Shown here piece after piece: positions 1-64,000 of a stretch of 64,000 nt of DNA. Numbering within the stretch: position 1 is the stretch's first letter; each line of letters opens with the position of its first letter. This stretch comes from Sneathiella limimaris (GTDB lineage: Bacteria > Pseudomonadota > Alphaproteobacteria > Sneathiellales > Sneathiellaceae), in contig NZ_JABBYJ010000001.1 in assembly GCF_012932565.1 (NCBI RefSeq), positions 744,001-808,000 on the forward strand, in the 5' to 3' direction. The notes beneath the pieces were generated by a model. The model did no database searches. It was not told the origin of the DNA and saw nothing but the letters and a program-made list of their open reading frames with translations. The position numbers and the translations under genes were made by a program.

Positions 1-535
1 CAGCTATTCCGACAAGGAGAGTTAATGGAATGGCATAGCGAGCCGTTATTCTTTTGCCGATAAGGTACGTAAAGATCATTGCTCCAGTAAGGAAAAAATT
101 GCTCTCCATCGAGCTGAAAGCATTGAATGCGAACTGCAAAAGGACGCCTGCTAACATTGCACTAGCAATGGAAACAGGAACAAGTTTCATTATTTTTTCA
201 AACCACCCCGTGATCCCACATATTGTCAGAAGTGCAGATGAAAACAGAAAAGCACCGACAGCCTCTCCAATTGATACGCCTGGCAAGCTGGTGACAAGAA
301 GTGCCGCCCCTGGTGTAGACCAGGCAATGATAATTGGTGCTTTAAAGCGCAAAGATAATGCAATCCCGCATACACCCATTCCAACGCCGACAGCCCACAT
401 CCAGCTTGCAGCTTTGGCCGTATCCGCGCCGCTTGCAAGAGCTGCCTGATAAACAATCGCGGCTGCACTGGAATAGCCGATTAAAACGGCAATAAATCCC
501 GACGTAATATAGGGTAGCGATAAAAAGCGGTTCAT
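1..535 (-). CDS. benE: BenE-family benzoate/H+ symporter, N-terminal part (runs off window)
   Basis: The minus-strand frame starts at an ATG at 533-535 and stays open to the window edge, giving 178 residues of a multi-spanning inner-membrane protein. The N terminus reads MNRFLSLPYITSGFIAVLIG. Near residue 70 the stretch APIIIAWSTPGAALL matches the conserved family signature in the first half of BenE transporters, which import benzoate or similar aromatic acids with protons. The C-terminal half lies outside the window. It diverges from an XRE-cupin regulator, with paired palindromes between them, so that regulator probably controls it. The substrate is inferred from the family only; BenE-like proteins in such pairs often have unknown substrates. 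Confidence 0.85.
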   Translation of the reverse strand, partial: MNRFLSLPYITSGFIAVLIGYSSAAAIVYQAALASGADTAKAASWMWAVGVGMGVCGIALSLRFKAPIIIAWSTPGAALLVTSLPGVSIGEAVGAFLFSSALLTICGITGWFEKIMKLVPVSIASAMLAGVLLQFAFNAFSSMESNFFLTGAMIFTYLIGKRITARYAIPLTLLVGIA

Positions 536-565
536 GTGATCGTTCTTTATAGACAGCAAAGTATC

Positions 566-618
566 GTGCGCTATAACGCACATTGTTGCGACTATACGGT
601 TTGTGCGTTATAACGTAC
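566..618. promoter_or_regulatory. Paired palindromic operators between benE and the XRE-cupin gene
   Basis: Two 16-bp near-palindromes lie in the divergent intergenic region: GTGCGCTATAACGCAC at 566-581 and GTGCGTTATAACGTAC at 603-618. They share the core CG(T/C)TATAACG and are spaced 37 bp start to start. Their position between the divergent starts suggests they bind the adjacent XRE-cupin regulator and control both genes. That role is inferred from position and symmetry. Confidence 0.6.
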
Positions 619-642
619 AGATATTTTTTATAGGGACTGAAC

Positions 643-1209
643 GTGAAAAACCCGAACCGGATCCTTTCTCAAAATTTGAAACAGATCAGAACTCAGCGGA
701 GCTTAAGTTTATCGAAACTGGCTGATATTTCTGGCGTGAGCAAGGCCATGATTGGTCAAATTGAAAGAGAAGAATCAAGTCCGACAATTGCGACTTTGTG
801 GAAACTGGCGACTGGTCTTGATGTTTCATTTTCTTCATTGGTTGGGTCAGATGCCTGGAATGAGAGTTTTCGTTTTCCGAAACTTACAGACTCTAATCTG
901 ATCAGAAACGATGTTGGAAATGATGGAATGCTTGTTTCTATTATTCAGGCATATGAACCGCATCTGGGTTTTGAATGGTTTGAGATAACATTTCCGCCTG
1001 AGTATCTCCGTAATTCCGAGCCCCATATTGTCGGTACATTAGAGTTTGTATCTGTATTAGAGGGCTATCTGGAAGTACTGATTGGTAAGGATTGGGAGAA
1101 ATTAGCTCCGGGGCAAACGATCCGTTTTGCTGCCGACGCGCCACATGGATATAGAACAGGTTCGAATGAAGGTGCGAAAGTTCATTGCATTATACATTAT
1201 ATAAAATAG
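643..1209 (+). CDS. XRE-family regulator with C-terminal cupin sensor
   Basis: This 188-residue protein starts at a GTG codon. Residues about 8-62 form a Cro/C1-type helix-turn-helix (LSKLADISGVSKAMIGQIER). Residues about 105-185 form a small cupin domain, with the pattern seen as LEFVSVLEGYLEVLIG and FAADAPHGY. This HTH-plus-cupin architecture is typical of small-molecule-responsive repressors such as the PuuR and SutR types. It diverges from the BenE transporter and probably binds the two palindromes in the intergenic region, sensing the transported compound or a product. The effector cannot be read from the sequence. A second regulator of the same architecture sits at 27121-27651. Confidence 0.9.
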   Translation: MKNPNRILSQNLKQIRTQRSLSLSKLADISGVSKAMIGQIEREESSPTIATLWKLATGLDVSFSSLVGSDAWNESFRFPKLTDSNLIRNDVGNDGMLVSIIQAYEPHLGFEWFEITFPPEYLRNSEPHIVGTLEFVSVLEGYLEVLIGKDWEKLAPGQTIRFAADAPHGYRTGSNEGAKVHCIIHYIK

Positions 1210-1302
1210 TGGCGAAAATGGATTTGCTTGTTTTCAGGCTCGCCTAACATATAAGCTAAACAGAAAAAGCTCTGCCCAGTTTTGGGAAAAGGAGATAGAG
1301 AG

Positions 1303-2319
1303 ATGCGCGCTATTGTCGTTCGAGAATTTGGTCCTTATCAAGAAAAAGCTGTATTGGAAACCATGGACAAACCGGTGGCCGGACCGGGGGAAGTTGTTGT
1401 CCAAAATAGAGCAGCGGGCGTTAGTTTTGCCATGTCGCTCAATATTGCAGGGAAATATCAAAGAAAAGCTCCTCTTCCCTATATTCCAAGCAGTGAAGTT
1501 GCTGGTGTTGTTGCAGAAGTAGGTGAGGGGGTCACTCGTGTTCAAGTAGGCCAGCGCGTTATGTGTAACGTGGATAGCGGAGGCTGTGCTGGCTATAACC
1601 TAGTTCGAGATATTTGTTGTCATCCGATTCCGGATGATCTGGGATTTGCGGAAGCCGCAGCAATGATTACCTCCTACACCACGTCTTATGGTGCTTTGAT
1701 CATGCGGGCTGGCTTGAAGGAGGGTGAAGTACTTCTTGTGCATGGTGCTGCAGGTGGTGTCGGGTTGGCGGCAGTTGAAATTGGGAAGGCGCTTGGGGCT
1801 AAAGTTATAGCTGTAGCAGGGGGAGCCTCTCATTGTGAAACCGCTCTTGCGCACGGTGCTGATGAGGCGATTGACCATCAGAAGGTGGATTTTAGAGAGG
1901 CCGTCTTAGACCTGACAGATGGTCGAGGTGTAGATGTCGTTTATGATAGCATTGGCGGAGATGTAACCCTTCAGTCTATTCGAGCCTTGGCATGGGAAGG
2001 TAGGCTCTTAACCATTGGATATGCGTCGGGAACAATCCCTGACATCCCTGCAAATCGGTTATTATTAAAGAATGCGTCTGTCATGGGGTTCAATATCGGA
2101 CATTACTATGGCTGGACTCCGGGAGTAGATCGCTCCGAGCACGTGCAGACTGTCGATAAGATCGTCAGAGGTGTTCTTGATCAGTATGAAAAGGGTCTGC
2201 TTCGACCAGAGATTGGTGCACGCTATTCTTTAGAACAGTTTCAGGAGGCTCTGGACGCTGTCATGAACCGCAAAGTGGATGGCAAATGTGTAATTGAACT
2301 GACGGATAAGGATTATTGA
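1303..2319 (+). CDS. MDR-family NADPH:quinone oxidoreductase-like protein
   Basis: Medium-chain dehydrogenase/reductase of about 338 residues. I place the start at ATG 1303 (MRAIVVREFGPYQ) because a strong AAAGGAGA lies just upstream; an in-frame TTG at 1282 would put that Shine-Dalgarno inside the gene. The N-terminal GroES-like domain is followed by a Rossmann fold with the nucleotide-binding motif HGAAGGVGLAAVEIG. The structural-zinc cysteines of alcohol dehydrogenases are absent, which fits the zinc-free quinone-oxidoreductase/enoyl-reductase branch. It probably reduces quinones or activated double bonds with NADPH in the cytoplasm. Its stop abuts the stop of the convergent downstream gene with no intergenic base. 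Confidence 0.85.
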   Translation: MRAIVVREFGPYQEKAVLETMDKPVAGPGEVVVQNRAAGVSFAMSLNIAGKYQRKAPLPYIPSSEVAGVVAEVGEGVTRVQVGQRVMCNVDSGGCAGYNLVRDICCHPIPDDLGFAEAAAMITSYTTSYGALIMRAGLKEGEVLLVHGAAGGVGLAAVEIGKALGAKVIAVAGGASHCETALAHGADEAIDHQKVDFREAVLDLTDGRGVDVVYDSIGGDVTLQSIRALAWEGRLLTIGYASGTIPDIPANRLLLKNASVMGFNIGHYYGWTPGVDRSEHVQTVDKIVRGVLDQYEKGLLRPEIGARYSLEQFQEALDAVMNRKVDGKCVIELTDKDY

Positions 2320-3099
2320 TTAGCTGGCCTTAAAAGGCCCCAGTCCGTATTCATTTCGGATAAGGTCAATAGTTCCGTCTTTATGAATTGAACTTAAGAC
2401 CTTTGTTAGGTGCTCAACAACCTCTAGCTTCGTTTTCCGCGACGTAACGGCCCATATGGGGGTCTGGAAAATGGGTGTTCCAACAACAGGCTTGCTGACT
2501 AAAAACCCATTTTTGTGGAGCCATAGAGCCTCTTGTACCGATGCGTACCAAAGTTGAACACGTTCAGCGTCCAGTAATCGAGCGCTTGTTTTACTGTTGT
2601 CTGTAGGAGCCAGATTGGAAAACCCATTTTGTTTTAGAAAATTTTCCAGCCGACTCTCCCGATAAACAGCTATCAGATTCAAGTCTCTAGCTTCCTCAAG
2701 GCTATTGATGGCTGGCGGGTTTTTGGAAATGAATGCAAAGGACAGATTGCCTGTTTGATCCAGCCACTGAAATTCTGCTTCTCGTTCGGGCGTTCTGGCC
2801 ATTTGTAGCATCACAACGTTCGGGTGTTTGAGGAGCTCTGCATATGCTCGGCTCCATGGCAGTATTTCTAGTTGAACAGATGAATTAGTGCCTGATTGGG
2901 GAGAATTACCCCAACGTCGCGCGACCTCTAAAGCTATTTCATAGAGAACTCCCCGCTGATCTGCTTGTGATGACATCACGAGTGGCGGGATAGGAGACAT
3001 GAGGATTCGAAGTTTATTCTCTTCATTGGCTTGCGATAACCCAACTGAGGAAAATAGCATACAAAGACCAATTAGAACTCTAGTCAATCGTTCACTCAT
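2320..3099 (-). CDS. Periplasmic substrate-binding protein (bacterial extracellular SBP family 3 type)
   Basis: About 259 residues. Start taken as ATG 3097-3099, six bases after AGGAG on the minus strand. A signal peptide is clear: basic MSERLTR, then a hydrophobic stretch, with likely cleavage after LSQA. The mature part (LRILMSPIPPLVMSSQADQ, GVLYEIALEVARRWG, later DAERVQLWYASVQEALW) resembles the two-lobed amino-acid-type binding proteins. No permease or ATPase lies next to it, so it may work alone as a periplasmic sensor or with a distant transporter. It is convergent with the MDR gene. The ligand is unknown. Confidence 0.75.
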   Translation of the reverse strand: MSERLTRVLIGLCMLFSSVGLSQANEENKLRILMSPIPPLVMSSQADQRGVLYEIALEVARRWGNSPQSGTNSSVQLEILPWSRAYAELLKHPNVVMLQMARTPEREAEFQWLDQTGNLSFAFISKNPPAINSLEEARDLNLIAVYRESRLENFLKQNGFSNLAPTDNSKTSARLLDAERVQLWYASVQEALWLHKNGFLVSKPVVGTPIFQTPIWAVTSRKTKLEVVEHLTKVLSSIHKDGTIDLIRNEYGLGPFKAS

Positions 3100-3237
3100 C
3101 TGAGCTCCTGACAAAATCTCCTATATTTCTTTTACCTTACTAAAACTGCACAAAGGATCAATAGAAGAAAAGGCGTTATAAATTCCACTTTAGCGGACAT
3201 TTTAATATGGAGGTTGTTGAGACAACAAACGAGTTTT

Positions 3238-4368
3238 CTAGCAATTGACGCGTTGAGGAAGTGGATCTGTTTTGAAAAGTTTCACTGGTATCCCGCCATG
3301 TGAAAACTTTAGTGGTTTTTCGCAAAAAGGAAGCGCAGTTGCTTTGGCAAGTTGGTCGGAGTTTGTGATCAAGCCAACCCGCCAGCCATCAAAGCCAGCC
3401 TTTAGGCAGTTGCCGAGAGAGATATAAAGATTGGACAGCTTCTTAATCTCGCCAATCCGAACACCATAGGGCGGGTTGATGATCACAAGGCCCGGCTGAT
3501 CGGTCGGTGGCTTTAGATTGGCGATAGTTTGTTTGAGGAATTGAGTAGAATTACCAACTCCAGCGCGTTTGGCATTTTGCTGAGAGATATCAATCGCGCC
3601 TTTATCCCGATCAAACCCAAAGAACTGAGATTTCTTTTCTATTTCTGGTATTGGCTTCTTGAGCGTTTCGTAGAGTTCCGGATCGAAACTTTTTAGTTGT
3701 TGGAATGCAAAATTACGGACCCTGCCTGGCTGAAGCCCGGCTGCAATTTCTGCAGCTTCTATGATGAAGGTTCCGGAACCGCACATTGGGTCGACGACCG
3801 GTTCCGTGCCACAAAAACCACATTCTCGCAAAAGCAAGGAGGCAAGCGTTTCTCGCATTGGGGCCTTATTCACCGCTTCTTTGTAGCCGCGTTTATGAAG
3901 ACCTTCTCCAGAGCTGTCGACACTGATCGTACAAAGATCACGAAAAATTCGAACTTTGATGGTTAATTCTGCGTCATCAGAAACTCTTATACCGTGGGTC
4001 TCAGTTAATGCTCTGACAATACGTTCAGCTGCAGCTTTCTGATGGTAAATGCGAGAACTTTTACAGGAGACCTCGACTTTGACAGGGATCGATGGATCAA
4101 GGGTTTCAGACCAAGGAAATTTTCGAGCTCTTTTGTCTAATTGAGCTAGATGGACAGCATGAAAAGAGCCGAGTCGGACGAGGATGCGACTGGCACCTCG
4201 AAGCTCCAGGTTGGCGCGCCACACCATCTTCCAATCCCCACGGATTGTAATACCGCCCTTAATTGGTCTGGGTTTATCAAACCCTTTTTCCTGGACTTCT
4301 TTCAGCAGCGCTGTCTCCAACCCTGGAACAGCGACCAACAGGATTTCCATATCTGAGTTTTCTGTCAT
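3238..4368 (-). CDS. THUMP-domain class I SAM-dependent rRNA/tRNA methyltransferase (RlmL/Trm14-like)
   Basis: This 376-residue protein has an N-terminal ferredoxin-like/THUMP RNA-binding region (residues about 50-160) and a C-terminal Rossmann methyltransferase. The SAM-binding loop is VDPMCGSGTFIIEAA near residue 195, and the catalytic motif IINPPYG near residue 297 is the NPPY signature of N-methylation at guanine N2 or adenine N6. Its size and domain order match the RlmL N-terminal half and archaeal Trm14 rather than full-length E. coli RlmL, so it most likely makes m2G in rRNA or tRNA. It stands alone on the minus strand, divergent from the flavoprotein gene. Confidence 0.88.
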   Translation of the reverse strand: MTENSDMEILLVAVPGLETALLKEVQEKGFDKPRPIKGGITIRGDWKMVWRANLELRGASRILVRLGSFHAVHLAQLDKRARKFPWSETLDPSIPVKVEVSCKSSRIYHQKAAAERIVRALTETHGIRVSDDAELTIKVRIFRDLCTISVDSSGEGLHKRGYKEAVNKAPMRETLASLLLRECGFCGTEPVVDPMCGSGTFIIEAAEIAAGLQPGRVRNFAFQQLKSFDPELYETLKKPIPEIEKKSQFFGFDRDKGAIDISQQNAKRAGVGNSTQFLKQTIANLKPPTDQPGLVIINPPYGVRIGEIKKLSNLYISLGNCLKAGFDGWRVGLITNSDQLAKATALPFCEKPLKFSHGGIPVKLFKTDPLPQRVNC

Positions 4369-4529
4369 GAGGTCTCTCTAACCTGCTTGACCCTTAACGT
4401 CGACAAATATTTGGTAAATCAGACTATTGCGGGCTTGAATTAGTCTGCCTTTATAGTGCAGGAAGGTGGTAATTGGTTCACAGGGTTTGGGTAGACCCTC
4501 AAGATTGCCCAGAACGGATTAGGCGGTAA

Positions 4530-5636
4530 ATGACTGTAACTGCAGATGTAATTGTAATCGGTGCTGGCATGGCTGGCATCAGCGCAGCGGCTGAAATTTC
4601 GAAAGAGGCAAGTGTGCTGGTTTTGGAAAGTGAGCCGACGCCGGGTTATCATTCATCCGGCCGAACTGCCGCCATTTTTATTCGCAATTACGGGAATGCT
4701 GTGCTTCGTGCGTTGAATGCAGCGTCAGAACCATTTTTCTTAACTCCGGAAGGAGTTTCTGATAGCAGCCTGCTCACTCCCCGCGGCGAGCTTTTCTTTG
4801 CACGTGAGCATGAGCTTGAGGATCTGGAAAATTATATGGAAGGTTCTGATGGATTGGAGATACTGACCCCATCTGAAGTGGTTGAACTGGTTCCAATTCT
4901 GAAAAAAGATCCGATCGTAAAGGCTGCATATGAGCCCAGTGCGCAGGATATTGACGTTGATCGAATCTTGCAGGGTTATCTGCGGCAGCTTCGTCAGAAC
5001 GGTGGGGAGTTGTTGACGAACTCGGAAGCCCTAGAAATTAAACTGGAAAGAGGGATTTGGAAAATCCATACGCCATCCGGAGCTCTAGAAGGTAAGATCC
5101 TTATAAATGCAGCTGGTGCTTGGGCAGACGTGATTGCGGAGCGGGCAGGCGTGGCAAAAGTTGGTGCGATCCCTATGCGACGGACTGGCGCAATTCTACC
5201 CCGACCTGAGATAGAGGGGTTTGATCGCTGGCCGCTATTTGTTAGCGCGTCGGAAAGCTTTTATGCCAAACCCGAAGCTGGCAAGTTAATGGTTTCTCCC
5301 GCTGATGAAGATCCTGTCGAACCCCATGACGCATGGCCGGATGATATGGTCCTTGCTGAGGGTCTCTACCGGTTTGAGGAGGCCACAACTCTTACAGTGG
5401 ATAGGCTTGAACATAGCTGGGCCGGACTTCGTACCTTCGTTAAGGATCGAACACCGGTTGTTGGCTTTGATCCAGATCGAGAGGGTTTCTTTTGGCTCGC
5501 TGGCCAAGGGGGTTACGGTATACAAACTGCACCAGCCATGTCCCAATTGACCGCAAACCTGGTTCTTGGAAAAAGCTCACTTCTTGCAAGCGAAGTTATA
5601 AAGAAACTCAGCCCAGCCAGGTTTAAAAGCGCTTAG
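4530..5636 (+). CDS. FAD-dependent D-amino-acid (D-arginine-type) dehydrogenase-like protein
   Basis: 368 residues of the DAO fold. The dinucleotide-binding motif VIVIGAGMAG lies at residues 7-16. PGYHSSGRTAA (about 38-48), AYEPSAQDIDVDRILQGYLR (about 133-152), ILINAAGAWAD and the C-terminal FFWLAGQGGYGIQTAPAM follow the layout of Pseudomonas D-arginine dehydrogenase DauA closely. Such enzymes oxidise D-amino acids to imino acids and pass electrons to a quinone or other acceptor rather than to oxygen. The segment after the GYHSSG loop reads TAAIFIRNYG, where DauA has Tyr at the active-site gate, so the substrate range may differ. It is the last gene before the left tRNA-Arg fragment. Confidence 0.85.
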   Translation: MTVTADVIVIGAGMAGISAAAEISKEASVLVLESEPTPGYHSSGRTAAIFIRNYGNAVLRALNAASEPFFLTPEGVSDSSLLTPRGELFFAREHELEDLENYMEGSDGLEILTPSEVVELVPILKKDPIVKAAYEPSAQDIDVDRILQGYLRQLRQNGGELLTNSEALEIKLERGIWKIHTPSGALEGKILINAAGAWADVIAERAGVAKVGAIPMRRTGAILPRPEIEGFDRWPLFVSASESFYAKPEAGKLMVSPADEDPVEPHDAWPDDMVLAEGLYRFEEATTLTVDRLEHSWAGLRTFVKDRTPVVGFDPDREGFFWLAGQGGYGIQTAPAMSQLTANLVLGKSSLLASEVIKKLSPARFKSA

Positions 5637-6128
5637 GTCTTTGCCTCAAAAGATAAAACACAGCGATTTTTGATTTTGGGGAAATGGCGCACCCGACACG
5701 ATTCGAACGTGTGACCTCTGCCTTTGGAGTATCAACCGGAATTTATATAAAGAATTTCATAAATATATAAAGTATTTAACTAATTGATTTTAATAGATTT
5801 TTTAAATCAGCTAAATTTCAGACATTCTTATAAAATAACATCAATTTGATCTTTGATACTAACTTTGGTCACAAAATTATTGGGTTGCAACCCACAAAAA
5901 TATTACAAGAAGCGCTTGTCGCTTTCAAGCGGTTTTACATATTCTCGATGAAACGAGGCTAGAGCTATGTGTCCAAAGGTATAAATTTTAATATTCTTGT
6001 AAGTTGTGTGCGGGAGATAATAATGGACAACCTTCAAAGTGCGTATTGAAGGCACCAATTGTTTTCCACTGACAATACGACCGTTGAATATTTTCAATGA
6101 GTAAGTAGACTATTTTTGAATTTCACAA
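5637..6128. other. AT-rich gene-free left junction of the composite island
   Basis: No convincing gene. This stretch holds the displaced tRNA-Arg 3' fragment at 5685-5729, followed by about 380 bases of distinctly AT-rich sequence. A 64-codon frame on the minus strand at 5903-6097 lacks a ribosome-binding site and a recognisable domain, and I do not call it. Confidence 0.6.
5685..5729 (-). repeat. Displaced tRNA-Arg 3' end: left attachment-site copy
   Basis: This 45-base segment matches 44 of 45 bases of the 3' half of the intact tRNA-Arg(CCG) at 48001-48045. It runs from the CCA end through the T arm to the 3' edge of the anticodon loop; the only difference is T for C at position 5724. The rest of the tRNA is missing. 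Such fragments form when an integrative element recombines into a tRNA 3' end and displaces the old end. It is a direct repeat of the copy at 39378-39422. Confidence 0.85.
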
Positions 6129-6497
6129 ATGAAGTGGATGGACGGAATGCAGCTTGCGGATATCGCAGAGGGAGAAATGGTCGTCTCCGGTAAGCTGGTA
6201 AAACTCCTGCGGACCGATTTAAAGGAGATTGCCTGGACGATTGGGATTGATGAAAGCGCCTTGACGCGTCAATCCTCTGTTTACGATGCAGATACCCAAA
6301 AGCGCCTGCGCGACCTTGTGGAGGCGCTTCTGATCCTGACGCAGCGCATTGGATCGCCCCTCATGGCTTATGCCTGGTACAGATCAGAACCGCTCGCCGG
6401 TTTTGCGGGGTGGACGGCCATGCAGCTGGTTCAGGCCGGAAAGGCTGAGGAACTCTATTCATATCTGCAGGCCGTTGATGCCGGGGTGTTTGCCTAA
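6129..6497 (+). CDS. Solitary Xre/MbcA/ParS-type antitoxin-like protein
   Basis: 122 residues (the start could also be ATG 6147). The N-terminal half has a helix-turn-helix-like stretch (VKLLRTDLKEIAWTIGIDES). The C-terminal half carries the MbcA/ParS toxin-binding pattern, seen as MAYAWYRSEPLAGFAGWTAM followed by QLVQAGKAEELYSYLQ. Proteins of this family neutralise RES-domain NAD-degrading toxins, but no RES gene follows; the nearest one, on the opposite strand at 9366-10115, has its own antitoxin. It is therefore an orphan or relic. A degraded copy of its last codons reappears at about 8751-8790. Confidence 0.75.
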   Translation: MKWMDGMQLADIAEGEMVVSGKLVKLLRTDLKEIAWTIGIDESALTRQSSVYDADTQKRLRDLVEALLILTQRIGSPLMAYAWYRSEPLAGFAGWTAMQLVQAGKAEELYSYLQAVDAGVFA

Positions 6498-6503
6498 TCC
6501 GGG

Positions 6504-6563
6504 TTTGGGGCTGCTATATGCCCCAAATAAAAAACCCTCTCTGTACTGGCATACAAGAGAGGG
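6504..6563. terminator. Two consecutive hairpins downstream of the solitary antitoxin
   Basis: TTTGGGGC and GCCCCAAA pair around an 7-base loop at 6504-6526. CCCTCTCT (6535-6542) pairs perfectly with AGAGAGGG (6556-6563). The second hairpin is preceded by an A6 run, so on the minus strand it is followed by TTTTTT and would be a classic intrinsic terminator. On the plus strand the T-run is weak (CTTAAT). It probably ends plus-strand transcription of the antitoxin at least partly. Confidence 0.55.
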
Positions 6564-6911
6564 CTTAATATTCTAGAAGCCGAATACGTTAGGTTTTCAT
6601 TTATCTTCCCTTAGGGTAAGGCCTTGGATCGGAATTTTCAAGACAAGGCTGCGCGCGCTTTTTAGACTTGTTGTTCCATGGGCGTTGATGTCAAACACTG
6701 GTGTTGCCAAGCCTAATTAGGGCCTATTCTCTTTCGTCTGACACCATCTGCGATCGAGGTCATACACCAAGTTTCTTTGACTTCAGAAAGCTATCGTTTC
6801 AATGTTGGGAATAATGCTCGAAGGCCGCTTTTGCACTGATAACGTCTTGCGGTTGGTCGCATGATTGATCAGACTATGTGTAATTAAAAACAATAAAAAG
6901 GCCTGGATAGA
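6564..6911. other. Gene-free region upstream of the sulfurtransferase
   Basis: About 350 bases without a supportable gene on either strand. I see no clear repeats or RNA genes; it presumably holds the promoter of the sulfurtransferase at its right end (AT-rich sequence near 6870-6905). Confidence 0.4.
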
Positions 6912-7793
6912 ATGAATGGAACACCGTCACAATATTCTGAAGCGCTGGTAACCTGTGAATGGCTCGAAGCTCATTTGGATGACCCCGACCTGGTCATCTT
7001 CGATTGTACGACGTATCTAATTCCTGATCAGGGACCAAACCGGCCCTATACAGTTCAAAGTGGGCAAGCTGATTACGACAAAGGCCATATTCCTGGCGCT
7101 GGATATCTCGATTTGCAAAAAGACTTTTCTGTAGCCGGCAGCCCCTTCCGCTTTACACTACCGCCGGCAGAGGAAACGGCGGCTGCTTTTGCAGAGCGCG
7201 GTGTCAGCGACGGCAAACGTGTCGTTCTGTACAGTCGTAAAAGCCTACAATGGGCGACGAGATTTTGGTGGATGCTCCGGTGGCTCGGGTTCGACAATGT
7301 GTCTATTCTGGATGGTGGTTATGATAAGTGGATTGCCGACGGGCATGTGACCTCAACTCGTCCCTGTACCTATCCAGCGGGCACATTTTCCCTCAACGTG
7401 AGACCCGGGCTCTTCGTGGACAAAGATGCTGTTCGAAGCGCGATTGGTGCGGCAGATATCTGCACGATCAACGCGTTGACAGCAGATCTGCACAGTGGCA
7501 ATAGTCCGCGCTATGGTCGCCCCGGCCGCGTCCCGGGCAGTGTTAATGTCCCTGCGCCAACATTGGTCAATCCTGAAACTATGGAGTTGCTGCCGATTGA
7601 GGCGGCCGCGCAGGCCTTCACCGGCATCGGTGCCGAACCAGGCAAGCGCATCATCACCTATTGTGGCGGCGGGATTGCCGCAACGTTAGATGCTTTCGTG
7701 TTACATGAATTGGGCTATCGCGATATAGCTGTTTACGACAATTCCATGAGCGAGTGGGCCAACGATGTGTCATTACCCATTGAAACGGACTGA
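6912..7793 (+). CDS. Two-domain rhodanese-type sulfurtransferase
   Basis: 293 residues, the usual length of tandem-rhodanese enzymes such as SseA and TST. The N-terminal inactive domain shows YDKGHIPGAGYLDL and VVLYSRKSLQWATRFWWMLR. The C-terminal domain carries the active-site loop ITYCGGGIAA near residue 250, whose Cys would take the persulfide sulfur. The CGGGI loop differs from CRKGVT of thiosulfate and CG(S/T)GVT of 3-mercaptopyruvate sulfurtransferases, so the donor is not settled. It moves sulfur from a small thiol donor to cyanide or cellular thiols. It lies alone on the plus strand between toxin-antitoxin remnants. Confidence 0.88.
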   Translation: MNGTPSQYSEALVTCEWLEAHLDDPDLVIFDCTTYLIPDQGPNRPYTVQSGQADYDKGHIPGAGYLDLQKDFSVAGSPFRFTLPPAEETAAAFAERGVSDGKRVVLYSRKSLQWATRFWWMLRWLGFDNVSILDGGYDKWIADGHVTSTRPCTYPAGTFSLNVRPGLFVDKDAVRSAIGAADICTINALTADLHSGNSPRYGRPGRVPGSVNVPAPTLVNPETMELLPIEAAAQAFTGIGAEPGKRIITYCGGGIAATLDAFVLHELGYRDIAVYDNSMSEWANDVSLPIETD

Positions 7794-7819
7794 CCAGATC
7801 GTGTGCGGTGTCAGAGGAA

Positions 7820-8170
7820 GTTAATGTGACAATACCGACCGTGCTTACCATAAATGCGTCTATTTTTTTACATCTTTGTTTTGCAGCTTATGGTATTTTA
7901 TAGCTATGTTAAAAAATCACTCTATTAAACGCTCAGCGACAACCGGTAAGTTTGTGAGTAAGGCGATTGGATTGTCAAAAGCTTCCAAATTTTTGTCTGT
8001 TGAAGGTTTAGTACTGAACCAAAAATCAACTCAGACTTTGAAGCATTATAGATCCACTGGACTAAAAGGTGATGAATTGCGTTCGGCTATCACTGATTCC
8101 TTTAAGAACATCAAGCGAAAATGAGCTGATACGACGCTGTCGAGGATCCCCTTGGCGTTGTCACATTAAC
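7820..8170. repeat. Perfect 13-bp inverted repeats enclosing a small gene
   Basis: GTTAATGTGACAA at 7820-7832 is repeated as its exact reverse complement, TTGTCACATTAAC, at 8158-8170. The 351-bp unit between and including them holds one small gene (7906-8124). The arrangement resembles a MITE or a minimal insertion. Direct target repeats are not obvious, so its mobility is inference. Confidence 0.5.
7906..8124 (+). CDS. Small basic hypothetical protein
   Basis: 72 residues from ATG 7906 (MLKNHSIKRSATTGKFVSKA); an upstream in-frame ATG at 7876 would add ten residues. The N-terminal pattern of a basic stretch followed by S-A-T-T-G-K-F-V-S is seen in many short alphaproteobacterial proteins of unknown function. 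The C terminus is helical and charged (GDELRSAITDSFKNIKRK). No membrane segment is present. It lies within the 13-bp inverted repeats described separately. Function unknown. Confidence 0.5.
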   Translation: MLKNHSIKRSATTGKFVSKAIGLSKASKFLSVEGLVLNQKSTQTLKHYRSTGLKGDELRSAITDSFKNIKRK

Positions 8171-8210
8171 ATCGTGGCGGGAAAGTTAAATATGCCTTAG
8201 TCTTGGCCAA

Positions 8211-8377
8211 TGCAAAAGATCTCATATTTCTGGCATTACTTTCCACCTCAAATAATTCAGCATGCTGTCTGCCACTACTTCAGATTTACATTTAGCTATC
8301 GAGACATTGAAGATCTTTTGGCCGCCCGAGGTTTGGATATTTCCTGTGAAACGGTCCAGAGGTGGATTTACCCTTCA
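8211..8377 (+). pseudogene. N-terminal remnant of an IS6-family transposase
   Basis: The plus frame encodes a run matching the start of IS6/IS26-type DDE transposases: FPPQIIQHAVCHYFRFTFSY, then RDIEDLLAARGLDISCETVQRWI. After that the similarity stops (PSSVVQVLD, then a stop), so the DDE catalytic core is missing. It is a truncated, non-functional relic marking a past insertion. Confidence 0.75.
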
Positions 8378-8528
8378 TCGGTTGTTCAGGTTCTAGATTA
8401 GCCTATTCCTCGCTCCGGCCTCGGCTGGCTTTCGGAGATGTATGTGATCAATGCACTCACATGTTCACAACGTCAATTCTGTGTCATGGACTCTGAAGGG
8501 GAAGAAAATTCTCCAAAGTATAACCTTT

Positions 8529-8587
8529 TATAACCATGTATAACAAAGGATAAGAAAAAACCTTATACCTTGCTATACATTGTTATG
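8529..8587. repeat. Imperfect 26-bp inverted repeat built of TATAAC-like units
   Basis: The arms 8529-8554 and 8562-8587 match at 21 of 26 positions, separated by an A-rich 7-base spacer. The left arm also contains short TATAAC direct repeats continuing upstream to about 8520. It could be an operator cluster left from a lost toxin-antitoxin or IS module, or a transcript hairpin. No T-run follows, so an intrinsic terminator is unlikely. Confidence 0.45.
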
Positions 8588-8607
8588 CTTTCAGACGCCC
8601 TTAAATT

Positions 8608-8757
8608 TGTAGACACCTTTTTGGCTGATGATGTGGCAAGGAGGTTGCTATGGGCAAAGCCAGTTTCAGTGAAGATTTGAAACGTGACGCGGTCTGTCAG
8701 ATAACGGAGCGCAGATACCCTGTTCCAGAGGCGCCAAAACGTTTAAGTGCCGGTTGA
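8608..8757 (+). pseudogene. 5' remnant of an IS3-family element (inverted repeat plus start of OrfA)
   Basis: TGTAGACACC at 8608-8617 resembles an IS3-family terminal inverted repeat. From ATG 8650 a 35-codon frame reads MGKASFSEDLKRDAVCQITE and continues with RRYPVPEAPKRLSAG, the start of an IS3-type OrfA whose HTH normally continues after EVSKRLGVS. The frame breaks off exactly where sequence resembling the tail of the 6129-6497 antitoxin begins. OrfB is absent. Confidence 0.7.
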
Positions 8758-8790
8758 TGCAGGGGTGTTTGCCTGACAAAGGTTTTGGGA
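8751..8790 (+). repeat. Degraded copy of the 3' end of the solitary antitoxin gene
   Basis: GTTGATGC-GGGGTGTTTGCCT here matches the last codons of the antitoxin gene at about 6474-6496 with a few changes, and similarity continues into the GG(G/T)TTTGGG after its stop. This suggests a second antitoxin copy was largely deleted when the IS3-like element inserted. Confidence 0.5.
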
Positions 8791-8803
8791 GCTTACCCAA
8801 GGA

Positions 8804-9214
8804 TCATGTCTCACATTCTGCGAACAGATGGCGTCGGACAACGATGATGTCGGTTAAGTGGCCTTTCAGCATTACCTCTAAGGCGGACCGTCCGTCAAAA
8901 ACAGTATTGGGCCTCTTGATCCAGTCGTAATCCCGCTCCGGATCGCTGAAGAGACGTCGAAGGCATTTGTGTATCCCGATCAGATTGGACATGCGGATTG
9001 GGGTTTCTGGATCAACAGATCCGTATTGACCTTCCCTCCAGCCCTGGAACTCTGAGATGGAGATGCCGCCCAGTAAAGTCGTCACTTGATCATCGGTGAG
9101 CTTCCAGAGCGCGAGGAGCTTGAGAATGGCCCGCTGCATGGCTTGTGTTTCTGCAAGGGTAAATTCAATCCCCTCTGAAGTGGGCATTCCCGGGTCATGA
9201 TGCAGGTCGGTCAT
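8804..9214 (-). CDS. MbcA/ParS-type antitoxin-like protein
   Basis: 136 residues. Residues about 20-75 form a helical HTH-like region (AILKLLALWKLTDDQVTTLL). The C terminus has the MbcA/ParS toxin-binding features: RMSNLIGIHKCLRRLFSD, WIKRPNTVFDGRSALEVMLK and DIIVVRRHLFAE. Families with this domain inhibit RES toxins. It lies 150 bases downstream of the RES gene on the same strand, so it may be a second antitoxin of that locus or a relic of a neighbouring pair. Confidence 0.75.
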   Translation of the reverse strand: MTDLHHDPGMPTSEGIEFTLAETQAMQRAILKLLALWKLTDDQVTTLLGGISISEFQGWREGQYGSVDPETPIRMSNLIGIHKCLRRLFSDPERDYDWIKRPNTVFDGRSALEVMLKGHLTDIIVVRRHLFAECET

Positions 9215-9365
9215 AAACGTCTCCAGTCTTTATCGCTTAAGTATAAAGTGATGCATTTCTGAGATCAATGAAGCTCTTATGAAGTGTTTGCAGTGCGTCG
9301 CAATATTTATGGGGGTCAGTCATCGATTGACGGGGATACAAGATTAGCTTTGTGACGGAGTGAGC

Positions 9366-10115
9366 TCAAGCTGGTTCAGGAAGGTTCCCATCGATCAAAA
9401 ATAGATCCCTTGGAAATTCCAGGAATTGGGTTCGATCCAGCTTGAGGACCACCCGGTTTTGTGTGGCCTCACAATAGCATTTGAGCTTTTGAACAAGCTT
9501 CTTTGAGATTAACCCTGCCGGCTCAAAAATGGCGACGTTCAAACCGGCCTTGGGGCAGCGCGCGGACTGATAGCTAATCCCCTGGATCTCGGCTGCTCTT
9601 AGCTCACTGCCGAGCGCCTGGGTTGGCTGATAGTTGGCTTTGTGCTGCAGGATGTCTGCATAGGCGGTAAAGGGTGCTTTAGTCAGATCGAGGCTGGGGT
9701 CACACTTGAACCGGGCCGAAAAGAGATCATAGCTTGCCCGGATCACCGGATTGGGGAACGCCTCCTCGACACCTTCTAAAAATACGAACCGGTAATAGGC
9801 CAGTTCAGCCGCCGCTGTTTCTTGTAAAAGAGATCCATAGAAGATGGACATCTCATGTCGGGCCCCAAAACGCGATCCCCATTTTAAGGGAGGATATCTG
9901 AATGGGGTGGCCAGTAAGTAATCATCTGGCGCCGTTTCTGGATAGGAAGGTTTGGTCGCGTCCAGCAACTCTTCAAGCCGCATTTGTTCATCGAGTGTAT
10001 CAACCAGCTCCATGGTGGCGATCTCTGACTGGTCCTCAACAACGCGCCAGAGGAGACCCTTGAGGGTCTCGGGTTGAGCCTGGCTCAGAACATCCTTCCA
10101 CTCAAATTTTCCCAC
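9366..10115 (-). CDS. RES-domain toxin (NAD+ phosphorylase/glycohydrolase family)
   Basis: 249 residues. The RES-domain landmarks are FRYPPLKWGSRFGARHEMSI (the R...R...Y/E region around residues 72-95), FYGSLLQETAAAELAYYRF, and a later IQGISYQSAR ... GLNVAIFEP segment where the conserved Ser and Arg-Glu pocket lies. RES toxins such as MbcT and the ParT/RES group deplete NAD+ and halt growth. The start overlaps the end of the upstream antitoxin by 14 bases, giving the usual antitoxin-then-toxin operon. It is longer than minimal RES toxins because of an N-terminal extension of about 50 residues. Confidence 0.85.
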   Translation of the reverse strand: MGKFEWKDVLSQAQPETLKGLLWRVVEDQSEIATMELVDTLDEQMRLEELLDATKPSYPETAPDDYLLATPFRYPPLKWGSRFGARHEMSIFYGSLLQETAAAELAYYRFVFLEGVEEAFPNPVIRASYDLFSARFKCDPSLDLTKAPFTAYADILQHKANYQPTQALGSELRAAEIQGISYQSARCPKAGLNVAIFEPAGLISKKLVQKLKCYCEATQNRVVLKLDRTQFLEFPRDLFLIDGNLPEPA

Positions 10116-10461
10116 GCATGCCGTCCAGGTAAACGAGGACGCTATTCAGTCCCTGCACGGACTTCACAAGCTCTCTTGGAACACCGTTCAGATGTTTATT
10201 ACGTGTTCCAAACCAGTGCTTCATGTTTTTCGGATCCCCACCGACCAGCGTGTGCAGGGCGCGATAGCAGCGGACAAAGAGAAGGGCCAGCTCCCCAGCC
10301 TTTGTCGCAGGGTCAATACCGCGATTGATGGCTGTCCGATCCCGTCCTATGATCTTGGCCAGCTCCTCAAGTGGGATCCCAAGATTGGAGGCGGCATTCT
10401 TGGCGGCTTTGGCCAGGATGGCTTTATCATTCACGTCTACGGTCTGCTGCTGTCGTGTCAT
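10102..10461 (-). CDS. Xre/MbcA/ParS-type antitoxin of the RES toxin
   Basis: About 119 residues from ATG 10459-10461 (MTRQQQTVDVNDKAILAKAA). An in-frame start at 10512 would add 17 residues but overlap the likely promoter. The HTH lies near residues 25-55 (LGIPLEELAKIIGRDRTAIN). The C-terminal toxin-binding half is visible as ALLFVRCYRALHTLVGGD, MKHWFGTRNKHLNGVPRELV and GLNSVLVYLDGMRG. It overlaps the RES gene by 14 bases, so the two are translationally linked. The HTH should repress the operon through sites upstream. Confidence 0.85.
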   Translation of the reverse strand: MTRQQQTVDVNDKAILAKAAKNAASNLGIPLEELAKIIGRDRTAINRGIDPATKAGELALLFVRCYRALHTLVGGDPKNMKHWFGTRNKHLNGVPRELVKSVQGLNSVLVYLDGMRGKI

Positions 10462-10485
10462 AACGCTGCTCTCACATAAAAAAGA

Positions 10486-10498
10486 TGTAATAGCTACA
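10486..10498. promoter_or_regulatory. Short palindrome upstream of the antitoxin-RES operon
   Basis: TGTAATAGCTACA has perfect TGTA/TACA ends, and a related TTGTAATTG lies about 25 bases further upstream. Its place just ahead of the antitoxin start suggests an autoregulatory operator. Confidence 0.35.
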
Positions 10499-10642
10499 AT
10501 ATTATCAGCCATGTTGTAATTGCGTCATTATATTTAGAGCATGTACCCGTTTCCGTCAAGGATTGGAGTTCTTCGGACATGGTGGGTAGACAGGCTGCTC
10601 TTCAAAAATTATCTATTTTGATTATTTGATTTTGGTCTAATC

Positions 10643-10690
10643 AAGCTCATAGACTGAAGACTGCAGGTTCAAAACCTGCCCCCGCAACCA
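10643..10690 (+). repeat. 3' fragment of an initiator tRNA (tRNA-fMet): relic attachment site
   Basis: The segment ending GCAGGTTCAAAACCTGCC, CCCGCAACCA reproduces the T arm, 3' acceptor strand and CCA of alphaproteobacterial tRNA-fMet. The preceding CTCATA matches the CAT anticodon loop. Several bases of the anticodon stem differ and the whole 5' half is missing, so it is not a functional tRNA. It is best read as the displaced 3' end left by an element that used tRNA-fMet as its integration site. Confidence 0.7.
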
Positions 10691-10700
10691 AATAAAAAAA

Positions 10701-10727
10701 AGGTCATCCAAATGGATGGCCTTTTTT
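10701..10727. terminator. Intrinsic terminator after the tRNA-fMet fragment
   Basis: GGTCATCC (10701-10708) pairs with GGATGGCC (10713-10720) using two G-T pairs around an AAAT loop. TTTTTTATT follows and A7 precedes, so it could work in both directions. It is probably the native terminator once linked to the tRNA-fMet gene. Confidence 0.75.
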
Positions 10728-11021
10728 ATTGGGTGGGTGGGAGACGGAATTGGAGCTTAAGGATAGCTCAATAAAACCTTTCCGAGGCTCGCTTGAGCCA
10801 GACTAACCTGCATCAGTGTTCCCCAACGGCAAAGGTGTATCGTGGCTCTTCTAATTGACGTTTCGGTCGGCCAGTAGCTGTCTAGTAATTCGCTTGTATA
10901 CTGTAAATCTTCTGAGGTTATAACGGATAAAAAAGAAATCCCTGTCTCTCATTGTTTATCTCTTGAAATACCTGTGGCCAATCAACTTAATTAACTTCTT
11001 AAACCGCTGGAGATCAAAATT
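10728..11021. other. Gene-free region before the stress cluster
   Basis: About 290 bases with no supportable gene. It presumably contains the promoter of the DUF3309 gene near its right end. Confidence 0.4.
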
Positions 11022-11186
11022 ATGCCACTTGGTACAATCCTGCTCATCGTACTAATCATTTTTCTACTTGGTGGGTTTAGTGGCCGTTTCGGCGGCTATG
11101 GCTATGGTTATGGACACGGAAGTATAGGTGTTCTGAGCACCCTGCTGGTTATTGTTGTCGTCTTAATGGTTCTGGGAATAGTCTGA
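11022..11186 (+). CDS. DUF3309 family small membrane protein
   Basis: 54 residues starting MPLGTILLIVLIIFLLGGFS. There are two hydrophobic helices (about 3-18 and 35-54) separated by a Gly/Tyr-rich loop (GRFGGYGYGYGHG), the hallmark of the DUF3309 family. These tiny inner-membrane proteins are common in alpha- and betaproteobacteria next to stress genes, as here; their function is unknown. Here it begins a run of plus-strand small stress or envelope genes that continues to 13011. Confidence 0.88.
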   Translation: MPLGTILLIVLIIFLLGGFSGRFGGYGYGYGHGSIGVLSTLLVIVVVLMVLGIV

Positions 11187-11363
11187 CGCAGTCCGTTCTG
11201 AGGGCATATCTGACCATTCCACACGTTGCATACAGAAACCTCAAGTGTATCAGTAATAGACTGCTCTCGATAAGTAAGTTGCCACAAAACCTGTCAATCT
11301 AGGTAAAATCGAGAGGCATTCTTTCCCTGTCCTCATGTCTTTAAACCTTAAAGGGGTCCGATA

Positions 11364-11600
11364 ATGAAGGATAACAAGGATATTTCCGGAATAGCAGCAC
11401 TTTCGATCTGCGAGTCGCTTTTGCTGGCACTGAACGATCACAAACTTCTTTCAGAGCATGAAATCATAGGCGTGCTAAAAGACGCTGCCAGTGCTCATGA
11501 AGGAACTGCCGGTAAGGCCTTTGATGCAAATACACATCAAGCCGTCGCCGCCCTGATCAATCAGATCATCGCAGGGGGCAATTCAATTCGGCATCCTTAA
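11364..11600 (+). CDS. Small cytoplasmic hypothetical protein
   Basis: 78 residues, acidic and helical, with no membrane segment. The segment AALSICESLLLALNDHKLLS followed by EHEIIGVLKDAASAHEG has a pattern I recognise from short alphaproteobacterial proteins found next to DUF883 and similar stress genes, but no function is known. It lies 16-28 bases upstream of the DUF883 gene and is probably cotranscribed with it. Confidence 0.75.
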   Translation: MKDNKDISGIAALSICESLLLALNDHKLLSEHEIIGVLKDAASAHEGTAGKAFDANTHQAVAALINQIIAGGNSIRHP

Positions 11601-11628
11601 GGGTTCCGCCATCATAATGGAGCATAAA

Positions 11629-11895
11629 ATGAATAAATCTAACGGCTTAAACCCAGAAATGGACGAACTAAAAGAAGATCTCGCCTCTTTGCGAAAACAT
11701 GTCTCTGACATGATGGATGCTATGAAAACGAACGGCGCAGAAAGCGCACGCGAGAAACTGGATTCCTTCAAGAGTTATGGGCGAAAAGGGATTGATCAGA
11801 TCGAAGGTCAGGTGAAAGAACATCCCGGTTCCAGTATCGCGATTGCGTTTGCCGTTGGTTTTCTGGCCAGTTTGCTGCTGCGGCGGAGAAGCTAG
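11629..11895 (+). CDS. DUF883 (ElaB/YqjD-type) membrane-anchored protein
   Basis: 88 residues from ATG 11629, preceded by GGAG at good spacing; ATG 11617 is an alternative. Residues 1-65 form a long amphipathic, coiled-coil-prone helix (MDELKEDLASLRKHVSDMMD). The C terminus is one transmembrane helix (IAIAFAVGFLASLLLRRRS) ending in RRRS. This matches ElaB/YqjD proteins, which anchor at the inner membrane and bind ribosomes in stationary phase. The next gene encodes a YqjE-like holin-fold protein, the same order as E. coli yqjD-yqjE. Confidence 0.88.
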   Translation: MNKSNGLNPEMDELKEDLASLRKHVSDMMDAMKTNGAESAREKLDSFKSYGRKGIDQIEGQVKEHPGSSIAIAFAVGFLASLLLRRRS

Positions 11896-11898
11896 GCC

Positions 11899-12330
11899 TT
11901 GACCGCGCTTTTGCAGATTTTGCAAATAGCACTAGTTGAGTACTCGGCTCATAAGAAAACGAATATTGTTCAGCGAAGTGTAATCGGAGGCACGGCCCTA
12001 GCGCTCGCTTCTATGATGGTCTTTCTGAGTCTGCTGTTTCTGGCTTTGGGATTCTTTTCCTGGATGCTTTTGTACACGATAATACCACTGGCGGCCCTAG
12101 CCACTGCCGGGGCGACCCTGCTGTTATTGCTCATCGCTGCACTACTTGTCTATTTGCTGCACAAATTACAGGCCAAAGAGGCCCAACGCGAAGCACCGGA
12201 CCCAGAAAAACTAGCCGCCATGGTCGCGTTTGTCACGGCGGAGCTGGAGGCTTCTGTGGGTGATAATCCAAAAACGGCGCTGCTGGTTGCGGCATTAACG
12301 GGTCTGCTCGCCGGACAATATCTCAAATAG
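11899..12330 (+). CDS. Phage-holin-family / YqjE-like inner-membrane protein
   Basis: 143 residues starting at a TTG four bases after the DUF883 stop, so translation is probably coupled. Two long hydrophobic helices (about residues 30-55 and 62-88) form a hairpin, followed by a cytoplasmic charged tail and a weaker hydrophobic C terminus (LLVAALTGLLAGQYL). This is the layout of the Actinobacteriophage holin/DUF1469 (YqjE) family, which in chromosomes is a stress-linked membrane protein, not a lysis protein. Function unproven. Confidence 0.8.
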   Translation: MTALLQILQIALVEYSAHKKTNIVQRSVIGGTALALASMMVFLSLLFLALGFFSWMLLYTIIPLAALATAGATLLLLLIAALLVYLLHKLQAKEAQREAPDPEKLAAMVAFVTAELEASVGDNPKTALLVAALTGLLAGQYLK

Positions 12331-12456
12331 TTTTTGAACCGACTAGATTAATTCACGCGACTTGATTGAGGTTAGTCGATCCAGCCCGAAACAAGAGTAG
12401 TTTGCCATCACTCAGATTAATTTTAATCTGCAGAGTCCCCCCCACAGGAGTTAATC

Positions 12457-13011
12457 ATGAAATCATTGCACAGAATACTCAATCTTGTTGTTATCCTGAT
12501 GATGATGCTGGCTGTCTCGGGTCCCTCCGTGGCTGCCACAGCTGAAAATTTGAAAGCGGATGCTGAGCAGGCAAGCAATCAGCTGGAACGAACGAGCCCT
12601 GTTGCGGCCCATCTGGCGAAAAATGCCAAAGCGACCCTCATTTTCCCTAATGTTGTTAAAGCCGGTCTAGTTTTTGGCGGTGCTTATGGCGAAGGCTTGA
12701 TGATGAAAGGCGGTCTGGTGGACGGCTATTACAACACAGTTACCGGCTCTTGGGGCTTTCAGGTTGGCGCTCAGACTTACGGTTATATTGTCTATCTGAT
12801 GAGCGATAAAGCCATCAAATATGTGGCTGAGAGCAAAGGCTGGGAACTGGGTGTCGGACCAACGGTCGTGGTGATCGACGCTGGGGCGGCAAAAAACCTG
12901 TCAACATCAAGCCTGAAAGAGGATGCCTACGCCTTCATATTTGATCAGAAAGGTCTGATGGCAGGTATCAGTATTGAAGGAACAAAAATCTCTTTGATCG
13001 CAAAACCGTAA
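12457..13011 (+). CDS. Secreted lipid-binding SYLF-domain protein
   Basis: 184 residues with a signal peptide (hydrophobic core LVVILMMMLAVSG, likely cleavage near VAATA). The mature part shows the SYLF/Ysc84 pattern: AHLAKNAKATLIFPNVVKAG, LVFGGAYGEGLMM, WGFQVGAQTYGYIVYLMSDK and AYAFIFDQKGLMAGISIEG. The domain binds lipids, and bacterial members are periplasmic or outer-surface proteins induced in stress or biofilm. It has a good AGGAG before ATG 12457. It closes the stress gene run. Confidence 0.9.
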   Translation: MKSLHRILNLVVILMMMLAVSGPSVAATAENLKADAEQASNQLERTSPVAAHLAKNAKATLIFPNVVKAGLVFGGAYGEGLMMKGGLVDGYYNTVTGSWGFQVGAQTYGYIVYLMSDKAIKYVAESKGWELGVGPTVVVIDAGAAKNLSTSSLKEDAYAFIFDQKGLMAGISIEGTKISLIAKP

Positions 13012-13375
13012 TCCTGTTCAGGTCATTCGATGTGTCTGGTATCAAATTCCTTTTGGGACACAGTAGTGTCCCTTTTAGCCCTCCAAAACTTCCGGCGCGC
13101 GGGCCAAAAACCCGCGCCCGATAACTAAGAGATCTTTACCCTGCGGCTACAAAGGAGTGAAAGCTCTTTTCAGTGGCCGAGACAAGTTCTGTAAACTCGA
13201 AATGAGCAACAGTGCATAAACTGTGACCCTAGTCTCCTCAATCGGAAAATATTAGTCTGTACGTTTTCGATTTCCGACAAAATGATATCGCTGCGCTCAA
13301 AAAGCTTAGTATTGAAGGTTCTCACCTGTACTGACGGATTTCGCGCCGATAGAACCCCGTTCTTCTTTCTAGCTT
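13012..13375. other. Gene-free region with a GC-rich hairpin
   Basis: A GC-rich inverted repeat at about 13093-13120 (GGCGCGCGGG against CCCGCGCC) can fold into a stem with an AAAAA loop and may end transcription from the SYLF gene, though no T-run follows. The rest shows no supportable gene. Confidence 0.4.
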
Positions 13376-14032
13376 TCACTGAAGTAAGGGACCTTCCTGA
13401 TCAAGATAGGAGGGATCAAATTCTGCAAACTCGGCCAAGCGATCATAATTGTCGAATGTGACATGACTGTTCCTAAACGTCACCATGCCATCCTCACGCA
13501 ATTGCCTTAGGACGCGGTTGACATGGACTGCACTCAATCCCATTGCATCTGCGAGATGGAACTGGGTCAGTGGACAATCATAGCCAACTTTGCTGCCTAG
13601 CCCGACTAACGTCAGTCTTGCCCCCAGTTCGAGGAGAAAATGGGCAACGCGTTCTGTCGCACCGCGGCGTCCAATGTCCACCAGATGTTCAACCACCATC
13701 GCTTCTTCTCTAGATGCCGACCAAAAGGTTGCGATCGCGATGCGAGGATATTTTTTAAATGTATCCATAAGATCAGAGACAATGATTTCGGAAACTTTGA
13801 CCGTTGTAACTGTTTCTATCCCGTGGTCACATATGTTGAAAAGCACGTTACGTAATCCTAGTAAATCTCCGGGGACTTGGAAATCAATAATTTGGCGTGA
13901 TCCATCGGGTTGGAGTTTGTAAGAGCAAACCCAACCTGAATGCACAATATAAAGGATTTGGTCCGACTGCCCTTGAAATACGAGGTTTTTCCCTGAGGCA
14001 AACTTTCTCGAATGATTTTGCAGCCTATCCAA
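13376..14032 (-). CDS. Crp/Fnr-family transcriptional regulator
   Basis: At least 218 residues. The cyclic-nucleotide-binding fold (FQGQSDQILYIVHSGWVCSY, PGDLLGLRNVLF) is followed by a winged HTH (LTQFHLADAMGLSAVHVNRV). There are no iron-sulfur cysteines of the FNR type. The listed start is a TTG. Homology clearly continues upstream in frame (LLRKLSAFVTLSESERLAL) to about 14095, yet no ATG, GTG or TTG is found there; ATT at 14093-14095 is the best candidate, so the 5' end is uncertain. It diverges from the hybrid kinase gene and may regulate it. Confidence 0.88.
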   Translation of the reverse strand: MDRLQNHSRKFASGKNLVFQGQSDQILYIVHSGWVCSYKLQPDGSRQIIDFQVPGDLLGLRNVLFNICDHGIETVTTVKVSEIIVSDLMDTFKKYPRIAIATFWSASREEAMVVEHLVDIGRRGATERVAHFLLELGARLTLVGLGSKVGYDCPLTQFHLADAMGLSAVHVNRVLRQLREDGMVTFRNSHVTFDNYDRLAEFAEFDPSYLDQEGPLLQ

Positions 14033-14212
14033 GGCTAATCGTTCACTCTCTGAAAGGGTTACGAATGCAGATAGTTTTCGTAGTAAAGGTGTAATTTTGA
14101 TAGTTGCCTCTATTCTGCCCCTAAGTCGGTGAGACGCATCAAAAAATCTACACTGATTTGGGTTAGTTCATCAAATTGTAAATTATGCTAGCTGATTAGG
14201 ATTGTAGGGGAA

Positions 14213-14229
14213 TGTTCCTGTCAGGAACA
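14213..14229. promoter_or_regulatory. 17-bp perfect palindrome between Crp/Fnr and hybrid kinase genes
   Basis: TGTTCCTG-T-CAGGAACA is perfectly symmetrical and lies between two divergent genes, about 100 bases before the kinase start. This is typical of a dimeric regulator operator. The adjacent Crp/Fnr protein is the obvious candidate binder, but this is not shown by the sequence. Confidence 0.5.
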
Positions 14230-14329
14230 AGAACGAAATCTTTTTTTGAAACCGGTCAGAAACAATGGCCCCCTACCTGTTTCCTTGAAAAATAGGAAAA
14301 ATTACCCCTAATTTAATAAGGTAGATCGA

Positions 14330-17300
14330 ATGGTAATGAAATCTCAGGCTTCAAAAAAAGGCTCCTTACCTCGATCAAAAAGGACCAAGGAGATTGATCA
14401 ACTTACAACAGGCTTGCAGGTTAAAGGCAATAGTTTTTTCGATACTGTGGATGAGTGTGATTTTCTAGCACGAGAGATTATTCCTGAAATTTTCACAACA
14501 GCAGGGTCCGGGCGGACAGTGCGTATCTGGAGTGTTGGTTGCGGCACAGGTCAGGAAGCCTATTCTTTGGCAATGTTGTTCCAGGAAGAGCTTGAGGCAT
14601 CGGGTTCTAATATTAAGTTTGAGATTTTTGCATCTGATATTGATCCTGACGTAATAGCTCAGGCCCACGATGGTTTTTATTCAGAAACAATTCAGTCCGA
14701 GTTAACACCAGCCCGGCTCGTCCGCTTTTTTGACAGAGTAGAGAATGGTTACCATGTTAAAAAAGACTTGCGCCGTTTGGTGGAATTTAGAGTGCAAGAC
14801 ATTTTGATAGATACCCCCTCGTCTCGGTTTGACTTCATTTCTTGTCGGCATCTTCTAGAGTATTTAGACCCAGAAATCTCAGAAAAGGTTGTTTCGGTTT
14901 TCCATGCCTCACTTTATATGAATGGTATGTTGTTGCTGGGAGGGTCGGAGCGTATCGCAGACACGGAAAAACGGTTTTCATTGATATCCGAACCACATAG
15001 GCTTTATCGGCATGCGGTACAAAGGCATCATGGAAAAGCGGGATTGCAAGTTGAAGATAAACTCAATTTTAAACCTGATGAGCCTCTGAAACGGGTGGTA
15101 CAGACTTCTCCGCAATCCGATTGTGTATTTCTTTGCCAGCAGCTTATTCTCGAAAAGTATGCTTCTGCAGTGGTTTTAATTAATCAAAAAAATGAATGTT
15201 TATATTCAATAGGATCTACAGATCACTATCTGCAGATGAAATTGAGAAATCAAAAGCAAGATTTATTAACAATGGTCCGACCAAACATACGTTCAAAGCT
15301 TCAGGCGGCAATTTCTCAAGCTATAGCGGAAAATAACCTAGTTGTTTTGGATGGCGATCTGTCAGAGCGGGGGGCACGTTTCAATATTATTGTAGAGCCG
15401 GTCAAGTATAGTTCTAACGACCTGTTGTTGATATGTTTTAAAGACCGATTTGATAGCAAGTTGATGACTTTAAGAACGATTAAGTCAGATGAAACAGGGT
15501 GTGCGATTGAGCTTGAAGGGGAGCAAAAAGGAAAGGATGTTGAACTCAAGGGTGCCGTACCCAATGTCGAATTTTCTGACATCGAGAAATTCTCAACTGA
15601 TCAGATAATTAAACCTGCAAATAAAGAGATACTGACGTTTAAAAAGGTATCTACAACTAGTAAAGAGCTTATGGCGTTAGTTAGTCAGCTTCAGGAGGAT
15701 TTTGAGCAGCAGTTAGTTAATTACAACGTATTGCAAAATGTTCTTATCAGCACGGACATTGCAACGCTCTTTCTTGATGCTGACTTTAAAATTCGCTTGT
15801 TCACCCCTAGTGTGAGATCACTCTTTAATCTGATCGACAGCGATATTGGGCGACCAATTGTCGATTTCAAGTTTACGATCCCAATTGATGTTTTACTAGC
15901 TGATGCACAAACTGTTTTGCAAGGCGGGGCCTCTGTTGAACGGGAAGTTACTACAGAAATGGGTAGATGGTTTCACACTCATGTATCTCTCTGCAGTATT
16001 CACGGAAACGTATCGGCAGGGATTGTTATTACTTTTGTCGATATTACAAAACGCAAACACCATACAATGGAACTGGAGGCTGCTAAATCTCGAGCGGAAC
16101 TGGCGTCTACGGCAAAATCACGCTTTCTCTCTGCTGCCAGCCACGATCTTCGTCAACCTTTGCAGACGCTTGCATTGTTGCTAGGGATTTTTGCCAAAAC
16201 TGTTAAAGGTTCATCTACAAAGAAATTGATTGATCGGATGGAGGAAACGCTAGGTGCGACGTCCGGTATGTTGAATGCTTTTTTGGACATTAATCAAATT
16301 GATGTGGGTACTGTCAAAATAGAGAAAACTGACTTTCCGCTCTCCGAAATGCTTGAGCGTTTGAGTCGCGAATTTGAGTATCATGCTCAGGCTTGTGGTT
16401 TAGCGTTTCACTCTGTTTCTACTCCACTGCATGTCCATAGTGATCAGCGGCTTTTGGAGCAGATGATCCGTAACCTGCTTGGGAATGCCATAAAATACAC
16501 TAAAACAGGAAAGATTTTAATTGGATGTAGGCGCCGCGGAGATTTGCTTAGCATTCAGGTTTGGGATACGGGGGTTGGTATTGCTGAGGGGGAATATAAA
16601 GCCATTTTTGAAGAGTACACGCAAATTGGTAATGAGACTCAGGATCGTAAGCTAGGGTTAGGTCTTGGCCTATCCATTGTACAACAGCTTGGATATTTAT
16701 TAGGGCATGCTTTACATGTCAGGTCCCTCCCCACAAAGGGTTCTGTGTTCTCAATCAATGTCCAGCTCGCAGCAGAGGCACCAAAATTGACTCGGACAAT
16801 ACATGGTCCGAATAAAGGCCGAGGACGGAAAGACAGCGATGGTCGGATAAAAAAAATTCTAATAGCCGAAGACGATCCTGATATCTTTGATCTATTGAAT
16901 CTTCTTCTGAGTACGGAAGGGTATAAAACGATAACTGCACATGATGGAGTTTTGGATGCAACAATTCCAGTGAGAGGGAACGATCAACCGGATCTGATTA
17001 TGGCCGATTTTAATTTATCAGAAGGTGTAAACGGATTGGGTCTTATAGAGAAGGTTAGGGAGAGATTTAGCGAAAATATTCCTGCTATTATTTTAACAGG
17101 TGATATATCAACCTCCACCCTGAGTTTAATCGCGAAACACGACTGCGTAAAACTGGATAAACCGGTAAACTCAGATGAGCTATTGCAATCCATTCGGAAA
17201 TTACTTGTTGGTCGAAGTTCAGCAAAGAAGTTTCGACATAAATTGGTGCCCCTAAAACCCGACTTGCCGTTCGTTTTTATGGTGGATGATGATATAAATA

Positions 17301-17917
17301 TTCAGAAGGCTATTCAGGAACTCTTCGCCGAAAAAGATCGGAATGTAGAAGTTTTCACAACGGCCGAGGAATACTTAGAAAGTAATCGCACTCGTCAACA
17401 AGCATGTCTTCTAATTAATGCTAATCTTCCAGGGATGAGTGGGCTTGAACTGCTGGAAGTACTTAAAGAAAAAGAAGCTGAACTTCCGACAATAATGATC
17501 ACTGGTAAAAGCGATGTTAAAATGGCTGTCCAAGCAATGAAAGCAGGGGTCCTGGACTTTATCGAAAAGCCTTTAAAATCTTGCGTTCTGCTCGCAAGTG
17601 TTGAACGGGCACTAGAGCTTTCAAAAGTTGAGATGGAATTGTTTGAGGCACAGACAACTACCAAGCGACGAATTGACAGACTTACGCCGCGGCAACGCCA
17701 AATCATGGATCTTGTGCTTGCAGGTAACCCAAGCAAGAATATTGCTGCTGATTTAGGTATTAGCCAGCGCACCGTTGAAAATCACCGAGCGGCGATCATG
17801 GCAAAGACTGCAACAAAATCCATACCAGAACTGACTCGGCTCGCAATTACAGCGGGCAGAAAATTAAGAAATTCTGGAAAGAAAAACACAAAAATGAGTC
17901 TAATGCATGAATCCTGA
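14330..17917 (+). CDS. CheR-PAS-histidine kinase-receiver-(pseudo)receiver-LuxR fusion
   Basis: 1195 residues combining a whole signalling path. Residues about 60-235 form a CheR-type methyltransferase (SVGCGTGQEAYSLA, FDFISCRHLLEYLDP). Residues about 455-580 form a PAS domain. HisKA has phospho-acceptor H605 in SAASHDLRQPLQ, followed by HATPase (NLLGNAIKYTKTGK, DTGVGIAEGE, GLGLGLSIVQQLG). Receiver 1 (about 840-960) has acceptor D893 in IMADFNLS. Receiver 2 (about 980-1095) is FixJ-like (FMVDDDINIQKAI) but has N1030 where FixJ proteins carry the phospho-Asp. A LuxR-type HTH ends the protein (RLTPRQRQIMDLVLAG). No CheB domain is present. The HTH implies direct DNA binding. Signal and targets are unknown. 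Confidence 0.9.
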   Translation: MVMKSQASKKGSLPRSKRTKEIDQLTTGLQVKGNSFFDTVDECDFLAREIIPEIFTTAGSGRTVRIWSVGCGTGQEAYSLAMLFQEELEASGSNIKFEIFASDIDPDVIAQAHDGFYSETIQSELTPARLVRFFDRVENGYHVKKDLRRLVEFRVQDILIDTPSSRFDFISCRHLLEYLDPEISEKVVSVFHASLYMNGMLLLGGSERIADTEKRFSLISEPHRLYRHAVQRHHGKAGLQVEDKLNFKPDEPLKRVVQTSPQSDCVFLCQQLILEKYASAVVLINQKNECLYSIGSTDHYLQMKLRNQKQDLLTMVRPNIRSKLQAAISQAIAENNLVVLDGDLSERGARFNIIVEPVKYSSNDLLLICFKDRFDSKLMTLRTIKSDETGCAIELEGEQKGKDVELKGAVPNVEFSDIEKFSTDQIIKPANKEILTFKKVSTTSKELMALVSQLQEDFEQQLVNYNVLQNVLISTDIATLFLDADFKIRLFTPSVRSLFNLIDSDIGRPIVDFKFTIPIDVLLADAQTVLQGGASVEREVTTEMGRWFHTHVSLCSIHGNVSAGIVITFVDITKRKHHTMELEAAKSRAELASTAKSRFLSAASHDLRQPLQTLALLLGIFAKTVKGSSTKKLIDRMEETLGATSGMLNAFLDINQIDVGTVKIEKTDFPLSEMLERLSREFEYHAQACGLAFHSVSTPLHVHSDQRLLEQMIRNLLGNAIKYTKTGKILIGCRRRGDLLSIQVWDTGVGIAEGEYKAIFEEYTQIGNETQDRKLGLGLGLSIVQQLGYLLGHALHVRSLPTKGSVFSINVQLAAEAPKLTRTIHGPNKGRGRKDSDGRIKKILIAEDDPDIFDLLNLLLSTEGYKTITAHDGVLDATIPVRGNDQPDLIMADFNLSEGVNGLGLIEKVRERFSENIPAIILTGDISTSTLSLIAKHDCVKLDKPVNSDELLQSIRKLLVGRSSAKKFRHKLVPLKPDLPFVFMVDDDINIQKAIQELFAEKDRNVEVFTTAEEYLESNRTRQQACLLINANLPGMSGLELLEVLKEKEAELPTIMITGKSDVKMAVQAMKAGVLDFIEKPLKSCVLLASVERALELSKVEMELFEAQTTTKRRIDRLTPRQRQIMDLVLAGNPSKNIAADLGISQRTVENHRAAIMAKTATKSIPELTRLAITAGRKLRNSGKKNTKMSLMHES

Positions 17918-17942
17918 CAAAATCGCAGCAAAGGTCTAGTGT

Positions 17943-19034
17943 TTAAGCTTTCCGTGTGCGGATTTTTCTAAACGAAATTAATCGTTGAGCATCCTCATCC
18001 CAAAGTGCAAATCGAAGGCAGTGGAAACTTTCTCGCAAGCCAATGCGGTTGAGGGTTCGAAGGGCAGGAATATCTGTCAGACACTCTTTAAGATTATAGT
18101 TAGGAATGCGGCACGAAAGATGATGGATATGATGAATGCCGATGTCGCTGGAAAACCAGCGGAGCGGTTGCGGTAAGTCATAGTAGCTACTTGAAGCTAT
18201 TGCAGAATCATAGAAATCCCAGTCCTTGTTTTTCTGCCAGTATGTGAATTCAAATTGGTGTTGAACATAAAACAACCACACACCAATTGCGGAAGATAGT
18301 AGGACGATAGGAAGCTGCACTTTTATAATGTTGAAAAAGCCAAAATTTAAGCCAAGACCGACGATCGTACCCGCAATTCCGATGTTTGTGAGCATCACAC
18401 TGATCAGCAGCATTGGACGTTGGAAAATAAGATCAAGTGGTAGCCGGTTCTTAAAAACGAACAAATAGATTGGCCCGATCCCTAACATTATAAGAGGATT
18501 GCGGTACAGTCGGTAAGCCAGCCGTCGCCAAAAAGGTAAGTTCAAATATTCTGCTTTTGTAAGAAGTGTAATATCGCCTATGCCACGGTTTTGTAGATTG
18601 CCGCAGGTGGCATGATGAATGTTATGTGCGCTGCGCCAGTATTCGTGTGGGGTTAACGTTACAATACCGATCAATGTACCAACAAAATCATTCAGGCGGC
18701 GGGAGGTAAAGAATGACCGATGTCCGCAGTCATGTTGGATCATAAAAAGCCGAACCGTGAATGCGGCTGCAAGTATTGATAGTAAAAGGGTTAGCCAATA
18801 GGCTTTGTCCACTGTGAATAACATCGCCACCCACAGTATGATCAACGGCAACGTTGTGTTTAAAATTTGTAGGACACTCTGCCTTGTCGATGCTCGTGCA
18901 TGGGGTTTGATGGTTTTCGCCCATCGCCGTGCAAGTTCCTGCCGCTTGTTAGACCTGGAATGGGGTTCTTCAACGATGAGATCCGTTTGATCACTCTTTT
19001 GCTCGCCATTTTTGCAATCGGTTTGATTCAGCAT
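17943..19034 (-). CDS. Membrane fatty acid desaturase
   Basis: 363 residues with several transmembrane helices and the three His boxes of di-iron membrane desaturases: HDCGHRSFF (about 115-123), HNIHHATCG (about 152-160) and HHIHHLSCRIPNY (about 307-319). Such enzymes introduce double bonds into membrane acyl chains using oxygen and reduced electron carriers. Its place beside envelope-stress genes fits a role in membrane fluidity. It is convergent with the hybrid kinase and shares the minus strand with the entericidin-like gene just upstream (6 bases apart). Confidence 0.9.
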   Translation of the reverse strand: MLNQTDCKNGEQKSDQTDLIVEEPHSRSNKRQELARRWAKTIKPHARASTRQSVLQILNTTLPLIILWVAMLFTVDKAYWLTLLLSILAAAFTVRLFMIQHDCGHRSFFTSRRLNDFVGTLIGIVTLTPHEYWRSAHNIHHATCGNLQNRGIGDITLLTKAEYLNLPFWRRLAYRLYRNPLIMLGIGPIYLFVFKNRLPLDLIFQRPMLLISVMLTNIGIAGTIVGLGLNFGFFNIIKVQLPIVLLSSAIGVWLFYVQHQFEFTYWQKNKDWDFYDSAIASSSYYDLPQPLRWFSSDIGIHHIHHLSCRIPNYNLKECLTDIPALRTLNRIGLRESFHCLRFALWDEDAQRLISFRKIRTRKA

Positions 19035-19039
19035 AGAAG

Positions 19040-19198
19040 CTATTCTTTGACCTTTGTGCCCGCATCCTCTATGGCGCCACCTGTTTTTTCCATATTCTCA
19101 CCTGTGTCTTTTTTCAAGCCGCTCCACGTATCTCCGCATGCGCCGAGCGTAAAGGTGAATGAGATAACAATTAAGATGAGGGCAAGTTTATGTATCAT
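19040..19198 (-). CDS. Entericidin-like small lipoprotein
   Basis: 52 residues starting MIHKLALILIVISFTFTLGA and followed by a lipobox cysteine (LGAC at 18-21). The mature peptide is short and charged with the repeat DTWSGLKKDTG ... MEKTGGAIEDAG, the classic entericidin A/B pattern. These peptidoglycan-associated lipoproteins of the outer or inner membrane are stress-induced and of unclear function. The stop lies 6 bases before the desaturase start, so the two are probably one transcript. A plus-strand frame covering the same bases (18900-19256) has no family features. Confidence 0.85.
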   Translation of the reverse strand: MIHKLALILIVISFTFTLGACGDTWSGLKKDTGENMEKTGGAIEDAGTKVKE

Positions 19199-19811
19199 TT
19201 GGAAACTCTATATGAAGGAGAAGGCTCTCAAGAGGCCTCCGGTCCCGAATAAATGAAAAGAAAGATGCCTTTGAATTCAAAGCAATAAATCATTATATAG
19301 AGTCGAGATGGCTGACAACAGGTTCGGAATATACTCAAGCCTAGTGACACGGTAAGCTTATTGATAAAGGGATGGTCCGGCAAATTTGTGATGCATTTTA
19401 AACGATAACGTTAGAAGAGCTGTAAGACAGGTAGAGGCTTTACTAGCTTTTTAAACCCAATGCTGTTCTAGCGATTATTAGGAGGACTTTTATTCAAACT
19501 AGCATTCCTCGTTTTTTTCAAAAACGAGGAATTGACTCAACAAGATTTGCTTATCAGAAGCTAAATATAGCTGAAATATTGCTCGTCATGAGTAGTTTCC
19601 GAGGGTATGCAAAACCTGTGAGCGGCTTACTTTTCTACCATGCGCAATAATCAATATAACTATTGGCGTGGTTCACGCCCTAGAACAGATTGTCTTGGAA
19701 AAGTCCGCGTGTAATCAATCTCCAAGAAAATGCGTTACGCCGTTCGGTTTTTGACGTTTGGTTAAACCGACGTTCCTCCTAAAACACAGCTAATGAGTAG
19801 GGACCTCTCAG
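19199..19811. other. Gene-free region with a perfect 13-bp hairpin
   Basis: No supportable gene over about 610 bases. It contains a perfect 13-bp inverted repeat with a 3-base loop at 19504-19532 (ATTCCTCGTTTTT and its complement), and GGCGTGGTTCACGCC at about 19663. The first hairpin could terminate transcription from either side or be a relic of a mobile end. Promoters of the neighbouring genes must lie here. Confidence 0.5.
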
Positions 19812-20147
19812 ATGAAAACAGAAAAGCATATAAACAACAAAGAAGCCGGGCGCGTTATCTCTTACCCGATCCAGGCAAAATTAGCTGTTCCTTACGATCC
19901 TTCGAAGGGAAATATCGCAATGGAAACTGATAAGCTTTTGAGCGCATCCAAAGCACACTGGGGGAAATTTAAGAAGGGACTAGACAAGATCTTCAGCGCG
20001 TTATGTTCAAACGCCTCCAAAAGTTCAAAAATAGATCCGGCTCCGCCAGAAAAGGAGAAGGAAGATAAGACCGCCATTGCGCGAGGAGAAAATGAAGGAA
20101 TGGCAGTTAGGTCAACAAAACCGCGATCATCTAGTGAACGGGATTGA
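19812..20147 (+). CDS. Hypothetical protein upstream of hflK
   Basis: 111 residues, hydrophilic and charged, without membrane segments or a recognised domain. The last 40 residues are low-complexity and Lys/Glu/Ser-rich. It starts at ATG 19812 and ends 63 bases before hflK on the same strand, so it could be the first gene of that operon. Lack of any domain leaves it doubtful; it may be a lineage-specific protein or a chance frame. Confidence 0.4.
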   Translation: MKTEKHINNKEAGRVISYPIQAKLAVPYDPSKGNIAMETDKLLSASKAHWGKFKKGLDKIFSALCSNASKSSKIDPAPPEKEKEDKTAIARGENEGMAVRSTKPRSSSERD

Positions 20148-20210
20148 CGGTAAAGCTTTGTCTTGAGGACAGAATTTCGAAATTTAGTGAACATTTGAAA
20201 GGGTACAATA

Positions 20211-21275
20211 ATGCCATGGCAAAGTGGAAATGGTAATGAGGGGAACCCTTGGAGTGGCAAGCCTGGTTTAGGGCTAGATATTGAAGAAATGGGTCAACGC
20301 TTACAGGATCGATTTAAGAAGTTTCAGCCGGGTGGGGGGCTTTGGGGAGGATTGATTATTGTGGTTATTATAAGCGTTGGTTTGGCGGTGTGGACTTCAT
20401 ACTATACTGTTCCTAGTGACTCGGTCGCTGTTATACAACGTTTCGGAAAGTATCTTAAAAAAGTACCGCCGGGGCTCCATTTCAAATTACCTCTTGGTAT
20501 TGATGAAATCACGATTGTTCCAATAAAACGCCAGTTAAAGCAGGAGTTTGGGTTTATTACACCAGGCGGACATGATCCCAATCAAAGTCCTCGCCCTCGC
20601 GATGCAACACGCGAGACTCAGATGGTAACCGGTGATTTGAATGCAGCGCTGGTTGAATGGGTTGTACAATATCGAATAGCGGATTCTGTCAAATTTCTTT
20701 TTGAGGTTCGGGAACCAAGCGAAACACTTCGATATGTGTCTGAGTCGGTCATGCGCGAAGTGGTTGGCGATCGAACTGTAGACGAAGTGATTACCATTGG
20801 GCGACAAGAAATCGAGAACGAAGCCTTAGTCAAGATGCAGGCTCTTTCGACCAAATATGCAATGGGGATTAGTATTGATCAGGTGCAACTAAAAAACATT
20901 AATCCGCCAAAGCCAGTTCAGGAGTCCTTTAACGAGGTTAACAAGGCTCAGCAAGAAAAAGAGAAGCTCATCAATGAAGCAAGGCGCGATTACAATAAAG
21001 TTATTCCGCTTGCTGAGGGTGAAAAGGATCAAAGAATTCGTGAAGCAGATGGCTACAGACTGAAACGCATAAATGAAGCCAAGGGCGATACTGCACGCTT
21101 TGTTGCGTTGTTGTCAGAGTATAGAAAAGCCCCAGAAGTCACGCGTCGGCGCATATATCTGGAAACCTTGCAGCAAGTGATGCCGAGCATAAAATCAAAG
21201 ATAATTATTGATGAACAGTCGATAAGTATCCTGCCATTTCTAAATTTAGAGAGTGGGAAGGAGTTAAAGCCATGA
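20211..21275 (+). CDS. hflK: HflK, FtsH-protease modulator (SPFH/prohibitin family)
   Basis: 354 residues. A Gly/Pro-rich N-terminal cytoplasmic tail (MPWQSGNGNEGNPWSGKPG) precedes one transmembrane helix (about residues 43-65). The SPFH domain follows (TVPSDSVAVIQRFGKYLKKV, VTGDLNAALVEWVVQYRI, RYVSESVMREVVGDRTVDEV) and then a long coiled coil (EVNKAQQEKEKLINEARRDY). With HflC it forms a periplasm-facing cage that limits FtsH proteolysis of membrane proteins. It overlaps hflC by four bases (ATGA). This hflKC pair is linked to nhaA, unlike the usual chromosomal hfq-hflX-hflKC setting, and may be an accessory copy. Confidence 0.93.
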   Translation: MPWQSGNGNEGNPWSGKPGLGLDIEEMGQRLQDRFKKFQPGGGLWGGLIIVVIISVGLAVWTSYYTVPSDSVAVIQRFGKYLKKVPPGLHFKLPLGIDEITIVPIKRQLKQEFGFITPGGHDPNQSPRPRDATRETQMVTGDLNAALVEWVVQYRIADSVKFLFEVREPSETLRYVSESVMREVVGDRTVDEVITIGRQEIENEALVKMQALSTKYAMGISIDQVQLKNINPPKPVQESFNEVNKAQQEKEKLINEARRDYNKVIPLAEGEKDQRIREADGYRLKRINEAKGDTARFVALLSEYRKAPEVTRRRIYLETLQQVMPSIKSKIIIDEQSISILPFLNLESGKELKP

Positions 21276-22249
21276 GCGGGGTTAAGCAATTCGCGTTCAT
21301 ATTAGCCTTGGGTGCCAGTGCGTATACTGTGTTTAGCTCATTGTATACCGTGAGCGAAGTCGAACAGGCCATCGTTACCCAGTTTGGTAAGCCTGTGGGA
21401 TCGCCTATCATTAGTGCGGGGCTCAAGTTTAAAATTCCATTTATTCAAGAGGTCAACCCTATCGATAGGAGAGTTTTAGAATGGGACGGTAATCCCTCAG
21501 ATATGCCGACCAAAGATAAACTTTATATATCTGTTGACTTATTTGCTCGCTGGCGGATTACGGATCCATTGCAATATTTCCTGAGGCTGCGTGATGAGCG
21601 AAGCGCTCAATCACGTTTGGATGATATTCTAGGGAGCGAAACCAGGAATGCGGTTGCCAAGCATGAGCTCATTGAGATTATCCGAACGACAATGGACCGG
21701 GTTCCGGCACGCGATACTCTACTAACTAATTTGGAGCAGGAACAGGACATTGGTTCCCTTGTACCTATTCTTAAGGGACGCAAACTAGTTGAAAACGAGC
21801 TTTTCATTGCGGCTGCTAAGAAAGTAGAGGTTTTCGGGATCGAGCTTCTAGATATTCGGTTCAAACGAATAAATTATAACGAGAGTGTGCGACCAAAAAT
21901 ATATGATCGTATGATTAGTGAGCGCCGGCAAATAGCAGAGCGTTTTTTATCAGAAGGTCATGGTGAAGCAGCACGGATCCGCGGCAACAGAGTACGCGAT
22001 TTGAACAAAATTCAATCCGAAGCCTATCAGAAGGTTGAAGAAATCCGCGGTTTGGCAGACGCAAAGGCAACGGAAATTTACGCAGCAGCTTATAATCAAA
22101 GTCCACAGGCAGTGCAATTTTATGAGTTCACAAAAACCATGCAGGCGTATCAGACAATCATTGCCGCAAACACGACGTTAGTATTGTCCACTGAAAGCGA
22201 ACTTTTCAAGTTCTTGAAGGGAATGGACCCTGATACCTGGAAGGAATGA
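21272..22249 (+). CDS. hflC: HflC, FtsH-protease modulator (SPFH family)
   Basis: 325 residues with an N-terminal transmembrane segment (about 6-24) followed by the SPFH domain (YTVSEVEQAIVTQFGKPVG, INPIDRR-type region near residue 60, KLYISVDLFARWRITDPLQY) and the coiled coil (MISERRQIAERFLSEGHGEA). It pairs with HflK to form the HflKC ring around FtsH at the inner membrane. It overlaps both neighbours by four bases, so the three genes are translationally coupled. Confidence 0.93.
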   Translation: MSGVKQFAFILALGASAYTVFSSLYTVSEVEQAIVTQFGKPVGSPIISAGLKFKIPFIQEVNPIDRRVLEWDGNPSDMPTKDKLYISVDLFARWRITDPLQYFLRLRDERSAQSRLDDILGSETRNAVAKHELIEIIRTTMDRVPARDTLLTNLEQEQDIGSLVPILKGRKLVENELFIAAAKKVEVFGIELLDIRFKRINYNESVRPKIYDRMISERRQIAERFLSEGHGEAARIRGNRVRDLNKIQSEAYQKVEEIRGLADAKATEIYAAAYNQSPQAVQFYEFTKTMQAYQTIIAANTTLVLSTESELFKFLKGMDPDTWKE

Positions 22250-23622
22250 AGTGGGCAGAGTTTCTGAGAAGGGGAATAGCTGACATGCAAAATCAAGGGG
22301 AAGCATACCTCCCTAGTGAATTTTCCCATCACTTTACGAGACCTTTAGCGAGATTTGTACGAATTGAGTCAGTGGCAGGCACCTTCCTTTTCCTCGCTTT
22401 AGTTTTAGCAATGATATTGGCTAACTCGAATTGGTCGGAACCTTTCGAGTCTTTCTGGGAGATTTCGATTGGCCTTCATTTTGCTGATATGGACTTTAGT
22501 CGCTCATTGAGGCATTGGACCAACGAAGGACTGATGACATTATTTTTCTTTGTTATTTCATTGGAACTCAAACGTCAGATTGTGTTGGGAGAATTGCAGA
22601 GGATTAGAATTGCGATGTTTCCGATCATGGCAGCTCTTGGTGGCATGGTTGTTCCGGTCTTACTTTATTTGATATTTATGTATCACCGCCCCGGTATGAA
22701 TGGGTGGGGAACTGTAATGGCGACAGACACCGCATTTGTAATTGGGTGTCTTGCCCTTTTCGGTTCTCGAGTCCCTTCGTCTCTTCGTTTGTTCCTATTG
22801 TCGCTTGCAATTTTTGATGATTTAGGGGCCATTTTAGTAATGACAATTGGTTATGGAGGGGACTTGAACTGGAACGCAATTGTCATAGGGGGCTTGGGGC
22901 TCGGGGCGATAGCAATATTAGCTAGATTAGGGTTGAGAAGTGTTCCTGTTTACTTTGTGTTGGGGGCAGGGATTTGGTTATGTTTTGATAGTAGCGGTAT
23001 TCATCCGACAATTTGTGGAGTTGTTCTTGGGCTGATGACGCCTACTAAAATCTGGGTAAGTGGTAAACGTATGAGTGCGATGCTAGGCCGTGTGTTTACG
23101 TCTCTTGAAGGTGAAGAAAAGAGCAGTGAGACGGCCAGTAAAAGTGACTTGCGGCAGTTGGGCCGGGCGTTTAGAGAAACTCTGTCTCCCGTTGAACGGC
23201 TGGAGCATATGTTGCATCCCTGGGTCGGTTTAGTCATCTTACCACTCTTCGCGTTAGCGAACACAGGAATTGCGATTGGCGAAGTTCACCTTGCTAGCCC
23301 AGTTTCAATGGCAATTATTGTTAGCTTGGTCTTTGGGAAGCCAATTGGCGTGATTAGTTTCAGCTGGTTCGCAGTGCAATGTCGTATTGCGGTTCGAGGG
23401 GAGGGGCTATCCTGGTCTTTGCTTGTCGCGGGTGCTTTTCTAACAGGTATCGGTTTCACCATGTCATTTTTTATCGCTAACCTGGCATTTAATCAGGAAA
23501 TACTAGATTCTGCAAAGCTGGGAATTCTTGTGGGATCAATGATATCTGCTTTCTTGGGCATCATGATTTTAGTCTTGATTGTAGTGAGAAATAGTTATGC
23601 AACAAAGCTGGGGAGAATCTGA
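22246..23622 (+). CDS. nhaA: NhaA-family Na+/H+ antiporter
   Basis: 458 residues with about twelve hydrophobic helices. Hallmarks are ATDTAFVIGCLALFGSRVP (helix IV), the paired aspartates in LAIFDDLGAILVMTIGY (helix V) and the C-terminal GAFLTGIGFTMSFFIANLAF. NhaA exchanges cytoplasmic Na+ for external protons and maintains pH and salt balance. The N terminus is extended by about 40 residues (MKWAEFLRRGIADMQNQGEA...); an internal ATG at 22285 would give a more standard length. It follows hflC with a four-base overlap, linking ion homeostasis to membrane protein quality control in this island. Confidence 0.93.
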   Translation: MKWAEFLRRGIADMQNQGEAYLPSEFSHHFTRPLARFVRIESVAGTFLFLALVLAMILANSNWSEPFESFWEISIGLHFADMDFSRSLRHWTNEGLMTLFFFVISLELKRQIVLGELQRIRIAMFPIMAALGGMVVPVLLYLIFMYHRPGMNGWGTVMATDTAFVIGCLALFGSRVPSSLRLFLLSLAIFDDLGAILVMTIGYGGDLNWNAIVIGGLGLGAIAILARLGLRSVPVYFVLGAGIWLCFDSSGIHPTICGVVLGLMTPTKIWVSGKRMSAMLGRVFTSLEGEEKSSETASKSDLRQLGRAFRETLSPVERLEHMLHPWVGLVILPLFALANTGIAIGEVHLASPVSMAIIVSLVFGKPIGVISFSWFAVQCRIAVRGEGLSWSLLVAGAFLTGIGFTMSFFIANLAFNQEILDSAKLGILVGSMISAFLGIMILVLIVVRNSYATKLGRI

Positions 23623-23875
23623 AATTAAACTCTTAACGAGTCCGTGGGTGAGACTTAGAAGTCTCTAATTATTTGAGCCAATAAGGCTGTCTCTAGAGCG
23701 AGCGTGGTGTGGAATGAATAGATTAAATTAAATACTTTCGTATTTACCTAAATCCGGAACTTGGAGTCTGAAATAAGTCATTCTAATTATCATATATAAA
23801 AAGCTCGTGTTTAAATGGACCCATCATTTTGTAATGTAATCAGAAATTTAAATGATAATTTTGAAAGGAATTGAT

Positions 23876-24055
23876 ATGAGTGATCAAAATGAATTAGCCA
23901 AAAAAAGCCAATCCATTTCGGCTTTAGAGGAAGCGGAAATGGCAAAATACGGCATAAAAAGAGTGCCAGTTGATTACTTCTTTTTTGGCAAGTATCGATA
24001 CTCAAATTTGAAAGATGCTTTGGCTCAGGCGAAACGAAATCAATCAAAACTTTGA
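23876..24055 (+). CDS. Small hypothetical protein
   Basis: 59 residues from ATG 23876, preceded by AAAGGA at good spacing (an upstream ATG at 23852 is weaker). The sequence MSDQNELAKKSQSISALEEA followed by YGIKRVPVDYFFFGKYRYSN and LKDALAQAKR is compact and soluble. The VPVDYF-x3-YRYxNLxDAxAQA pattern looks like a conserved small alphaproteobacterial family. No function is known. It is convergent with fumC. Confidence 0.7.
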   Translation: MSDQNELAKKSQSISALEEAEMAKYGIKRVPVDYFFFGKYRYSNLKDALAQAKRNQSKL

Positions 24056-24153
24056 TAGTTTGAAATTCTCTTTCAATCTACCGTTAGCTGGACAACGTAC
24101 CTATCAGGAAATTAATAACTGTCTTGGTAGACCTTTTCTGCTAGGCTTTGAAT

Positions 24154-25536
24154 TTAGATCATCTTACGGGGTTGCACCCAATCATCAAATTGTGCAGAGC
24201 TGACGAGTTTCAGCTCTAAGGCAGCCTCTTTCAAGGTTAGGTCTTCAACATAGGCTTTTGTGGCTATTTTGGCGGCTTTATCATAGCCAATATGCGGTGT
24301 TAGCGCGGTCACCAGCATAAGCGATTGTTCCATTAACTCCTTGATCCGCTTTTCATTGGCAACGATCCCTAAAACACAATTACGGGTGAAGCTGTCAATG
24401 GCATCTGACAATAGGCGAATAGACTGGAGCATATTGTATATGATGACAGGTTTGAAGGCGTTTAGCTCAAAATGGCCGTTCGAGCCAGCGATAGTGACCG
24501 TTACGTGATTTCCCATAACCTGGGCACAAACTTGTGTTATGGCTTCACATTGGGTTGGATTGATTTTCCCCGGCATAATTGAAGAGCCTGGTTCGTTTGC
24601 TGGAAGTGACAATTCTTGAAGGCCGCATCTTGGACCACTCGCGAGGAGGCGGATGTCATTCGCTATCTTCATGCAACTAACTGCAAGAGTATTGAGAACA
24701 CCAGAGAATTCTACTGCAACATCGTTTGCTGCGATCGCTTCATATTTATTGTTGGCTGATTTAAAGGGTAGACCTGTTGCCTTTGCAATATGAGTAGCGA
24801 AGAGCGCTGCAAATTCAGGAGAGGAATTGAGACCAGTACCGACAGCCGTTCCACCTTGTGCTAGCTCCAGAAGGCGCGGGAAAGAGCTTTTTATGCGGGC
24901 TAAACCTAGTTCAATTTGCCTTTCATATCCTGAAAACTCCTGCCCAAGAGTGATGGGGGTTGCGTCCTGTGTATGGGTTCTTCCGATTTTAATGATGTGG
25001 TCAAATTCAGTAACCTTCTTCGAAAGCGCTTCCTGAAAGTGGGTCAGAGCTGGAACAAGTAACTGTTGAACTTCTGTCGCAATTGCAATGGACATAACGG
25101 TTGGAAATGTATCGTTAGAACTTTGCCCAAGATTGACATGACCCAGTGGGTGAACCGGTTTCTTGCTTCCTAACTTTCCCCCGAGAAGCTCACTCGCCCG
25201 ATTGGCAATAACTTCATTCGCATTCATGTTGGTGTGGGTGCCGGAGCCTGTTTGCCAAACAACGAGCGGAAAATTGTCGTCTAACTTACCTTCTGCGATT
25301 TCCTGTGCGGCGGCAAGAATGGCATTGCTCAGACCTTCGTCCAACGTTCCCAATTCTAGATTCGTTTTTGCTGCCGCCATTTTCTGCAGGGCCAAAGCCC
25401 TAATGAAAGGCGTTGGTATTTTTTCTTCACCAATGCTGAAGTTTTCAAGTGATCGTTGGGTTTGAGCCCCCCAATATTTATCGGTGTGGACCTTGATTTT
25501 TCCCAAGGAATCACTTTCTATTCGTGTGCTCGACAT
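24154..25536 (-). CDS. fumC: Class II fumarate hydratase FumC
   Basis: 460 residues from ATG 25534-25536 ([16 protein letters not shown]), which matches the usual FumC length; the frame remains open upstream to 25638 but that extension is not FumC-like. Signatures: [60 protein letters not shown] and the lyase superfamily loop [17 protein letters not shown]. It interconverts fumarate and malate in the TCA cycle without an iron-sulfur cluster, and is therefore the oxidative-stress-resistant form. It may be an extra copy carried by the island; whether the host has another cannot be seen here. Confidence 0.95.
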
Positions 25537-26076
25537 ATTGGTATTCCTCTGCATTGGGCGTCTACCCGAACGCATAAGTGATGGACTACTATTTAGGTTT
25601 GTAACGACATGTTTCTTGTTTTGGTCTCTACTTTTCAAAATTCTAATAATATATTTAATAAATTTGAAATCGTTGTCCAGAATTCATCGAAAAGTAATAA
25701 TTATTAGTGGGAATAAATATTTTTTAATTATATTTAAAAGTCCGAATTTTAAATTAATAGTTTATTAATTTATTCAATTAATATGCCCTGATTATATTAT
25801 TTTTTTCCAAAAAAATATTTATTTTAAGGAAACTGTCTAGTGTCTGATAATCAAATTTCCTGATTACTTGAATAAAAAGCAAATAAAGATGGTTGCGTGC
25901 CCTCGCAATCAATCTCCCTAAGAAAATTGACGTTAATTCAGTTGTTTAATACTCGAAATTAAACCACACGCAACCAACGCTGTATGCATAGAGCTTATGC
26001 TGAGAGAACGATAGCAGCAAATAAAACTGTTTGTGGAAGATGGCAATCGGATAGAAAGTTGTTAATTTTGTCTGAC
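25537..26076. other. Gene-free AT-rich region upstream of fumC
   Basis: About 540 bases, very AT-rich between 25640 and 25840. The fumC promoter must lie at the left side; the right side is the 3' flank of azlD. I see no RNA gene, strong hairpin or supportable coding frame. Confidence 0.45.
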
Positions 26077-26412
26077 TTAGAAAATGACGGTTACAACGCC
26101 ATAAGTCATGACTCCAGCGAAGACAGGCCAGCCTAAAGATCGTTTGAACCACCAGGCAATGAGAGTGACAAGAGCGCTTACAATTGTTGAAAACCATGTC
26201 TCTGTGCTCATGGTTGCTGGAACAAGTGAGACACCAAACATGGCGGCAATCATGAGGGGGCCAAAAACACTTAGCCAAGTTGGCAACTCTGCTACAGCTT
26301 CTTGAGATTTGCGGCGGGCGATATGTCGCTGCATCCAAATTAAGGGAAGAACGCGAATGAAAAAAGTGCCAACGGCTGAGGCAATCAACGCAATCCAGAT
26401 ATCATTTGGCAT
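26077..26412 (-). CDS. azlD: AzlD-family branched-chain amino acid exporter subunit
   Basis: 111 residues from ATG 26410-26412 (MPNDIWIALIASAVGTFFIR). Four hydrophobic helices fill the protein, ending in GWPVFAGVMTYGVVTVIF. The AVGTFFIRVLPL motif is typical of AzlD. AzlC and AzlD (BrnF/BrnE) act together to export branched-chain or related amino acids. Its start overlaps the end of azlC by 11 bases. Confidence 0.9.
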   Translation of the reverse strand: MPNDIWIALIASAVGTFFIRVLPLIWMQRHIARRKSQEAVAELPTWLSVFGPLMIAAMFGVSLVPATMSTETWFSTIVSALVTLIAWWFKRSLGWPVFAGVMTYGVVTVIF

Positions 26413-27124
26413 TGTGCTTTTCCAATTTTTGAATGAGATAGTAAATACCTGCGCCGCTAATTGCTGCAAGCGGAATAGCTGCATTTACATACCCAAACAG
26501 CTTGAGTGCAAAAGCCAAGGTGATTGTTGCGCTTAGGGTGATAACCCAAATCCTGGACGTAAAACGCGGCGCAATAAGGACAAGAAAAAGGGCGGGTAAG
26601 GCAAACGGCATGACCTCTCCCAGTAATGGCCAACGAGTCGTCAATTCTTCGCCAGCAATCGCACCAAGTGCTGTGCCAAAGATCCAGCTTAACCAAGCAA
26701 GGAGTGCGGCGCCTGTATACCATCCAATCCGTGTATGTTCTGGTATTTTTGCCATTCGCGTAAGTGCAAGAGCAAAAATCTGATCTGTTAGTCCATGCAT
26801 CAGCCAGGGCCACCAGCGGTTTTGCGGTAAATAAATTGCTAGGTTGGGTGCATAGACAACATGACGTGCATTGATGAGTAAGGTCATGCTGATAACCAGC
26901 CAAAGTGGTGCTCCTGCACTAATCATGGCGACAAATAGGAACTGAGACGCTCCGGCATAGATAAGAGCAGAAATCAGGATAGTTTCGAGTATTCCAAATC
27001 CTGATTGGGTAGAGATTAGTCCGAACGATATCGCCACAGGAATATACCCGCCAAGTAATGGGAAAGCGTCATACACTCCTGTCAAGACTGGTGGACGTGG
27101 GAGGGACAAGTCTTCTGAGGTCAT
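26402..27124 (-). CDS. azlC: AzlC-family branched-chain amino acid exporter subunit
   Basis: 240 residues, largely hydrophobic. The AzlC signature is seen as PVAISFGLISTQSGFGILET, LIYAGASQFLFVAMISAGAP and LTLLINARHVVYAPNL-like sequence (LLINARHVVYAPNLAIYLP). It forms the large subunit of the two-component exporter with AzlD. It starts four bases inside the stop of the XRE-cupin regulator, so regulator, azlC and azlD form one operon on the minus strand. Confidence 0.92.
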   Translation of the reverse strand: MTSEDLSLPRPPVLTGVYDAFPLLGGYIPVAISFGLISTQSGFGILETILISALIYAGASQFLFVAMISAGAPLWLVISMTLLINARHVVYAPNLAIYLPQNRWWPWLMHGLTDQIFALALTRMAKIPEHTRIGWYTGAALLAWLSWIFGTALGAIAGEELTTRWPLLGEVMPFALPALFLVLIAPRFTSRIWVITLSATITLAFALKLFGYVNAAIPLAAISGAGIYYLIQKLEKHNAK

Positions 27125-27651
27125 TTTTGGCCCTGTTCCTTAGCGTAAATAATTGTCATCAAAACAGTCGCCCAATTCTCTCCTGTCTGATAAAAGTGAG
27201 GCTGATCAGCATTGAACGTATGTGTTTCACCTGCCGACAAGAGCTTGATTTCATCCAAAACACCCACCTCCAATTGACCGCTAATAACGGTGACTGTCTC
27301 GGTTGTTCCAGGAGAATGCGCTTCAGCCTCACGTTTTGAATGTGGAGCGCAGGTCATCCAGTAAACATCTATTGGTGGATTGTCTGTTCCATGGTCTATT
27401 AAGCGAACTTCAATCTCCGACTCTTCAATGGAACCACTTAGGGGAAGAATGAGGGTGCTAAATGGCACTTTCAGTTGGATAGCCAGACGCCAAATTGTAT
27501 CAACCGTAGGATTGCCATTACCTTGCTCAATGCGTGAAAGGTTGGATTTTGCAATTCCTGCGCCCTGAGCCAGTTGTGAAAGTGATATTTCGCGGTCCCG
27601 GCGGAGTTTCTGAATATGCCGTCCTAACTTATTAACATTCAATTTGTCCAT
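27121..27651 (-). CDS. XRE-family regulator with C-terminal cupin, controlling azlCD
   Basis: 176 residues. The N-terminal Cro/C1 HTH (ISLSQLAQGAGIAKSNLSRI) is followed by a cupin (TVTVISGQLEVGVLDEIKLL, SAGETHTFNADQPHFYQTG). It is the first gene of the azlCD operon, so it probably represses exporter synthesis until an amino-acid-like ligand binds the cupin. Two tandem 16-bp near-palindromes lie immediately upstream. It has the same architecture as the regulator at 643-1209 but is not a close copy. Confidence 0.9.
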   Translation of the reverse strand: MDKLNVNKLGRHIQKLRRDREISLSQLAQGAGIAKSNLSRIEQGNGNPTVDTIWRLAIQLKVPFSTLILPLSGSIEESEIEVRLIDHGTDNPPIDVYWMTCAPHSKREAEAHSPGTTETVTVISGQLEVGVLDEIKLLSAGETHTFNADQPHFYQTGENWATVLMTIIYAKEQGQK

Positions 27652-27663
27652 GAAAGTACCTGT

Positions 27664-27695
27664 GTTCTATATATCGAGCGTTCTATATATGGAAC
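27664..27695. promoter_or_regulatory. Two tandem 16-bp operators before the XRE-cupin/azlCD operon
   Basis: GTTCTATATATCGAGC (27664-27679) and GTTCTATATATGGAAC (27680-27695) lie directly head to tail, the second nearly palindromic. They sit 12-45 bases upstream of the regulator start, overlapping the expected promoter, and are probably bound by the regulator itself. Confidence 0.6.
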
Positions 27696-27776
27696 ATCGT
27701 GGTGTCAATCTTCAAATAGCAAGACGGACTTTACCATATTCTGGGGGAGTATTAGGAGCTCAGATCAACACTAATG

Positions 27777-27808
27777 AACCTTCCGATAAGTATGATTATC
27801 GGAAGGTT
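27777..27808. terminator. Strong hairpin, probable terminator
   Basis: AACCTTCCGATAA (27777-27789) and its exact complement TTATCGGAAGGTT (27796-27808) form a 13-bp perfect stem with a 6-base loop. CGTTTTATT follows on the plus strand. On the minus strand it directly follows the stop of the small frame at 27813-27971. Confidence 0.65.
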
Positions 27809-27812
27809 CGTT

Positions 27813-27971
27813 TTATTCCTGCAAGGAAAGGTAAGTAAGGTCAGATATAATTGATGCGAGTTCTTCTTGAGCTTGACGTACTTGCTCCTTATCGGCCCTA
27901 AATGAAGAAAAATCCTTAAAATCATTTAGATTAGTGAAAAATATTGCTTCTAAATTTGTGATTTCTGTCAA
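27813..27971 (-). CDS. Possible small protein or gene remnant
   Basis: A 52-codon frame from a TTG at 27969-27971, ending in helical, charged sequence (ADKEQVRQAQEELASIISDL) with a stop four bases before the strong hairpin. The placement of the hairpin right after its stop supports it as a real or once-real gene end. No ATG and no known domain; it may be the 3' remnant of a longer gene lost when the recombinase operon arrived. Confidence 0.3.
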   Translation of the reverse strand: MTEITNLEAIFFTNLNDFKDFSSFRADKEQVRQAQEELASIISDLTYLSLQE

Positions 27972-28009
27972 ATCTCATAAATAAACCTAATAGTACTTTA
28001 GGAAAGGAA

Positions 28010-28846
28010 GTGGGTTTGCTTGCAGAGTATAGTTACGTTGAGTGCCTAGTGCGTATAGTTGAAAGAGTTGAACTAAATACACAAAACAAAGTTCAATCAC
28101 GAAATCTAAAGCCTGAGTCAGCACAATGGGTTTTGGAACAGACAACCAAAGCCGCCAGACAACAATTGACAGATTCAGAAGTACTTTCCCTGTTGTTGCT
28201 GGGTATTAGAGTAGAACTTCCCAAAGGTGTTACGTTCGGAAAAGGTAAGTGGCCTTTTTTCGACTCCAGTTCTGACAATTCATCAGAGTGTGGACAACTC
28301 GCTGCTGTTGACAGAACGCCCCCAGCCAATTCAATTTTTTCATTAAACTGGCAATATAACTTTCAACGTTTGGCTGACTTTAGGAGGCATTACGGAAATA
28401 TACCGATTCCGAAAACCGAGCCCTATGCAGATTTATGGGTCTGGCAAAAATATCAATATGTGAGATATCGCGAAGGGCGGCTTTCGGCATACGAGAAGAT
28501 GCAGTTAGAAAGCATTGAATTCTTCCCCACCAAAAAATTTGGGTCGTTTATCGATGAACGTACTCTTCCCAGTGTTACGCCGAAAGGTAAATCCTTAAAG
28601 TCGCATGTTTTTGATAAGTTTCGGTTGAGTGATCATTCAACCTGGATGGAGCGGTATCGTGAGCTACAAGAGTTTTCTGAGAAGCATTGGCACTTGAGAG
28701 TGCCACGGGAAGGTGTGAGCCGTGAACTTTCTCATTGGCTTCGTTATCAAAAAAGAAAAAAATATGAGAGTCGCTTGTATGAATTTTACGAAGCGCACCT
28801 TCGTTTATTAGGAGTTTCGTTTCCTGAAAAGGAAACCGCGATATGA
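28010..28846 (+). CDS. Protein with two helicase-associated (HA) domains, recombinase operon gene 1
   Basis: 278 residues; start GTG 28010 or TTG 28016, both just after GGAAAGGA. Two HA-type repeats are visible. The first is near residues 107-168 (WQYNFQRLADFRRHYGNIPI ... LWVWQKYQYVRYREGRLSAY). The second is near 212-272 (WMERYRELQEFSEKHWHLRV ... SHWLRYQKRKKYESRLYEF). HA domains occur in tandem at the C termini of some helicase-like proteins and probably bind nucleic acid; here they stand alone without a helicase. The stop overlaps the next start by four bases. It is the first gene of a tight operon ending in a giant tyrosine recombinase, so it is probably a DNA-binding accessory factor. Function inferred. 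Confidence 0.75.
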   Translation: MGLLAEYSYVECLVRIVERVELNTQNKVQSRNLKPESAQWVLEQTTKAARQQLTDSEVLSLLLLGIRVELPKGVTFGKGKWPFFDSSSDNSSECGQLAAVDRTPPANSIFSLNWQYNFQRLADFRRHYGNIPIPKTEPYADLWVWQKYQYVRYREGRLSAYEKMQLESIEFFPTKKFGSFIDERTLPSVTPKGKSLKSHVFDKFRLSDHSTWMERYRELQEFSEKHWHLRVPREGVSRELSHWLRYQKRKKYESRLYEFYEAHLRLLGVSFPEKETAI

Positions 28847-29385
28847 TTATTCATGGTGCCCGGGGAAAGCATGTTTCAAAAAAATTAGCCGGCAAAACAC
28901 TGCGACCTCACTCTGCTATAGAAAAGCCATACAAGATTTGGTGTTCTTTCAAACATGAGGTGAATGCTGAATTTTTGGACCCAGATTGGGCCCAAGAGTT
29001 TGTTTTAAGAACGCCGTTGCATATCATCTCTCCGAAAACACATAATCCAGCGACGAAAAATCAAATCACGTTTATCGGTGGATTTCGGACCGCAGAATTT
29101 ATTTACAATCGTAAAGTGACTGTTTGTAGAGCGATTGATTACAAAGATAACCCTCCTGACGACTTTGAGCTCTTTGGCTGGGGCGAATTATTCTTCACAT
29201 TGATGATGTTTCCTGAAAAACAGAGAAACCTAGCAGAAATCATTGATCTTATTCTAACTGATTTACCTCAAAAAGTCAGCATCGCCTATTTTGGGAAAAA
29301 GAAAATAACTCGCACGCATATCGCAAAAAAACTTACGGTTTCTCAGGATCGTCTTCGTGTTCGCAATCGGAATTCGGAGTACTGA
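28843..29385 (+). CDS. Unrecognised protein, recombinase operon gene 2
   Basis: 180 residues, basic, no membrane segment. I do not recognise the family. The middle stretch ITFIGGFRTAEFIYNRKVTV followed by CRAIDYKDNPPDD loosely recalls a ParB/Srx N-terminal domain. The C-terminal ITRTHIAKKLTVSQDRLRVR looks like a short DNA-binding helix-turn-helix. Its ATG overlaps the previous stop (ATGA) and its TGA directly abuts the ATG of the recombinase gene, so the three are coupled. It is most likely a partner of the recombinase. Confidence 0.65.
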   Translation: MIIHGARGKHVSKKLAGKTLRPHSAIEKPYKIWCSFKHEVNAEFLDPDWAQEFVLRTPLHIISPKTHNPATKNQITFIGGFRTAEFIYNRKVTVCRAIDYKDNPPDDFELFGWGELFFTLMMFPEKQRNLAEIIDLILTDLPQKVSIAYFGKKKITRTHIAKKLTVSQDRLRVRNRNSEY

Positions 29386-32300
29386 ATGGAATTTGAGGAT
29401 TTATTGAAGGCTCTAGGGATTGAAAGTATTTCTAGAGACATTAGAGATTATTCAGTCGAATTGCTTCAACACTATCTTTCTACTTTCCAAAAGCGGGACC
29501 CTGAACCAAATGGTCAGTTAATCAAGGGACTTGCTCACCGCATTCCTTCCGCGTCCGAAGACTTTAAGATTTCAAATGAAAATCCATTATGGAATTTCAT
29601 ATCGACTAACAAGAAAATTACGGAGCTGCCCTTTTGGGCAATGCTTTCATATACAGTGGGAGACGAAAGTAAATTCGCAAAACATGAGATCTTAAAAGCT
29701 CTTGTGACCGGAGCTATTTGTTCTTTTACGGTCAATACAATTAATGAAGAGAGTACCTCTAATAGCCCAGTCTCCAGGGCTTCTGACGCTATTCGCAGGT
29801 TGGATCAAAAAAAGTATCAGCAATTTTTTGCTGAACTTCCTCATCAGCCAAAGAATTTGACAGAACTATCTGATAAATTGGAGGAGCTCAGGCATACAGA
29901 AAACTTTGAGCGGCATGCCTCTATGCTTACGCCGTTACTGAGTTACGTTATAGAAGAAACCGCACCTAAAAAACGCAGTAGCTCTTCGGGTGGTAAATCT
30001 GAACGAAAGACTGGCTTTTTAGAATACCATCCAGTCTTAACTGAAGATTATCCTCATACTATTGAGACAATTCACACAACTGTTCCCATTAAAAATGTTT
30101 CGGATGTGGAACAGAAATCTGACGACTTACCCTTAAGAAGTTATCACACTATCGCCCCGCCAATAGAGCGAGAAAAAGCAAAATTGGCGAGTATTAAGAG
30201 ATTTCACAGCCAAAGTCTGACTCATTCCTTAGTTATGAAATCTGCATTACCGCCCTGTCATTTGGATATGGTGTCGATGGAAGAGATCGGTAGGTTTCAG
30301 AAGAGTTTATTCGACAGACTTTATTCCGGTAAAATTAGTCAGTACGAGTTGTCACTCATAGTGCTGGGACTTCTATGTCTCTACACAGGAAGAAATTTCG
30401 AAACAGTTTGTCGGATAATTGAAAAAGCGACTCCTGGCAGGAAAAAAACTGAGCATTCTGACCGGTTACTTTTTCGCACCGGCCTAAAGCCGCCTGCGCT
30501 CGAAATAAACCTTTCCTTGCCTGAACATAAACAGGTTCAACCATATTGCGACCTGTTGGATCATGAGCAGCGTAATTGTTATTGGTTACCATTACCGGAG
30601 TTTTTGCGGGACCCATTGAACCACCTTAGGCAAGAAAATGTTGCATTCCCTACACTAGAAGCTTTCAAAGATTTTATTGCAGAAATGGCTAAAGAGACGG
30701 GTACCAAGATTACGCCCGCAAGACTGGCGAATGTATTGTACCGGGTTGTTTTCCAAATCTGCGGACAACAAGTCATTTCTTCAGTAATCTGCGGAAATCT
30801 AGCGACCCAGTATGCACCCCAATATTACTGCACTTTAGGTTCAAATAAACTGATTGATATTTATCAGCGAGCGGTTTCAAAATTGTTATCTGCTACTGAG
30901 ACGCGCTCTCCCCACGCAAACATAGACAGATCCAAAGGGAAGAGAGTTGGCAGTCGTATTGAAATATCACCGGTAAAAATCTTTCAAGAAGTTCGAAACT
31001 TTCAGGTTAAATGTCAAAAAAAGGTGGATAACTACAAGTTGTCACCAATTGAACGTCACAATGACATAGCAGCTTACACCTATTTGCTCTTAAATATTGC
31101 CACAGCAATTCGTCCAGTTTCTGCGCCATTTGATTTCTGGGGTGACATTAATCTGAATGCATGCAGTGCCTGGATCTCCGATAAGGAAATAAAATTAGAG
31201 CTCGCGGCAAGGATAATATATTTTCCAGAAGTGGTAGCCCAACAGTTAGTTACCTATCGTATCCATTTGGAAAAACTGGAGGTTTATTGCAATCAAACTC
31301 AACATCGAGACTATTCACTAGTCGAGCGGGCACTAACAGGAGAAGGCCCTTTTCTCATATGGAGCAAAAATAATAGAATACACGCACTGCAACCTAAGTT
31401 CTTGGTGAACGGCTATGCCGGATCAATGTTTGCTAACCTACCTCTTAACTGGCCAAGGCATTTTTGGGCAACCCTTCTTCGAAACGAGCTACCAGAAGAC
31501 ATCGTTGATGCCCATTTAGGACATGGAAATTTTGAACTGGAACCAACAAACAGATGGTCAGGTCTCTCGCATGCTGATTTAAGACAAGCCTCCGATGTGA
31601 TTGGAAATCTGTTGGCGAAAAACGGGGTCAATAACTTAACAATAAAACGAGCTGATTATGCTGCTCCTATACAGGAAAAAAAGGCAAACCAACAACAGCT
31701 CGCAAGCGTGGGTTCTGGGAAGAGATCGGCGCAGAAACAAGTTCGACTGAAACAGCTAGATAAAAGAATTCAGGAAGAGTGGGATCAACTGCCTCTTTAT
31801 CGCACGTCTTCAACGGTTGACGAGAAAAATGAGGCTGTACGGAAGGCAATGGAAGCCTTGGTTGCTGATCATAATGAAATGTCATTGCGATTCCGGATTA
31901 AAAAAACTTTTTACAGAAATATTGTCAAACTAAACCAAAAGCGGGATGAAGCCGATCAGCTTTACATACCAGATCTTCCTGTGACGCTATCTCGGTCTGC
32001 TCCGTGGCGAACACGAAAATGGCATAGGTCTTCACAGTCAGTTATTAATTTTGTGACCTATTTACTGGATTTTCTCGAAAACCATAACTCAGAAGATTTT
32101 TCCCCAGAAATGTGGTTGGCGGCTTGCATTACCTCTGCAGCTACTTTCGGAGGTTTAAATGATAAAAAGGCTCTTAGCGCGCTAACAAAAGAACTTACGA
32201 CAGATGGGGTCTCGCTATCTTCCATTCGCCAAAGAAACTGGGGTTCGGACTTTCTTTCTGATCAGTATTTTATGGATTTGGTTTTTTCTGACCAATCTAT

Positions 32301-34833
32301 CCAAACTGGTATTCTGGACGGCAAGCCCGTTCTGACCCATAGATGGTTCTTAGATCCCGTGAGCCTCTTATTTTTAAGACGCTTCAATGATGCCAAGGGA
32401 GAGAAGGCTCTAAAACCAAAATCCAATGGCGCAATTGCCAACGCATTTTCGGAGCTCCAAAGTAAAATTGGTTATCCACCCCATCTAAGAATTCCTTATG
32501 AAGAAATTTGTCAATTTGGTAACGCCTATTTTGAGTATCTAAATCCAACGGACATTTCTATGGCCCTATCTGAGGTCATGACCGGGCATCAGATTTCGGT
32601 CTCTCTTCCTTTTTCACAATTTGAATTGTTGTTTAAGGAGCCCAAAGAAGCAGAATTTAGCTGGGATCTATCCAGTGTATCGTCAGTCAGTCAAAATTCT
32701 AGTCAGCGGTCTCGACAAACGTTGGGAAGAACCGAGTACCGTGAGCTTCATACTTTACTAAGAAGTAAAACGGCTACAGGAGATAAAGTGTCCCGGGAGC
32801 AAGCAAGTAAGGACTTGAAGTCACTTGTTGCTGACGATTGGTGTGAATCTGTGAAGATTCTCAGAGACTGGGCAATTGATCTACTGGATAACGATAATTT
32901 ACAAGTTTCTACGGTGAAAGCCTACCTTTCCACAATAGGGCCTGCTATTCGAGATTTATTTTATGATTTAGACCTGCAAGAAATGGAGGGAGAGGACTTT
33001 TACGATTGCTATCAACAGGTTTTGAAACTGGCAAAATCAAAGAAGTTGAAAAGCGACCTTGCATGGTACCTCCAACGCTTTCATGATTTCTGTGTTAGAA
33101 TGTACGATTTTCCTAGATTTGAGGAAAGTTTAGGATCTGCAAAGAAACACCCCTTGGTCGTTCGAGCCGGGTACCTACCAAATCATCATTATTTTGCTTG
33201 CATGAAAGCGCTCATGCAGCAATTTACCCTACCCTCATATAAGGTTCAAGCCTTACAGATTTTGTTTATTCTCGCGTATCGAACAGGCTTGCGAATAGGA
33301 GAGATTCTAAAAATAAGGTTGGAAGATGTTTTCGTTGGGGAAACGTGTTGGATATTTGTTACCAATAACCGGTATGGAAGCAACAAAACACGATCTTCGA
33401 ACAGAAAGATACCTATTTCAGTCTTGCTGACGTCAGAAGAGATGGGGTTATTCAGGGACTTCTATTCTCTCAAATCGGCTGCAACAACAATGAAGCAGGC
33501 TTTGCTGTTTAGCGATACACAGCAGTCAACTGTCCCCTGGAATGCTTTAGAAACTTCGAGGCAATTTACATCCTTGATGCGTCATATAACTGGCAATAAC
33601 GATATGGTTTTCCACCACCTGAGACACACAGCGCTCTCAAATCTGCAATTTGTGATAGAGCGCGAATGGTCGATTTCCAGCCATTTTATGGGAGTGAGCG
33701 AAGGGCAGGTGGCAGATATTTTTGAAGCTATCTGTGGCCGAAAAGATGAGAAACTAAGAGTTTATTGGCACTAGGCAAAACTTGCTGGTCACGAAAGCCC
33801 AGATATGACATTTCGTCACTATCTGCATTTCTCGGACCTTATTATTGGTCTGAAGTTACGACGTTCAAGTGGCCCGCTCAGTAGAGAATTAATTCGCCAG
33901 ATAGCCGGGTTGAGCAAAAGCAAAATGACTCGATTAATAAAGGGTGCTGCTGCAGAAAAAGACCTGACTGCTGTCTCTGCCGAAAGAGTAGTGAACAGTT
34001 TGCAATCTGAATTAGAGAAGCTAGTTAAAGACCATTATGAGCCAGCCTTGCAAACACCAATAACTCAGTCGCTGGATGATTTTTGTCGCCAGAAATCTAT
34101 CGATCACAAAGTGCTGTGTCTTCTACTTCAAAGACGCAATGAGGGGTATTCAAAAGAACGCCTTGCTAGGGATTTTAATATTTCTCTTATCGATTTGGAT
34201 CGTTTTATAGCCAATAGTTGTGCTATCACCGAAATAGAAACGAGAGAGGCCAATGCTCGTTTAGGGTTTAAGACTTCAGAGGAAGAGAAATCCTGTAGTC
34301 TTTTTATTCCCACTGAACCTTCTAGCCGCGTTCTTGCCCTACAGGCAGCTAAGAACATTCAGGATTTGGAGGCTCAGATTGCGGAAGAAGGCGTTGAAGC
34401 TTTTAAACCGTATTTGCGGCACTATTTGACCCATTGTTTAAAAGATAAATCCTATACGCGTTTTACAAATTTTGACGAGTTAAATGAGTTTATATGCAAG
34501 TTTGAAGGGGTTATTCCGCGAACCAGATGGTTAGTGGAAATATCTACTTCCAAAACATCTCTTCGAAAATATAAAGAAAATTCGCTTTCCAAAGTGACGT
34601 ACCATTTCGTTGAGAATCCAGGATCTCGCTCAGAAAGCTTTCGGCTGTATCTTATGCATCCGCATATGCAAGAGAAACTTGGTGCCTGGAAGGTGACCGA
34701 ACGGAAGAGTGCTAATTATCAAAAATATTCTTCTTCAGAACTGCGATATGTCTTTCCCTTGATGGTAATCAAGTATTTTACAAGTGAGGACTGGCTTCAG
34801 GTGCATTCAATTGATGGGCAAGAGGTTGAGTAG
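29386..34833 (+). pseudogene. Giant double tyrosine recombinase interrupted by an in-frame amber codon
   Basis: One frame of 1815 sense codons broken only by TAG at 33772-33774 (codon 1463). Two catalytic-like domains are seen. The first has R576 (ATAIRPVSAPFDFW) and NWPRHFWATLL at 688-698, LGH at 711-713 and W724 where Tyr is expected; Asn replaces the first His, so it looks inactive. The second is canonical: R1303 (YRTGLRIGEILKIRLEDV) and HHLRH at 1410-1414. Its LAGH (H1469) and nucleophile Y1479 (TFRHYLHF) lie just after the amber codon. As written, the first product (29386-33774, 1462 aa) lacks the nucleophile and a restart at ATG 33805 would give 342 aa without LAGH. It is therefore a nonsense-disrupted or recoded gene. 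It is far larger than ordinary integrases. Confidence 0.8.
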
Positions 34834-34867
34834 GGTGTTGATCGGACTGGAGCGTAAATTTCCAAAA

Positions 34868-34964
34868 ATTACTCTATAGGGTAATTCTTATATTATTACT
34901 CTCTAGCGTAATTTTAATAATTTACTTTGTAGCGTAAATTTAAATATGTTACGCTATGGCGTAA
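34868..34964. promoter_or_regulatory. Four phased palindromic operators upstream of hipBA-1
   Basis: Four related 18-bp near-palindromes at 34868-34885, 34895-34912, 34921-34938 and 34947-34964 share the pattern TTAC-C-T--AG-GTAA (for example ATTACTCTATAGGGTAAT). Start-to-start spacing is 27, 26 and 26 bp. They end 16 bases before hipB and must overlap the promoter. The layout mirrors the multi-operator HipB repressor region of E. coli hipBA. Confidence 0.75.
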
Positions 34965-34980
34965 ATAAAGGAAATTCGCT

Positions 34981-35235
34981 ATGAAATTGACAGCTCGAAA
35001 TGCAAAGCAGTTGGGGGATGCTATAAGGCGTGCACGCAAAGCCGCCGGGTTGACGCAAAAAGATATCAGTACGCGGACTAACTTACGCATCGCGACCATA
35101 TCAACGTTAGAAAATGGAGATACTGGCACACAAATTAAAACAATCTTTCGTGTGTTGGAAGCACTGGAGCTTGAGTTTGACCTTCTACCACGTCAAAAGC
35201 CTGCATCTGTTCAACTAGAAGACTTGATGCAATGA
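34981..35235 (+). CDS. hipB: HipB-type antitoxin/repressor (module 1)
   Basis: 84 residues, an almost pure Cro/C1 HTH (residues about 8-65): LGDAIRRARKAAGLTQKDIS, then LRIATISTLENGDTGTQIKT. It binds the four operators upstream and inhibits the HipA kinase encoded next. The stop overlaps the hipA start by four bases (ATGA). Confidence 0.9.
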   Translation: MKLTARNAKQLGDAIRRARKAAGLTQKDISTRTNLRIATISTLENGDTGTQIKTIFRVLEALELEFDLLPRQKPASVQLEDLMQ

Positions 35236-36533
35236 AACAACTCTCTGTTTTCTTAAACGGTCGCCATGTCGGAAGCATATCCCTCGCCCGTTCCGGCGCG
35301 ATAAGCTTCCAATATACCCAAAGCTGGCTTGACCTAGAGGGGGCGTTTCCAATTTCTTTGTCCCTGCCGTTAAATGAGAAGCCTCATCAAGGTGGACCGG
35401 TTATTGCGTATCTGGAAAATCTTCTTCCTGACAATCAAGCCATCCGTGAACGAGTTGCTGCGAAAGTGAATGCCTCAGGTTTGGATGCCTTTAGTATGCT
35501 GGAGAAAATTGGTCGTGATTGTGTCGGGGCTTTACAATTTCTTTCAACCAACAGCGACATTACGGCAAGATCAGCATTAGAAGGTCAGCCCGTCAATGAA
35601 GCAGAAATTGCACGGACGCTTCGTGACCTTAAGACTGCTCCACTGGGAATGAGGGACGATGATGATTTCCGTATTTCTATTGCTGGCGCCCAAGAAAAAA
35701 CGGCCTTTCTAAAACGAAATGATCAATGGGAACGCCCCCGAGGTATGACACCCACTACGCATATTTTCAAAACGCAGTTAGGACAATTACCAAATGGAAT
35801 TGATTTGAAGGACAGCGTGGAAAACGAATTTTTCTGCATGAAATTTTGTCAGCATATGGGGCTGAATATTGCCAATGTGGAAATTCATCAGTTTGAAGAT
35901 ATCAAAGCTCTAGTCGTTGAACGGTTTGATCGTCGCTGGATAGCGCCAGACAAGCTGATCCGTATTCCCCAGGAGGACTTTTGCCAAGCATTAGCCGTTC
36001 CCCCAAGTCTGAAGTATCAATCTGATGGTGGGCCCAATATCGCGCAATGCATGGATCTATTAAAATCCAGCAATTCACCAACCGAAGATCAAACAGCTTT
36101 TATGAAAGCACAAATCCTGTTTTGGCTTCTGGGAGCAACGGATGGGCATGCAAAGAATTTCAGTATCTCCTTGCAGCCTGACGGTTTTAGGATGACGCCG
36201 TTTTACGATATTTTGTCGGCACAAAAAGCCCTGGATGATGGTCAAATTCGGCGCAAGCAAATGAAACTCGCAATGTTTGTGGGCGATAATAAAAAATATC
36301 GCATGGAACAGGTTGCGGTAAGACATTACCTGCAAACAGCGAAAGCGGCTAACTTCGGTACAGCAATTGTTGAAGATGTTTTAAAAGCCGTACAACGGGC
36401 TATCGATGCAGCAATAGAGCGCACTTTACAATCACTCCCACAAGAGTTTCCAGAAGCGCTTGTAGAAAGCTTAGTCAACGGCATTCGGAGTCGGCAGCGG
36501 ATTCTCAAAATGGGAATTGAGGGCAACGGATAA
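35232..36533 (+). CDS. hipA: HipA-family serine/threonine kinase toxin (module 1)
   Basis: 433 residues, the size of classical HipA. The N-terminal region (MKQLSVFLNGRHVGSISLA, YLENLLPDNQAIRERVAAK) and the kinase core are intact: GAQEKTAFLKRNDQWERPRG (ATP-loop region), LLGATDGHAKNFSISLQPDG (catalytic Asp-Gly-His-x-Lys-Asn) and MTPFYDILSAQ (metal-binding Asp). HipA phosphorylates glutamyl-tRNA synthetase in E. coli and causes growth arrest and persistence. The target here is assumed by homology. It is translationally coupled to hipB. Confidence 0.92.
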   Translation: MKQLSVFLNGRHVGSISLARSGAISFQYTQSWLDLEGAFPISLSLPLNEKPHQGGPVIAYLENLLPDNQAIRERVAAKVNASGLDAFSMLEKIGRDCVGALQFLSTNSDITARSALEGQPVNEAEIARTLRDLKTAPLGMRDDDDFRISIAGAQEKTAFLKRNDQWERPRGMTPTTHIFKTQLGQLPNGIDLKDSVENEFFCMKFCQHMGLNIANVEIHQFEDIKALVVERFDRRWIAPDKLIRIPQEDFCQALAVPPSLKYQSDGGPNIAQCMDLLKSSNSPTEDQTAFMKAQILFWLLGATDGHAKNFSISLQPDGFRMTPFYDILSAQKALDDGQIRRKQMKLAMFVGDNKKYRMEQVAVRHYLQTAKAANFGTAIVEDVLKAVQRAIDAAIERTLQSLPQEFPEALVESLVNGIRSRQRILKMGIEGNG

Positions 36534-36718
36534 AAAGTCTGATGAGAAAGCTCCTCGATCTGATGACCGAGGGGAAGCGAAGAGTTTAGTTTGAGCATTG
36601 AGCGCGTCATTGATCTTTCTATGAAGCAACGTTGCCCAGTCGTAAAGGCCTCAGCAGTACTGCTTAATTTTGAGAGGGTTGCGGATAATCCAATCAACGA
36701 TTAGACCTTCATTGCTGA
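36521..36718. repeat. Direct repeat copy A: decayed 3' part of a DUF262 gene
   Basis: About 198 bases beginning at the last codons of hipA-1 match 38519-38718 with roughly 80% identity by eye, including a CCTCG...CGAGG hairpin and the shared GCTTAATTTTGAGAGGGTTG. In copy B this sequence is the 3' end of the DUF262 gene on the minus strand; here only the tail remains, with stops, so it is a relic. Confidence 0.75.
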
Positions 36719-36746
36719 CGTTAAACATACATTGTTTTTTTTAAAA

Positions 36747-36795
36747 TGTCCTATATAATAAACAAATATATTTTTATTGTTCATTTTATAAGACA
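36747..36795. promoter_or_regulatory. Pair of inverted 18-bp sites upstream of hipBA-2
   Basis: TGTCCTATATAATAAACA (36747-36764) and TGTTCATTTTATAAGACA (36778-36795) are inverted relative to each other and match at 15 of 18 positions after reversal. They end 5 bases before the hipB-2 start and probably bind its product. Confidence 0.6.
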
Positions 36796-36800
36796 AAAAA

Positions 36801-37136
36801 ATGAAAACCCAAGCCAATAGCACGTTACCAAGAGGGGCACGACAAGCCCTAAAGAAACTGGGAGAGGATATTGCCGTTGCTCGGAAGAAGCGGCGGATTT
36901 CCACCGTTTCCATGGCTGAACGCGCGTTTATTAGCCGGAATACGCTTTATAAGCTCGAGAAAGGTGACCCCTCGGTTTCTATGGGAGTGTACGCAACGGT
37001 GCTTGCCATTTTGGGGCTTGCCAACAATTTGGGGCAGGTTGCTGATCGGCGCGAGGATGCTTTGGGGCTAGATCTGGATGAGGAAAGCTTGCCGAAGAAG
37101 ATCCACTCCAAGCGGCAGCAGAGGCCTAAGTCATGA
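36801..37136 (+). CDS. hipB: HipB-type antitoxin/repressor (module 2)
   Basis: 111 residues. The Cro/C1 HTH spans about 22-75 (DIAVARKKRRISTVSMAERA, FISRNTLYKLEKGDPSVSMG). The C terminus is a charged tail (LDLDEESLPKKIHSKRQQRP). It overlaps the following hipA by four bases. It is not a close copy of module 1 HipB, so the two modules are independent acquisitions rather than a recent duplication. Confidence 0.88.
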   Translation: MKTQANSTLPRGARQALKKLGEDIAVARKKRRISTVSMAERAFISRNTLYKLEKGDPSVSMGVYATVLAILGLANNLGQVADRREDALGLDLDEESLPKKIHSKRQQRPKS

Positions 37137-38347
37137 CAGACAGTATCGAAGTCTATATCGACCATGCCGGGGAGACCCACCGGGTTGGTATATGCCGCTA
37201 TGTGGCCAAAGGTCGGCGGCAAAGTTCTGTATTCGAATATGATGAGAACTGGTTGAGTAAACCAGATGCCTTTGCGATTGATCCGGCGAACCTGCCTTTA
37301 GACCAGCAACAGATCTATACCAATTCCGAAAAATCGGGTTTGCCTGGCGCGCTGCGAGATACCGCTCCAGATCGGTGGGGACAACAGCTGATTAAACGTG
37401 CCTTTCGCAAATCCGGAGAGATGAGAACTCTCTCAGAAATTGACTTTCTACTGGCCATCAATGACTTCACCCGGATTGGAGCCCTTCGCTACAAACGAGA
37501 AGGGGAAGAGAGTTTCGATCATGATATAGGTAACTATCGTGTTCCCCCTCTTATTCAGCTTCCGGCACTTATAAATGCCGTAGACGCCGTTGCAAATAAT
37601 ACCGAAACAGCTGAGGATCTGAAGTTGCTACTAAATGAAGGATCTCCTCTAGGTGGCGCTCGGCCTAAATCTGCAGTGATGGATAAGGACGGTACTCTGG
37701 CAATCGCTAAGTTTCCAAAGCCAGATGATGACCGCAGCATTCCCCACGGGGAAGTCTTGGCAATGACACTCGCGAAGAAAGCAGGGATAAACGTGGCTGA
37801 CGCACGCCTTCAGGATGTCGCGGGCCGCCCCGTGTGCCTTATCACCCGATTTGATCGGAAGGAAGGACAACGAGTGCCTTTTCTGTCCGCAATGAGCTTG
37901 CTGGGGATGAATGATGGGGATGAAGCGACCTACACAGATATCGCTGAATGTATCCGTATGTACTCAAGCGCCCCGACAGAAGATTTACACGAACTATGGC
38001 GACGCATTGTTTTCAATGTGATGATTGGTAATTTGGACGACCATCTGCGCAATCATGGATTTCTCTACGATCATGACAATAAATGGCGACTATCTCCAGC
38101 ATATGATCTGAACCCTGTACCGATTGAGGAGAAGGCGCGAGAACTAACAACCTGGATATCTGAAGAAGGACCAGAAGCTGATTTGGATATAGCTCGCAGA
38201 ACAGCACCTTATTTTGCCCTCAAACAAGATCGCGCGGAGGAAATCATTGAGGAAGTCACAACTGCACTAAACGAGTGGCAAAATTTAGCGCGGCAGTTAG
38301 GAATGAGTGCGGCTGATATATCAGTTTACGCGACGGCTTTTATTTAA
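37133..38347 (+). CDS. hipA: HipA-family kinase toxin (module 2)
   Basis: 404 residues of a different HipA branch from module 1. Kinase motifs: GSPLGGARPKSAVMDKDGTL (Gly-rich loop), AIAKFPKPDD (ATP-binding Lys), FNVMIGNLDDHLRNHGFLYD (catalytic DDH-x2-N) and WRLSPAYDLNPVP (metal-binding Asp). Its target is unknown. It is coupled to hipB-2 by a four-base overlap and is followed by the better-preserved DUF262 gene on the opposite strand. Confidence 0.9.
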   Translation: MTDSIEVYIDHAGETHRVGICRYVAKGRRQSSVFEYDENWLSKPDAFAIDPANLPLDQQQIYTNSEKSGLPGALRDTAPDRWGQQLIKRAFRKSGEMRTLSEIDFLLAINDFTRIGALRYKREGEESFDHDIGNYRVPPLIQLPALINAVDAVANNTETAEDLKLLLNEGSPLGGARPKSAVMDKDGTLAIAKFPKPDDDRSIPHGEVLAMTLAKKAGINVADARLQDVAGRPVCLITRFDRKEGQRVPFLSAMSLLGMNDGDEATYTDIAECIRMYSSAPTEDLHELWRRIVFNVMIGNLDDHLRNHGFLYDHDNKWRLSPAYDLNPVPIEEKARELTTWISEEGPEADLDIARRTAPYFALKQDRAEEIIEEVTTALNEWQNLARQLGMSAADISVYATAFI

Positions 38348-38518
38348 ACTCACCCCCACGGCATTAGCTCTTCACACTCACTGTTATAACAAACAGCCCG
38401 TTTCTATTTTCAGGTTATCTGGTACCTTGTTGTAAATGGAGTTTAAGCGCCAACAGGAAAATTTTTCTGAGACACCTAAAACGTTTGCTTGGGTTCTGAT
38501 GCAAACACGAAAGCTATA

Positions 38519-38718
38519 GGGCAGCGGATAAAAAGCCTGATGAGAATTCCCCTCGACCTGATGACCGAGGGGAATAACATTCGCTAACTGTGGCTGTTGA
38601 GGGTATCTTTGATCTCCCTATGAAGCAAGGTTGCCCAGTCGTGAAGACTCCAGCAGTATTGCTTAATTTTGAGAGGGTTGCGGATTATCCAATCAACGAT
38701 TGCATCTTCATTGCTAAC
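38519..38718. repeat. Direct repeat copy B with terminator-like hairpin
   Basis: Matches 36521-36718 over about 198 bases. It starts just outside the DUF262 gene with CCCCTCG (38549-38555) pairing with CGAGGGG (38566-38572), a stem suited to terminate either the DUF262 gene or hipA-2. It then runs into the gene's 3' end. The two copies flank hipBA-2 exactly. Confidence 0.75.
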
Positions 38719-39105
38719 CTCTTCCAAGCACCCTAGGATTTGATCCAAAGGCAACTCATCTGAAATCTGAAGAGCAATTATTAGCGCCCCCGCAAACCGT
38801 TTAAGTTTTGCAGGTTCAGAAGGATATGGCTCAGACTGAGGCCTGAAGTTTCCATAAAGTGTTGTTATCCGCTGCTGTCCATCGAGAAGGAGTTTTACAA
38901 CACCTGCCGCGAGGGGACCGTCTCCACGGTGAGATGCTGTTTCTGATTTTGTTACCCAGACTAAAAGGCCACCTATTGGATGACGGCGGTAGAGTGAATC
39001 CATCAATCCGCGAACTTGATCTTTATTCCAAACATATCCTCGCTGGAATTCTGGCAACGCCATATGACCGCTATCAAGGTGATCAAGTATGGTGGAGATT
39101 TTCAT
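38584..39105 (-). CDS. DUF262 (GmrSD N-terminal-type) protein, short form
   Basis: 173 residues. The DUF262 landmarks are present: MALPEFQRGYVWNKDQVRGL (residues about 15-34), SLYRRHPIGGLLVWVTK and LLLDGQQRITTLYGNF with the DGQQR nucleotide-processing motif near residue 74. Full GmrS/DUF262 proteins usually continue for several hundred residues, so this is either a minimal form or a C-terminally truncated one. Relatives act in type IV restriction of modified phage DNA. A decayed copy of its 3' end sits at 36521-36718. Confidence 0.8.
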   Translation of the reverse strand: MKISTILDHLDSGHMALPEFQRGYVWNKDQVRGLMDSLYRRHPIGGLLVWVTKSETASHRGDGPLAAGVVKLLLDGQQRITTLYGNFRPQSEPYPSEPAKLKRFAGALIIALQISDELPLDQILGCLEEVSNEDAIVDWIIRNPLKIKQYCWSLHDWATLLHREIKDTLNSHS

Positions 39106-39527
39106 GATTCATCCCAATACTTTTTTTATTTGCAAGTCTGTGACTGCTTTATTTCATATATTTATAACTATTGAGAGAACTGTTCGTCAAATAATACTAA
39201 TTTTTTTAAAAACTCGAAAATTTGAGCTCTTGAACTAGCGTAATCAGTAACAAATGAACTGCCCAGAGTCAGGGGCGAAAGTTCAAAAGTGTGATATCTA
39301 CGATTTATTGGGGTGCCACATAGGTGCCATGAGTGATTTGCTCACAACATGGAAAAAAACTAAGTCATTGAAAAATATGGCGCACCCGACACGATTCGAA
39401 CGTGTGACCTCTGCCTTCGGAGTTTCCATATCTGCACGGTTTTTCGCAGTTTTCTGAGTGTTTTTGTGGAATTTGAAAGCGTCAGTTGACGTCGTTTGAC
39501 GGGGGATACATGGACTTAACGTGGACG
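39106..39527. other. Gene-free junction between the large island and the small integrative element
   Basis: This region holds the tRNA-Arg fragment (39373-39422), AT-rich sequence to its left and a short spacer to the integrase stop on its right. No supportable gene. It should contain the recombination core and probably arm-binding sites for the integrase. Confidence 0.55.
39373..39422 (-). repeat. Displaced tRNA-Arg 3' end: internal attachment-site copy
   Basis: These 50 bases are identical to 47996-48045, the 3' half of tRNA-Arg(CCG) with five flanking bases. The match ends in the anticodon loop (CTTCGGAG). It also matches the left copy at 5685-5729. The integrase gene starts its 3' end 106 bases away, so this is the distal end of the 39.4-48.0 kb element and also the proximal end of the larger island to its left. 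Confidence 0.9.
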
Positions 39528-40550
39528 TCATTTGAAAGCCCTCATTGCATCTGAAAGATAGTCTGCATGGTGGTGGCTATAGAGAGCGGTAGTGCGCTCG
39601 TTGCTATGGCCTAGCCATCCTGCAATTTGAAAAAGAGGAACACCGGCTTGCGCCATCCACGTACCGGAAGTATGCCGCAGCGTGTGTGGCGTCACGTTTT
39701 CCAAACCAGCGTTACGGGCAGCGGTGGCAAAGGATTTTTTTATGTCTCCTAATCGCTCGCCATCTTTATGCACAACATAACCTAAGTCGTGACCTCTTGA
39801 CCGGGCATGTTTCAGTGCAACCATAAGCCGCCCGGGAATGGGAAGAACAGGGCGTCTTTTGGAAGTTTGCATTCGACCAGGAGGATTTAAGTCTATACGC
39901 CTTGCCTCGAGATTTACTTGAGGCCAACGCAAAGAGAGGATCGCTTCTTTCCGAGCGCCAGTATATAGGCCGAGCATTATGAACAAAGGAAGGTACAAAC
40001 GAACTTTTGGTTCAGATTTTGCTGCCCATAGAAGGGCTGCAGCCTCCTTTTTTGTCAACCAACGGTCTTTTCCTGCTGGCTTAGGGGGTAGCCAGACAAA
40101 CGGTGATCGAGTTACACGTCCCATCTTATGATCGTGGTTGATCGCAGCTCGAAGGACACCTAGTTCTCTCCGAACCGTGCTATCTGATTTCTGTCGAAAG
40201 GTTTGGTATGCTTCACATGTTTGCCGGGTAATATCGGAAACTTTATTATTTCCCCAATATTTCAAGAGAGCATCCACGGCATACCCTATGCGTTCAGGAC
40301 AAGTCGTGTTGACGGCATGCTCATCCACATAGTTTTCAATGGCATCAACAATCATGTACTTCTCCGGAGGGAGAGGTCCGAAATGTTGTCGAATTGATTT
40401 AATAAATTTGCCGAGTTCTTCTTGAGCTTCGAACTGATCCGCTGTGCCCGTGCTTCGCTCGCGGGTCTGTCCACGTTCTGACCATCGGATGTAATATTTT
40501 TTGCGTTTCTTGAGGAATACGAGGTATGGGCCTCTGTTTGGTCTTGGCAT
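39528..40550 (-). CDS. int: Tyrosine-type site-specific integrase
   Basis: 340 residues. The N terminus carries an arm-binding-like region (MPRPNRGPYLVFLKKRKKYY), followed by a SAM-like core-binding domain and the catalytic domain. Catalytic residues are all visible: Arg in MLGLYTGARKEAILSLRWPQ, His-x-x-Arg in TPHTLRHTSGTWMAQAG, WLGH in IAGWLGHSNE and the nucleophile Tyr in RTTALYSHHHAD. Its place next to a tRNA-Arg fragment fits integration into the tRNA 3' end. It is the likely integrase of the small element at 39.4-48.0 kb, and perhaps of the larger island too. Confidence 0.95.
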   Translation of the reverse strand: MPRPNRGPYLVFLKKRKKYYIRWSERGQTRERSTGTADQFEAQEELGKFIKSIRQHFGPLPPEKYMIVDAIENYVDEHAVNTTCPERIGYAVDALLKYWGNNKVSDITRQTCEAYQTFRQKSDSTVRRELGVLRAAINHDHKMGRVTRSPFVWLPPKPAGKDRWLTKKEAAALLWAAKSEPKVRLYLPLFIMLGLYTGARKEAILSLRWPQVNLEARRIDLNPPGRMQTSKRRPVLPIPGRLMVALKHARSRGHDLGYVVHKDGERLGDIKKSFATAARNAGLENVTPHTLRHTSGTWMAQAGVPLFQIAGWLGHSNERTTALYSHHHADYLSDAMRAFK

Positions 40551-40855
40551 AAGTCATCTCCAATTTTGCTCATATAACGGTCAATTTCTTCTTGCGGGTA
40601 CATCCATTCGCGTCCGACTTTGCGCCCCCTAAGCTCCCCTTTGGTTCTAAGGGTTCGAATAGTGCGTTCACGGAGGCCAAGGACTTCAGCAAGCATTTTC
40701 GCTGTAAGCAATCTTGGTAGATTGTTGTTTATAGATTGGGCTTGTTTATCAACCTGAGACTTAGATTGATTATCAAAGGCCGCCCTGCTAAGTTTTACTT
40801 CAGAATGCGATGTCAAAATTTTCTCCTCATTGGTTAAAGTTTTGTCGTATTTCAC
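40352..40855 (-). CDS. Excisionase-like HTH protein (MerR/HTH_17 type)
   Basis: 167 residues. The DNA-binding part is residues about 48-95 (LPRLLTAKMLAEVLGLRERT, IRTLRTKGELRGRKVGREWM, YPQEEIDRYM), the typical helix-turn-helix_17/excisionase fold. The last 66 codons overlap the start of the integrase gene in another frame, an unusually long overlap; the C-terminal half is polar and poorly conserved in appearance, so its product may be shorter if a frameshift is present. It probably controls integrase direction or expression. Confidence 0.75.
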   Translation of the reverse strand: MKYDKTLTNEEKILTSHSEVKLSRAAFDNQSKSQVDKQAQSINNNLPRLLTAKMLAEVLGLRERTIRTLRTKGELRGRKVGREWMYPQEEIDRYMSKIGDDLCQDQTEAHTSYSSRNAKNITSDGQNVDRPASEARAQRISSKLKKNSANLLNQFDNISDLSLRRST

Positions 40856-40920
40856 ATTGAAGAGCTCGGGTTGGTTTGGTCGCCTCCGGGCTCTTTTTGA
40901 ATTTAACTACTGATATTGGA

Positions 40921-41397
40921 TTAATCCTCTTTTTCGTCATCGAAGTAGAATTCTTCAATAATTGCTGGACGACTATCTTTTTCTGGGAATGACCGATTTA
41001 ACAGCTCTCTAAACTCTTCCCTTTTCATACCTGTGATGGGCATTTTTGTGGTTAAGTCTTCACGAATTTCGTGCAGAGCTGCATCCATTCCCGCCCATAT
41101 TTCTTCAAAGGAATAAAATGCTGTTGTAATAGCTGAGAGAGGGCGCAGCCATCCAGTTAAGAACTTCTCTTTGTCTTTTGGGTTTTCTGCAACTTCGGCA
41201 AAGATACGTGCTGGAGATAGGTTTAATTCAGAGGTTAGCCTTGCAAGAACAGGAAGTGGTGGATATTGGCCGTTTTCTTCGCCAGCTTTTTCATATTTTG
41301 CGATAGAATTTACGTTGGCGCCAATGAGCTCAGCCAATTGTTTGCGCGACAATTGTCTTTGTTCCCGCCCTATTTTTAACATTGCTCCAAGGCTCAA
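40921..41397 (-). CDS. XRE-family regulator of the small element
   Basis: 158 residues. The Cro/C1 HTH occupies about residues 6-65 (LKIGREQRQLSRKQLAELIG, ANVNSIAKYEKAGEENGQYP). The C-terminal half is helical and acidic (SFPEKDSRPAIIEEFYFDDE). It diverges from the STAS-HATPase operon and lies upstream of the xis-int pair on the same strand. Palindromes with AGTAC-type arms in the intergenic region are its probable operators. Confidence 0.85.
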   Translation of the reverse strand: MSLGAMLKIGREQRQLSRKQLAELIGANVNSIAKYEKAGEENGQYPPLPVLARLTSELNLSPARIFAEVAENPKDKEKFLTGWLRPLSAITTAFYSFEEIWAGMDAALHEIREDLTTKMPITGMKREEFRELLNRSFPEKDSRPAIIEEFYFDDEKED

Positions 41398-41412
41398 GTT
41401 AGCGCTCCTGCT

Positions 41413-41550
41413 TGTACTAAAAGTACATAAGTTTAAAAAATAATCTATTATTCTGTATCATTGATACAAACTCTAAGCAACAGTTTTCCTCTTATAAGGA
41501 GAATTTTTATTCAATCTAATTCATCCAAAATTTGAAAAAGTCGTACTTTT
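41413..41550. promoter_or_regulatory. Three palindromes between the XRE gene and the STAS-HATPase operon
   Basis: TGTACTAAAAGTACA (41413-41427), TGTATCATTGATACA (41454-41468) and AAAAGTCGTACTTTT (41536-41550) each have perfect 6-7 bp arms around a short centre. They lie in the 200-base divergent promoter region. Probably the XRE protein switches both directions from here. Confidence 0.6.
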
Positions 41551-41598
41551 CCCATAAGACTGATCAAAAAAATATTGGATTCAAAATTTGATTGATAA

Positions 41599-42693
41599 AT
41601 GAAGAAACTTTCAGCTAAGCAAAAATTACGTCAAAGACGCTTGCAGAAGAAGCATGAAGAAAGATCTTTGAGAAGTAAGAGAATTCACAAACATATGCGT
41701 AAATATGGTGCGAACTCTCGACCCCCTAGATCTGGAGAAATAGGGTTTCGTAAAAAATTTATAACATTACACATTCCTGCTTCTCTCAGCTTTGAAGATA
41801 ATCAAGAAGAAACCTTGCAATTTTTTCAGCGGTTTAAGGAATTAGCCTCTCAGCATCCTTCGCAAAGGTTCAAAATTGATTTCACAACTATGGAAAAGGT
41901 GGGCGTTGCTGCTGCATTGGTTCTTGCTGCTGAATTAGATAGATGGCGGAAGAAAAATAATTTAAGGCTCAGAGTGGTTGATTTCGATGACTGGAACCCC
42001 AATATCAGAAGCTTATTTAACGAAATGGGTCTGTTTTCGTTATTACAAATAGAGAAGCTTCCAGTTTATGATGAGCCGGATAAGTCGGTTGAGTTTGTGA
42101 AGTTTACAACGGGCCGCGGCGCGGAAGGGCAAGCTGCAAAAGAGCTTAGGCTGGCTATCCAAGATACATTTGATATTGAAGTTCCGGAAAGTTCTAAACT
42201 TTATTCTGCTTTGATAGAAGCTATGACAAATGCGAAGCACCATGCATATCCTGATGATTATGAATATAAACATCCTCCTTTAAAACTTCAGTGGTGGATG
42301 GTTGGCTCTTTCGATAAGGTTAAAAATAATTTAACTATAGTGTTTTTTGATCAAGGAATAGGTATACCTCGTACAATACCGAGAAAAAATACGAGAGAAG
42401 CAATTGAATTCTGTTTGGCAAAACTTGGTCTAAAAAATAATGATGCTTCTTTGATTAGAGCTGCTATGGAGCTGAACCGAAGCGGCACAGAGCAAAGTAA
42501 TCGTGGATATGGATTATATCGAAATATTAGAAATTACGCTGACTCAATGCCAGAGGGGAATTTTAGAGTACTCAGTGGCAAAGGTGAGTATCGATATTCA
42601 CCACATAACGATGCCTTTAAGAATGGTGAATATTTGTTAACTCTAAATTCGGATATTGGTGGCACCTTAATTCAGTGGGATGCAAACTTGTAA
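41599..42693 (+). CDS. STAS-like / GHKL ATPase fusion protein (gene 1 of cargo operon)
   Basis: 364 residues. After a very basic N terminus (MKKLSAKQKLRQRRLQKKHE, residues 1-45), residues about 50-150 look like a STAS-type domain (FKIDFTTMEKVGVAAALVLA, LFNEMGLFSLL). Residues about 185-345 carry a GHKL ATP-binding fold: N-box ALIEAMTNAKHHAY, G1 box VFFDQGIGIPRTIP and G2-like NRGYGLYRNIRNYAD. This is an anti-sigma/anti-anti-sigma pairing in one chain, without His-kinase phospho-acceptor. The downstream gene encodes a STAS-like DUF4325 protein. A phosphorylation switch or ATP-dependent sensing role is inferred. Confidence 0.8.
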   Translation: MKKLSAKQKLRQRRLQKKHEERSLRSKRIHKHMRKYGANSRPPRSGEIGFRKKFITLHIPASLSFEDNQEETLQFFQRFKELASQHPSQRFKIDFTTMEKVGVAAALVLAAELDRWRKKNNLRLRVVDFDDWNPNIRSLFNEMGLFSLLQIEKLPVYDEPDKSVEFVKFTTGRGAEGQAAKELRLAIQDTFDIEVPESSKLYSALIEAMTNAKHHAYPDDYEYKHPPLKLQWWMVGSFDKVKNNLTIVFFDQGIGIPRTIPRKNTREAIEFCLAKLGLKNNDASLIRAAMELNRSGTEQSNRGYGLYRNIRNYADSMPEGNFRVLSGKGEYRYSPHNDAFKNGEYLLTLNSDIGGTLIQWDANL

Positions 42694-42712
42694 TCCGTTA
42701 CAGGAGAAGGAG

Positions 42713-43042
42713 ATGAGAGTGATAAATCTTGCAAATGATTTTTCTGATGTACCTGCTGGTAGATTCGTGACAGACGGACCTTTTTCTGGTGAAAAATTTA
42801 GAAAAAGCATCTTGGTGCCAGCTTTCAAACAAGAACGTAATATAGTCGTAGAGTTGGATGGTGGCGAAGGTCATGGCTCATCATTTTTGGAAGAAGCGTT
42901 TGGCGGCTTAATTCGCGAGGAAAAGTTTTCTTTGGAAGAGTTGGAAGAACGACTAGTTTTAGATAGTAAAGACGAGTTACTGGTTGCTGAAATATGGGAA
43001 TATATCAAGTCTGCAGAGAATGTTGGATTGAATGCCAAATGA
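42713..43042 (+). CDS. DUF4325 (STAS-like) protein (gene 2 of cargo operon)
   Basis: 109 residues from ATG 42713 (MRVINLANDFSDVPAGRFVT), preceded by AGGAGAAGGAG; an upstream in-frame ATG at 42680 lies inside gene 1. The core NIVVELDGGEGHGSSFLEEA, FGGLIREEKFS is the DUF4325/STAS-like pattern. Such small proteins are often encoded next to HATPase proteins and may be their regulatory substrate. It overlaps the third gene by 11 bases. Confidence 0.8.
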   Translation: MRVINLANDFSDVPAGRFVTDGPFSGEKFRKSILVPAFKQERNIVVELDGGEGHGSSFLEEAFGGLIREEKFSLEELEERLVLDSKDELLVAEIWEYIKSAENVGLNAK

Positions 43043-43520
43043 AGTTCTAATTGGTTTCGGTGGAGCTGTCATCGGCTCAATAATTACAATTATTGGTTCG
43101 CACTATATTGGCATATTACGAGATAAAGGTGCTGATCTAAAAAGTAGAGTTGGTTGTATTGAAGATTTGATTAGAAACTTACAGGACTTGTCTGTAGAGT
43201 ATTGGTCAAGAGATTTAGATCAAGATATTGCAAAACCTTTAGAAAGAGATATAAAAAAACAAAAAAAAGAAATAAAAGATGAAATTGATAGATTAAAAAA
43301 ATCAAAATCCAGCACTATAAAACGTAAAAAGTTAAACAAAGATTTTGATGTATTCCTAGTTCAGTTTTTTAAATATACCAATGGTACCATAGATACTACG
43401 AGAGAAGCCCCCTATTTTGAGCGTAATCCTCACCAAGCAGATCCTAAGAGAATTTCGAAGATATTAGAGCTGCGGGGCAAATTAGTTACTGAACTTAGAA
43501 ACAGTTTTGGTTTGACTTAA
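43032..43520 (+). CDS. Membrane-anchored coiled-coil protein (gene 3 of cargo operon)
   Basis: 162 residues. An N-terminal transmembrane helix (LIGFGGAVIGSIITIIGSHY, about 5-25) is followed by a long, very charged coiled coil (RDIKKQKKEIKDEIDRLKKS) and a soluble tail. No recognised family. The base composition is AT-rich, with long A runs. As last gene of the STAS-HATPase operon it may be the membrane effector or anchor. Function unknown. Confidence 0.7.
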   Translation: MPNEVLIGFGGAVIGSIITIIGSHYIGILRDKGADLKSRVGCIEDLIRNLQDLSVEYWSRDLDQDIAKPLERDIKKQKKEIKDEIDRLKKSKSSTIKRKKLNKDFDVFLVQFFKYTNGTIDTTREAPYFERNPHQADPKRISKILELRGKLVTELRNSFGLT

Positions 43521-43654
43521 TATCCGGTTAGCTTTCTAGCATGATCTTGAGCGTACAGAGACTAACGTAATTATTTCTCCTCCCAGAATATTGTCTAGCA
43601 TTTAGAAGGATCGTAGCGTCGTCCAAAATTCAATGAGATAAACTACAAAAATTA

Positions 43655-44110
43655 TTAGAAATTCTGCTTATTAATTACATAGTGAACTGTTGAACGTGAA
43701 CAATTTGATACTTCTGCTATCTGGCGGATTGACTGTCCTTTCATGTGAAGTTTAAGTATTCTCGAGTTTCGATTTTGAATTGTTTCGGCTTTATGAGCTT
43801 TATACTGAGCATCAAAATTAGCCTCAACAACTACCATAGGTAAATCAAAGACAGTGGATGCACGTCCACACGCGATCTGCTTCTGCACACCTTCCAGAAC
43901 TAACTCTAAAGCCATTTTGCCGGCTAGAACCAAGTTCTTGTGCCTATGTATGGTTTCGGCCTGAATCTTCTCTTCCTGGCCTAATAGGAGCTTCTTACGA
44001 CTAGCTAGGTTTCTCAAGCGCTTTGCTTGATCTTCGAAGTAATCAGCTAATGAAAGGAGAGATTTGACATCTAGTTCTTCTATTGCATTTGTCTCGGGTT
44101 TGCGAAGCAT
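43655..44110 (-). CDS. HTH protein of the small element, unrecognised family
   Basis: 151 residues, helical. The C-terminal 30 residues form a resolvase-type HTH (ILKLHMKGQSIRQIAEVSNC, SRSTVHYVINKQ). Upstream is a long helical region with KRLRNLASRKKLLLGQEEKI. It may be a DNA-binding partitioning, recombination-helper or regulator protein. It ends the minus-strand run of element genes and lies 6 bases from the membrane protein gene. Confidence 0.65.
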   Translation of the reverse strand: MLRKPETNAIEELDVKSLLSLADYFEDQAKRLRNLASRKKLLLGQEEKIQAETIHRHKNLVLAGKMALELVLEGVQKQIACGRASTVFDLPMVVVEANFDAQYKAHKAETIQNRNSRILKLHMKGQSIRQIAEVSNCSRSTVHYVINKQNF

Positions 44111-44116
44111 AGCGTG

Positions 44117-45274
44117 TTACGGCGAGCCAGATTTGAACCGATCCAATAACTTTCCAATCTGTTCTAGCCCGTCATAAGTACTTGGTAGTTTGTTTGAGTC
44201 GGTTAGGATGCCGCTAAAAATTAGGTTTTCAAATTTTTCAAGCACTACTCCATCTTTCTCTTTAATTTCAGAGGAGTATTCAGCATAGCTTTGGATAAAC
44301 TGACAAAGTGTTTGCCTTAGTTCAATTTGTAGACGTTGTAATTTTACGGAATTATAGCTGTGTAAAATCACTCTAAAGAAATAAATTAGAAGTATTTCTA
44401 TAGCTATTATAGTTGGTAGGTATACCAGATGTGAAAAATCAGGATTTTCTACGCTGAATATTAGGAAATAAAGTTCTGACAATAAAGGTACTAAGGCTAA
44501 TATCCCGACGACTACTAACCCTGTAAAATGCCACCTTTGTTTTATTATAATTGTTTTCTTGAGTTCCTCAAAGCCTTGAAATAGTCCAACGAAGTTAAAA
44601 CCAACCTCATACTCTTTCAGAGCTGCCTGTAGTTCAGCTACTTTGCGTTCTTTTTCACTTAATATCGCTTCCCAGCTTTTTGTTAGTGTTTTTGCCTCCT
44701 CAATTTTGTTATTGAAATCTCTAAAGCTTTCTATTCCCTCTGTATTTAACATTGAGCTAACTAGTTCAATTGGCATTTTGAGGCGAGCATACAAATATTG
44801 TGAATGTTCGTCTTCGCCTTTTGAAGGATGAATTTTGTCGATATCTGCTTTTATAAACTGCAGTTCTGTACTCAGTTTTTTGTTTGAGCCAATAAAAAAT
44901 TCCAGTTCGCATAGAAATCTATATAAGTATGAACTTATATCGGAAACATCAGACTGCATAGATTCGGAAAAGTTTGCTAACTGATCTACCAGATGTTCGC
45001 CTATCGACTGTCTATTGTAGACAGTTTTTTCATCCCATAGTTCTGGGTTTTTCTGTATGAAGGGTAAGACTGAAGTAACGAACTTTATTTCTGCTTTGAT
45101 CTCATTTGTTAATGGTTCGCATTTTTTTAGTTCTCTTAAAAATGATGCAATAACATTTTGAGTATTTTCATCTGCAAAATTCATCATGTTAGCAAGTGTC
45201 CGTGAATGTAGTATTTGTTTTCGGTAATTTACCTCATAAATAGTGTGATTGCAATTTTGTAGCATTGGCGTCAA
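44117..45274 (-). CDS. Membrane protein of unknown function with large cytoplasmic domain
   Basis: 385 residues. The first 235 residues are soluble and helical (ASFLRELKKCEPLTNEIKAE ... ILSEKERKVAELQAALKEYE). Then two transmembrane helices follow (HFTGLVVVGILALVPLLSEL and VYLPTIIAIEILLIYFFRVI, about 250-310), and a helical C-terminal tail. I recognise no family. The layout, a large helical sensor or coiled-coil domain ahead of a membrane hairpin, recalls membrane effectors of phage-defence or conjugation-interference systems, but this is conjecture. It sits between an XRE gene and an HTH gene on the same strand. Confidence 0.7.
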   Translation of the reverse strand: MTPMLQNCNHTIYEVNYRKQILHSRTLANMMNFADENTQNVIASFLRELKKCEPLTNEIKAEIKFVTSVLPFIQKNPELWDEKTVYNRQSIGEHLVDQLANFSESMQSDVSDISSYLYRFLCELEFFIGSNKKLSTELQFIKADIDKIHPSKGEDEHSQYLYARLKMPIELVSSMLNTEGIESFRDFNNKIEEAKTLTKSWEAILSEKERKVAELQAALKEYEVGFNFVGLFQGFEELKKTIIIKQRWHFTGLVVVGILALVPLLSELYFLIFSVENPDFSHLVYLPTIIAIEILLIYFFRVILHSYNSVKLQRLQIELRQTLCQFIQSYAEYSSEIKEKDGVVLEKFENLIFSGILTDSNKLPSTYDGLEQIGKLLDRFKSGSP

Positions 45275-45309
45275 TGTTAGGGCAGATGATTATCTGCCCT
45301 ATATCATAA

Positions 45310-46050
45310 CTAATCATCGGTATATTTTTCGCTGTTTCTGGGAAACAGCTTTTTATCTGAAAAGTTTGGAAAGTTAGTAGAGTAAAAAGCTTCACTTTTA
45401 AACTTCGCTCTTATCTCGTGAATAATTTCTTCATGATTTTCCCATTCGATCCAAAATATTTTATGAGAAGGAGCAAGATTATAGTGCTCAGCTAGCTTCG
45501 ACAAAGCGCTCATTTCAATATTGTATAAATCTACACCATAAATAGCTGTATCGATAATTCTTAGGGAAAGTTCTGTAATTCCTAAATTCAGCATATTTTC
45601 AGTCGAAATTCCTTTTGCACTTGCCAGTTTCTTTAGTTCGTCTTCTCCTAGAAATCTGAGAGCAGATTGTAAGGCCTCTACATGAGCCAGAGCTTTAGTA
45701 GGTTCAGCGGCAAACCCGGTTTCTCTAATGCAGTTAATTTCTTCTATATGATCCAATGCTTCAGAGAAGTATTTTGTGTGATTAGACTCAGATCTAGTAG
45801 TTTCATTTTCGCTCTCTGGCATTCCTAATAAAGATTCTGAGTTTATTTCGAGTACCTCGCATAAAGTTTGTAGGCGGGAAATGTTGGGTTCCATACTTCC
45901 ATACTCATATTTCTCAATAGATTTTTCTGGAATATTGGTGATGGCTGCCAATTCTTTGCGGCTATAGCCTTTGTGCGTTCTTGCCATTTTCAATCGCTCC
46001 GCTGGAGTGATTGTGCTGTCAGAAACCTTTTGCGTGGTTAGATCTTTCAT
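45310..46050 (-). CDS. XRE-family regulator (second in element)
   Basis: 246 residues. The Cro/C1 HTH spans about 18-75 (AERLKMARTHKGYSRKELAA, ITNIPEKSIEKYEYGSMEPN). The long C-terminal part (about 170 residues) is helical and unrelated to known sensor domains by eye (DHIEEINCIRETGFAAEPTK). It lies immediately downstream of rep and upstream of the membrane protein, so it may regulate replication or the membrane protein gene. Confidence 0.85.
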   Translation of the reverse strand: MKDLTTQKVSDSTITPAERLKMARTHKGYSRKELAAITNIPEKSIEKYEYGSMEPNISRLQTLCEVLEINSESLLGMPESENETTRSESNHTKYFSEALDHIEEINCIRETGFAAEPTKALAHVEALQSALRFLGEDELKKLASAKGISTENMLNLGITELSLRIIDTAIYGVDLYNIEMSALSKLAEHYNLAPSHKIFWIEWENHEEIIHEIRAKFKSEAFYSTNFPNFSDKKLFPRNSEKYTDD

Positions 46051-46068
46051 AGCTACTGATCCTATAAG

Positions 46069-47616
46069 TTATTGAAAAATATAGTTTGAGGGGTGTTCCC
46101 CGGGAGTTTCGGAGAACTTCCCCGAGTTGGCGTTTAACTGGAAATGTTCAGATTGATGGTTTGAGTGATAATTGTTGTGGTCTGTCTCTCTTCCGTTGAG
46201 AGGGTCTAGGACAGTTGTCGTTGTTGTGTGCTTCATAGAAGCGCTCTCGCGCCAAAGGCGAAGGGCTTGCGTTTGCACTTTGTCTAATTGCCTCTTGCGG
46301 ATGAGGTCGTTTAAATTCCCGGAGAAATTGCGTACAATTAGACAGGGTTCATAGCGTCGGGTGAATTTCGGCATGGGGTTAGTGATCGCCACAACAATAT
46401 CTTGCGTCTCTCCACTTTCATTCCGCTCTTGCTTGGCTCCAGTGCGTGCCTTTGGTTGAACGTTCCATCCCCATCTTCCGTTCTGATCTGGAGCTTTAAC
46501 CAGCTTCAGGCGGTCCTCACGGAGCTTTCTGCGAAATTCCCGGATAGGTCCAAGTGGATGAAAGAACTTTAGTCGGCAAGTCTGTAGGAATAATTCTTTG
46601 AGCTCGCCATTTGTAAGGAGGTCGAACTCACAAGGTTTAAAAACGTATTTAACACACTCAGCTGGGTTCCGAATTCTCTCGTCGTGGGCGTACCCCTTAT
46701 CAAAACGAGATTTTATAAACTCCATTGTCTCTGCCCACTTTTTGGGACCAAGACGCTTCGTGGAGCGCATTAAGACATGGGAATGCATGTTTAGGTGGGG
46801 GTCATTATCACTGGCGCGTTTGATCGTATTTTCAACATTGTAGTAAACAAACTGAATTCCCCGTTCTTTCAATACGGGGTCGGCACTTATCTTGGAGATT
46901 TTCCGGGTAAAGGCCTTGTGTTCGTTACGATACGAAGAAAGCGGTACCCATCCGTTGCTTATCACTAGCATGCGGAGATGTCTTCGATTGCTGTTATCCA
47001 TGAAGTATCGAACGTGCCTAAGCATGTCATGCACATTGCGGGCTTGCATGGATGGGATAATGTTAGAGTTTCGGAAGTGGTTGGCCTTTTCCACTTCACC
47101 AGAACAGAGACCGATGATTGTCGTAGAATTATCTTGTTGATAAGCTGGTATACCTTCGCTTTCTAGCCGTCGTGCAATATCGAATGATTGTTCTCTTAAT
47201 TGCCTTTCTCGGCTTTTTGCTTCGATAAACTTTTCTCTGTTTAATTCCTTCCCGACAGTTTTCTCCCATAGCTCTGCTGTAGATAGAACACCGGTACCCT
47301 TTGGAAGTTGACTGCCGTTTAATTTTATTTCTCCGGTAAGTACATCATAGACTTCACGTGCCGTAGACACTGCCAGTATATCATTAGTACCAAAGCGAGG
47401 GTGTTCCCCCTCGCGCTCCCCCCGCTCGCCGCGTGGCAGGGGTGCAGGAAGGTTTTTCCTGCACCCCAATACAGAAGCTTGTAGTGTTGCCGCCGGGTCA
47501 AGGGACTGCCGCACCAATTCTGAGCTGCGCTCAGAACCGTGCAGTCCCTTGACCCGGACGTCTGTTGAGAAAGATGGAGATGGTCGCTGCTGGGGCGTTG
47601 GGTGTCTCGAAATCAT
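46069..47616 (-). CDS. rep: Rolling-circle replication initiator (HUH endonuclease family)
   Basis: 515 residues, start coupled by four-base overlap to the small gene upstream. Residues about 190-340 hold the Rep core: MLVISNGWVPLSSYRNEHK, the metal-binding HUH-type motif HLNMHSHVLM (His 277 and 279) and the catalytic Tyr motif ECVKYVFKP (Tyr324, Lys327). These nick a plus origin and join to the DNA 5' end, driving rolling-circle replication of the excised element. The N-terminal 90 residues are low complexity and encoded by a cluster of strong hairpins (47395-47557) that probably includes the replication origin. It resembles plasmid and filamentous-phage-type Reps. Confidence 0.8.
   Translation of the reverse strand: MISRHPTPQQRPSPSFSTDVRVKGLHGSERSSELVRQSLDPAATLQASVLGCRKNLPAPLPRGERGEREGEHPRFGTNDILAVSTAREVYDVLTGEIKLNGSQLPKGTGVLSTAELWEKTVGKELNREKFIEAKSRERQLREQSFDIARRLESEGIPAYQQDNSTTIIGLCSGEVEKANHFRNSNIIPSMQARNVHDMLRHVRYFMDNSNRRHLRMLVISNGWVPLSSYRNEHKAFTRKISKISADPVLKERGIQFVYYNVENTIKRASDNDPHLNMHSHVLMRSTKRLGPKKWAETMEFIKSRFDKGYAHDERIRNPAECVKYVFKPCEFDLLTNGELKELFLQTCRLKFFHPLGPIREFRRKLREDRLKLVKAPDQNGRWGWNVQPKARTGAKQERNESGETQDIVVAITNPMPKFTRRYEPCLIVRNFSGNLNDLIRKRQLDKVQTQALRLWRESASMKHTTTTTVLDPLNGRETDHNNYHSNHQSEHFQLNANSGKFSETPGEHPSNYIFQ
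47395..47557. repeat. Cluster of three hairpins inside the 5' end of rep: candidate replication origin
   Basis: Hairpin one pairs GCGAGGG (47395-47401) with CCCTCGC (47408-47414). Hairpin two pairs GGGGTGCAGGAA (47439-47450) with TTCCTGCACCCC (47456-47467), 12 bp perfect. Hairpin three is nested: an outer 17-bp perfect stem CCGGGTCAAGGGACTGC (47493-47509) with its complement at 47541-47557, and an inner 8-bp stem TTCTGAGC/GCTCAGAA (47518-47525, 47529-47536) with a TGC loop. Such structures suit a double-strand origin (nick site) or single-strand origin for the adjacent Rep. Confidence 0.7.
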
Positions 47617-47852
47617 TGGAGAGTGACACCCTGCATTTCTGCTAACGAATTATGTTCGTAACGATCGCAGACTATCTTGAGAGCTTCTGTGTACTCCTCT
47701 CCAAAAATCTCAATGGAAGCGACAAAAGTTTGATCCGCAATTGCTTGTAATGCATTTGCTTGATCGACGTAGCCGAGTTTTTTGTATTCGGCGACGAGTT
47801 TGCATGTAAGAGCTAACCATTCAGCAGAATCGAGTGCAGTAAACGGTATCAT
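47613..47852 (-). CDS. Small protein upstream of rep
   Basis: 79 residues, acidic and helical (LVAEYKKLGYVDQANALQAI, VASIEIFGEEYTEALKIVCD). No membrane segment or known domain. Its stop overlaps the rep start by four bases, so rep translation is coupled to it, and it may be a copy-control or accessory protein. It is the first gene of the minus-strand run beside the tRNA-Arg end. Confidence 0.65.
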   Translation of the reverse strand: MIPFTALDSAEWLALTCKLVAEYKKLGYVDQANALQAIADQTFVASIEIFGEEYTEALKIVCDRYEHNSLAEMQGVTLQ

Positions 47853-48000
47853 GCTGAACCTCCAAACTCGGAGATTTCAACAATTGCGATATGCTTTCTA
47901 AGTGGTGAGTTTGGTGGATAAAACTTAGTGTAACGAGGACATAACTCGGACAACGCCGGAGAGATTACAGGCGTAAATACCGCTAAGTTGTTGGGAAATA

Positions 48001-48077
<77 letters not shown>

Positions 48078-48244
48078 TGAAGAGGACCTTCGTATAACGT
48101 ACCTCAAATCAAAGCGCAATGATAAAGTCTTTTACGTTTTGGGGAAAATCTGCGCTTTAGCAATAGATTTGCTTCGGCTTTTGAAAAATTTTGGTATTTT
48201 GTGAAAAATGGATTCTGGGGATGTCCCTAGCTGAGGAGTAATGA

Positions 48245-48985
48245 ATGACCTATTGCGTTGGCATGGCCTTGAAAGAAGGGCTTGTTATGGTGTCGGACAG
48301 TCGCACCAATGCGGGCGTTGATCATATTTCTGTTTTTCGAAAGCTTACTTTGTGGAATGAGCCCAATGAGAGGATTATTGCTCTTACGACTGCTGGAAAT
48401 TTGGCGGTTACACAGGCAGTTGTAGATATGGTCACGGAAGGTCTTCCGCTGGATGAAGATGAGGAAGAGGATGTTGTGACCATGGCGACCGTTGAGACCA
48501 TGCGTGATGCGGCTCGCCTGGTTGGAAAAGCCCTTCGGCTAGTGGAGAAGCAGGATGGAGAAGCCTTGCGTCAACAGGGAATGGATTTCAATGCAACGTT
48601 TCTGCTGGGCGGACAAATTAAGGGCGGTAAAATGCGGCTCTTCAATATTTACTCTGCAGGAAATTTTATCGAAGCCACAGAACAGACACCATATTTTCAA
48701 ATTGGCGAGACTAAATACGGAAAACCCATTGTTGATCGAGTGATTCAATATGACTTGGAGTTGAATGAAGCTGTCAAACTTGCCCTTATTTCTATGGACT
48801 CCACACTCCGCTCCAACATTTCAGTCGGGCCACCACTAGATATCCTGACTATCCGACGGGATGCCCTTAAAATTGAGACCCAGAGGGTCATTGATGAGGG
48901 AGATCCCTACCTTCGGGAAATTCAGAAACGATGGGGCAATGCGCTGAGATCAGCTTTTAAACGAATTCCGCCAATGCCGGAATGA
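48245..48985 (+). CDS. Anbu-type proteasome-like peptidase (ancestral beta subunit)
   Basis: 246 residues. The start MTYCVGMALKEGLVMVSDSR places Thr at position 2, the N-terminal nucleophile exposed after Met removal, and shows the Anbu/HslV-like fold (LVMVSDSRTNAGVDHISVFR). Anbu assembles into an open helical or lock-washer-shaped self-compartment with unclear substrates. Its convergent neighbours are a transglutaminase-like protein, an alpha-E protein and a circularly permuted ATP-grasp protein, the diagnostic Anbu gene set. That set probably makes and processes a small peptide tag or protein modification. Confidence 0.93.
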   Translation: MTYCVGMALKEGLVMVSDSRTNAGVDHISVFRKLTLWNEPNERIIALTTAGNLAVTQAVVDMVTEGLPLDEDEEEDVVTMATVETMRDAARLVGKALRLVEKQDGEALRQQGMDFNATFLLGGQIKGGKMRLFNIYSAGNFIEATEQTPYFQIGETKYGKPIVDRVIQYDLELNEAVKLALISMDSTLRSNISVGPPLDILTIRRDALKIETQRVIDEGDPYLREIQKRWGNALRSAFKRIPPMPE

Positions 48986-48997
48986 GCGCGCAAGATC

Positions 48998-49873
48998 TTA
49001 CGGGTTGATTTTTTCCACTGTGACACTGACCTGCATATCCATGAAGTCTTCGGGCATGCCAAAATAAGTTCCCCGGACTACAATCGCCTGTGAGGGATCC
49101 CGCGTAACAGCGACACGGATCAAGTTTGTTCCGCCAATAATGCCGTTGGTGGGGTCATATTCGATCCAGCCTGCACCTGGCAGGAACACTTGCGTCCAGG
49201 CATGGGTGGCACCTGCACCCCGAAGCCCAGACGTTTCAGTCTTGTTGGGATCATATAGATAGCCAGTCACAAAACGGGCAGCAAGGCCAAGGGTTCGGGC
49301 GGCTTCAATCATTAGAAGGGCAAAGTCCCGACAGGTTCCTTGTTGCTTGATAAGGGTCTCATCTGGAGCCTGAGTTCCCTCTTCATTCCGGGTGACATAC
49401 TCAAACTCTTCGCGAATGATCTGGGTCATGGCGGATAAGGTTTTTTCGGTTTCCCCGTTCCCTTGCTCCAGACACCGGTTCGCCCAATCAACGATCCGGT
49501 CTTCTGGGTCTGGATAATGCCGTTCATGAGTGCGGGCGAGGTCCCCAACTTCGTCTGCCGAGTAAGTAAATGGCAGGCGCTGGGCATGAATATCGATTGG
49601 AAATTCTGTGTCTTCCAGTCCGTAATGTTCAACAACAACGGTGCTTTCAAGAACCAGATGATCAGAAGGCTCTTTAAATTCAGCAACAGCTATGGAGTTA
49701 CTGAACACATCATGATGCCATCTGACTTCTGCTGTTGGGGATAGACTAAGCTCGCTGGAGACATGACGTAAATCGTGACTGTCTCTGGGGCGGAACATAA
49801 GACGGTGCTCACCAAACGAGAGAGGCCTGTTATACCGATACTCTGTCCGGTGACGAATACGCAGGGTCTGCAT
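48998..49873 (-). CDS. Transglutaminase-like cysteine protease family protein (Anbu gene cluster)
   Basis: 291 residues. The N-terminal region (MQTLRIRHRTEYRYNRPLSF) is typical of bacterial transglutaminase-like proteins. The catalytic triad is in place: Cys in QQGTCRDFALLMIEAARTLG, His in GATHAWTQVFLPG and Asp in WIEYDPTNG. It may hydrolyse or form isopeptide bonds on the product of its ATP-grasp partner. It lies 12 bases from the alpha-E gene on the same strand and is convergent with anbu. Confidence 0.93.
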   Translation of the reverse strand: MQTLRIRHRTEYRYNRPLSFGEHRLMFRPRDSHDLRHVSSELSLSPTAEVRWHHDVFSNSIAVAEFKEPSDHLVLESTVVVEHYGLEDTEFPIDIHAQRLPFTYSADEVGDLARTHERHYPDPEDRIVDWANRCLEQGNGETEKTLSAMTQIIREEFEYVTRNEEGTQAPDETLIKQQGTCRDFALLMIEAARTLGLAARFVTGYLYDPNKTETSGLRGAGATHAWTQVFLPGAGWIEYDPTNGIIGGTNLIRVAVTRDPSQAIVVRGTYFGMPEDFMDMQVSVTVEKINP

Positions 49874-49884
49874 TTTTCATTGTC

Positions 49885-50844
49885 CTAGTTACCCTTACCG
49901 AAACAACCTTTTGCGAGTACCGTTGTAAACGTGACCAGTTGTTGCTGCAAGGTATCAGCAAATTCATGGAGTCCAGTCGAAACCAATGACTGAACATCTG
50001 CCCCTGACAACTGCTTGCGGATGATTTCCAATGCCTGCATGGCGTCCCGGGCTTTTTCCACGTCATGGAGTTCAATAAGCTCATCCATATAGTCGCGGAT
50101 TTCCTCAATACAATAATTCACGGACCGCGGGAAGGAAATATTCAACAAAATGAAATCGGTAATTTCATGAGACCTAAGGTGTATAGGATGGGTCCGGCGA
50201 TATGCCTGATACCCGCCGACCGACCGCAACAGGCCTGTCCAATGGGATAGGTTTTCGCCAGCATCGGCGTCACCATAGCCAAGCTTTTGGGCACGGCGGA
50301 AGCCGACATCCAAGAGCCGTGAGGCCTGATCAGCCCGTTCCACCATCTTACCAATCCAATAGAATGTGTAGGCCTGATCCCGATACAGGGTTGCTTCGGT
50401 AATGCCCGAATGTGCTTGGCACCTTTCTTTGATGCTTTGACAGAATCCAGAGAAACGACGCGTTTGAATGTCGCGCTTTTTAACCGTCGAGAAAAAGTTA
50501 TGCAGAGTATTAATCTCTGACCACATCTCTGTACTGATTAAGTGCCTTAAGGAGCGGGCATTTTCGCGAGCCAACATAACTGATGTGATCAGTGATGTAG
50601 AGTTCTTTTTATCAATGGAATAGAAGTAGATCACATCTTCAGTTGTGATTTTTTTATATTGCTTTTTGTATCGTTCAAGATCGCCATTGACCTCCAGAAT
50701 GAGTTCCCAATCCTGGGTTCCATGTTCATCCCGAGAATGTGTCTCGGTGACTTCCAAAAGGCGAGCTAGACTATCTGTTCGCTCCATGTAACGAGCGAGC
50801 CAGAAAATATTCAGCGCAAATCTCGATAGCAGACTATTTTTCAA
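49885..50844 (-). CDS. Alpha-E domain protein (Anbu gene cluster)
   Basis: About 319 residues from a TTG at 50842-50844 (L-KNSLLSRFALNIFWLARYM), where family members begin ('LSR-A-N-FWLARYMER'). The frame is open up to 50889 but that part overlaps the upstream gene by 56 bases. It is all-helical, with conserved YMERTDSLARLLEVTETHSR and YTFYWIGKMVERADQASRLL. Alpha-E proteins always accompany the circularly permuted ATP-grasp protein and probably scaffold or act in the same peptide ligation. The start overlaps the ATP-grasp stop by 11 bases. Confidence 0.9.
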   Translation of the reverse strand: MKNSLLSRFALNIFWLARYMERTDSLARLLEVTETHSRDEHGTQDWELILEVNGDLERYKKQYKKITTEDVIYFYSIDKKNSTSLITSVMLARENARSLRHLISTEMWSEINTLHNFFSTVKKRDIQTRRFSGFCQSIKERCQAHSGITEATLYRDQAYTFYWIGKMVERADQASRLLDVGFRRAQKLGYGDADAGENLSHWTGLLRSVGGYQAYRRTHPIHLRSHEITDFILLNISFPRSVNYCIEEIRDYMDELIELHDVEKARDAMQALEIIRKQLSGADVQSLVSTGLHEFADTLQQQLVTFTTVLAKGCFGKGN

Positions 50845-52303
50845 GTACCCAGGTATCCTTAGATCCGCCCCCTTGCGAGGAGTTAACAATTAATGAGCCT
50901 TTGTTGAGTGCCACTCGGGTCAAACCACCCGGTAAAACCCATGTGTTTTTGCCTGTAACTGCAAAAGGTCGCAAATCAACATGCCGAGGCTCAATGCCTT
51001 CTTTGACCAACGTTGGGCAAACTGAAAGCCCAATAACTGGTTGCGAAATATAATTTGCTGGATCGTCCAGCAGTTCCTGTCGGCGCTGTGCCAACTCTTT
51101 TTTCGTAGCCCTTGGCCCCACCATAACACCGTATCCGCCAGCCTCACCAACTGGTTTGACCACAAGTTTATCAAGGTTGTCCAAGGTGAAATCCAAACCC
51201 TCTTTTTCACCACAGATATTTGTTTCTACGTTGTCGAGGATGGCATCTTCATCCAGATAATATTTGATGATCCTGGGCATGTAAGCATAGATTGCTTTAT
51301 CATCCGCCACGCCGGTTCCAATTGCATTCGCAAGAGTGACATTTCCTTTACGATAAGCTTGGAATAGTCCTGGAACACCCAGCATACTATCTTTTCGAAA
51401 TGCCTTGGGGTCGAGAAAATCATCCCCAATCCTTCTGTAAATGACATCAACCTGCTCTAAACCGGCTGTCGTTTTCATGTAGACCTTATCATCTTCTGTG
51501 ACCAGGTCTCCCCCTTCGACGAGTGGAACACCCATTTCACGTGCTAGGAAAACATGCTCAAAATAGGCAGAATTGTAGACGCCTGGAGATAGAAGAACGA
51601 CTGCTGGATTTGGACCTGCTCCTTTTGGGGCAACTTCAGCCAATGCTTTGTAAAGATGCAAGCCGTAGTCAGAGACCCGCCGGATCCCAACGCCTTTCAG
51701 GAAGTCAGGGAAAGTTCGAAGCATTAAATGGCGGTTTTCAACCACATAGGACACCCCAGATGGTGTGCGAGCGTTGTCTTCCAGGATTTTAAAACTGCCA
51801 TCCACATCGCGCACCAGATCGATACCGCAAATATGAACGTAAGTATCCTCGGGGATATGAACCCCTTCCATCTGCTTGCAGTAATTTTCGTTTCCGAAAA
51901 CCAACTCTTTCGGAATAAGTCCGTCTTTGAGGATCTTCTGATCGTGATAGATGTCCTTTAGAAACGTGTTGATGGCTTTCACACGCTGCTGAACACCTCT
52001 CTCGATCTTATCGAAGTCCTGTGCCGTGATTACTCGCGGTAAAACATCAAAGGGCAATATTCGGTCGATCGCCTGACTGTCGGTATAAACAGTAAAGGTA
52101 ATCCCCAAATTGTAGAGTTCTTTTTCGGACGCTTCTGCCCGACGACGGAGCGCTTTCAGACTCATCTTATCAAGTCTGCGATTAATAGTTTCAAGTGTCC
52201 GGGACGGAACTGAACTATTGTCAGGTAATCCCATGAGTTCACAATAGAACTCGCCCTGATCATAGGCTCCAAGTAGGCCTTTAAGAGAATTCATGACTAC
52301 CAT
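50834..52303 (-). CDS. Circularly permuted ATP-grasp type 2 protein (Anbu gene cluster)
   Basis: 489 residues with the permuted ATP-grasp pattern: DILPRVITAQDFDKIERGVQ-like (FDVLPRVITAQDFDKIERGV), CGIDLVRDVDGSFKILEDNA, RTPSGVSYVVENR, VKPVGEAGGYGVMVGPRAT and SLPRGGLTRVAL-like LPGGLTRVALNKGS. It probably forms peptide or amide bonds at the expense of ATP, with the alpha-E, transglutaminase and Anbu proteins as partners. First gene of the minus-strand three-gene operon. Confidence 0.92.
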   Translation of the reverse strand: MVVMNSLKGLLGAYDQGEFYCELMGLPDNSSVPSRTLETINRRLDKMSLKALRRRAEASEKELYNLGITFTVYTDSQAIDRILPFDVLPRVITAQDFDKIERGVQQRVKAINTFLKDIYHDQKILKDGLIPKELVFGNENYCKQMEGVHIPEDTYVHICGIDLVRDVDGSFKILEDNARTPSGVSYVVENRHLMLRTFPDFLKGVGIRRVSDYGLHLYKALAEVAPKGAGPNPAVVLLSPGVYNSAYFEHVFLAREMGVPLVEGGDLVTEDDKVYMKTTAGLEQVDVIYRRIGDDFLDPKAFRKDSMLGVPGLFQAYRKGNVTLANAIGTGVADDKAIYAYMPRIIKYYLDEDAILDNVETNICGEKEGLDFTLDNLDKLVVKPVGEAGGYGVMVGPRATKKELAQRRQELLDDPANYISQPVIGLSVCPTLVKEGIEPRHVDLRPFAVTGKNTWVLPGGLTRVALNKGSLIVNSSQGGGSKDTWVLEK

Positions 52304-52404
52304 TTTCTAAGTATTACTCGTTTACGGTAGCGGGATTTTTGAATGATGTCTAGCCAGCTATTTAAAATTTTTAGGCGTATATTTATTGGGCTTTTGCCCA
52401 ATTG

Positions 52405-52599
52405 TTAATCACTCTTTCTGCGCAGTTGATGGATCTTAGAAAGATATTTGTAGTGCTCTTTTTCTGATTGAATAATTTGGGTGAATTCTCGGCTATGATC
52501 AGATCCGTGATCATTCGACATAGCTCTTTCTTTTTCAACCCGCTGCCAATAACGATGTTTTCGATCTGCTGTGCGGGCCATATCTCTGCTTAATCCCAT
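52405..52599 (-). CDS. Small charged hypothetical protein
   Basis: 64 residues, rich in Arg, Lys, Glu and His (MGLSRDMARTADRKHRYWQR ... EHYKYLSKIHQLRRKSD). A strong GGAGGG lies six bases before the start, supporting real translation. No family recognised and no membrane segment. Confidence 0.65.
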   Translation of the reverse strand: MGLSRDMARTADRKHRYWQRVEKERAMSNDHGSDHSREFTQIIQSEKEHYKYLSKIHQLRRKSD

Positions 52600-52666
52600 A
52601 TCGTTCCCTCCAATTATCGCTATATACCTAATTTATGTAGGGCGAAGACGTAAAAAAACGACAAAA

Positions 52667-52691
52667 AAAGCCGGTGAGTTTCACCGGCTTT
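52667..52691 (-). terminator. Intrinsic terminator of the amidohydrolase gene
   Basis: AAAGCCGGTGA and TCACCGGCTTT pair perfectly (11 bp) around a 3-base loop. On the minus strand the stem is followed by a run of T's (TTTTTTTG), 21 bases after the amidohydrolase stop. Confidence 0.9.
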
Positions 52692-52711
52692 GTCAGTTTA
52701 TCCTGATAAGT

Positions 52712-53902
52712 TTAATTTAGCTCAACCAACTTACCGTTTTTGATAACTGATTTGTGGTTCGCAGGATCTGCAGCCATCATGATGTCTGCTTCGGGGTTTC
52801 CATTGACAATCAACATGTCAGCTTTAAACCCTTCCTTGATCTGACCGCGATCTTCATATTGCATACACGCGTGTCCAACAGATGTCGCTGCTTTCAGGCT
52901 GTCGATTGGGCTCATGCCGCATTCAACCATATAGGCAAGCTCCATGGCGTTTTTACCATGCAGGTTGAAAGGTGTCCCAGCATCAGTTCCCATGGCAATT
53001 TTCCCACCTGCTTTGTAGAACATAGAAAAGCTCTCCTGGTGGCGGTCATACACTCGCAAAGACTTCTCGACTGCATAGGCTGGAATGCCATTATCTTTGT
53101 TGTTGATGATGTTTTTCACAGCAGCAAGTGTCGGAACCAGATAAGTGCCTCGCTCCAGCATGGCATCCAGACATTCTTGATCCATGAAAATGCCATGTTC
53201 AATAGACGTGATGCCTGCATTTACCGCATTCATGATGCCTTCAGCACCCTGCGCATGAGAGGCGGTTGAACGATGGAAGCGGTTTGCCTCATGGACGCCT
53301 GCTTTCATTTCTTCTGCAGAGTAGTGGGCGTCTTCAGGATTGACGCCTGGGGTCATCACACCGCCGGTGGCCATAATCTTAATCAGGTCGCTACCTGCAT
53401 GGACCTGTTCGCGGACTGCTTTGATAACCTCATCGCAGCCATCTGCAACACGGCCATAGCGGTTTCCGTGCCCACCTGTCATGCAAATCATGCGACCGGA
53501 TGCCATGATATTTGGACCCAAGAAGCGCCCTGAATTAATCGCGTCACGGACAGGGAATTCGATATAGTCTTTACCACCACAATCACGAACTGATGTAATG
53601 CCGCTTTTCAGGGATGTCTGGGCATTTTCGAGAACCCGAAGTGCGAGCTCAGAAGCACTAGCGCTTTGGACGCTGTTATGTGGATTGGCTTCACCCCGAT
53701 AAATCAGATGCACATGACAATCGGCAATTCCTGGCATCAAAGTAGCGCCAGTTGTATCAACTTTTTCACCTTGATAGTCAGCGAATTTTTCAATCGGCGC
53801 GACGTCTTTAACTGTGTCGCCTTCGACCAGAACGGCATAGTTTTCTTTGAGGGGGCCAATGCCGTCAAAAAGGAGCCCGCCAGAGTACAGTACTGTTGAC
53901 AT
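52712..53902 (-). CDS. Amidohydrolase family protein (imidazolonepropionase / Xaa-Pro dipeptidase-like)
   Basis: 396 residues from ATG 53900-53902 (MSTVLYSGGLLFDGIGPLKE); the frame continues upstream to 53974 without family features. Metal-site motifs are complete: HVHLI in ADCHVHLIYRGE, the bridging Lys in DLIKIMATGGVMTPG, ASHAQGAEGI, TSIEHGIFMD and MGTDAGTPF. The overall layout matches cytoplasmic metal-dependent amidohydrolases related to imidazolonepropionase and prolidase-type enzymes. The substrate cannot be set from the sequence. It lies alone with its own terminator. Confidence 0.9.
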   Translation of the reverse strand: MSTVLYSGGLLFDGIGPLKENYAVLVEGDTVKDVAPIEKFADYQGEKVDTTGATLMPGIADCHVHLIYRGEANPHNSVQSASASELALRVLENAQTSLKSGITSVRDCGGKDYIEFPVRDAINSGRFLGPNIMASGRMICMTGGHGNRYGRVADGCDEVIKAVREQVHAGSDLIKIMATGGVMTPGVNPEDAHYSAEEMKAGVHEANRFHRSTASHAQGAEGIMNAVNAGITSIEHGIFMDQECLDAMLERGTYLVPTLAAVKNIINNKDNGIPAYAVEKSLRVYDRHQESFSMFYKAGGKIAMGTDAGTPFNLHGKNAMELAYMVECGMSPIDSLKAATSVGHACMQYEDRGQIKEGFKADMLIVNGNPEADIMMAADPANHKSVIKNGKLVELN

Positions 53903-54019
53903 ATGAAACCTACTTCTTCGAATTTTAGTGCAAATAGGGAAATGTGGTGCGGTATTTTGTTTGGTATCCCACAATTATGGCATGGGAACAGAGCCAATTT
54001 CCAGAAAATAAATTTTTCC

Positions 54020-54985
54020 TTATGCCTTGCGGTCTGATGTCATTTGAAGGAATGCATCTTCCAAATCGGGCTCTTCTGTTGAAAGGTCTGTAATTCCGAG
54101 ACCGCTTTCAGACAGGTTGCTCAAGATTTGGCCAATATCAGTTTCACTGGGTTTATATTGAATTGTCAGTCGCCGACCATGAGATAAGGAGGGTGAATAA
54201 GGGTGTAAACTTGCCGGGATCACATCTATGTCCTGGTCCAACACGATGGTAATTGTTTTGGCATCCAGTTTTGATAGCAAATTTTCAGTGGGTTCACATG
54301 CAACGACTTCACCGTGATTGATAATTGCTATCTGGTCACAGAGCTCTTCAGCTTCTTCCAGATAATGAGTGGTCAGTATGATCGTGGTCCCTGCCTCGTT
54401 CAGTTTTCGAATATAACTCCAAAGTTGTTGGCGAAGCTCAATATCCACGCCAGCCGTTGGCTCATCCAGAATAATAACATCTGGGCTGTGGACCATGGCT
54501 TTTGCAACAAGCAGGCGCCTTCGCATGCCACCTGACAAAGTCCGAGCATAGCTGTCAGCTTTATCTGTCAAACCCATTGCATGCAGGATCTCATCTGTCC
54601 TGCGTTGACTCTTCGGAACACCAAAGAGGCCGGCTTGAAATTCCATTACTTCGCGAGCGGAGAAAAAGGCATCCAAGTTCAGCTCTTGTGGGACAACGCC
54701 GAGGGATCGGCGGGCTAAGCGCATTTGGCTGTTGATGTCGTAACCACACACTTTTGCACTGCCAGACGTTTTATTGACCAACCCAGCCAGAATATTAATC
54801 AGTGTAGATTTACCAGCACCGTTGGGTCCGAGCAGACCAAAAAAGGATCCTTTGGGCACATCCAATGAAATGCCTTTTAAAGCGACCTTGTCAGCCACCT
54901 TTCCTTTTCCTTTGTAGACTTTACGAAGGTCCCGCACTTCAAGCGCGTTTTCAATTGAAGCGGAGTAAGCGGGGGATGCAGCCAT
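54020..54985 (-). CDS. ABC transporter ATP-binding protein (ABC-2 exporter type)
   Basis: 321 residues. Walker A GLLGPNGAGKSTLINILAGL (about residues 53-72), Q-loop LGVVPQELNLD, signature TLSGGMRRRLLVAKAM and Walker B VIILDEPTAGVD are followed by the switch His in IILTTHYLEEAEE. The roughly 80-residue C-terminal extension is typical of ABC-2 (daunorubicin/NodI-type) exporter ATPases. No permease gene is next to it; the gap to the zinc-finger gene holds none, so its membrane partner is encoded elsewhere or off the window. Confidence 0.93.
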   Translation of the reverse strand: MAASPAYSASIENALEVRDLRKVYKGKGKVADKVALKGISLDVPKGSFFGLLGPNGAGKSTLINILAGLVNKTSGSAKVCGYDINSQMRLARRSLGVVPQELNLDAFFSAREVMEFQAGLFGVPKSQRRTDEILHAMGLTDKADSYARTLSGGMRRRLLVAKAMVHSPDVIILDEPTAGVDIELRQQLWSYIRKLNEAGTTIILTTHYLEEAEELCDQIAIINHGEVVACEPTENLLSKLDAKTITIVLDQDIDVIPASLHPYSPSLSHGRRLTIQYKPSETDIGQILSNLSESGLGITDLSTEEPDLEDAFLQMTSDRKA

Positions 54986-55152
54986 GGGAATAGAACCTGA
55001 AATTTGTGATGTTTGCTGCGCTTTTCAACTTGCGAAAGCACTATTGTTCGATATCATCCGACCCAAGTCTTATTGAGCCGTTGCGACATGATTTAATGTC
55101 TCAGGGCATTTGTTGCAAGTAGCATGAGCCAATAACGGAAAGTGAAGAGGTT

Positions 55153-55332
55153 ATGAGCGCACCTGATAAAGTTGAGGTTGAAACCCTTAAGGTACATTGT
55201 GATGGCGGTAAGGGAGCCCTAGGTCATCCCCGCGTTTATCTGAACCTGGGAGACAAGCATCAAGTTGAATGCCCGTATTGCGGCCGAGAATTTGTGCTGA
55301 AAGAAGGCGCGAAAGTATCTGACGCCCATTGA
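55153..55332 (+). CDS. Zinc-finger (zf-CHCC) domain protein
   Basis: 59 residues (MSAPDKVEVETLKVHCDGGK ... GDKHQVECPYCGREFVLKEG). The zinc ligands Cys16, His25, Cys40 and Cys43 give the zf-CHCC pattern related to the mitochondrial complex I subunit NDUFS6. It lies 33 bases upstream of polA. A plain alphaproteobacterial housekeeping gene of unproven function. Confidence 0.9.
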   Translation: MSAPDKVEVETLKVHCDGGKGALGHPRVYLNLGDKHQVECPYCGREFVLKEGAKVSDAH

Positions 55333-55365
55333 GGCGAAACCCCAAAGTGATTTGAGAGGAAGAGT

Positions 55366-58239
55366 ATGAAGGAAGCCGATGTCACTGGCGATCCTAACCA
55401 GAAGCACCGCGTCTATCTTGTAGATGGTTCCGGCTACATTTTCAGGGCCTATTTCGCCATGATCCGGGGTCGGGGTCCAATGACCCGCTCGGACGGAACA
55501 CCGACCGGTGCCGTGCTTGGTTTTTCCAACATGCTCTTCAAGCTGATCCAGGATACTCAAAGTGATGAGCGGGTCAGCCACCTTGCGGTTATCTTTGATA
55601 CCAGCCGAAAAACTTTTAGAACGGATATTTATCCGGATTATAAGGCCAATCGCGATGCGCCGCCCGAGGATCTGGTCCCACAGTTTCCTCTGGTTAGGGA
55701 GGCGACCCGGGCCTTCAATGTGCCTGCAATCGAGAAAGCGGGGTTTGAAGCGGATGACATTATCGCCACTTATGCGCGGCAGGCGCGTGAGCAGGATATG
55801 GAATGTGTCATCGTGTCTTCTGATAAAGATTTGATGCAGCTTGTCGGGGGTCCTGTCACCATGCTGGATCCGATGAAGAATGTTCCGATCGGAGTGGATC
55901 AGGTTCATGAAAAATTTGGGGTAGGTCCAGACAAGGTCGTAGATATTCAATCGCTTGCCGGAGACAGTGTTGACAATGTTCCCGGAGTTCCGGGGATTGG
56001 CATTAAAACCGCGGCTCTTCTGATCAACGAATATGGGGATTTGGACACGCTTCTTGAGCGGGCTGGTGAAATTAAGCAGAAAGGTCGCCGTGAAAAGCTT
56101 CTTGAAAATGCAGAACAAGCCCGGATCAGTCGTGAGCTGGTGCGCCTTAAAGATGATGTGGAATTGGAAATCAATGTCCGGGATCTTAATATACGGGACC
56201 CAGAACCAGATGCGCTAAAAGATTTCCTGAAAACCAACGAATTTAGGCAATTGAGCAGTCGGGTTGCTTCTTTTTATGGACCAGAATTTGCGGTCACGAT
56301 TGCTTCGCAGAAGAAAGAAACCGAAGCATTGGCGGCTCCGACCAGCAATGTTGATCTCAAATCCGTTGAGAAATCCTATTCCACAGTCACTAAAATGGAC
56401 GATCTGCACAAATGGATCCAGAAAGCTGAAAAGATAGGGCATCTCGCAATCGACACGGAAACGACTAGCCTGAGTCCAATGGCGGCAGAATTGGTTGGGA
56501 TATCCCTGTCAATTGATCCGGGAGAGGCTTGTTATATCCCAGTAGGTCATCGTAAACCTGCGACGCAGGGTGGCTTTGATTTTGGTGATGGTGCTGATGG
56601 TTCGCAGGATGATCACGGTATTCAGCAGCTGCCTAAATCAGAGGTCATAAATGCGTTGAAAGGTATTTTGGAAGATCCAGGTATCCTGAAGATTGGTCAG
56701 AATATTAAATACGATATGACAATTCTGGCTAAGGAGGGGATTAAGCTCTCGCCTATCGATGACACCATGCTTCTTTCTTATTGTTTGGACGCGGGTCTAC
56801 ATGGGCATGGAATGGATGAACTATCCAAGATGCATTTGGATATTGCACCGATCCCTTATAAGGAAATTGCGGGTACAGGAAAGTCACAGATTAGTTTCGC
56901 TGAAGTTCCAATCGAGAAAGCTACAGAATATGCAGCCGAAGATGCGGATATCACGCTTCGATTGCACAAACTTTTAAAACCAAGTCTGTTTCGCAAAGGG
57001 GTAGCGACCCTCTATGAAACAATTGAGCGTCCCCTTGTTCCTGTCATATCCATGATGGAGCAGAATGGTATTAAGGTTGATAAAGCTTACCTAAGCCAAC
57101 TCTCAGAAGATTTTGGGGCAAGGATGGAAGCCCTGGTGGCGGAAATTCATGACCTTGCTGGTGAAGAATTTAATGTGGGATCCCCAAAGCAGCTAGGGGA
57201 GATCCTTTTTGATAAGATGGGCTTGCAAGGTGGCAAGAAAGGGAAAACCGGCGCCTATACGACGGATGTCACGGTCCTGGAGACATTGGCAGCCGATGGT
57301 GTGGAGTTAGCTCAGAAGGTTCTTGATTGGCGGCAGCTGTCAAAACTCAAGAGTACTTATACAGATGCGCTTCAGGCACAGGTTAATGCAAATACTGGGC
57401 GGATCCATACTTCCTTTAGCCTCGCGGCCGCAGCAACGGGTCGGTTAGCATCCAGTGAGCCTAACTTGCAAAATATCCCTATTCGAACAGAAGAAGGGCG
57501 GAAGCTTCGAAAGGCCTTTATTGCAGAAAAAGGCTGTAAGCTGATCAGTGCTGATTATTCTCAGATTGAGCTTCGGATACTTGCCCATATTGCCGATATT
57601 GAAAGCCTGAAGCAGGCCTTTGCAGATGGGCTGGATATTCACGCAAAAACAGCTTCTCAGGTTTTTGGGATCCCTCTAGAGGGGATGGATCCGATGATGC
57701 GGAGATCTGCCAAGGCGATCAACTTTGGAATTATCTATGGCATCAGTGCTTTTGGTTTGGCGCGTCAGCTGGATGTCAGCCGGACCCAAGCACAAGACTA
57801 CATCAATGCTTACTTCGAGCAGTATCCCGGTATTCAGCGCTATATGGATGAAACAAAAGCCTTCTGCAAAGATAAAGGATATGTTGAAACCTTGTTTGGC
57901 CGGAAAGTCCATTTGCCAGGTATTAACGATAAGAATGGTGCTCGCCGGAGTTTCTCTGAGAGAGCGGCCATTAATGCCCCTATTCAGGGAACTGCGGCTG
58001 ACATCATTAAGCGGGCGATGAAAAGGCTTCCCGCCGCGCTGGATGAGGCAGGTCTCGCTGCCAAGATGCTGCTGCAGGTCCATGATGAACTTATTTTTGA
58101 AGTTCCTGAGGCGGAAACAGATAAAACGACCGAAGTCATTCGAGATATTATGGAGAATGCTGCAGCGCCTGCTGTGGAAATGGCGGTACCATTGATCGTG
58201 GATGCCGGAATAGGAGATAACTGGGGCGAAGCGCACTAG
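55366..58239 (+). CDS. polA: DNA polymerase I
   Basis: 957 residues with three domains. The 5'-3' exonuclease (1-300: YLVDGSGYIFRAYFAMIRGR, ADDIIATYARQA, GDSVDNVPGVPGIGIKTAAL) is followed by the 3'-5' exonuclease (about 350-540: LAIDTETTSLSPMAAELVGI, with the Asp-Glu pair, and YAAEDADITLRL). The polymerase domain has motif A LISADYSQIELRILAHIADI, motif B RRSAKAINFGIIYGISAFGL and motif C LLQVHDELIFEVP. It fills gaps in repair and removes RNA primers. All proofreading residues look intact. It is a core gene that confirms this flank is native chromosome. Confidence 0.97.
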   Translation: MKEADVTGDPNQKHRVYLVDGSGYIFRAYFAMIRGRGPMTRSDGTPTGAVLGFSNMLFKLIQDTQSDERVSHLAVIFDTSRKTFRTDIYPDYKANRDAPPEDLVPQFPLVREATRAFNVPAIEKAGFEADDIIATYARQAREQDMECVIVSSDKDLMQLVGGPVTMLDPMKNVPIGVDQVHEKFGVGPDKVVDIQSLAGDSVDNVPGVPGIGIKTAALLINEYGDLDTLLERAGEIKQKGRREKLLENAEQARISRELVRLKDDVELEINVRDLNIRDPEPDALKDFLKTNEFRQLSSRVASFYGPEFAVTIASQKKETEALAAPTSNVDLKSVEKSYSTVTKMDDLHKWIQKAEKIGHLAIDTETTSLSPMAAELVGISLSIDPGEACYIPVGHRKPATQGGFDFGDGADGSQDDHGIQQLPKSEVINALKGILEDPGILKIGQNIKYDMTILAKEGIKLSPIDDTMLLSYCLDAGLHGHGMDELSKMHLDIAPIPYKEIAGTGKSQISFAEVPIEKATEYAAEDADITLRLHKLLKPSLFRKGVATLYETIERPLVPVISMMEQNGIKVDKAYLSQLSEDFGARMEALVAEIHDLAGEEFNVGSPKQLGEILFDKMGLQGGKKGKTGAYTTDVTVLETLAADGVELAQKVLDWRQLSKLKSTYTDALQAQVNANTGRIHTSFSLAAAATGRLASSEPNLQNIPIRTEEGRKLRKAFIAEKGCKLISADYSQIELRILAHIADIESLKQAFADGLDIHAKTASQVFGIPLEGMDPMMRRSAKAINFGIIYGISAFGLARQLDVSRTQAQDYINAYFEQYPGIQRYMDETKAFCKDKGYVETLFGRKVHLPGINDKNGARRSFSERAAINAPIQGTAADIIKRAMKRLPAALDEAGLAAKMLLQVHDELIFEVPEAETDKTTEVIRDIMENAAAPAVEMAVPLIVDAGIGDNWGEAH

Positions 58240-58268
58240 TTTTTCCAAAAAATTAGAAAGTACAGATC

Positions 58269-59213
58269 ATGCTCACTGTTCTCAGTGTGATCGGTCCCGT
58301 ATTTGCGTTGGTTGCGCTGGGATATTTCAGTGTCCGGTTAAAACTGTACCCGGATGCTGGCGTGTCGGGGCTAATCAGTTTTGTAAATAACTTCGCGACG
58401 CCCTGCCTGTTGTTTCAGGCCATGCTTCGTGTTGATTTCCAATCCACATTCAATCCGCAATATCTTTTTTCCTTTTACCTGGGTGCCTTTATTTGTTTTG
58501 GCATTTCATTCGCGATCGCCAAATTGCTTTTTCATCGCCGGAATGGGGAATCTGTCTCAGTTGGTTTTTCAGCCTATTTTACAAATACTGTCCTTCTGGG
58601 CTTGCCGATCATTCAGCGCGCTTATGGGGATGAGGCTTTGCCTTTGCTTTTTGCGATTGTTGGTTTTCATGCACCGCTTCTGATGAGCTTTGGCATGGTT
58701 GTTATGGAATTCGCGCGGCGCGATGGGGAACCTTTGGGGAAAGCGATTGGTGAAGCGATCGCACGTGTTCTTAAAAATCCCTTGTTGATCGGGATTTCTC
58801 TTGGAATTATCATGAACGTTGCAGGGGTTGATTTGCCCCATGTGCTTGATGATGCAACAAAGATGATGGCAACAGCGGTCTTACCCGCCGCGCTCTTTGG
58901 GCTTGGTGGGGCGTTGGTGCAGTACGAGTTGCGAGAGAGTTGGGGTCAGGCCCTGATATCCAGCATGCTCAAGCTTGTCTTACATCCATTGATCGCATTT
59001 ATATTCACTTATTTTGTGTTCGATCTATCAGCTGATCTCGTGAAGGTTGCGACCCTGACAGCAGCCATGCCCTCAGGCTTGAACGTATATATCTTTGCGA
59101 CTTTTTATAATCGATCTACCGATATCGCAGCGAACACGGTGTTGCAAAGCACTGTTCTTGGGGTCGTCTCAATCTCAGGCTGGCTCTTGTTTTTGCAGCT
59201 GATTCTCACCTGA
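58269..59213 (+). CDS. AEC (auxin efflux carrier) family transporter
   Basis: 314 residues with about ten hydrophobic helices in two halves: LGYFSVRLKLYPDAGVSGLI, FVNNFATPCLLFQAMLR, and ALFGLGGALVQYELRES, MPSGLNVYIFATFYN. This is the AEC/bile-acid-arsenite superfamily layout of bacterial malonate and organic-acid permease-like exporters. It starts 29 bases after polA on the same strand and may share its transcript. Substrate unknown. Confidence 0.88.
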   Translation: MLTVLSVIGPVFALVALGYFSVRLKLYPDAGVSGLISFVNNFATPCLLFQAMLRVDFQSTFNPQYLFSFYLGAFICFGISFAIAKLLFHRRNGESVSVGFSAYFTNTVLLGLPIIQRAYGDEALPLLFAIVGFHAPLLMSFGMVVMEFARRDGEPLGKAIGEAIARVLKNPLLIGISLGIIMNVAGVDLPHVLDDATKMMATAVLPAALFGLGGALVQYELRESWGQALISSMLKLVLHPLIAFIFTYFVFDLSADLVKVATLTAAMPSGLNVYIFATFYNRSTDIAANTVLQSTVLGVVSISGWLLFLQLILT

Positions 59214-59417
59214 TTCGCATGTGAATTTTAGAAATTAACTATATTTATGGTTAACGCATGCCTCGTCCTTGTCCCCCAAATGGATGAAATCGACCGAAAT
59301 TAGTTAAAATTTTATGAAATATCTCTCATTTAGTTTGATCTGAGAGCTATTTCACAAGATTATACCCTCATATTATCTATTGAGTACTCGGTAATTCAGA
59401 TTTCACGAGGGGTTAAA

Positions 59418-60014
59418 ATGAAAACATTAGTAAAATCTTTGGCAGGTGCACTTGGGGCAGTAATGCTGTTCGCAGCCTCCACACAAGCAGCGACAGTTAG
59501 TGTTAGCTATGATGAGCCGCTTGTTGATGTTGGTGTTCCAACAGCAGACTCAACATCTGGTCTAGTTGAGCAGGGCGTTTCTGGTTCAATTGGTGGTCAA
59601 CGTCGTTCACCATGGGAAACAACAGCTAACCCAGGTTATACATACACATCTGTATATGGAAATTCATCTGCGACTTTCTTATTGGGTTCTTTGATGAACA
59701 GCCTGACATTCATGTGGGGTTCCGTGGATACTTATAACACTATGGAATTCTACAACAATGGTAACAAGGTTGATACCGTTGTGGGTCAAGATGCGATCAA
59801 TGAGGGGGCAACACCAGGTCTGGAATTCATCATTGCGACTATTCTGACAGATGCTTATTTCGATGAGGTTCGCTTTATTTCTGACAGCAATTCCTTTGAG
59901 TTTGCAAACGTAGAAATTTCGGCTGTTCCACTTCCTGCTGCCTTGCCACTTTATGGTGCTGGCGTGGCGATCCTTGGTTTCCTTGGATGGCGGAAGCGTC
60001 GCGCAGCTGCATAA
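59418..60014 (+). CDS. VPLPA-CTERM-sorted exported protein
   Basis: 198 residues. A signal peptide (KSLAGALGAVMLFAASTQAA, cleavage after TQA) leads into a beta-rich exported domain. The C terminus has the sorting signal VPLPAALPLYGAGVAILGFL ending WRKRR: short VPLPA motif, hydrophobic helix and basic end. That motif is the alphaproteobacterial version of PEP-CTERM, cut and anchored by an exosortase and linked to exopolysaccharide production. The exosortase lies elsewhere. It is a single gene with a strong terminator. Confidence 0.92.
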   Translation: MKTLVKSLAGALGAVMLFAASTQAATVSVSYDEPLVDVGVPTADSTSGLVEQGVSGSIGGQRRSPWETTANPGYTYTSVYGNSSATFLLGSLMNSLTFMWGSVDTYNTMEFYNNGNKVDTVVGQDAINEGATPGLEFIIATILTDAYFDEVRFISDSNSFEFANVEISAVPLPAALPLYGAGVAILGFLGWRKRRAAA

Positions 60015-60039
60015 GTAAGACATAACATCTTCTTTTAAG

Positions 60040-60069
60040 AAGCGGTGATCATCTGATCGCCGCTTTTTT
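60040..60069 (+). terminator. Intrinsic terminator of the VPLPA-CTERM gene
   Basis: AAGCGGTGATC and GATCGCCGCTT pair with one G-T around ATCT, followed by a T-run (TTTTT). It starts 26 bases after the stop. Confidence 0.9.
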
Positions 60070-60146
60070 ATTTGCTCAACGCTTGTGTTCCTTACGGCCT
60101 GACGATATGAGAACTGCATCTCACCCTGATCTAAAGGATTTATGTG

Positions 60147-60614
60147 ATGAGCGACAAAGATATCTACAGCGATTTGCAGCAGTTGGGACAACAAGCTGAG
60201 TTGCCGGCATCTCCAGAAGAAGCTGTTTTAGAAAAAGTCCCAAACCCCCAAGCCGGCACAGATTATATGGTTCGGTTTGTTGCGCCGGAATTTACCTCTC
60301 TCTGTCCAATTACGGGGCAACCAGATTTTGCGCATTTGGTTATTGATTACGTTCCAATAGACAGTCTTGTAGAAAGTAAGTCGTTGAAACTGTTTTTGGG
60401 CTCCTTTCGTAACCATGGAGCTTTCCACGAAGATTGCACTGTTTCAATTGGCAAAAGGCTCGTTGAGCTACTTGATCCAAAATGGCTTCGAATTGGCGGT
60501 TATTGGTATCCAAGAGGAGGTATCCCGATAGATGTCTTTTATCAAACTGGGCCCGCACCTGAAGGAGTTTGGATCCCGGATCAGGGTGTCCCTGGGTATA
60601 GAGGGCGAGGCTGA
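60147..60614 (+). CDS. queF: NADPH-dependent 7-cyano-7-deazaguanine reductase QueF
   Basis: 155 residues from ATG 60147, with AAAGGA ten bases upstream. [20 protein letters not shown] carries the active-site Cys that attacks the nitrile, and [20 protein letters not shown] the substrate-binding Glu and His. QueF reduces preQ0 to preQ1 for queuosine in tRNA (short unimodular form, as in Bacillus). It is convergent with arfB, only three bases apart. Confidence 0.95.
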
Positions 60615-60617
60615 ACC

Positions 60618-61043
60618 TCAATAATCAGATTTTGAAACTGATTTCCGTCCTTTTTTGAGCGCACCCCGTTGCTTTTTAGCATCCACGCGCCTGACCTTTG
60701 AAGCTCGGGTTGGTTTTGTCGGTATCCGCTTTTTGGGACGTTCGGAGGCTTTCGCAATAAGAGCTGCCAATCGGGCACGAGCGTCTTCTCTGTTGCGGCT
60801 TTGAAGTCGGTGGGTATCGGATATAATGACAATAACGCCTTCTTTCGTCATTAGATGGCTAGCTACGTTTCTGAGTCGTGCAAATACGTAGGGTGGAATT
60901 GAAGGGCTATTTTTTGCATCAAATCGAAGTTGAACGCTTGTCGCCACCTTATTGACATTTTGCCCACCTGGACCAGAGGATTTGACAAAATTTTCTTCCA
61001 ACTCCTGATCTGGGATCGTGATATTTGGCGTTACGGTCAGCAT
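60618..61043 (-). CDS. arfB: Peptidyl-tRNA hydrolase ArfB (YaeJ), alternative ribosome rescue
   Basis: 141 residues from ATG 61041-61043 (MLTVTPNITIPDQELEENFV). The frame continues upstream to 61130 but that part overlaps the downstream dehydrogenase gene. The catalytic loop SSGPGGQNVNK has the GGQ, and the C-terminal basic tail (KKRIPTKPTRASKVRRVDAK, KGRKS) threads into the mRNA channel of stalled ribosomes. It releases peptides from ribosomes lacking a stop codon. Confidence 0.95.
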   Translation of the reverse strand: MLTVTPNITIPDQELEENFVKSSGPGGQNVNKVATSVQLRFDAKNSPSIPPYVFARLRNVASHLMTKEGVIVIISDTHRLQSRNREDARARLAALIAKASERPKKRIPTKPTRASKVRRVDAKKQRGALKKGRKSVSKSDY

Positions 61044-61052
61044 CAAGAAACA

Positions 61053-61076
61053 AAAGGCCCGATTGCTCGGGCCTTT
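61053..61076 (-). terminator. Terminator between the 2-hydroxyacid dehydrogenase gene and arfB
   Basis: AAAGGCCCGA and TCGGGCCTTT pair perfectly around TTGC. On the minus strand TTTTG follows. It lies just after the dehydrogenase stop. Confidence 0.8.
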
Positions 61077-61083
61077 CCTATAA

Positions 61084-62079
61084 TTAGAGCATGGCTGCCA
61101 GAACTCTGTCCGGCGGTGTGTGACCATCAATGAATGTCTTGATATTGATGATTACCTTCTCACCCATATCAATCCGGCCTTCTATGGTTGCAGATCCCAT
61201 ATGGGGCAGTAAAACAACATTATCCAGTTCTAAAAGCTTGGGATTGACGGCAGGCTCATGCTCAAACACATCAAGGCCAGCCCCGGCGATTTCACCGTTT
61301 CTCAGCATCCGCGTAAGCGCATTTTCGTCAACGACTTCGCCGCGGGAGGTATTGACTACATAGGCGTGCTTTTGAAGTAGCTTTAATCGGCGGGCATTTA
61401 GTAGGTGGAAAGTTCCCGGTGTATGTGGGCAGTTAATGGATACGATATCCATCCGGGCCAACATTTGGTCCAAGCTTTCCCAATAAGTGGCTTCCAGCTC
61501 TTCCTCAATATAGTCAGGGAGCTGGTTGCGATTGTGATAATGAATGGACAGACCAAAGGCTTTTGCACGCCGTGCAACAGCCTGACCGATACGTCCCATA
61601 CCAACTATTCCAAGTCGTTTCCCCCAAATTCGGTGACCCAGCATCCCAGTAGGAGACCATCCAGCCCATTCACCAGATCGCATCAGGCGTTCACCTTCAG
61701 TTAATCTTCGAGGGACTGCCATGATGAGCGCCATCGTCATGTCAGCAGTATCTTCCGTCAAAACACCGGGTGTGTTGGTTACGGTTATGTTTCGCTGACG
61801 AGCTGTTGCCAAATCAATATGGTCGACACCTGTGCCAAAGCTTGCGATGAGCTTTAAGTTTGGGTTGGCTTGACTGAGGACACCAAGGTCAATTTTGTCT
61901 GTCACCGTTGGAACTAGAACGTCCGCCATTTGAGCGGCTTCGACCAGTTCCGTTTGGGACATGGGCTTGTCTTCGTGATTTAGACGTGTGTCGAACAGTT
62001 CCATCATCCGAGCTTCAATTGCTTCAGGCAATTTTCTTGTGACAACAACAATTGGTTTCTTTTTGGTTGTACCTGCCAT
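61084..62079 (-). CDS. D-isomer-specific 2-hydroxyacid dehydrogenase (glyoxylate/hydroxypyruvate reductase-like)
   Basis: 331 residues. The NAD(P)-binding motif GIVGMGRIGQAVARRAKAFG lies near residues 155-174, and the catalytic Arg, Glu and His lie in VNTSRGEVVDENAL (Arg), AGLDVFEHEPAV (Glu) and LLPHMGSATIE (His). The substrate-domain entry is ASFGTGVDHIDLATARQR. This pattern best fits glyoxylate/hydroxypyruvate reductase-like enzymes; the exact substrate is not set. Confidence 0.93.
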   Translation of the reverse strand: MAGTTKKKPIVVVTRKLPEAIEARMMELFDTRLNHEDKPMSQTELVEAAQMADVLVPTVTDKIDLGVLSQANPNLKLIASFGTGVDHIDLATARQRNITVTNTPGVLTEDTADMTMALIMAVPRRLTEGERLMRSGEWAGWSPTGMLGHRIWGKRLGIVGMGRIGQAVARRAKAFGLSIHYHNRNQLPDYIEEELEATYWESLDQMLARMDIVSINCPHTPGTFHLLNARRLKLLQKHAYVVNTSRGEVVDENALTRMLRNGEIAGAGLDVFEHEPAVNPKLLELDNVVLLPHMGSATIEGRIDMGEKVIINIKTFIDGHTPPDRVLAAML

Positions 62080-62230
62080 CTGTGAGGCCTCTCTTTAGGG
62101 TCTCTTATATCTTGATATTCCCATTTTTCTAGCAGATCGCGTTTGAGGACACAATCAGATGGACAGACTTCTCATGCTTTTTTTGATTTCTTGACCCAGT
62201 TCATTTGACTCCGCATAAAGGGCACTTGTT

Positions 62231-62749
62231 ATGAAAACTGATATCAGGGTTGAAACTGTGAAATCTTGGAAGAAATTTGGGGCTCTAGCGGTTATCCTCC
62301 TTATATTGTCAAACATGAGTGCACCCTTAGAGGCTGCGAGCTCTAACGTACCCCGGTTTGTGTCATTATCTTCTTCCAAAGTGAATGTCCGGGTTGGCCC
62401 CGGTAAACGATATCCGATTTCTTGGGTCTATGTTCGAAGTGGCTGGCCCGTTGAAATTATTGCGGAATATGAACTTTGGCGTCAAATCCGTGATGTTGAG
62501 GGGGCCACAGGCTGGATCCATTCCAGTTTGCTTTCAAACCGAAGAACGATTCTGATTACGGGCGAGCAACGACCTGTTTATGAAGACGCCACGACAGAAA
62601 GCAGTGTTATCCTTCTGGCGGATCCAGGCGTTCAAGGTCGTTTGCTAGAATGTGATGGCCGCTGGTGTCTGGTGGATATCGCAGGCAACGAAGGATGGCT
62701 TCAGACAGGTAATTTCTACGGCGTTCACGAGAACGAAAAAATCCGTTAG
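62231..62749 (+). CDS. Exported SH3-domain protein
   Basis: 172 residues with a signal peptide (hydrophobic core FGALAVILLILSNMSA, cut near LEAAS). Two SH3-like repeats follow: RFVSLSSSKVNVRVGPGKRY, PISWVYVRSGWPVEIIAEYE with WRQIRDVEGATGWIHSSLLS, and a second from about residue 115 ending GNEGWLQTGNFYG. Such alphaproteobacterial proteins bind peptidoglycan or act in the periplasm. It overlaps the convergent DUF3501 gene by four bases. Confidence 0.9.
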   Translation: MKTDIRVETVKSWKKFGALAVILLILSNMSAPLEAASSNVPRFVSLSSSKVNVRVGPGKRYPISWVYVRSGWPVEIIAEYELWRQIRDVEGATGWIHSSLLSNRRTILITGEQRPVYEDATTESSVILLADPGVQGRLLECDGRWCLVDIAGNEGWLQTGNFYGVHENEKIR

Positions 62750-63342
62750 TCAGCGAGATCAGAAAGCAACGCTTCTCTGTTTGCATCAGACAATTTGGTC
62801 ATATGGTTGTAGTTCTGATGATCGATTCCCAGAATAATCTCGCATGTTTTCTGCTTTACAGCCTCCATCTGAGTGGAAGAAAGCGGAAAGTGAAGAAAAT
62901 GAATAGCTGAAGTTTTCCCTTCTGCTGTTGTCCTGTCGACATCATCTTCAGGAATTGCATTGGAACGCTCGCCGTCGATGGACATGTAAATCTTGTCTTC
63001 AATATAGCCCAAGCTATGAAGCATTCGATCTCTTCGTACCGGATCTTCAATCTCAATCATAAAAGTCGCAACAAACTCCCGACCGTTTGGAATAAGTGGA
63101 TTATAGGCAGCAAGCTCGTCTTCGATCTGTTCTTCACCGCCCCGCTCGATGTAAAGCATTTCATGGATTTGGGACCACATAGTGTCGTAGTTCTCAAAAT
63201 AAAAAGTGGCAAAAGGGCCGATATGGACCCTTCGGTCCCGTTTAATCCCAATCAGCTTTTCCTTATTGGATTTTCTGATTTTTTCGTATTCGGGAATGGA
63301 CAAAATATCGGATCGGGTAATGTTCCGGTTTTCGGCACTCAT
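62746..63342 (-). CDS. DUF3501 family protein
   Basis: 198 residues, soluble: ITRSDILSIPEYEKIRKSNK, RRVHIGPFATFYFENYDTMW, QIHEMLYIERGGEEQIEDEL. These features mark the DUF3501 family, almost always encoded beside a CCG-domain iron-sulfur protein and a rubrerythrin in alphaproteobacteria, suggesting a role in oxidative or redox stress. The CCG gene lies 12 bases upstream, so they form one operon. Function unknown. Confidence 0.9.
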   Translation of the reverse strand: MSAENRNITRSDILSIPEYEKIRKSNKEKLIGIKRDRRVHIGPFATFYFENYDTMWSQIHEMLYIERGGEEQIEDELAAYNPLIPNGREFVATFMIEIEDPVRRDRMLHSLGYIEDKIYMSIDGERSNAIPEDDVDRTTAEGKTSAIHFLHFPLSSTQMEAVKQKTCEIILGIDHQNYNHMTKLSDANREALLSDLAD

Positions 63343-63354
63343 AAAGTTCCTCCG

Positions 63355-64000
63355 TTAAGATAGTCCATATGCTTTGGCCATTAATTCAATAGGGTGGGCA
63401 GCTGTGAACTTGTCTGCATTATCTGCGCCCTGTTTTTCGATCCCCTGCAGTAGGTGTTCACTTGCAAGTGGACATTCTGATGCAACGGTTGTTGCTCCAG
63501 ATTTCATGGCATTTTTCGCTGCTGTTCGCCCTACCTTTATGGCTGTTTCGAAATTATCTTTCATAATGCCCCAGGAGCCGCCATGACCTGAGCATTTTTC
63601 AATCACTGCTACCCGAGTATCGGGTATCAAGCGCAGCATTTCTGCTCCTTTGGCGCCCATATTCTGAGCCCGGGCATGGCAGGCTAGATGCATTGCAACG
63701 GGACCATCCAGTGGGGCCATCTCCTCGACCAAACCTTCTTTCTTGGAGATATCGACAATATATTCACTTACATCAAAGGTGGATTCTGCCAGTTTCTTAA
63801 GTTTCTCATTTTCAGGGGAGAGTAATGGCCATTCGAACTTGAGCATCAATGCGCAGGAAGAAACAAGGGCGATAATGTCATAACCGCGATCAATCCATTC
63901 ACAGAGTTCTTTTGAAACCGTTTCCGCATTTTCTGTGACGGCCTTGATATCTCCTTGCTCGAGGAGCGGCATTCCACAACAGCCTGGATAAACAACTTCT
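63355..64000 (-). CDS. CCG-domain iron-sulfur protein (heterodisulfide-reductase/GlpC-like), C-terminal part (runs off window)
   Basis: The frame is open to the window edge; 215 residues are visible and the N-terminal part, where ferredoxin-type [4Fe-4S] cysteines would sit, lies outside. CCG-type motifs are present: VYPGCCGMPLLEQG, LVSSCALMLKFEWPLL, MHLACHARAQNMGAK and VIEKCSGHGGSWGIMKDNF. Such proteins pass electrons through cysteine-rich domains, as in GlpC and HdrB. It is the gene upstream of DUF3501 in the operon. The internal ATG at 63970-63972 is not the true start. Confidence 0.9.
   Translation of the reverse strand, partial: EVVYPGCCGMPLLEQGDIKAVTENAETVSKELCEWIDRGYDIIALVSSCALMLKFEWPLLSPENEKLKKLAESTFDVSEYIVDISKKEGLVEEMAPLDGPVAMHLACHARAQNMGAKGAEMLRLIPDTRVAVIEKCSGHGGSWGIMKDNFETAIKVGRTAAKNAMKSGATTVASECPLASEHLLQGIEKQGADNADKFTAAHPIELMAKAYGLS

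Follow-up and report, generated by a model that had tools for sequence, protein, structure and literature searches.

The DNA examined here, hereafter the window, is a 64,000-nucleotide stretch of Sneathiella limimaris (contig NZ_JABBYJ010000001.1, positions 744,001 to 808,000). It carries a giant tyrosine recombinase frame interrupted by one in-frame TAG, which lies just ahead of the last catalytic boxes. Did this codon arise by a recent nonsense mutation, is it an error of the assembly, is it read through, or does it mark the natural end of a shorter protein? A single recent nonsense mutation in the giant recombinase of a mobile-element-type cluster is, in our judgement, the probable answer. 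The searches for literature on this stop or, by name, on this recombinase family, which were narrow and covered titles and the starts of abstracts, found none.

The interrupted catalytic domain

The frame at 29386-34833 (+ strand) comprises 1,816 codons on translation, namely 1,814 sense codons, the internal TAG and the terminal stop at 34831-34833. Its sole internal stop is the TAG at 33772-33774 (codon 1463), and the 1,814 sense codons contain no further stop or frameshift, as an earlier sequence-only reading of this DNA had stated. The features of this region are as follows.

29386-33774, + strand: giant recombinase ORF as translated, 1,462 aa up to the TAG (translation, Pfam)
33166-33867, + strand: D3, tyrosine recombinase catalytic domain, residues ~1261-1494, with the TAG inside it (Pfam, predicted structure, VIA-align)
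33772-33774, + strand: in-frame TAG, codon 1463, within a predicted helix before the Gly-His box (translation, model, sense codon in 85 of 85 loci)
33775-34833, + strand: downstream frame of 352 codons encoding LAGH, Tyr1479 (33820-33822) and the extension at the C-terminus (E 1.9e-118 to family profile positions 694-1010)
Inside 33775-34833, + strand: ATG at 33805, opening a 342-aa ORF (ORF translation)

The translated product of 1,462 aa matches Phage_integrase (Pfam PF00589) at residues 1290-1420 (E 1.1e-12) and, of the C-terminal catalytic domain, retains R1303, K1334 and the HHLRH box. The TAG strips from it the Gly-His box (1468-1469) and the nucleophile Tyr1479, together with a C-terminal extension of about 330 residues. 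The residues encoded directly 3' of the TAG read AKLAGHESPDMTFRHYLHF and lead into this long extension; the earlier placement of R1303 and HHLRH before the stop, and of the LAGH and Tyr boxes after it, was thus correct. The two parts on either side of the TAG are one gene, because the family profile, which was built from six rows including the window, runs to position 692 in the first ORF and restarts at position 694 in the second.

Residues 1122-1815 were modelled with AlphaFold2 (45 sequences, mean pLDDT 84, pTM 0.57); in this model, the TAG residue (342 in model numbering) lies in the helix 335-345, ahead of Gly-His at 347-348 and Tyr at 358. According to VIA-align, the D3 model resembles XerH, XerA, Cre and the Tn1549 integrase, with Z 16.9 and rmsd 3.0 over 185 for 5jjv_B, and Z 17.0 but rmsd 15.9 over 263 for 5hxy_A. 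The R, K, G, H and Y of the catalytic domain are invariant across the 45 rows of alignment A5. The encoded frame has the fold of a tyrosine recombinase as well as its R, K, H-x-x-R, Gly-His and Tyr, the last boxes lying past the stop. It is established for this enzyme family that a tyrosine recombinase domain without Gly-His and Tyr is incapable of cleavage. The truncated D3 cannot cut DNA, since both the Gly-His box and Tyr1479 are absent from the product. Compared with Xer, Cre and lambda-type recombinases, the encoded protein shares the fold of the C-terminal domain and its R, K, H, R, H and Y residues. Unlike them, it has two further modelled recombinase folds upstream, the C-terminal extension, and a Tyr placed past a stop. 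Ordinary tyrosine recombinases are about six times shorter.

The set of homologous loci comprised 85 members, namely the best 80 of 107 relatives on genome contigs, the locus L003, three plasmid regions (from 222 plasmid records) and a second genome of the same genus; six relatives were listed among viral contigs. The set includes many near-copies; filtering to below 80% identity leaves 50 of the 83 rows over 700 aa besides the window. The codon aligned to the TAG, which the sequence-only reading had proposed to check in homologues, is a sense codon in an open frame in 85 of 85 loci (the best 80 of 107 contig relatives plus five) and a conserved TAG in none. The residue there is Leu in 43 loci, Ile in 37, Val in three, Met in one and Thr in one, and is therefore hydrophobic in 84 of 85, rather than the Gln, Trp or Tyr of the codons CAG, TGG and TAT that had been suggested as examples. 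The catalytic His and Tyr are kept in 86 of 86 rows (the window and the 85 loci). The nearest relative, L003, belongs to another species of the same genus (genome G015) and has an uninterrupted frame of 1,839 aa, which is 32% identical to the window protein and is preceded by the same two small genes. None of the 85 loci ends at the TAG codon, and none has a separate second gene starting near the equivalent of ATG 33805, an arrangement that the sequence-only reading had named as contrary to its own interpretation. A conserved recoding site and a natural split of the gene at the TAG were both rejected on these counts (stop at this column in 0/85 loci, end at this codon in 0/85). Shortened frames occur on the short contigs of L061 (832 aa), L087 (903 aa) and L104 (885 aa), while L078 has only a 549-aa frame; L078 and L087 are without the first half.

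Two recombinase-like domains in the first half

The sequence-only reading recognized the giant recombinase with a TAG before LAGH and Tyr, and this part of it stands, but it missed two recombinase-fold domains upstream.

30259-30894, + strand: D1, degenerate recombinase-fold domain, residues ~292-503, with Tyr481 (30826-30828) (VIA-align, conservation)
30952-31629, + strand: D2, recombinase-fold domain, residues ~523-748, with R576, K600, N688, R691 and H713 (VIA-align, conservation)

Both were located in a model of residues 250-800 (38 sequences, pLDDT 83, pTM 0.80). D1 (about 43-254 in the model) matches 5vfz with Z 12.1 and rmsd 3.9 over 162, and 3vcf_B with Z 11.6 and rmsd 3.4 over 146, although VIA-align cautions against scores at about this level (Z near 12) for helical domains. 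D2 (274-499 in the model) matches 4a8e with Z 14.5 and rmsd 2.6 over 169. In the Foldseek search of the same model, no match reached E ≤0.001, the best being XerA at 0.0035, and the sequence profile of this half found no solved structure below E 0.019. Profile-profile comparison gave nothing firm for the region ahead of the catalytic domain, with probabilities of 27.5 for D2 against the catalytic domain (weak), 16.0 for D1 against the catalytic domain and 11.1 for D1 against D2; the homology of D1 therefore rests on predicted structure.

The conservation of these two domains, counted with the window included and near-copies kept in, is uneven. In D1, the Tyr at position 481 is kept by 82 of 82 rows; it sits 11 residues past a Gly (kept in 33/38), a spacing equal to that of Gly1468 and Tyr1479. 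Only 28/79 rows have Arg at box I of this domain. D2 keeps R576 and K600 in 83/83 rows and N688, R691 and H713 in 84/84, N688 replacing His. Its nucleophile column is occupied by Tyr in 31 of 83 rows, Phe in 23, Met in 15, His in 11 and Trp in three, the window having Trp. Such selective retention of the D1 Tyr and the D2 pocket would not be expected of a dead protein. Conceivably, the D2 pocket is served by the Tyr of D1, either from the same chain (in cis) or from another (in trans); against this, the D2 column itself holds a Tyr in 31 of 83 rows. Flp is a recombinase whose Tyr is supplied in trans. More speculatively, the first half, rather than being a dead recombinase, may be one active site divided between two domains, D1 having lost the pocket and kept only the Tyr, and D2 having kept the Arg-Lys-Arg-His pocket and given up its own Tyr; the giant would then have two sites, of which the TAG would silence only the second, perhaps conditionally via RNA. 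We regard this as a tentative proposal that is less likely to be right than wrong.

All loci but L078 and L087 (83 of 85) have the first half. In 73 of them it stands as an ORF of its own, 741-926 aa long, and in the window, L003 and three Idiomarinaceae it is fused to the second half. The remaining first halves are shortened (L051, L102, L104 and L121, all at contig starts, as well as L107 and L088). In L088 (Acinetobacter indicus), the first half is broken into two frames with about 1 kb between them, suggestive of an insertion. The Idiomarinaceae loci (L053, L063 and L064) have the intact fused giant form, with frames of 1,926-1,985 aa. In a FastTree phylogeny, the five fused rows fall on one side with a support of 22 and long branches; the fused form might stem from one or two fusion events.

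The gene cluster and its probable island setting

Two small genes precede the giant recombinase.

28010-28846, + strand: 278-aa protein with two helicase-associated (HA) domains, first gene of the cluster (Pfam PF03457, E 3.6e-16)
28843-29385, + strand: 180-aa small protein (iterated profile search)

Among the 85 loci, the HA-domain gene has a relative in L003 only (phmmer against locus ORFs, E 0.01). The 180-aa protein has no Pfam match at E 1 and no NCBIfam match at E 0.1, and its relatives, found by iterated profile, adjoin the first half in 53 of 77 loci, a count that takes in the window and is limited to loci whose upstream sequence exceeds 600 nt. The recombinase family occurs in three of 385 sampled genomes of the host class (E 1e-40), all three of the same genus, and its named relatives in genome contigs are mostly Gammaproteobacteria (among the best 80 of 107). 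Because of this distribution, lateral transfer of the family is likely.

Two partial end copies of tRNA-Arg(CCG) flank the cluster at 5676-5729 and 39360-39422, the tRNA gene itself lying at 48001-48077, and the L003 cluster likewise sits between a partial copy of tRNA-Arg(CCG) and the tRNA gene. The region looks like an island hotspot that is common to other species of the genus. Several of these species match the same tRNA-Arg(CCG) copies, as an array of islands with direct copies, and a classical integrase (39528-40550, - strand) adjoins the copy that ends at 39422. A 17-nt inverted repeat with one mismatch and a 6-bp spacer lies at 27773-27812, about 200 nt ahead of the first cluster gene. 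No further exact copy of its 13-nt core exists in the genome, and the five one-mismatch matches are at control level; the repeat is at most a candidate marker of the element ends.

Other genes of the window were recorded alongside. Toxin-antitoxin-like genes lie beside the recombinase, among them two HipA genes at 35232-36533 and 37133-38347, with an HTH gene (36801-37136) before the second, and operator-like repeated sequences are found at 34850-34970. Xre/RES toxin-antitoxin-like genes are located at 8804-10512. The ORF at 38584-39105 matches part of the GmrSD_N domain only and is probably the remnant of a restriction gene. The fumC region (23752-25733) is 92% identical to a region of genome G015, which is there on a different contig from the tRNA-Arg array, and has possibly been moved or duplicated in one of the two genomes.

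Three known recombinase systems resemble this cluster in part. Strand-biased circularizing integrative elements (SE) carry intA, tfp, intB and srap (PMC10214605, PMC9345347). Their operon opens with the gene of an ordinary RHRY recombinase, intA, after which come tfp and intB, and their ends are imperfect inverted repeats with a 6-bp spacer site (PMC10214605). The window cluster is like SE in having a recombinase-fold protein without the full motif beside a recombinase with a very long N-terminus, and the hosts overlap (Vibrio, Shewanella, Aeromonas and Pseudomonas relatives). Unlike SE as described there, it starts with the HA-domain and 180-aa genes and has no intA, in a comparison of gene order and not of sequence; in the Pfam search, the two genes upstream of the giant had no integrase match where SE would begin with intA-tfp-intB. 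The GInt elements (ginABCD) consist of three integrase genes and ginD (PMC5385486). GInt and the window cluster are alike in that an operon at a genomic island encodes several proteins with recombinase folds, of which one is degenerate. In gene order they differ: after a small gene, the window has a single fused giant, which most relatives carry as two genes. By Pfam, in place of three consecutive integrase genes and ginD, the window has two non-integrase genes, the giant and then a HipA gene.

The Gamma-mobile-trio (GMT; Mahata et al. 2024) is reportedly a gene trio with recombinases on mobile elements, and would be alike in this respect. GmtY (NCBIfam NF040693, 441 positions) has no match in the window proteins at E 0.1, nor in L003, L006, L007 and L008 at E 1; in the genome as a whole, the model gives only three sub-cut-off matches, which lie outside the window.

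Origin and meaning of the stop

The genome offers no visible support for a decoding route for UAG. Release factor 1 is encoded, above the curated cut-off. No CUA anticodon (ARAGORN) was seen among 41 RF00005 tRNA matches, in a search that scored 150 of 174 candidates and could miss an odd tRNA. For PylS, the best PylS_Cterm score is 25.4 bits against a cut-off of 178.15. Among 29 genes picked from the window, 28 of them supported by a Pfam match, four terminate in TAG; an alternative genetic code was rejected on this use of TAG and on the presence of release factor 1.

The RNA after the stop gives a different signal.

33775-33874, + strand: stably folding RNA (z -4.24); ATG 33805 and the Tyr codon fall within its inverted repeat at about 33801-33827

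This stretch, the first 100 nt past the TAG, was picked because a stimulator would act there, and none of 200 shuffles was as stable as the native RNA. The stop-spanning window (33712-33811) has z 0.00 and a stretch of L003 has z -0.01. The fold has the lowest z of 76 distinct loci at the equivalent place (window included), the 75 others having a mean of -0.31, a standard deviation of 1.11 and a lowest value of -3.14. Only one of 1,000 synonymous resamplings of the same peptide was as stable. Among 1,956 coding windows from 35 ORFs of the 64-kb stretch, it ranks 8th, and z ≤ -4 is reached by eight, four of which are inside one ORF. In a scan of the giant gene with step 25 and fewer shuffles, none of 214 windows reached -4, and the window from 33761 ranked second. 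As evidence for read-through, the fold is suggestive, at roughly 1 in 200, and not decisive. Re-initiation at ATG 33805 is less likely because the predicted hairpin covers this codon. An attachment site within the gene, another reading of the inverted repeat at 33801-33827, is not supported, since a genome search allowing up to three mismatches found its 22-nt core only once. Elsewhere in the window, the first 240 nt of a 515-aa ORF (46069-47616, - strand), which has no Pfam match at E 0.01, fold extremely stably, with z down to -7.5.

As to the age of the lesion, a random substitution in the giant gene creates a stop with a probability of about 0.05, and the absence of further lesions caps the neutral divergence since loss at about 0.5-0.75% (95%), a bound that rests on indel rates assumed from general knowledge. 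Of the columns conserved at ≥90% among non-redundant relatives, the window keeps 20/20 before the stop and 5/5 after it, and of those at ≥70%, it keeps 46/50 and 9/11, respectively. In relative-rate counts with five outgroups, the window branch does not show significantly more change. After the stop, the window has fewer unique changes than L003 with five of five outgroups, the chi-square being 8.0 with one outgroup and 0.6-2.0 with the other four. Because there is no second lesion, the conserved columns are kept and the rate excess is not significant, any loss would be recent, or the part after the stop would still be maintained. The sequence-only reading had likewise described the frame as otherwise undamaged and any loss as recent; continued maintenance is the alternative added here, and the conserved residues after the stop, judged from a single sequence whose identity to its nearest relative is 31-32%, would also fit a part still in use.

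The sequence-only reading had offered a recent nonsense mutation, a sequencing error or read-through. The first is the best supported, with no stop at this column in 85 relatives, no second lesion and conserved residues on both sides, and the intact sister gene of L003 in the same genus adds to it; the RNA fold, unmatched among the 75 other distinct loci, weighs against it. Programmed or tolerated read-through, in which near-cognate decoding of UAG aided by the 3' RNA would yield a little full-length recombinase and so limit excision, appears unlikely. It would account for the stable RNA after the stop and for the undamaged downstream frame with its conserved residues, and it shares with programmed stop-codon read-through the frame open on both sides and a stable, putatively stimulatory RNA 3' of the stop. 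Unlike such systems, however, the stop is not conserved (0/85, with no close relative among the loci), and a UAG-decoding tRNA and PylS were not found in a genome that encodes release factor 1. The residues usually inserted at UAG are Gln, Tyr and Lys, a poor fit for a column that is hydrophobic in relatives; furthermore, the window spanning the stop shows no fold, and one window elsewhere in the gene scored lower than that at the stop. An error of sequencing or assembly, with a sense codon in the real genome, is quite unlikely. It would fit the finding of just one lesion in 5.4 kb of open frame, with flanks that look fully maintained, but the assembly is near-complete (three contigs, completeness 100, contamination 0.01), and a lone substitution is not the commonest kind of long-read error.

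Two further explanations give the products of the interrupted gene a function. The truncated protein might itself work, D1 and D2 acting either as a recombinase unit whose active site is partitioned or as an essential accessory, so that the stop would remove the second site and leave a regulator or a one-site enzyme. The separate first-half ORF in 73 of 85 relatives, the retained Tyr of D1 and pocket of D2, and the match of both domains to the recombinase catalytic fold in VIA-align speak for it. On the other hand, 85 of 85 relatives have the second unit with its His and Tyr, there is no sign of the first half acting alone, Foldseek gave this half no match at E ≤0.001 (best XerA, 0.0035), and in L088 the first half is itself in two pieces; we consider this explanation very unlikely. 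Hardly credible is a natural two-subunit enzyme, in which a second polypeptide from ATG 33805, 30 nt past the stop, would give the Tyr in trans. The 342-aa frame opened by this ATG does contain the Tyr, but it is without the Gly-His box, its ATG lies in the stem of the predicted hairpin, and no homologue is split here.

If the codon arose by a recent nonsense mutation, as we favor, the mutation would have put the TAG at codon 1463, in the helix ahead of the Gly-His box of D3. Translation would halt there and give the 1,462-aa product, whose D3 would be without DNA cutting. The loss would then be recent, the cluster would be part of a mobile element, and recombination via D3 would no longer be possible. 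Should the first half be enzymatically active by itself, truncation need not equal full loss.

The stop itself is ordinary, being most likely the mark of a recent pseudogene of a mobile-element recombinase. The more interesting lead, at the level of the family, is the putatively partitioned active site of the first half. This family is predicted to stack three recombinase folds, as two genes or fused, with the Tyr and the pocket apparently in different domains. If true, this partition would be a distinct way of controlling strand cleavage.
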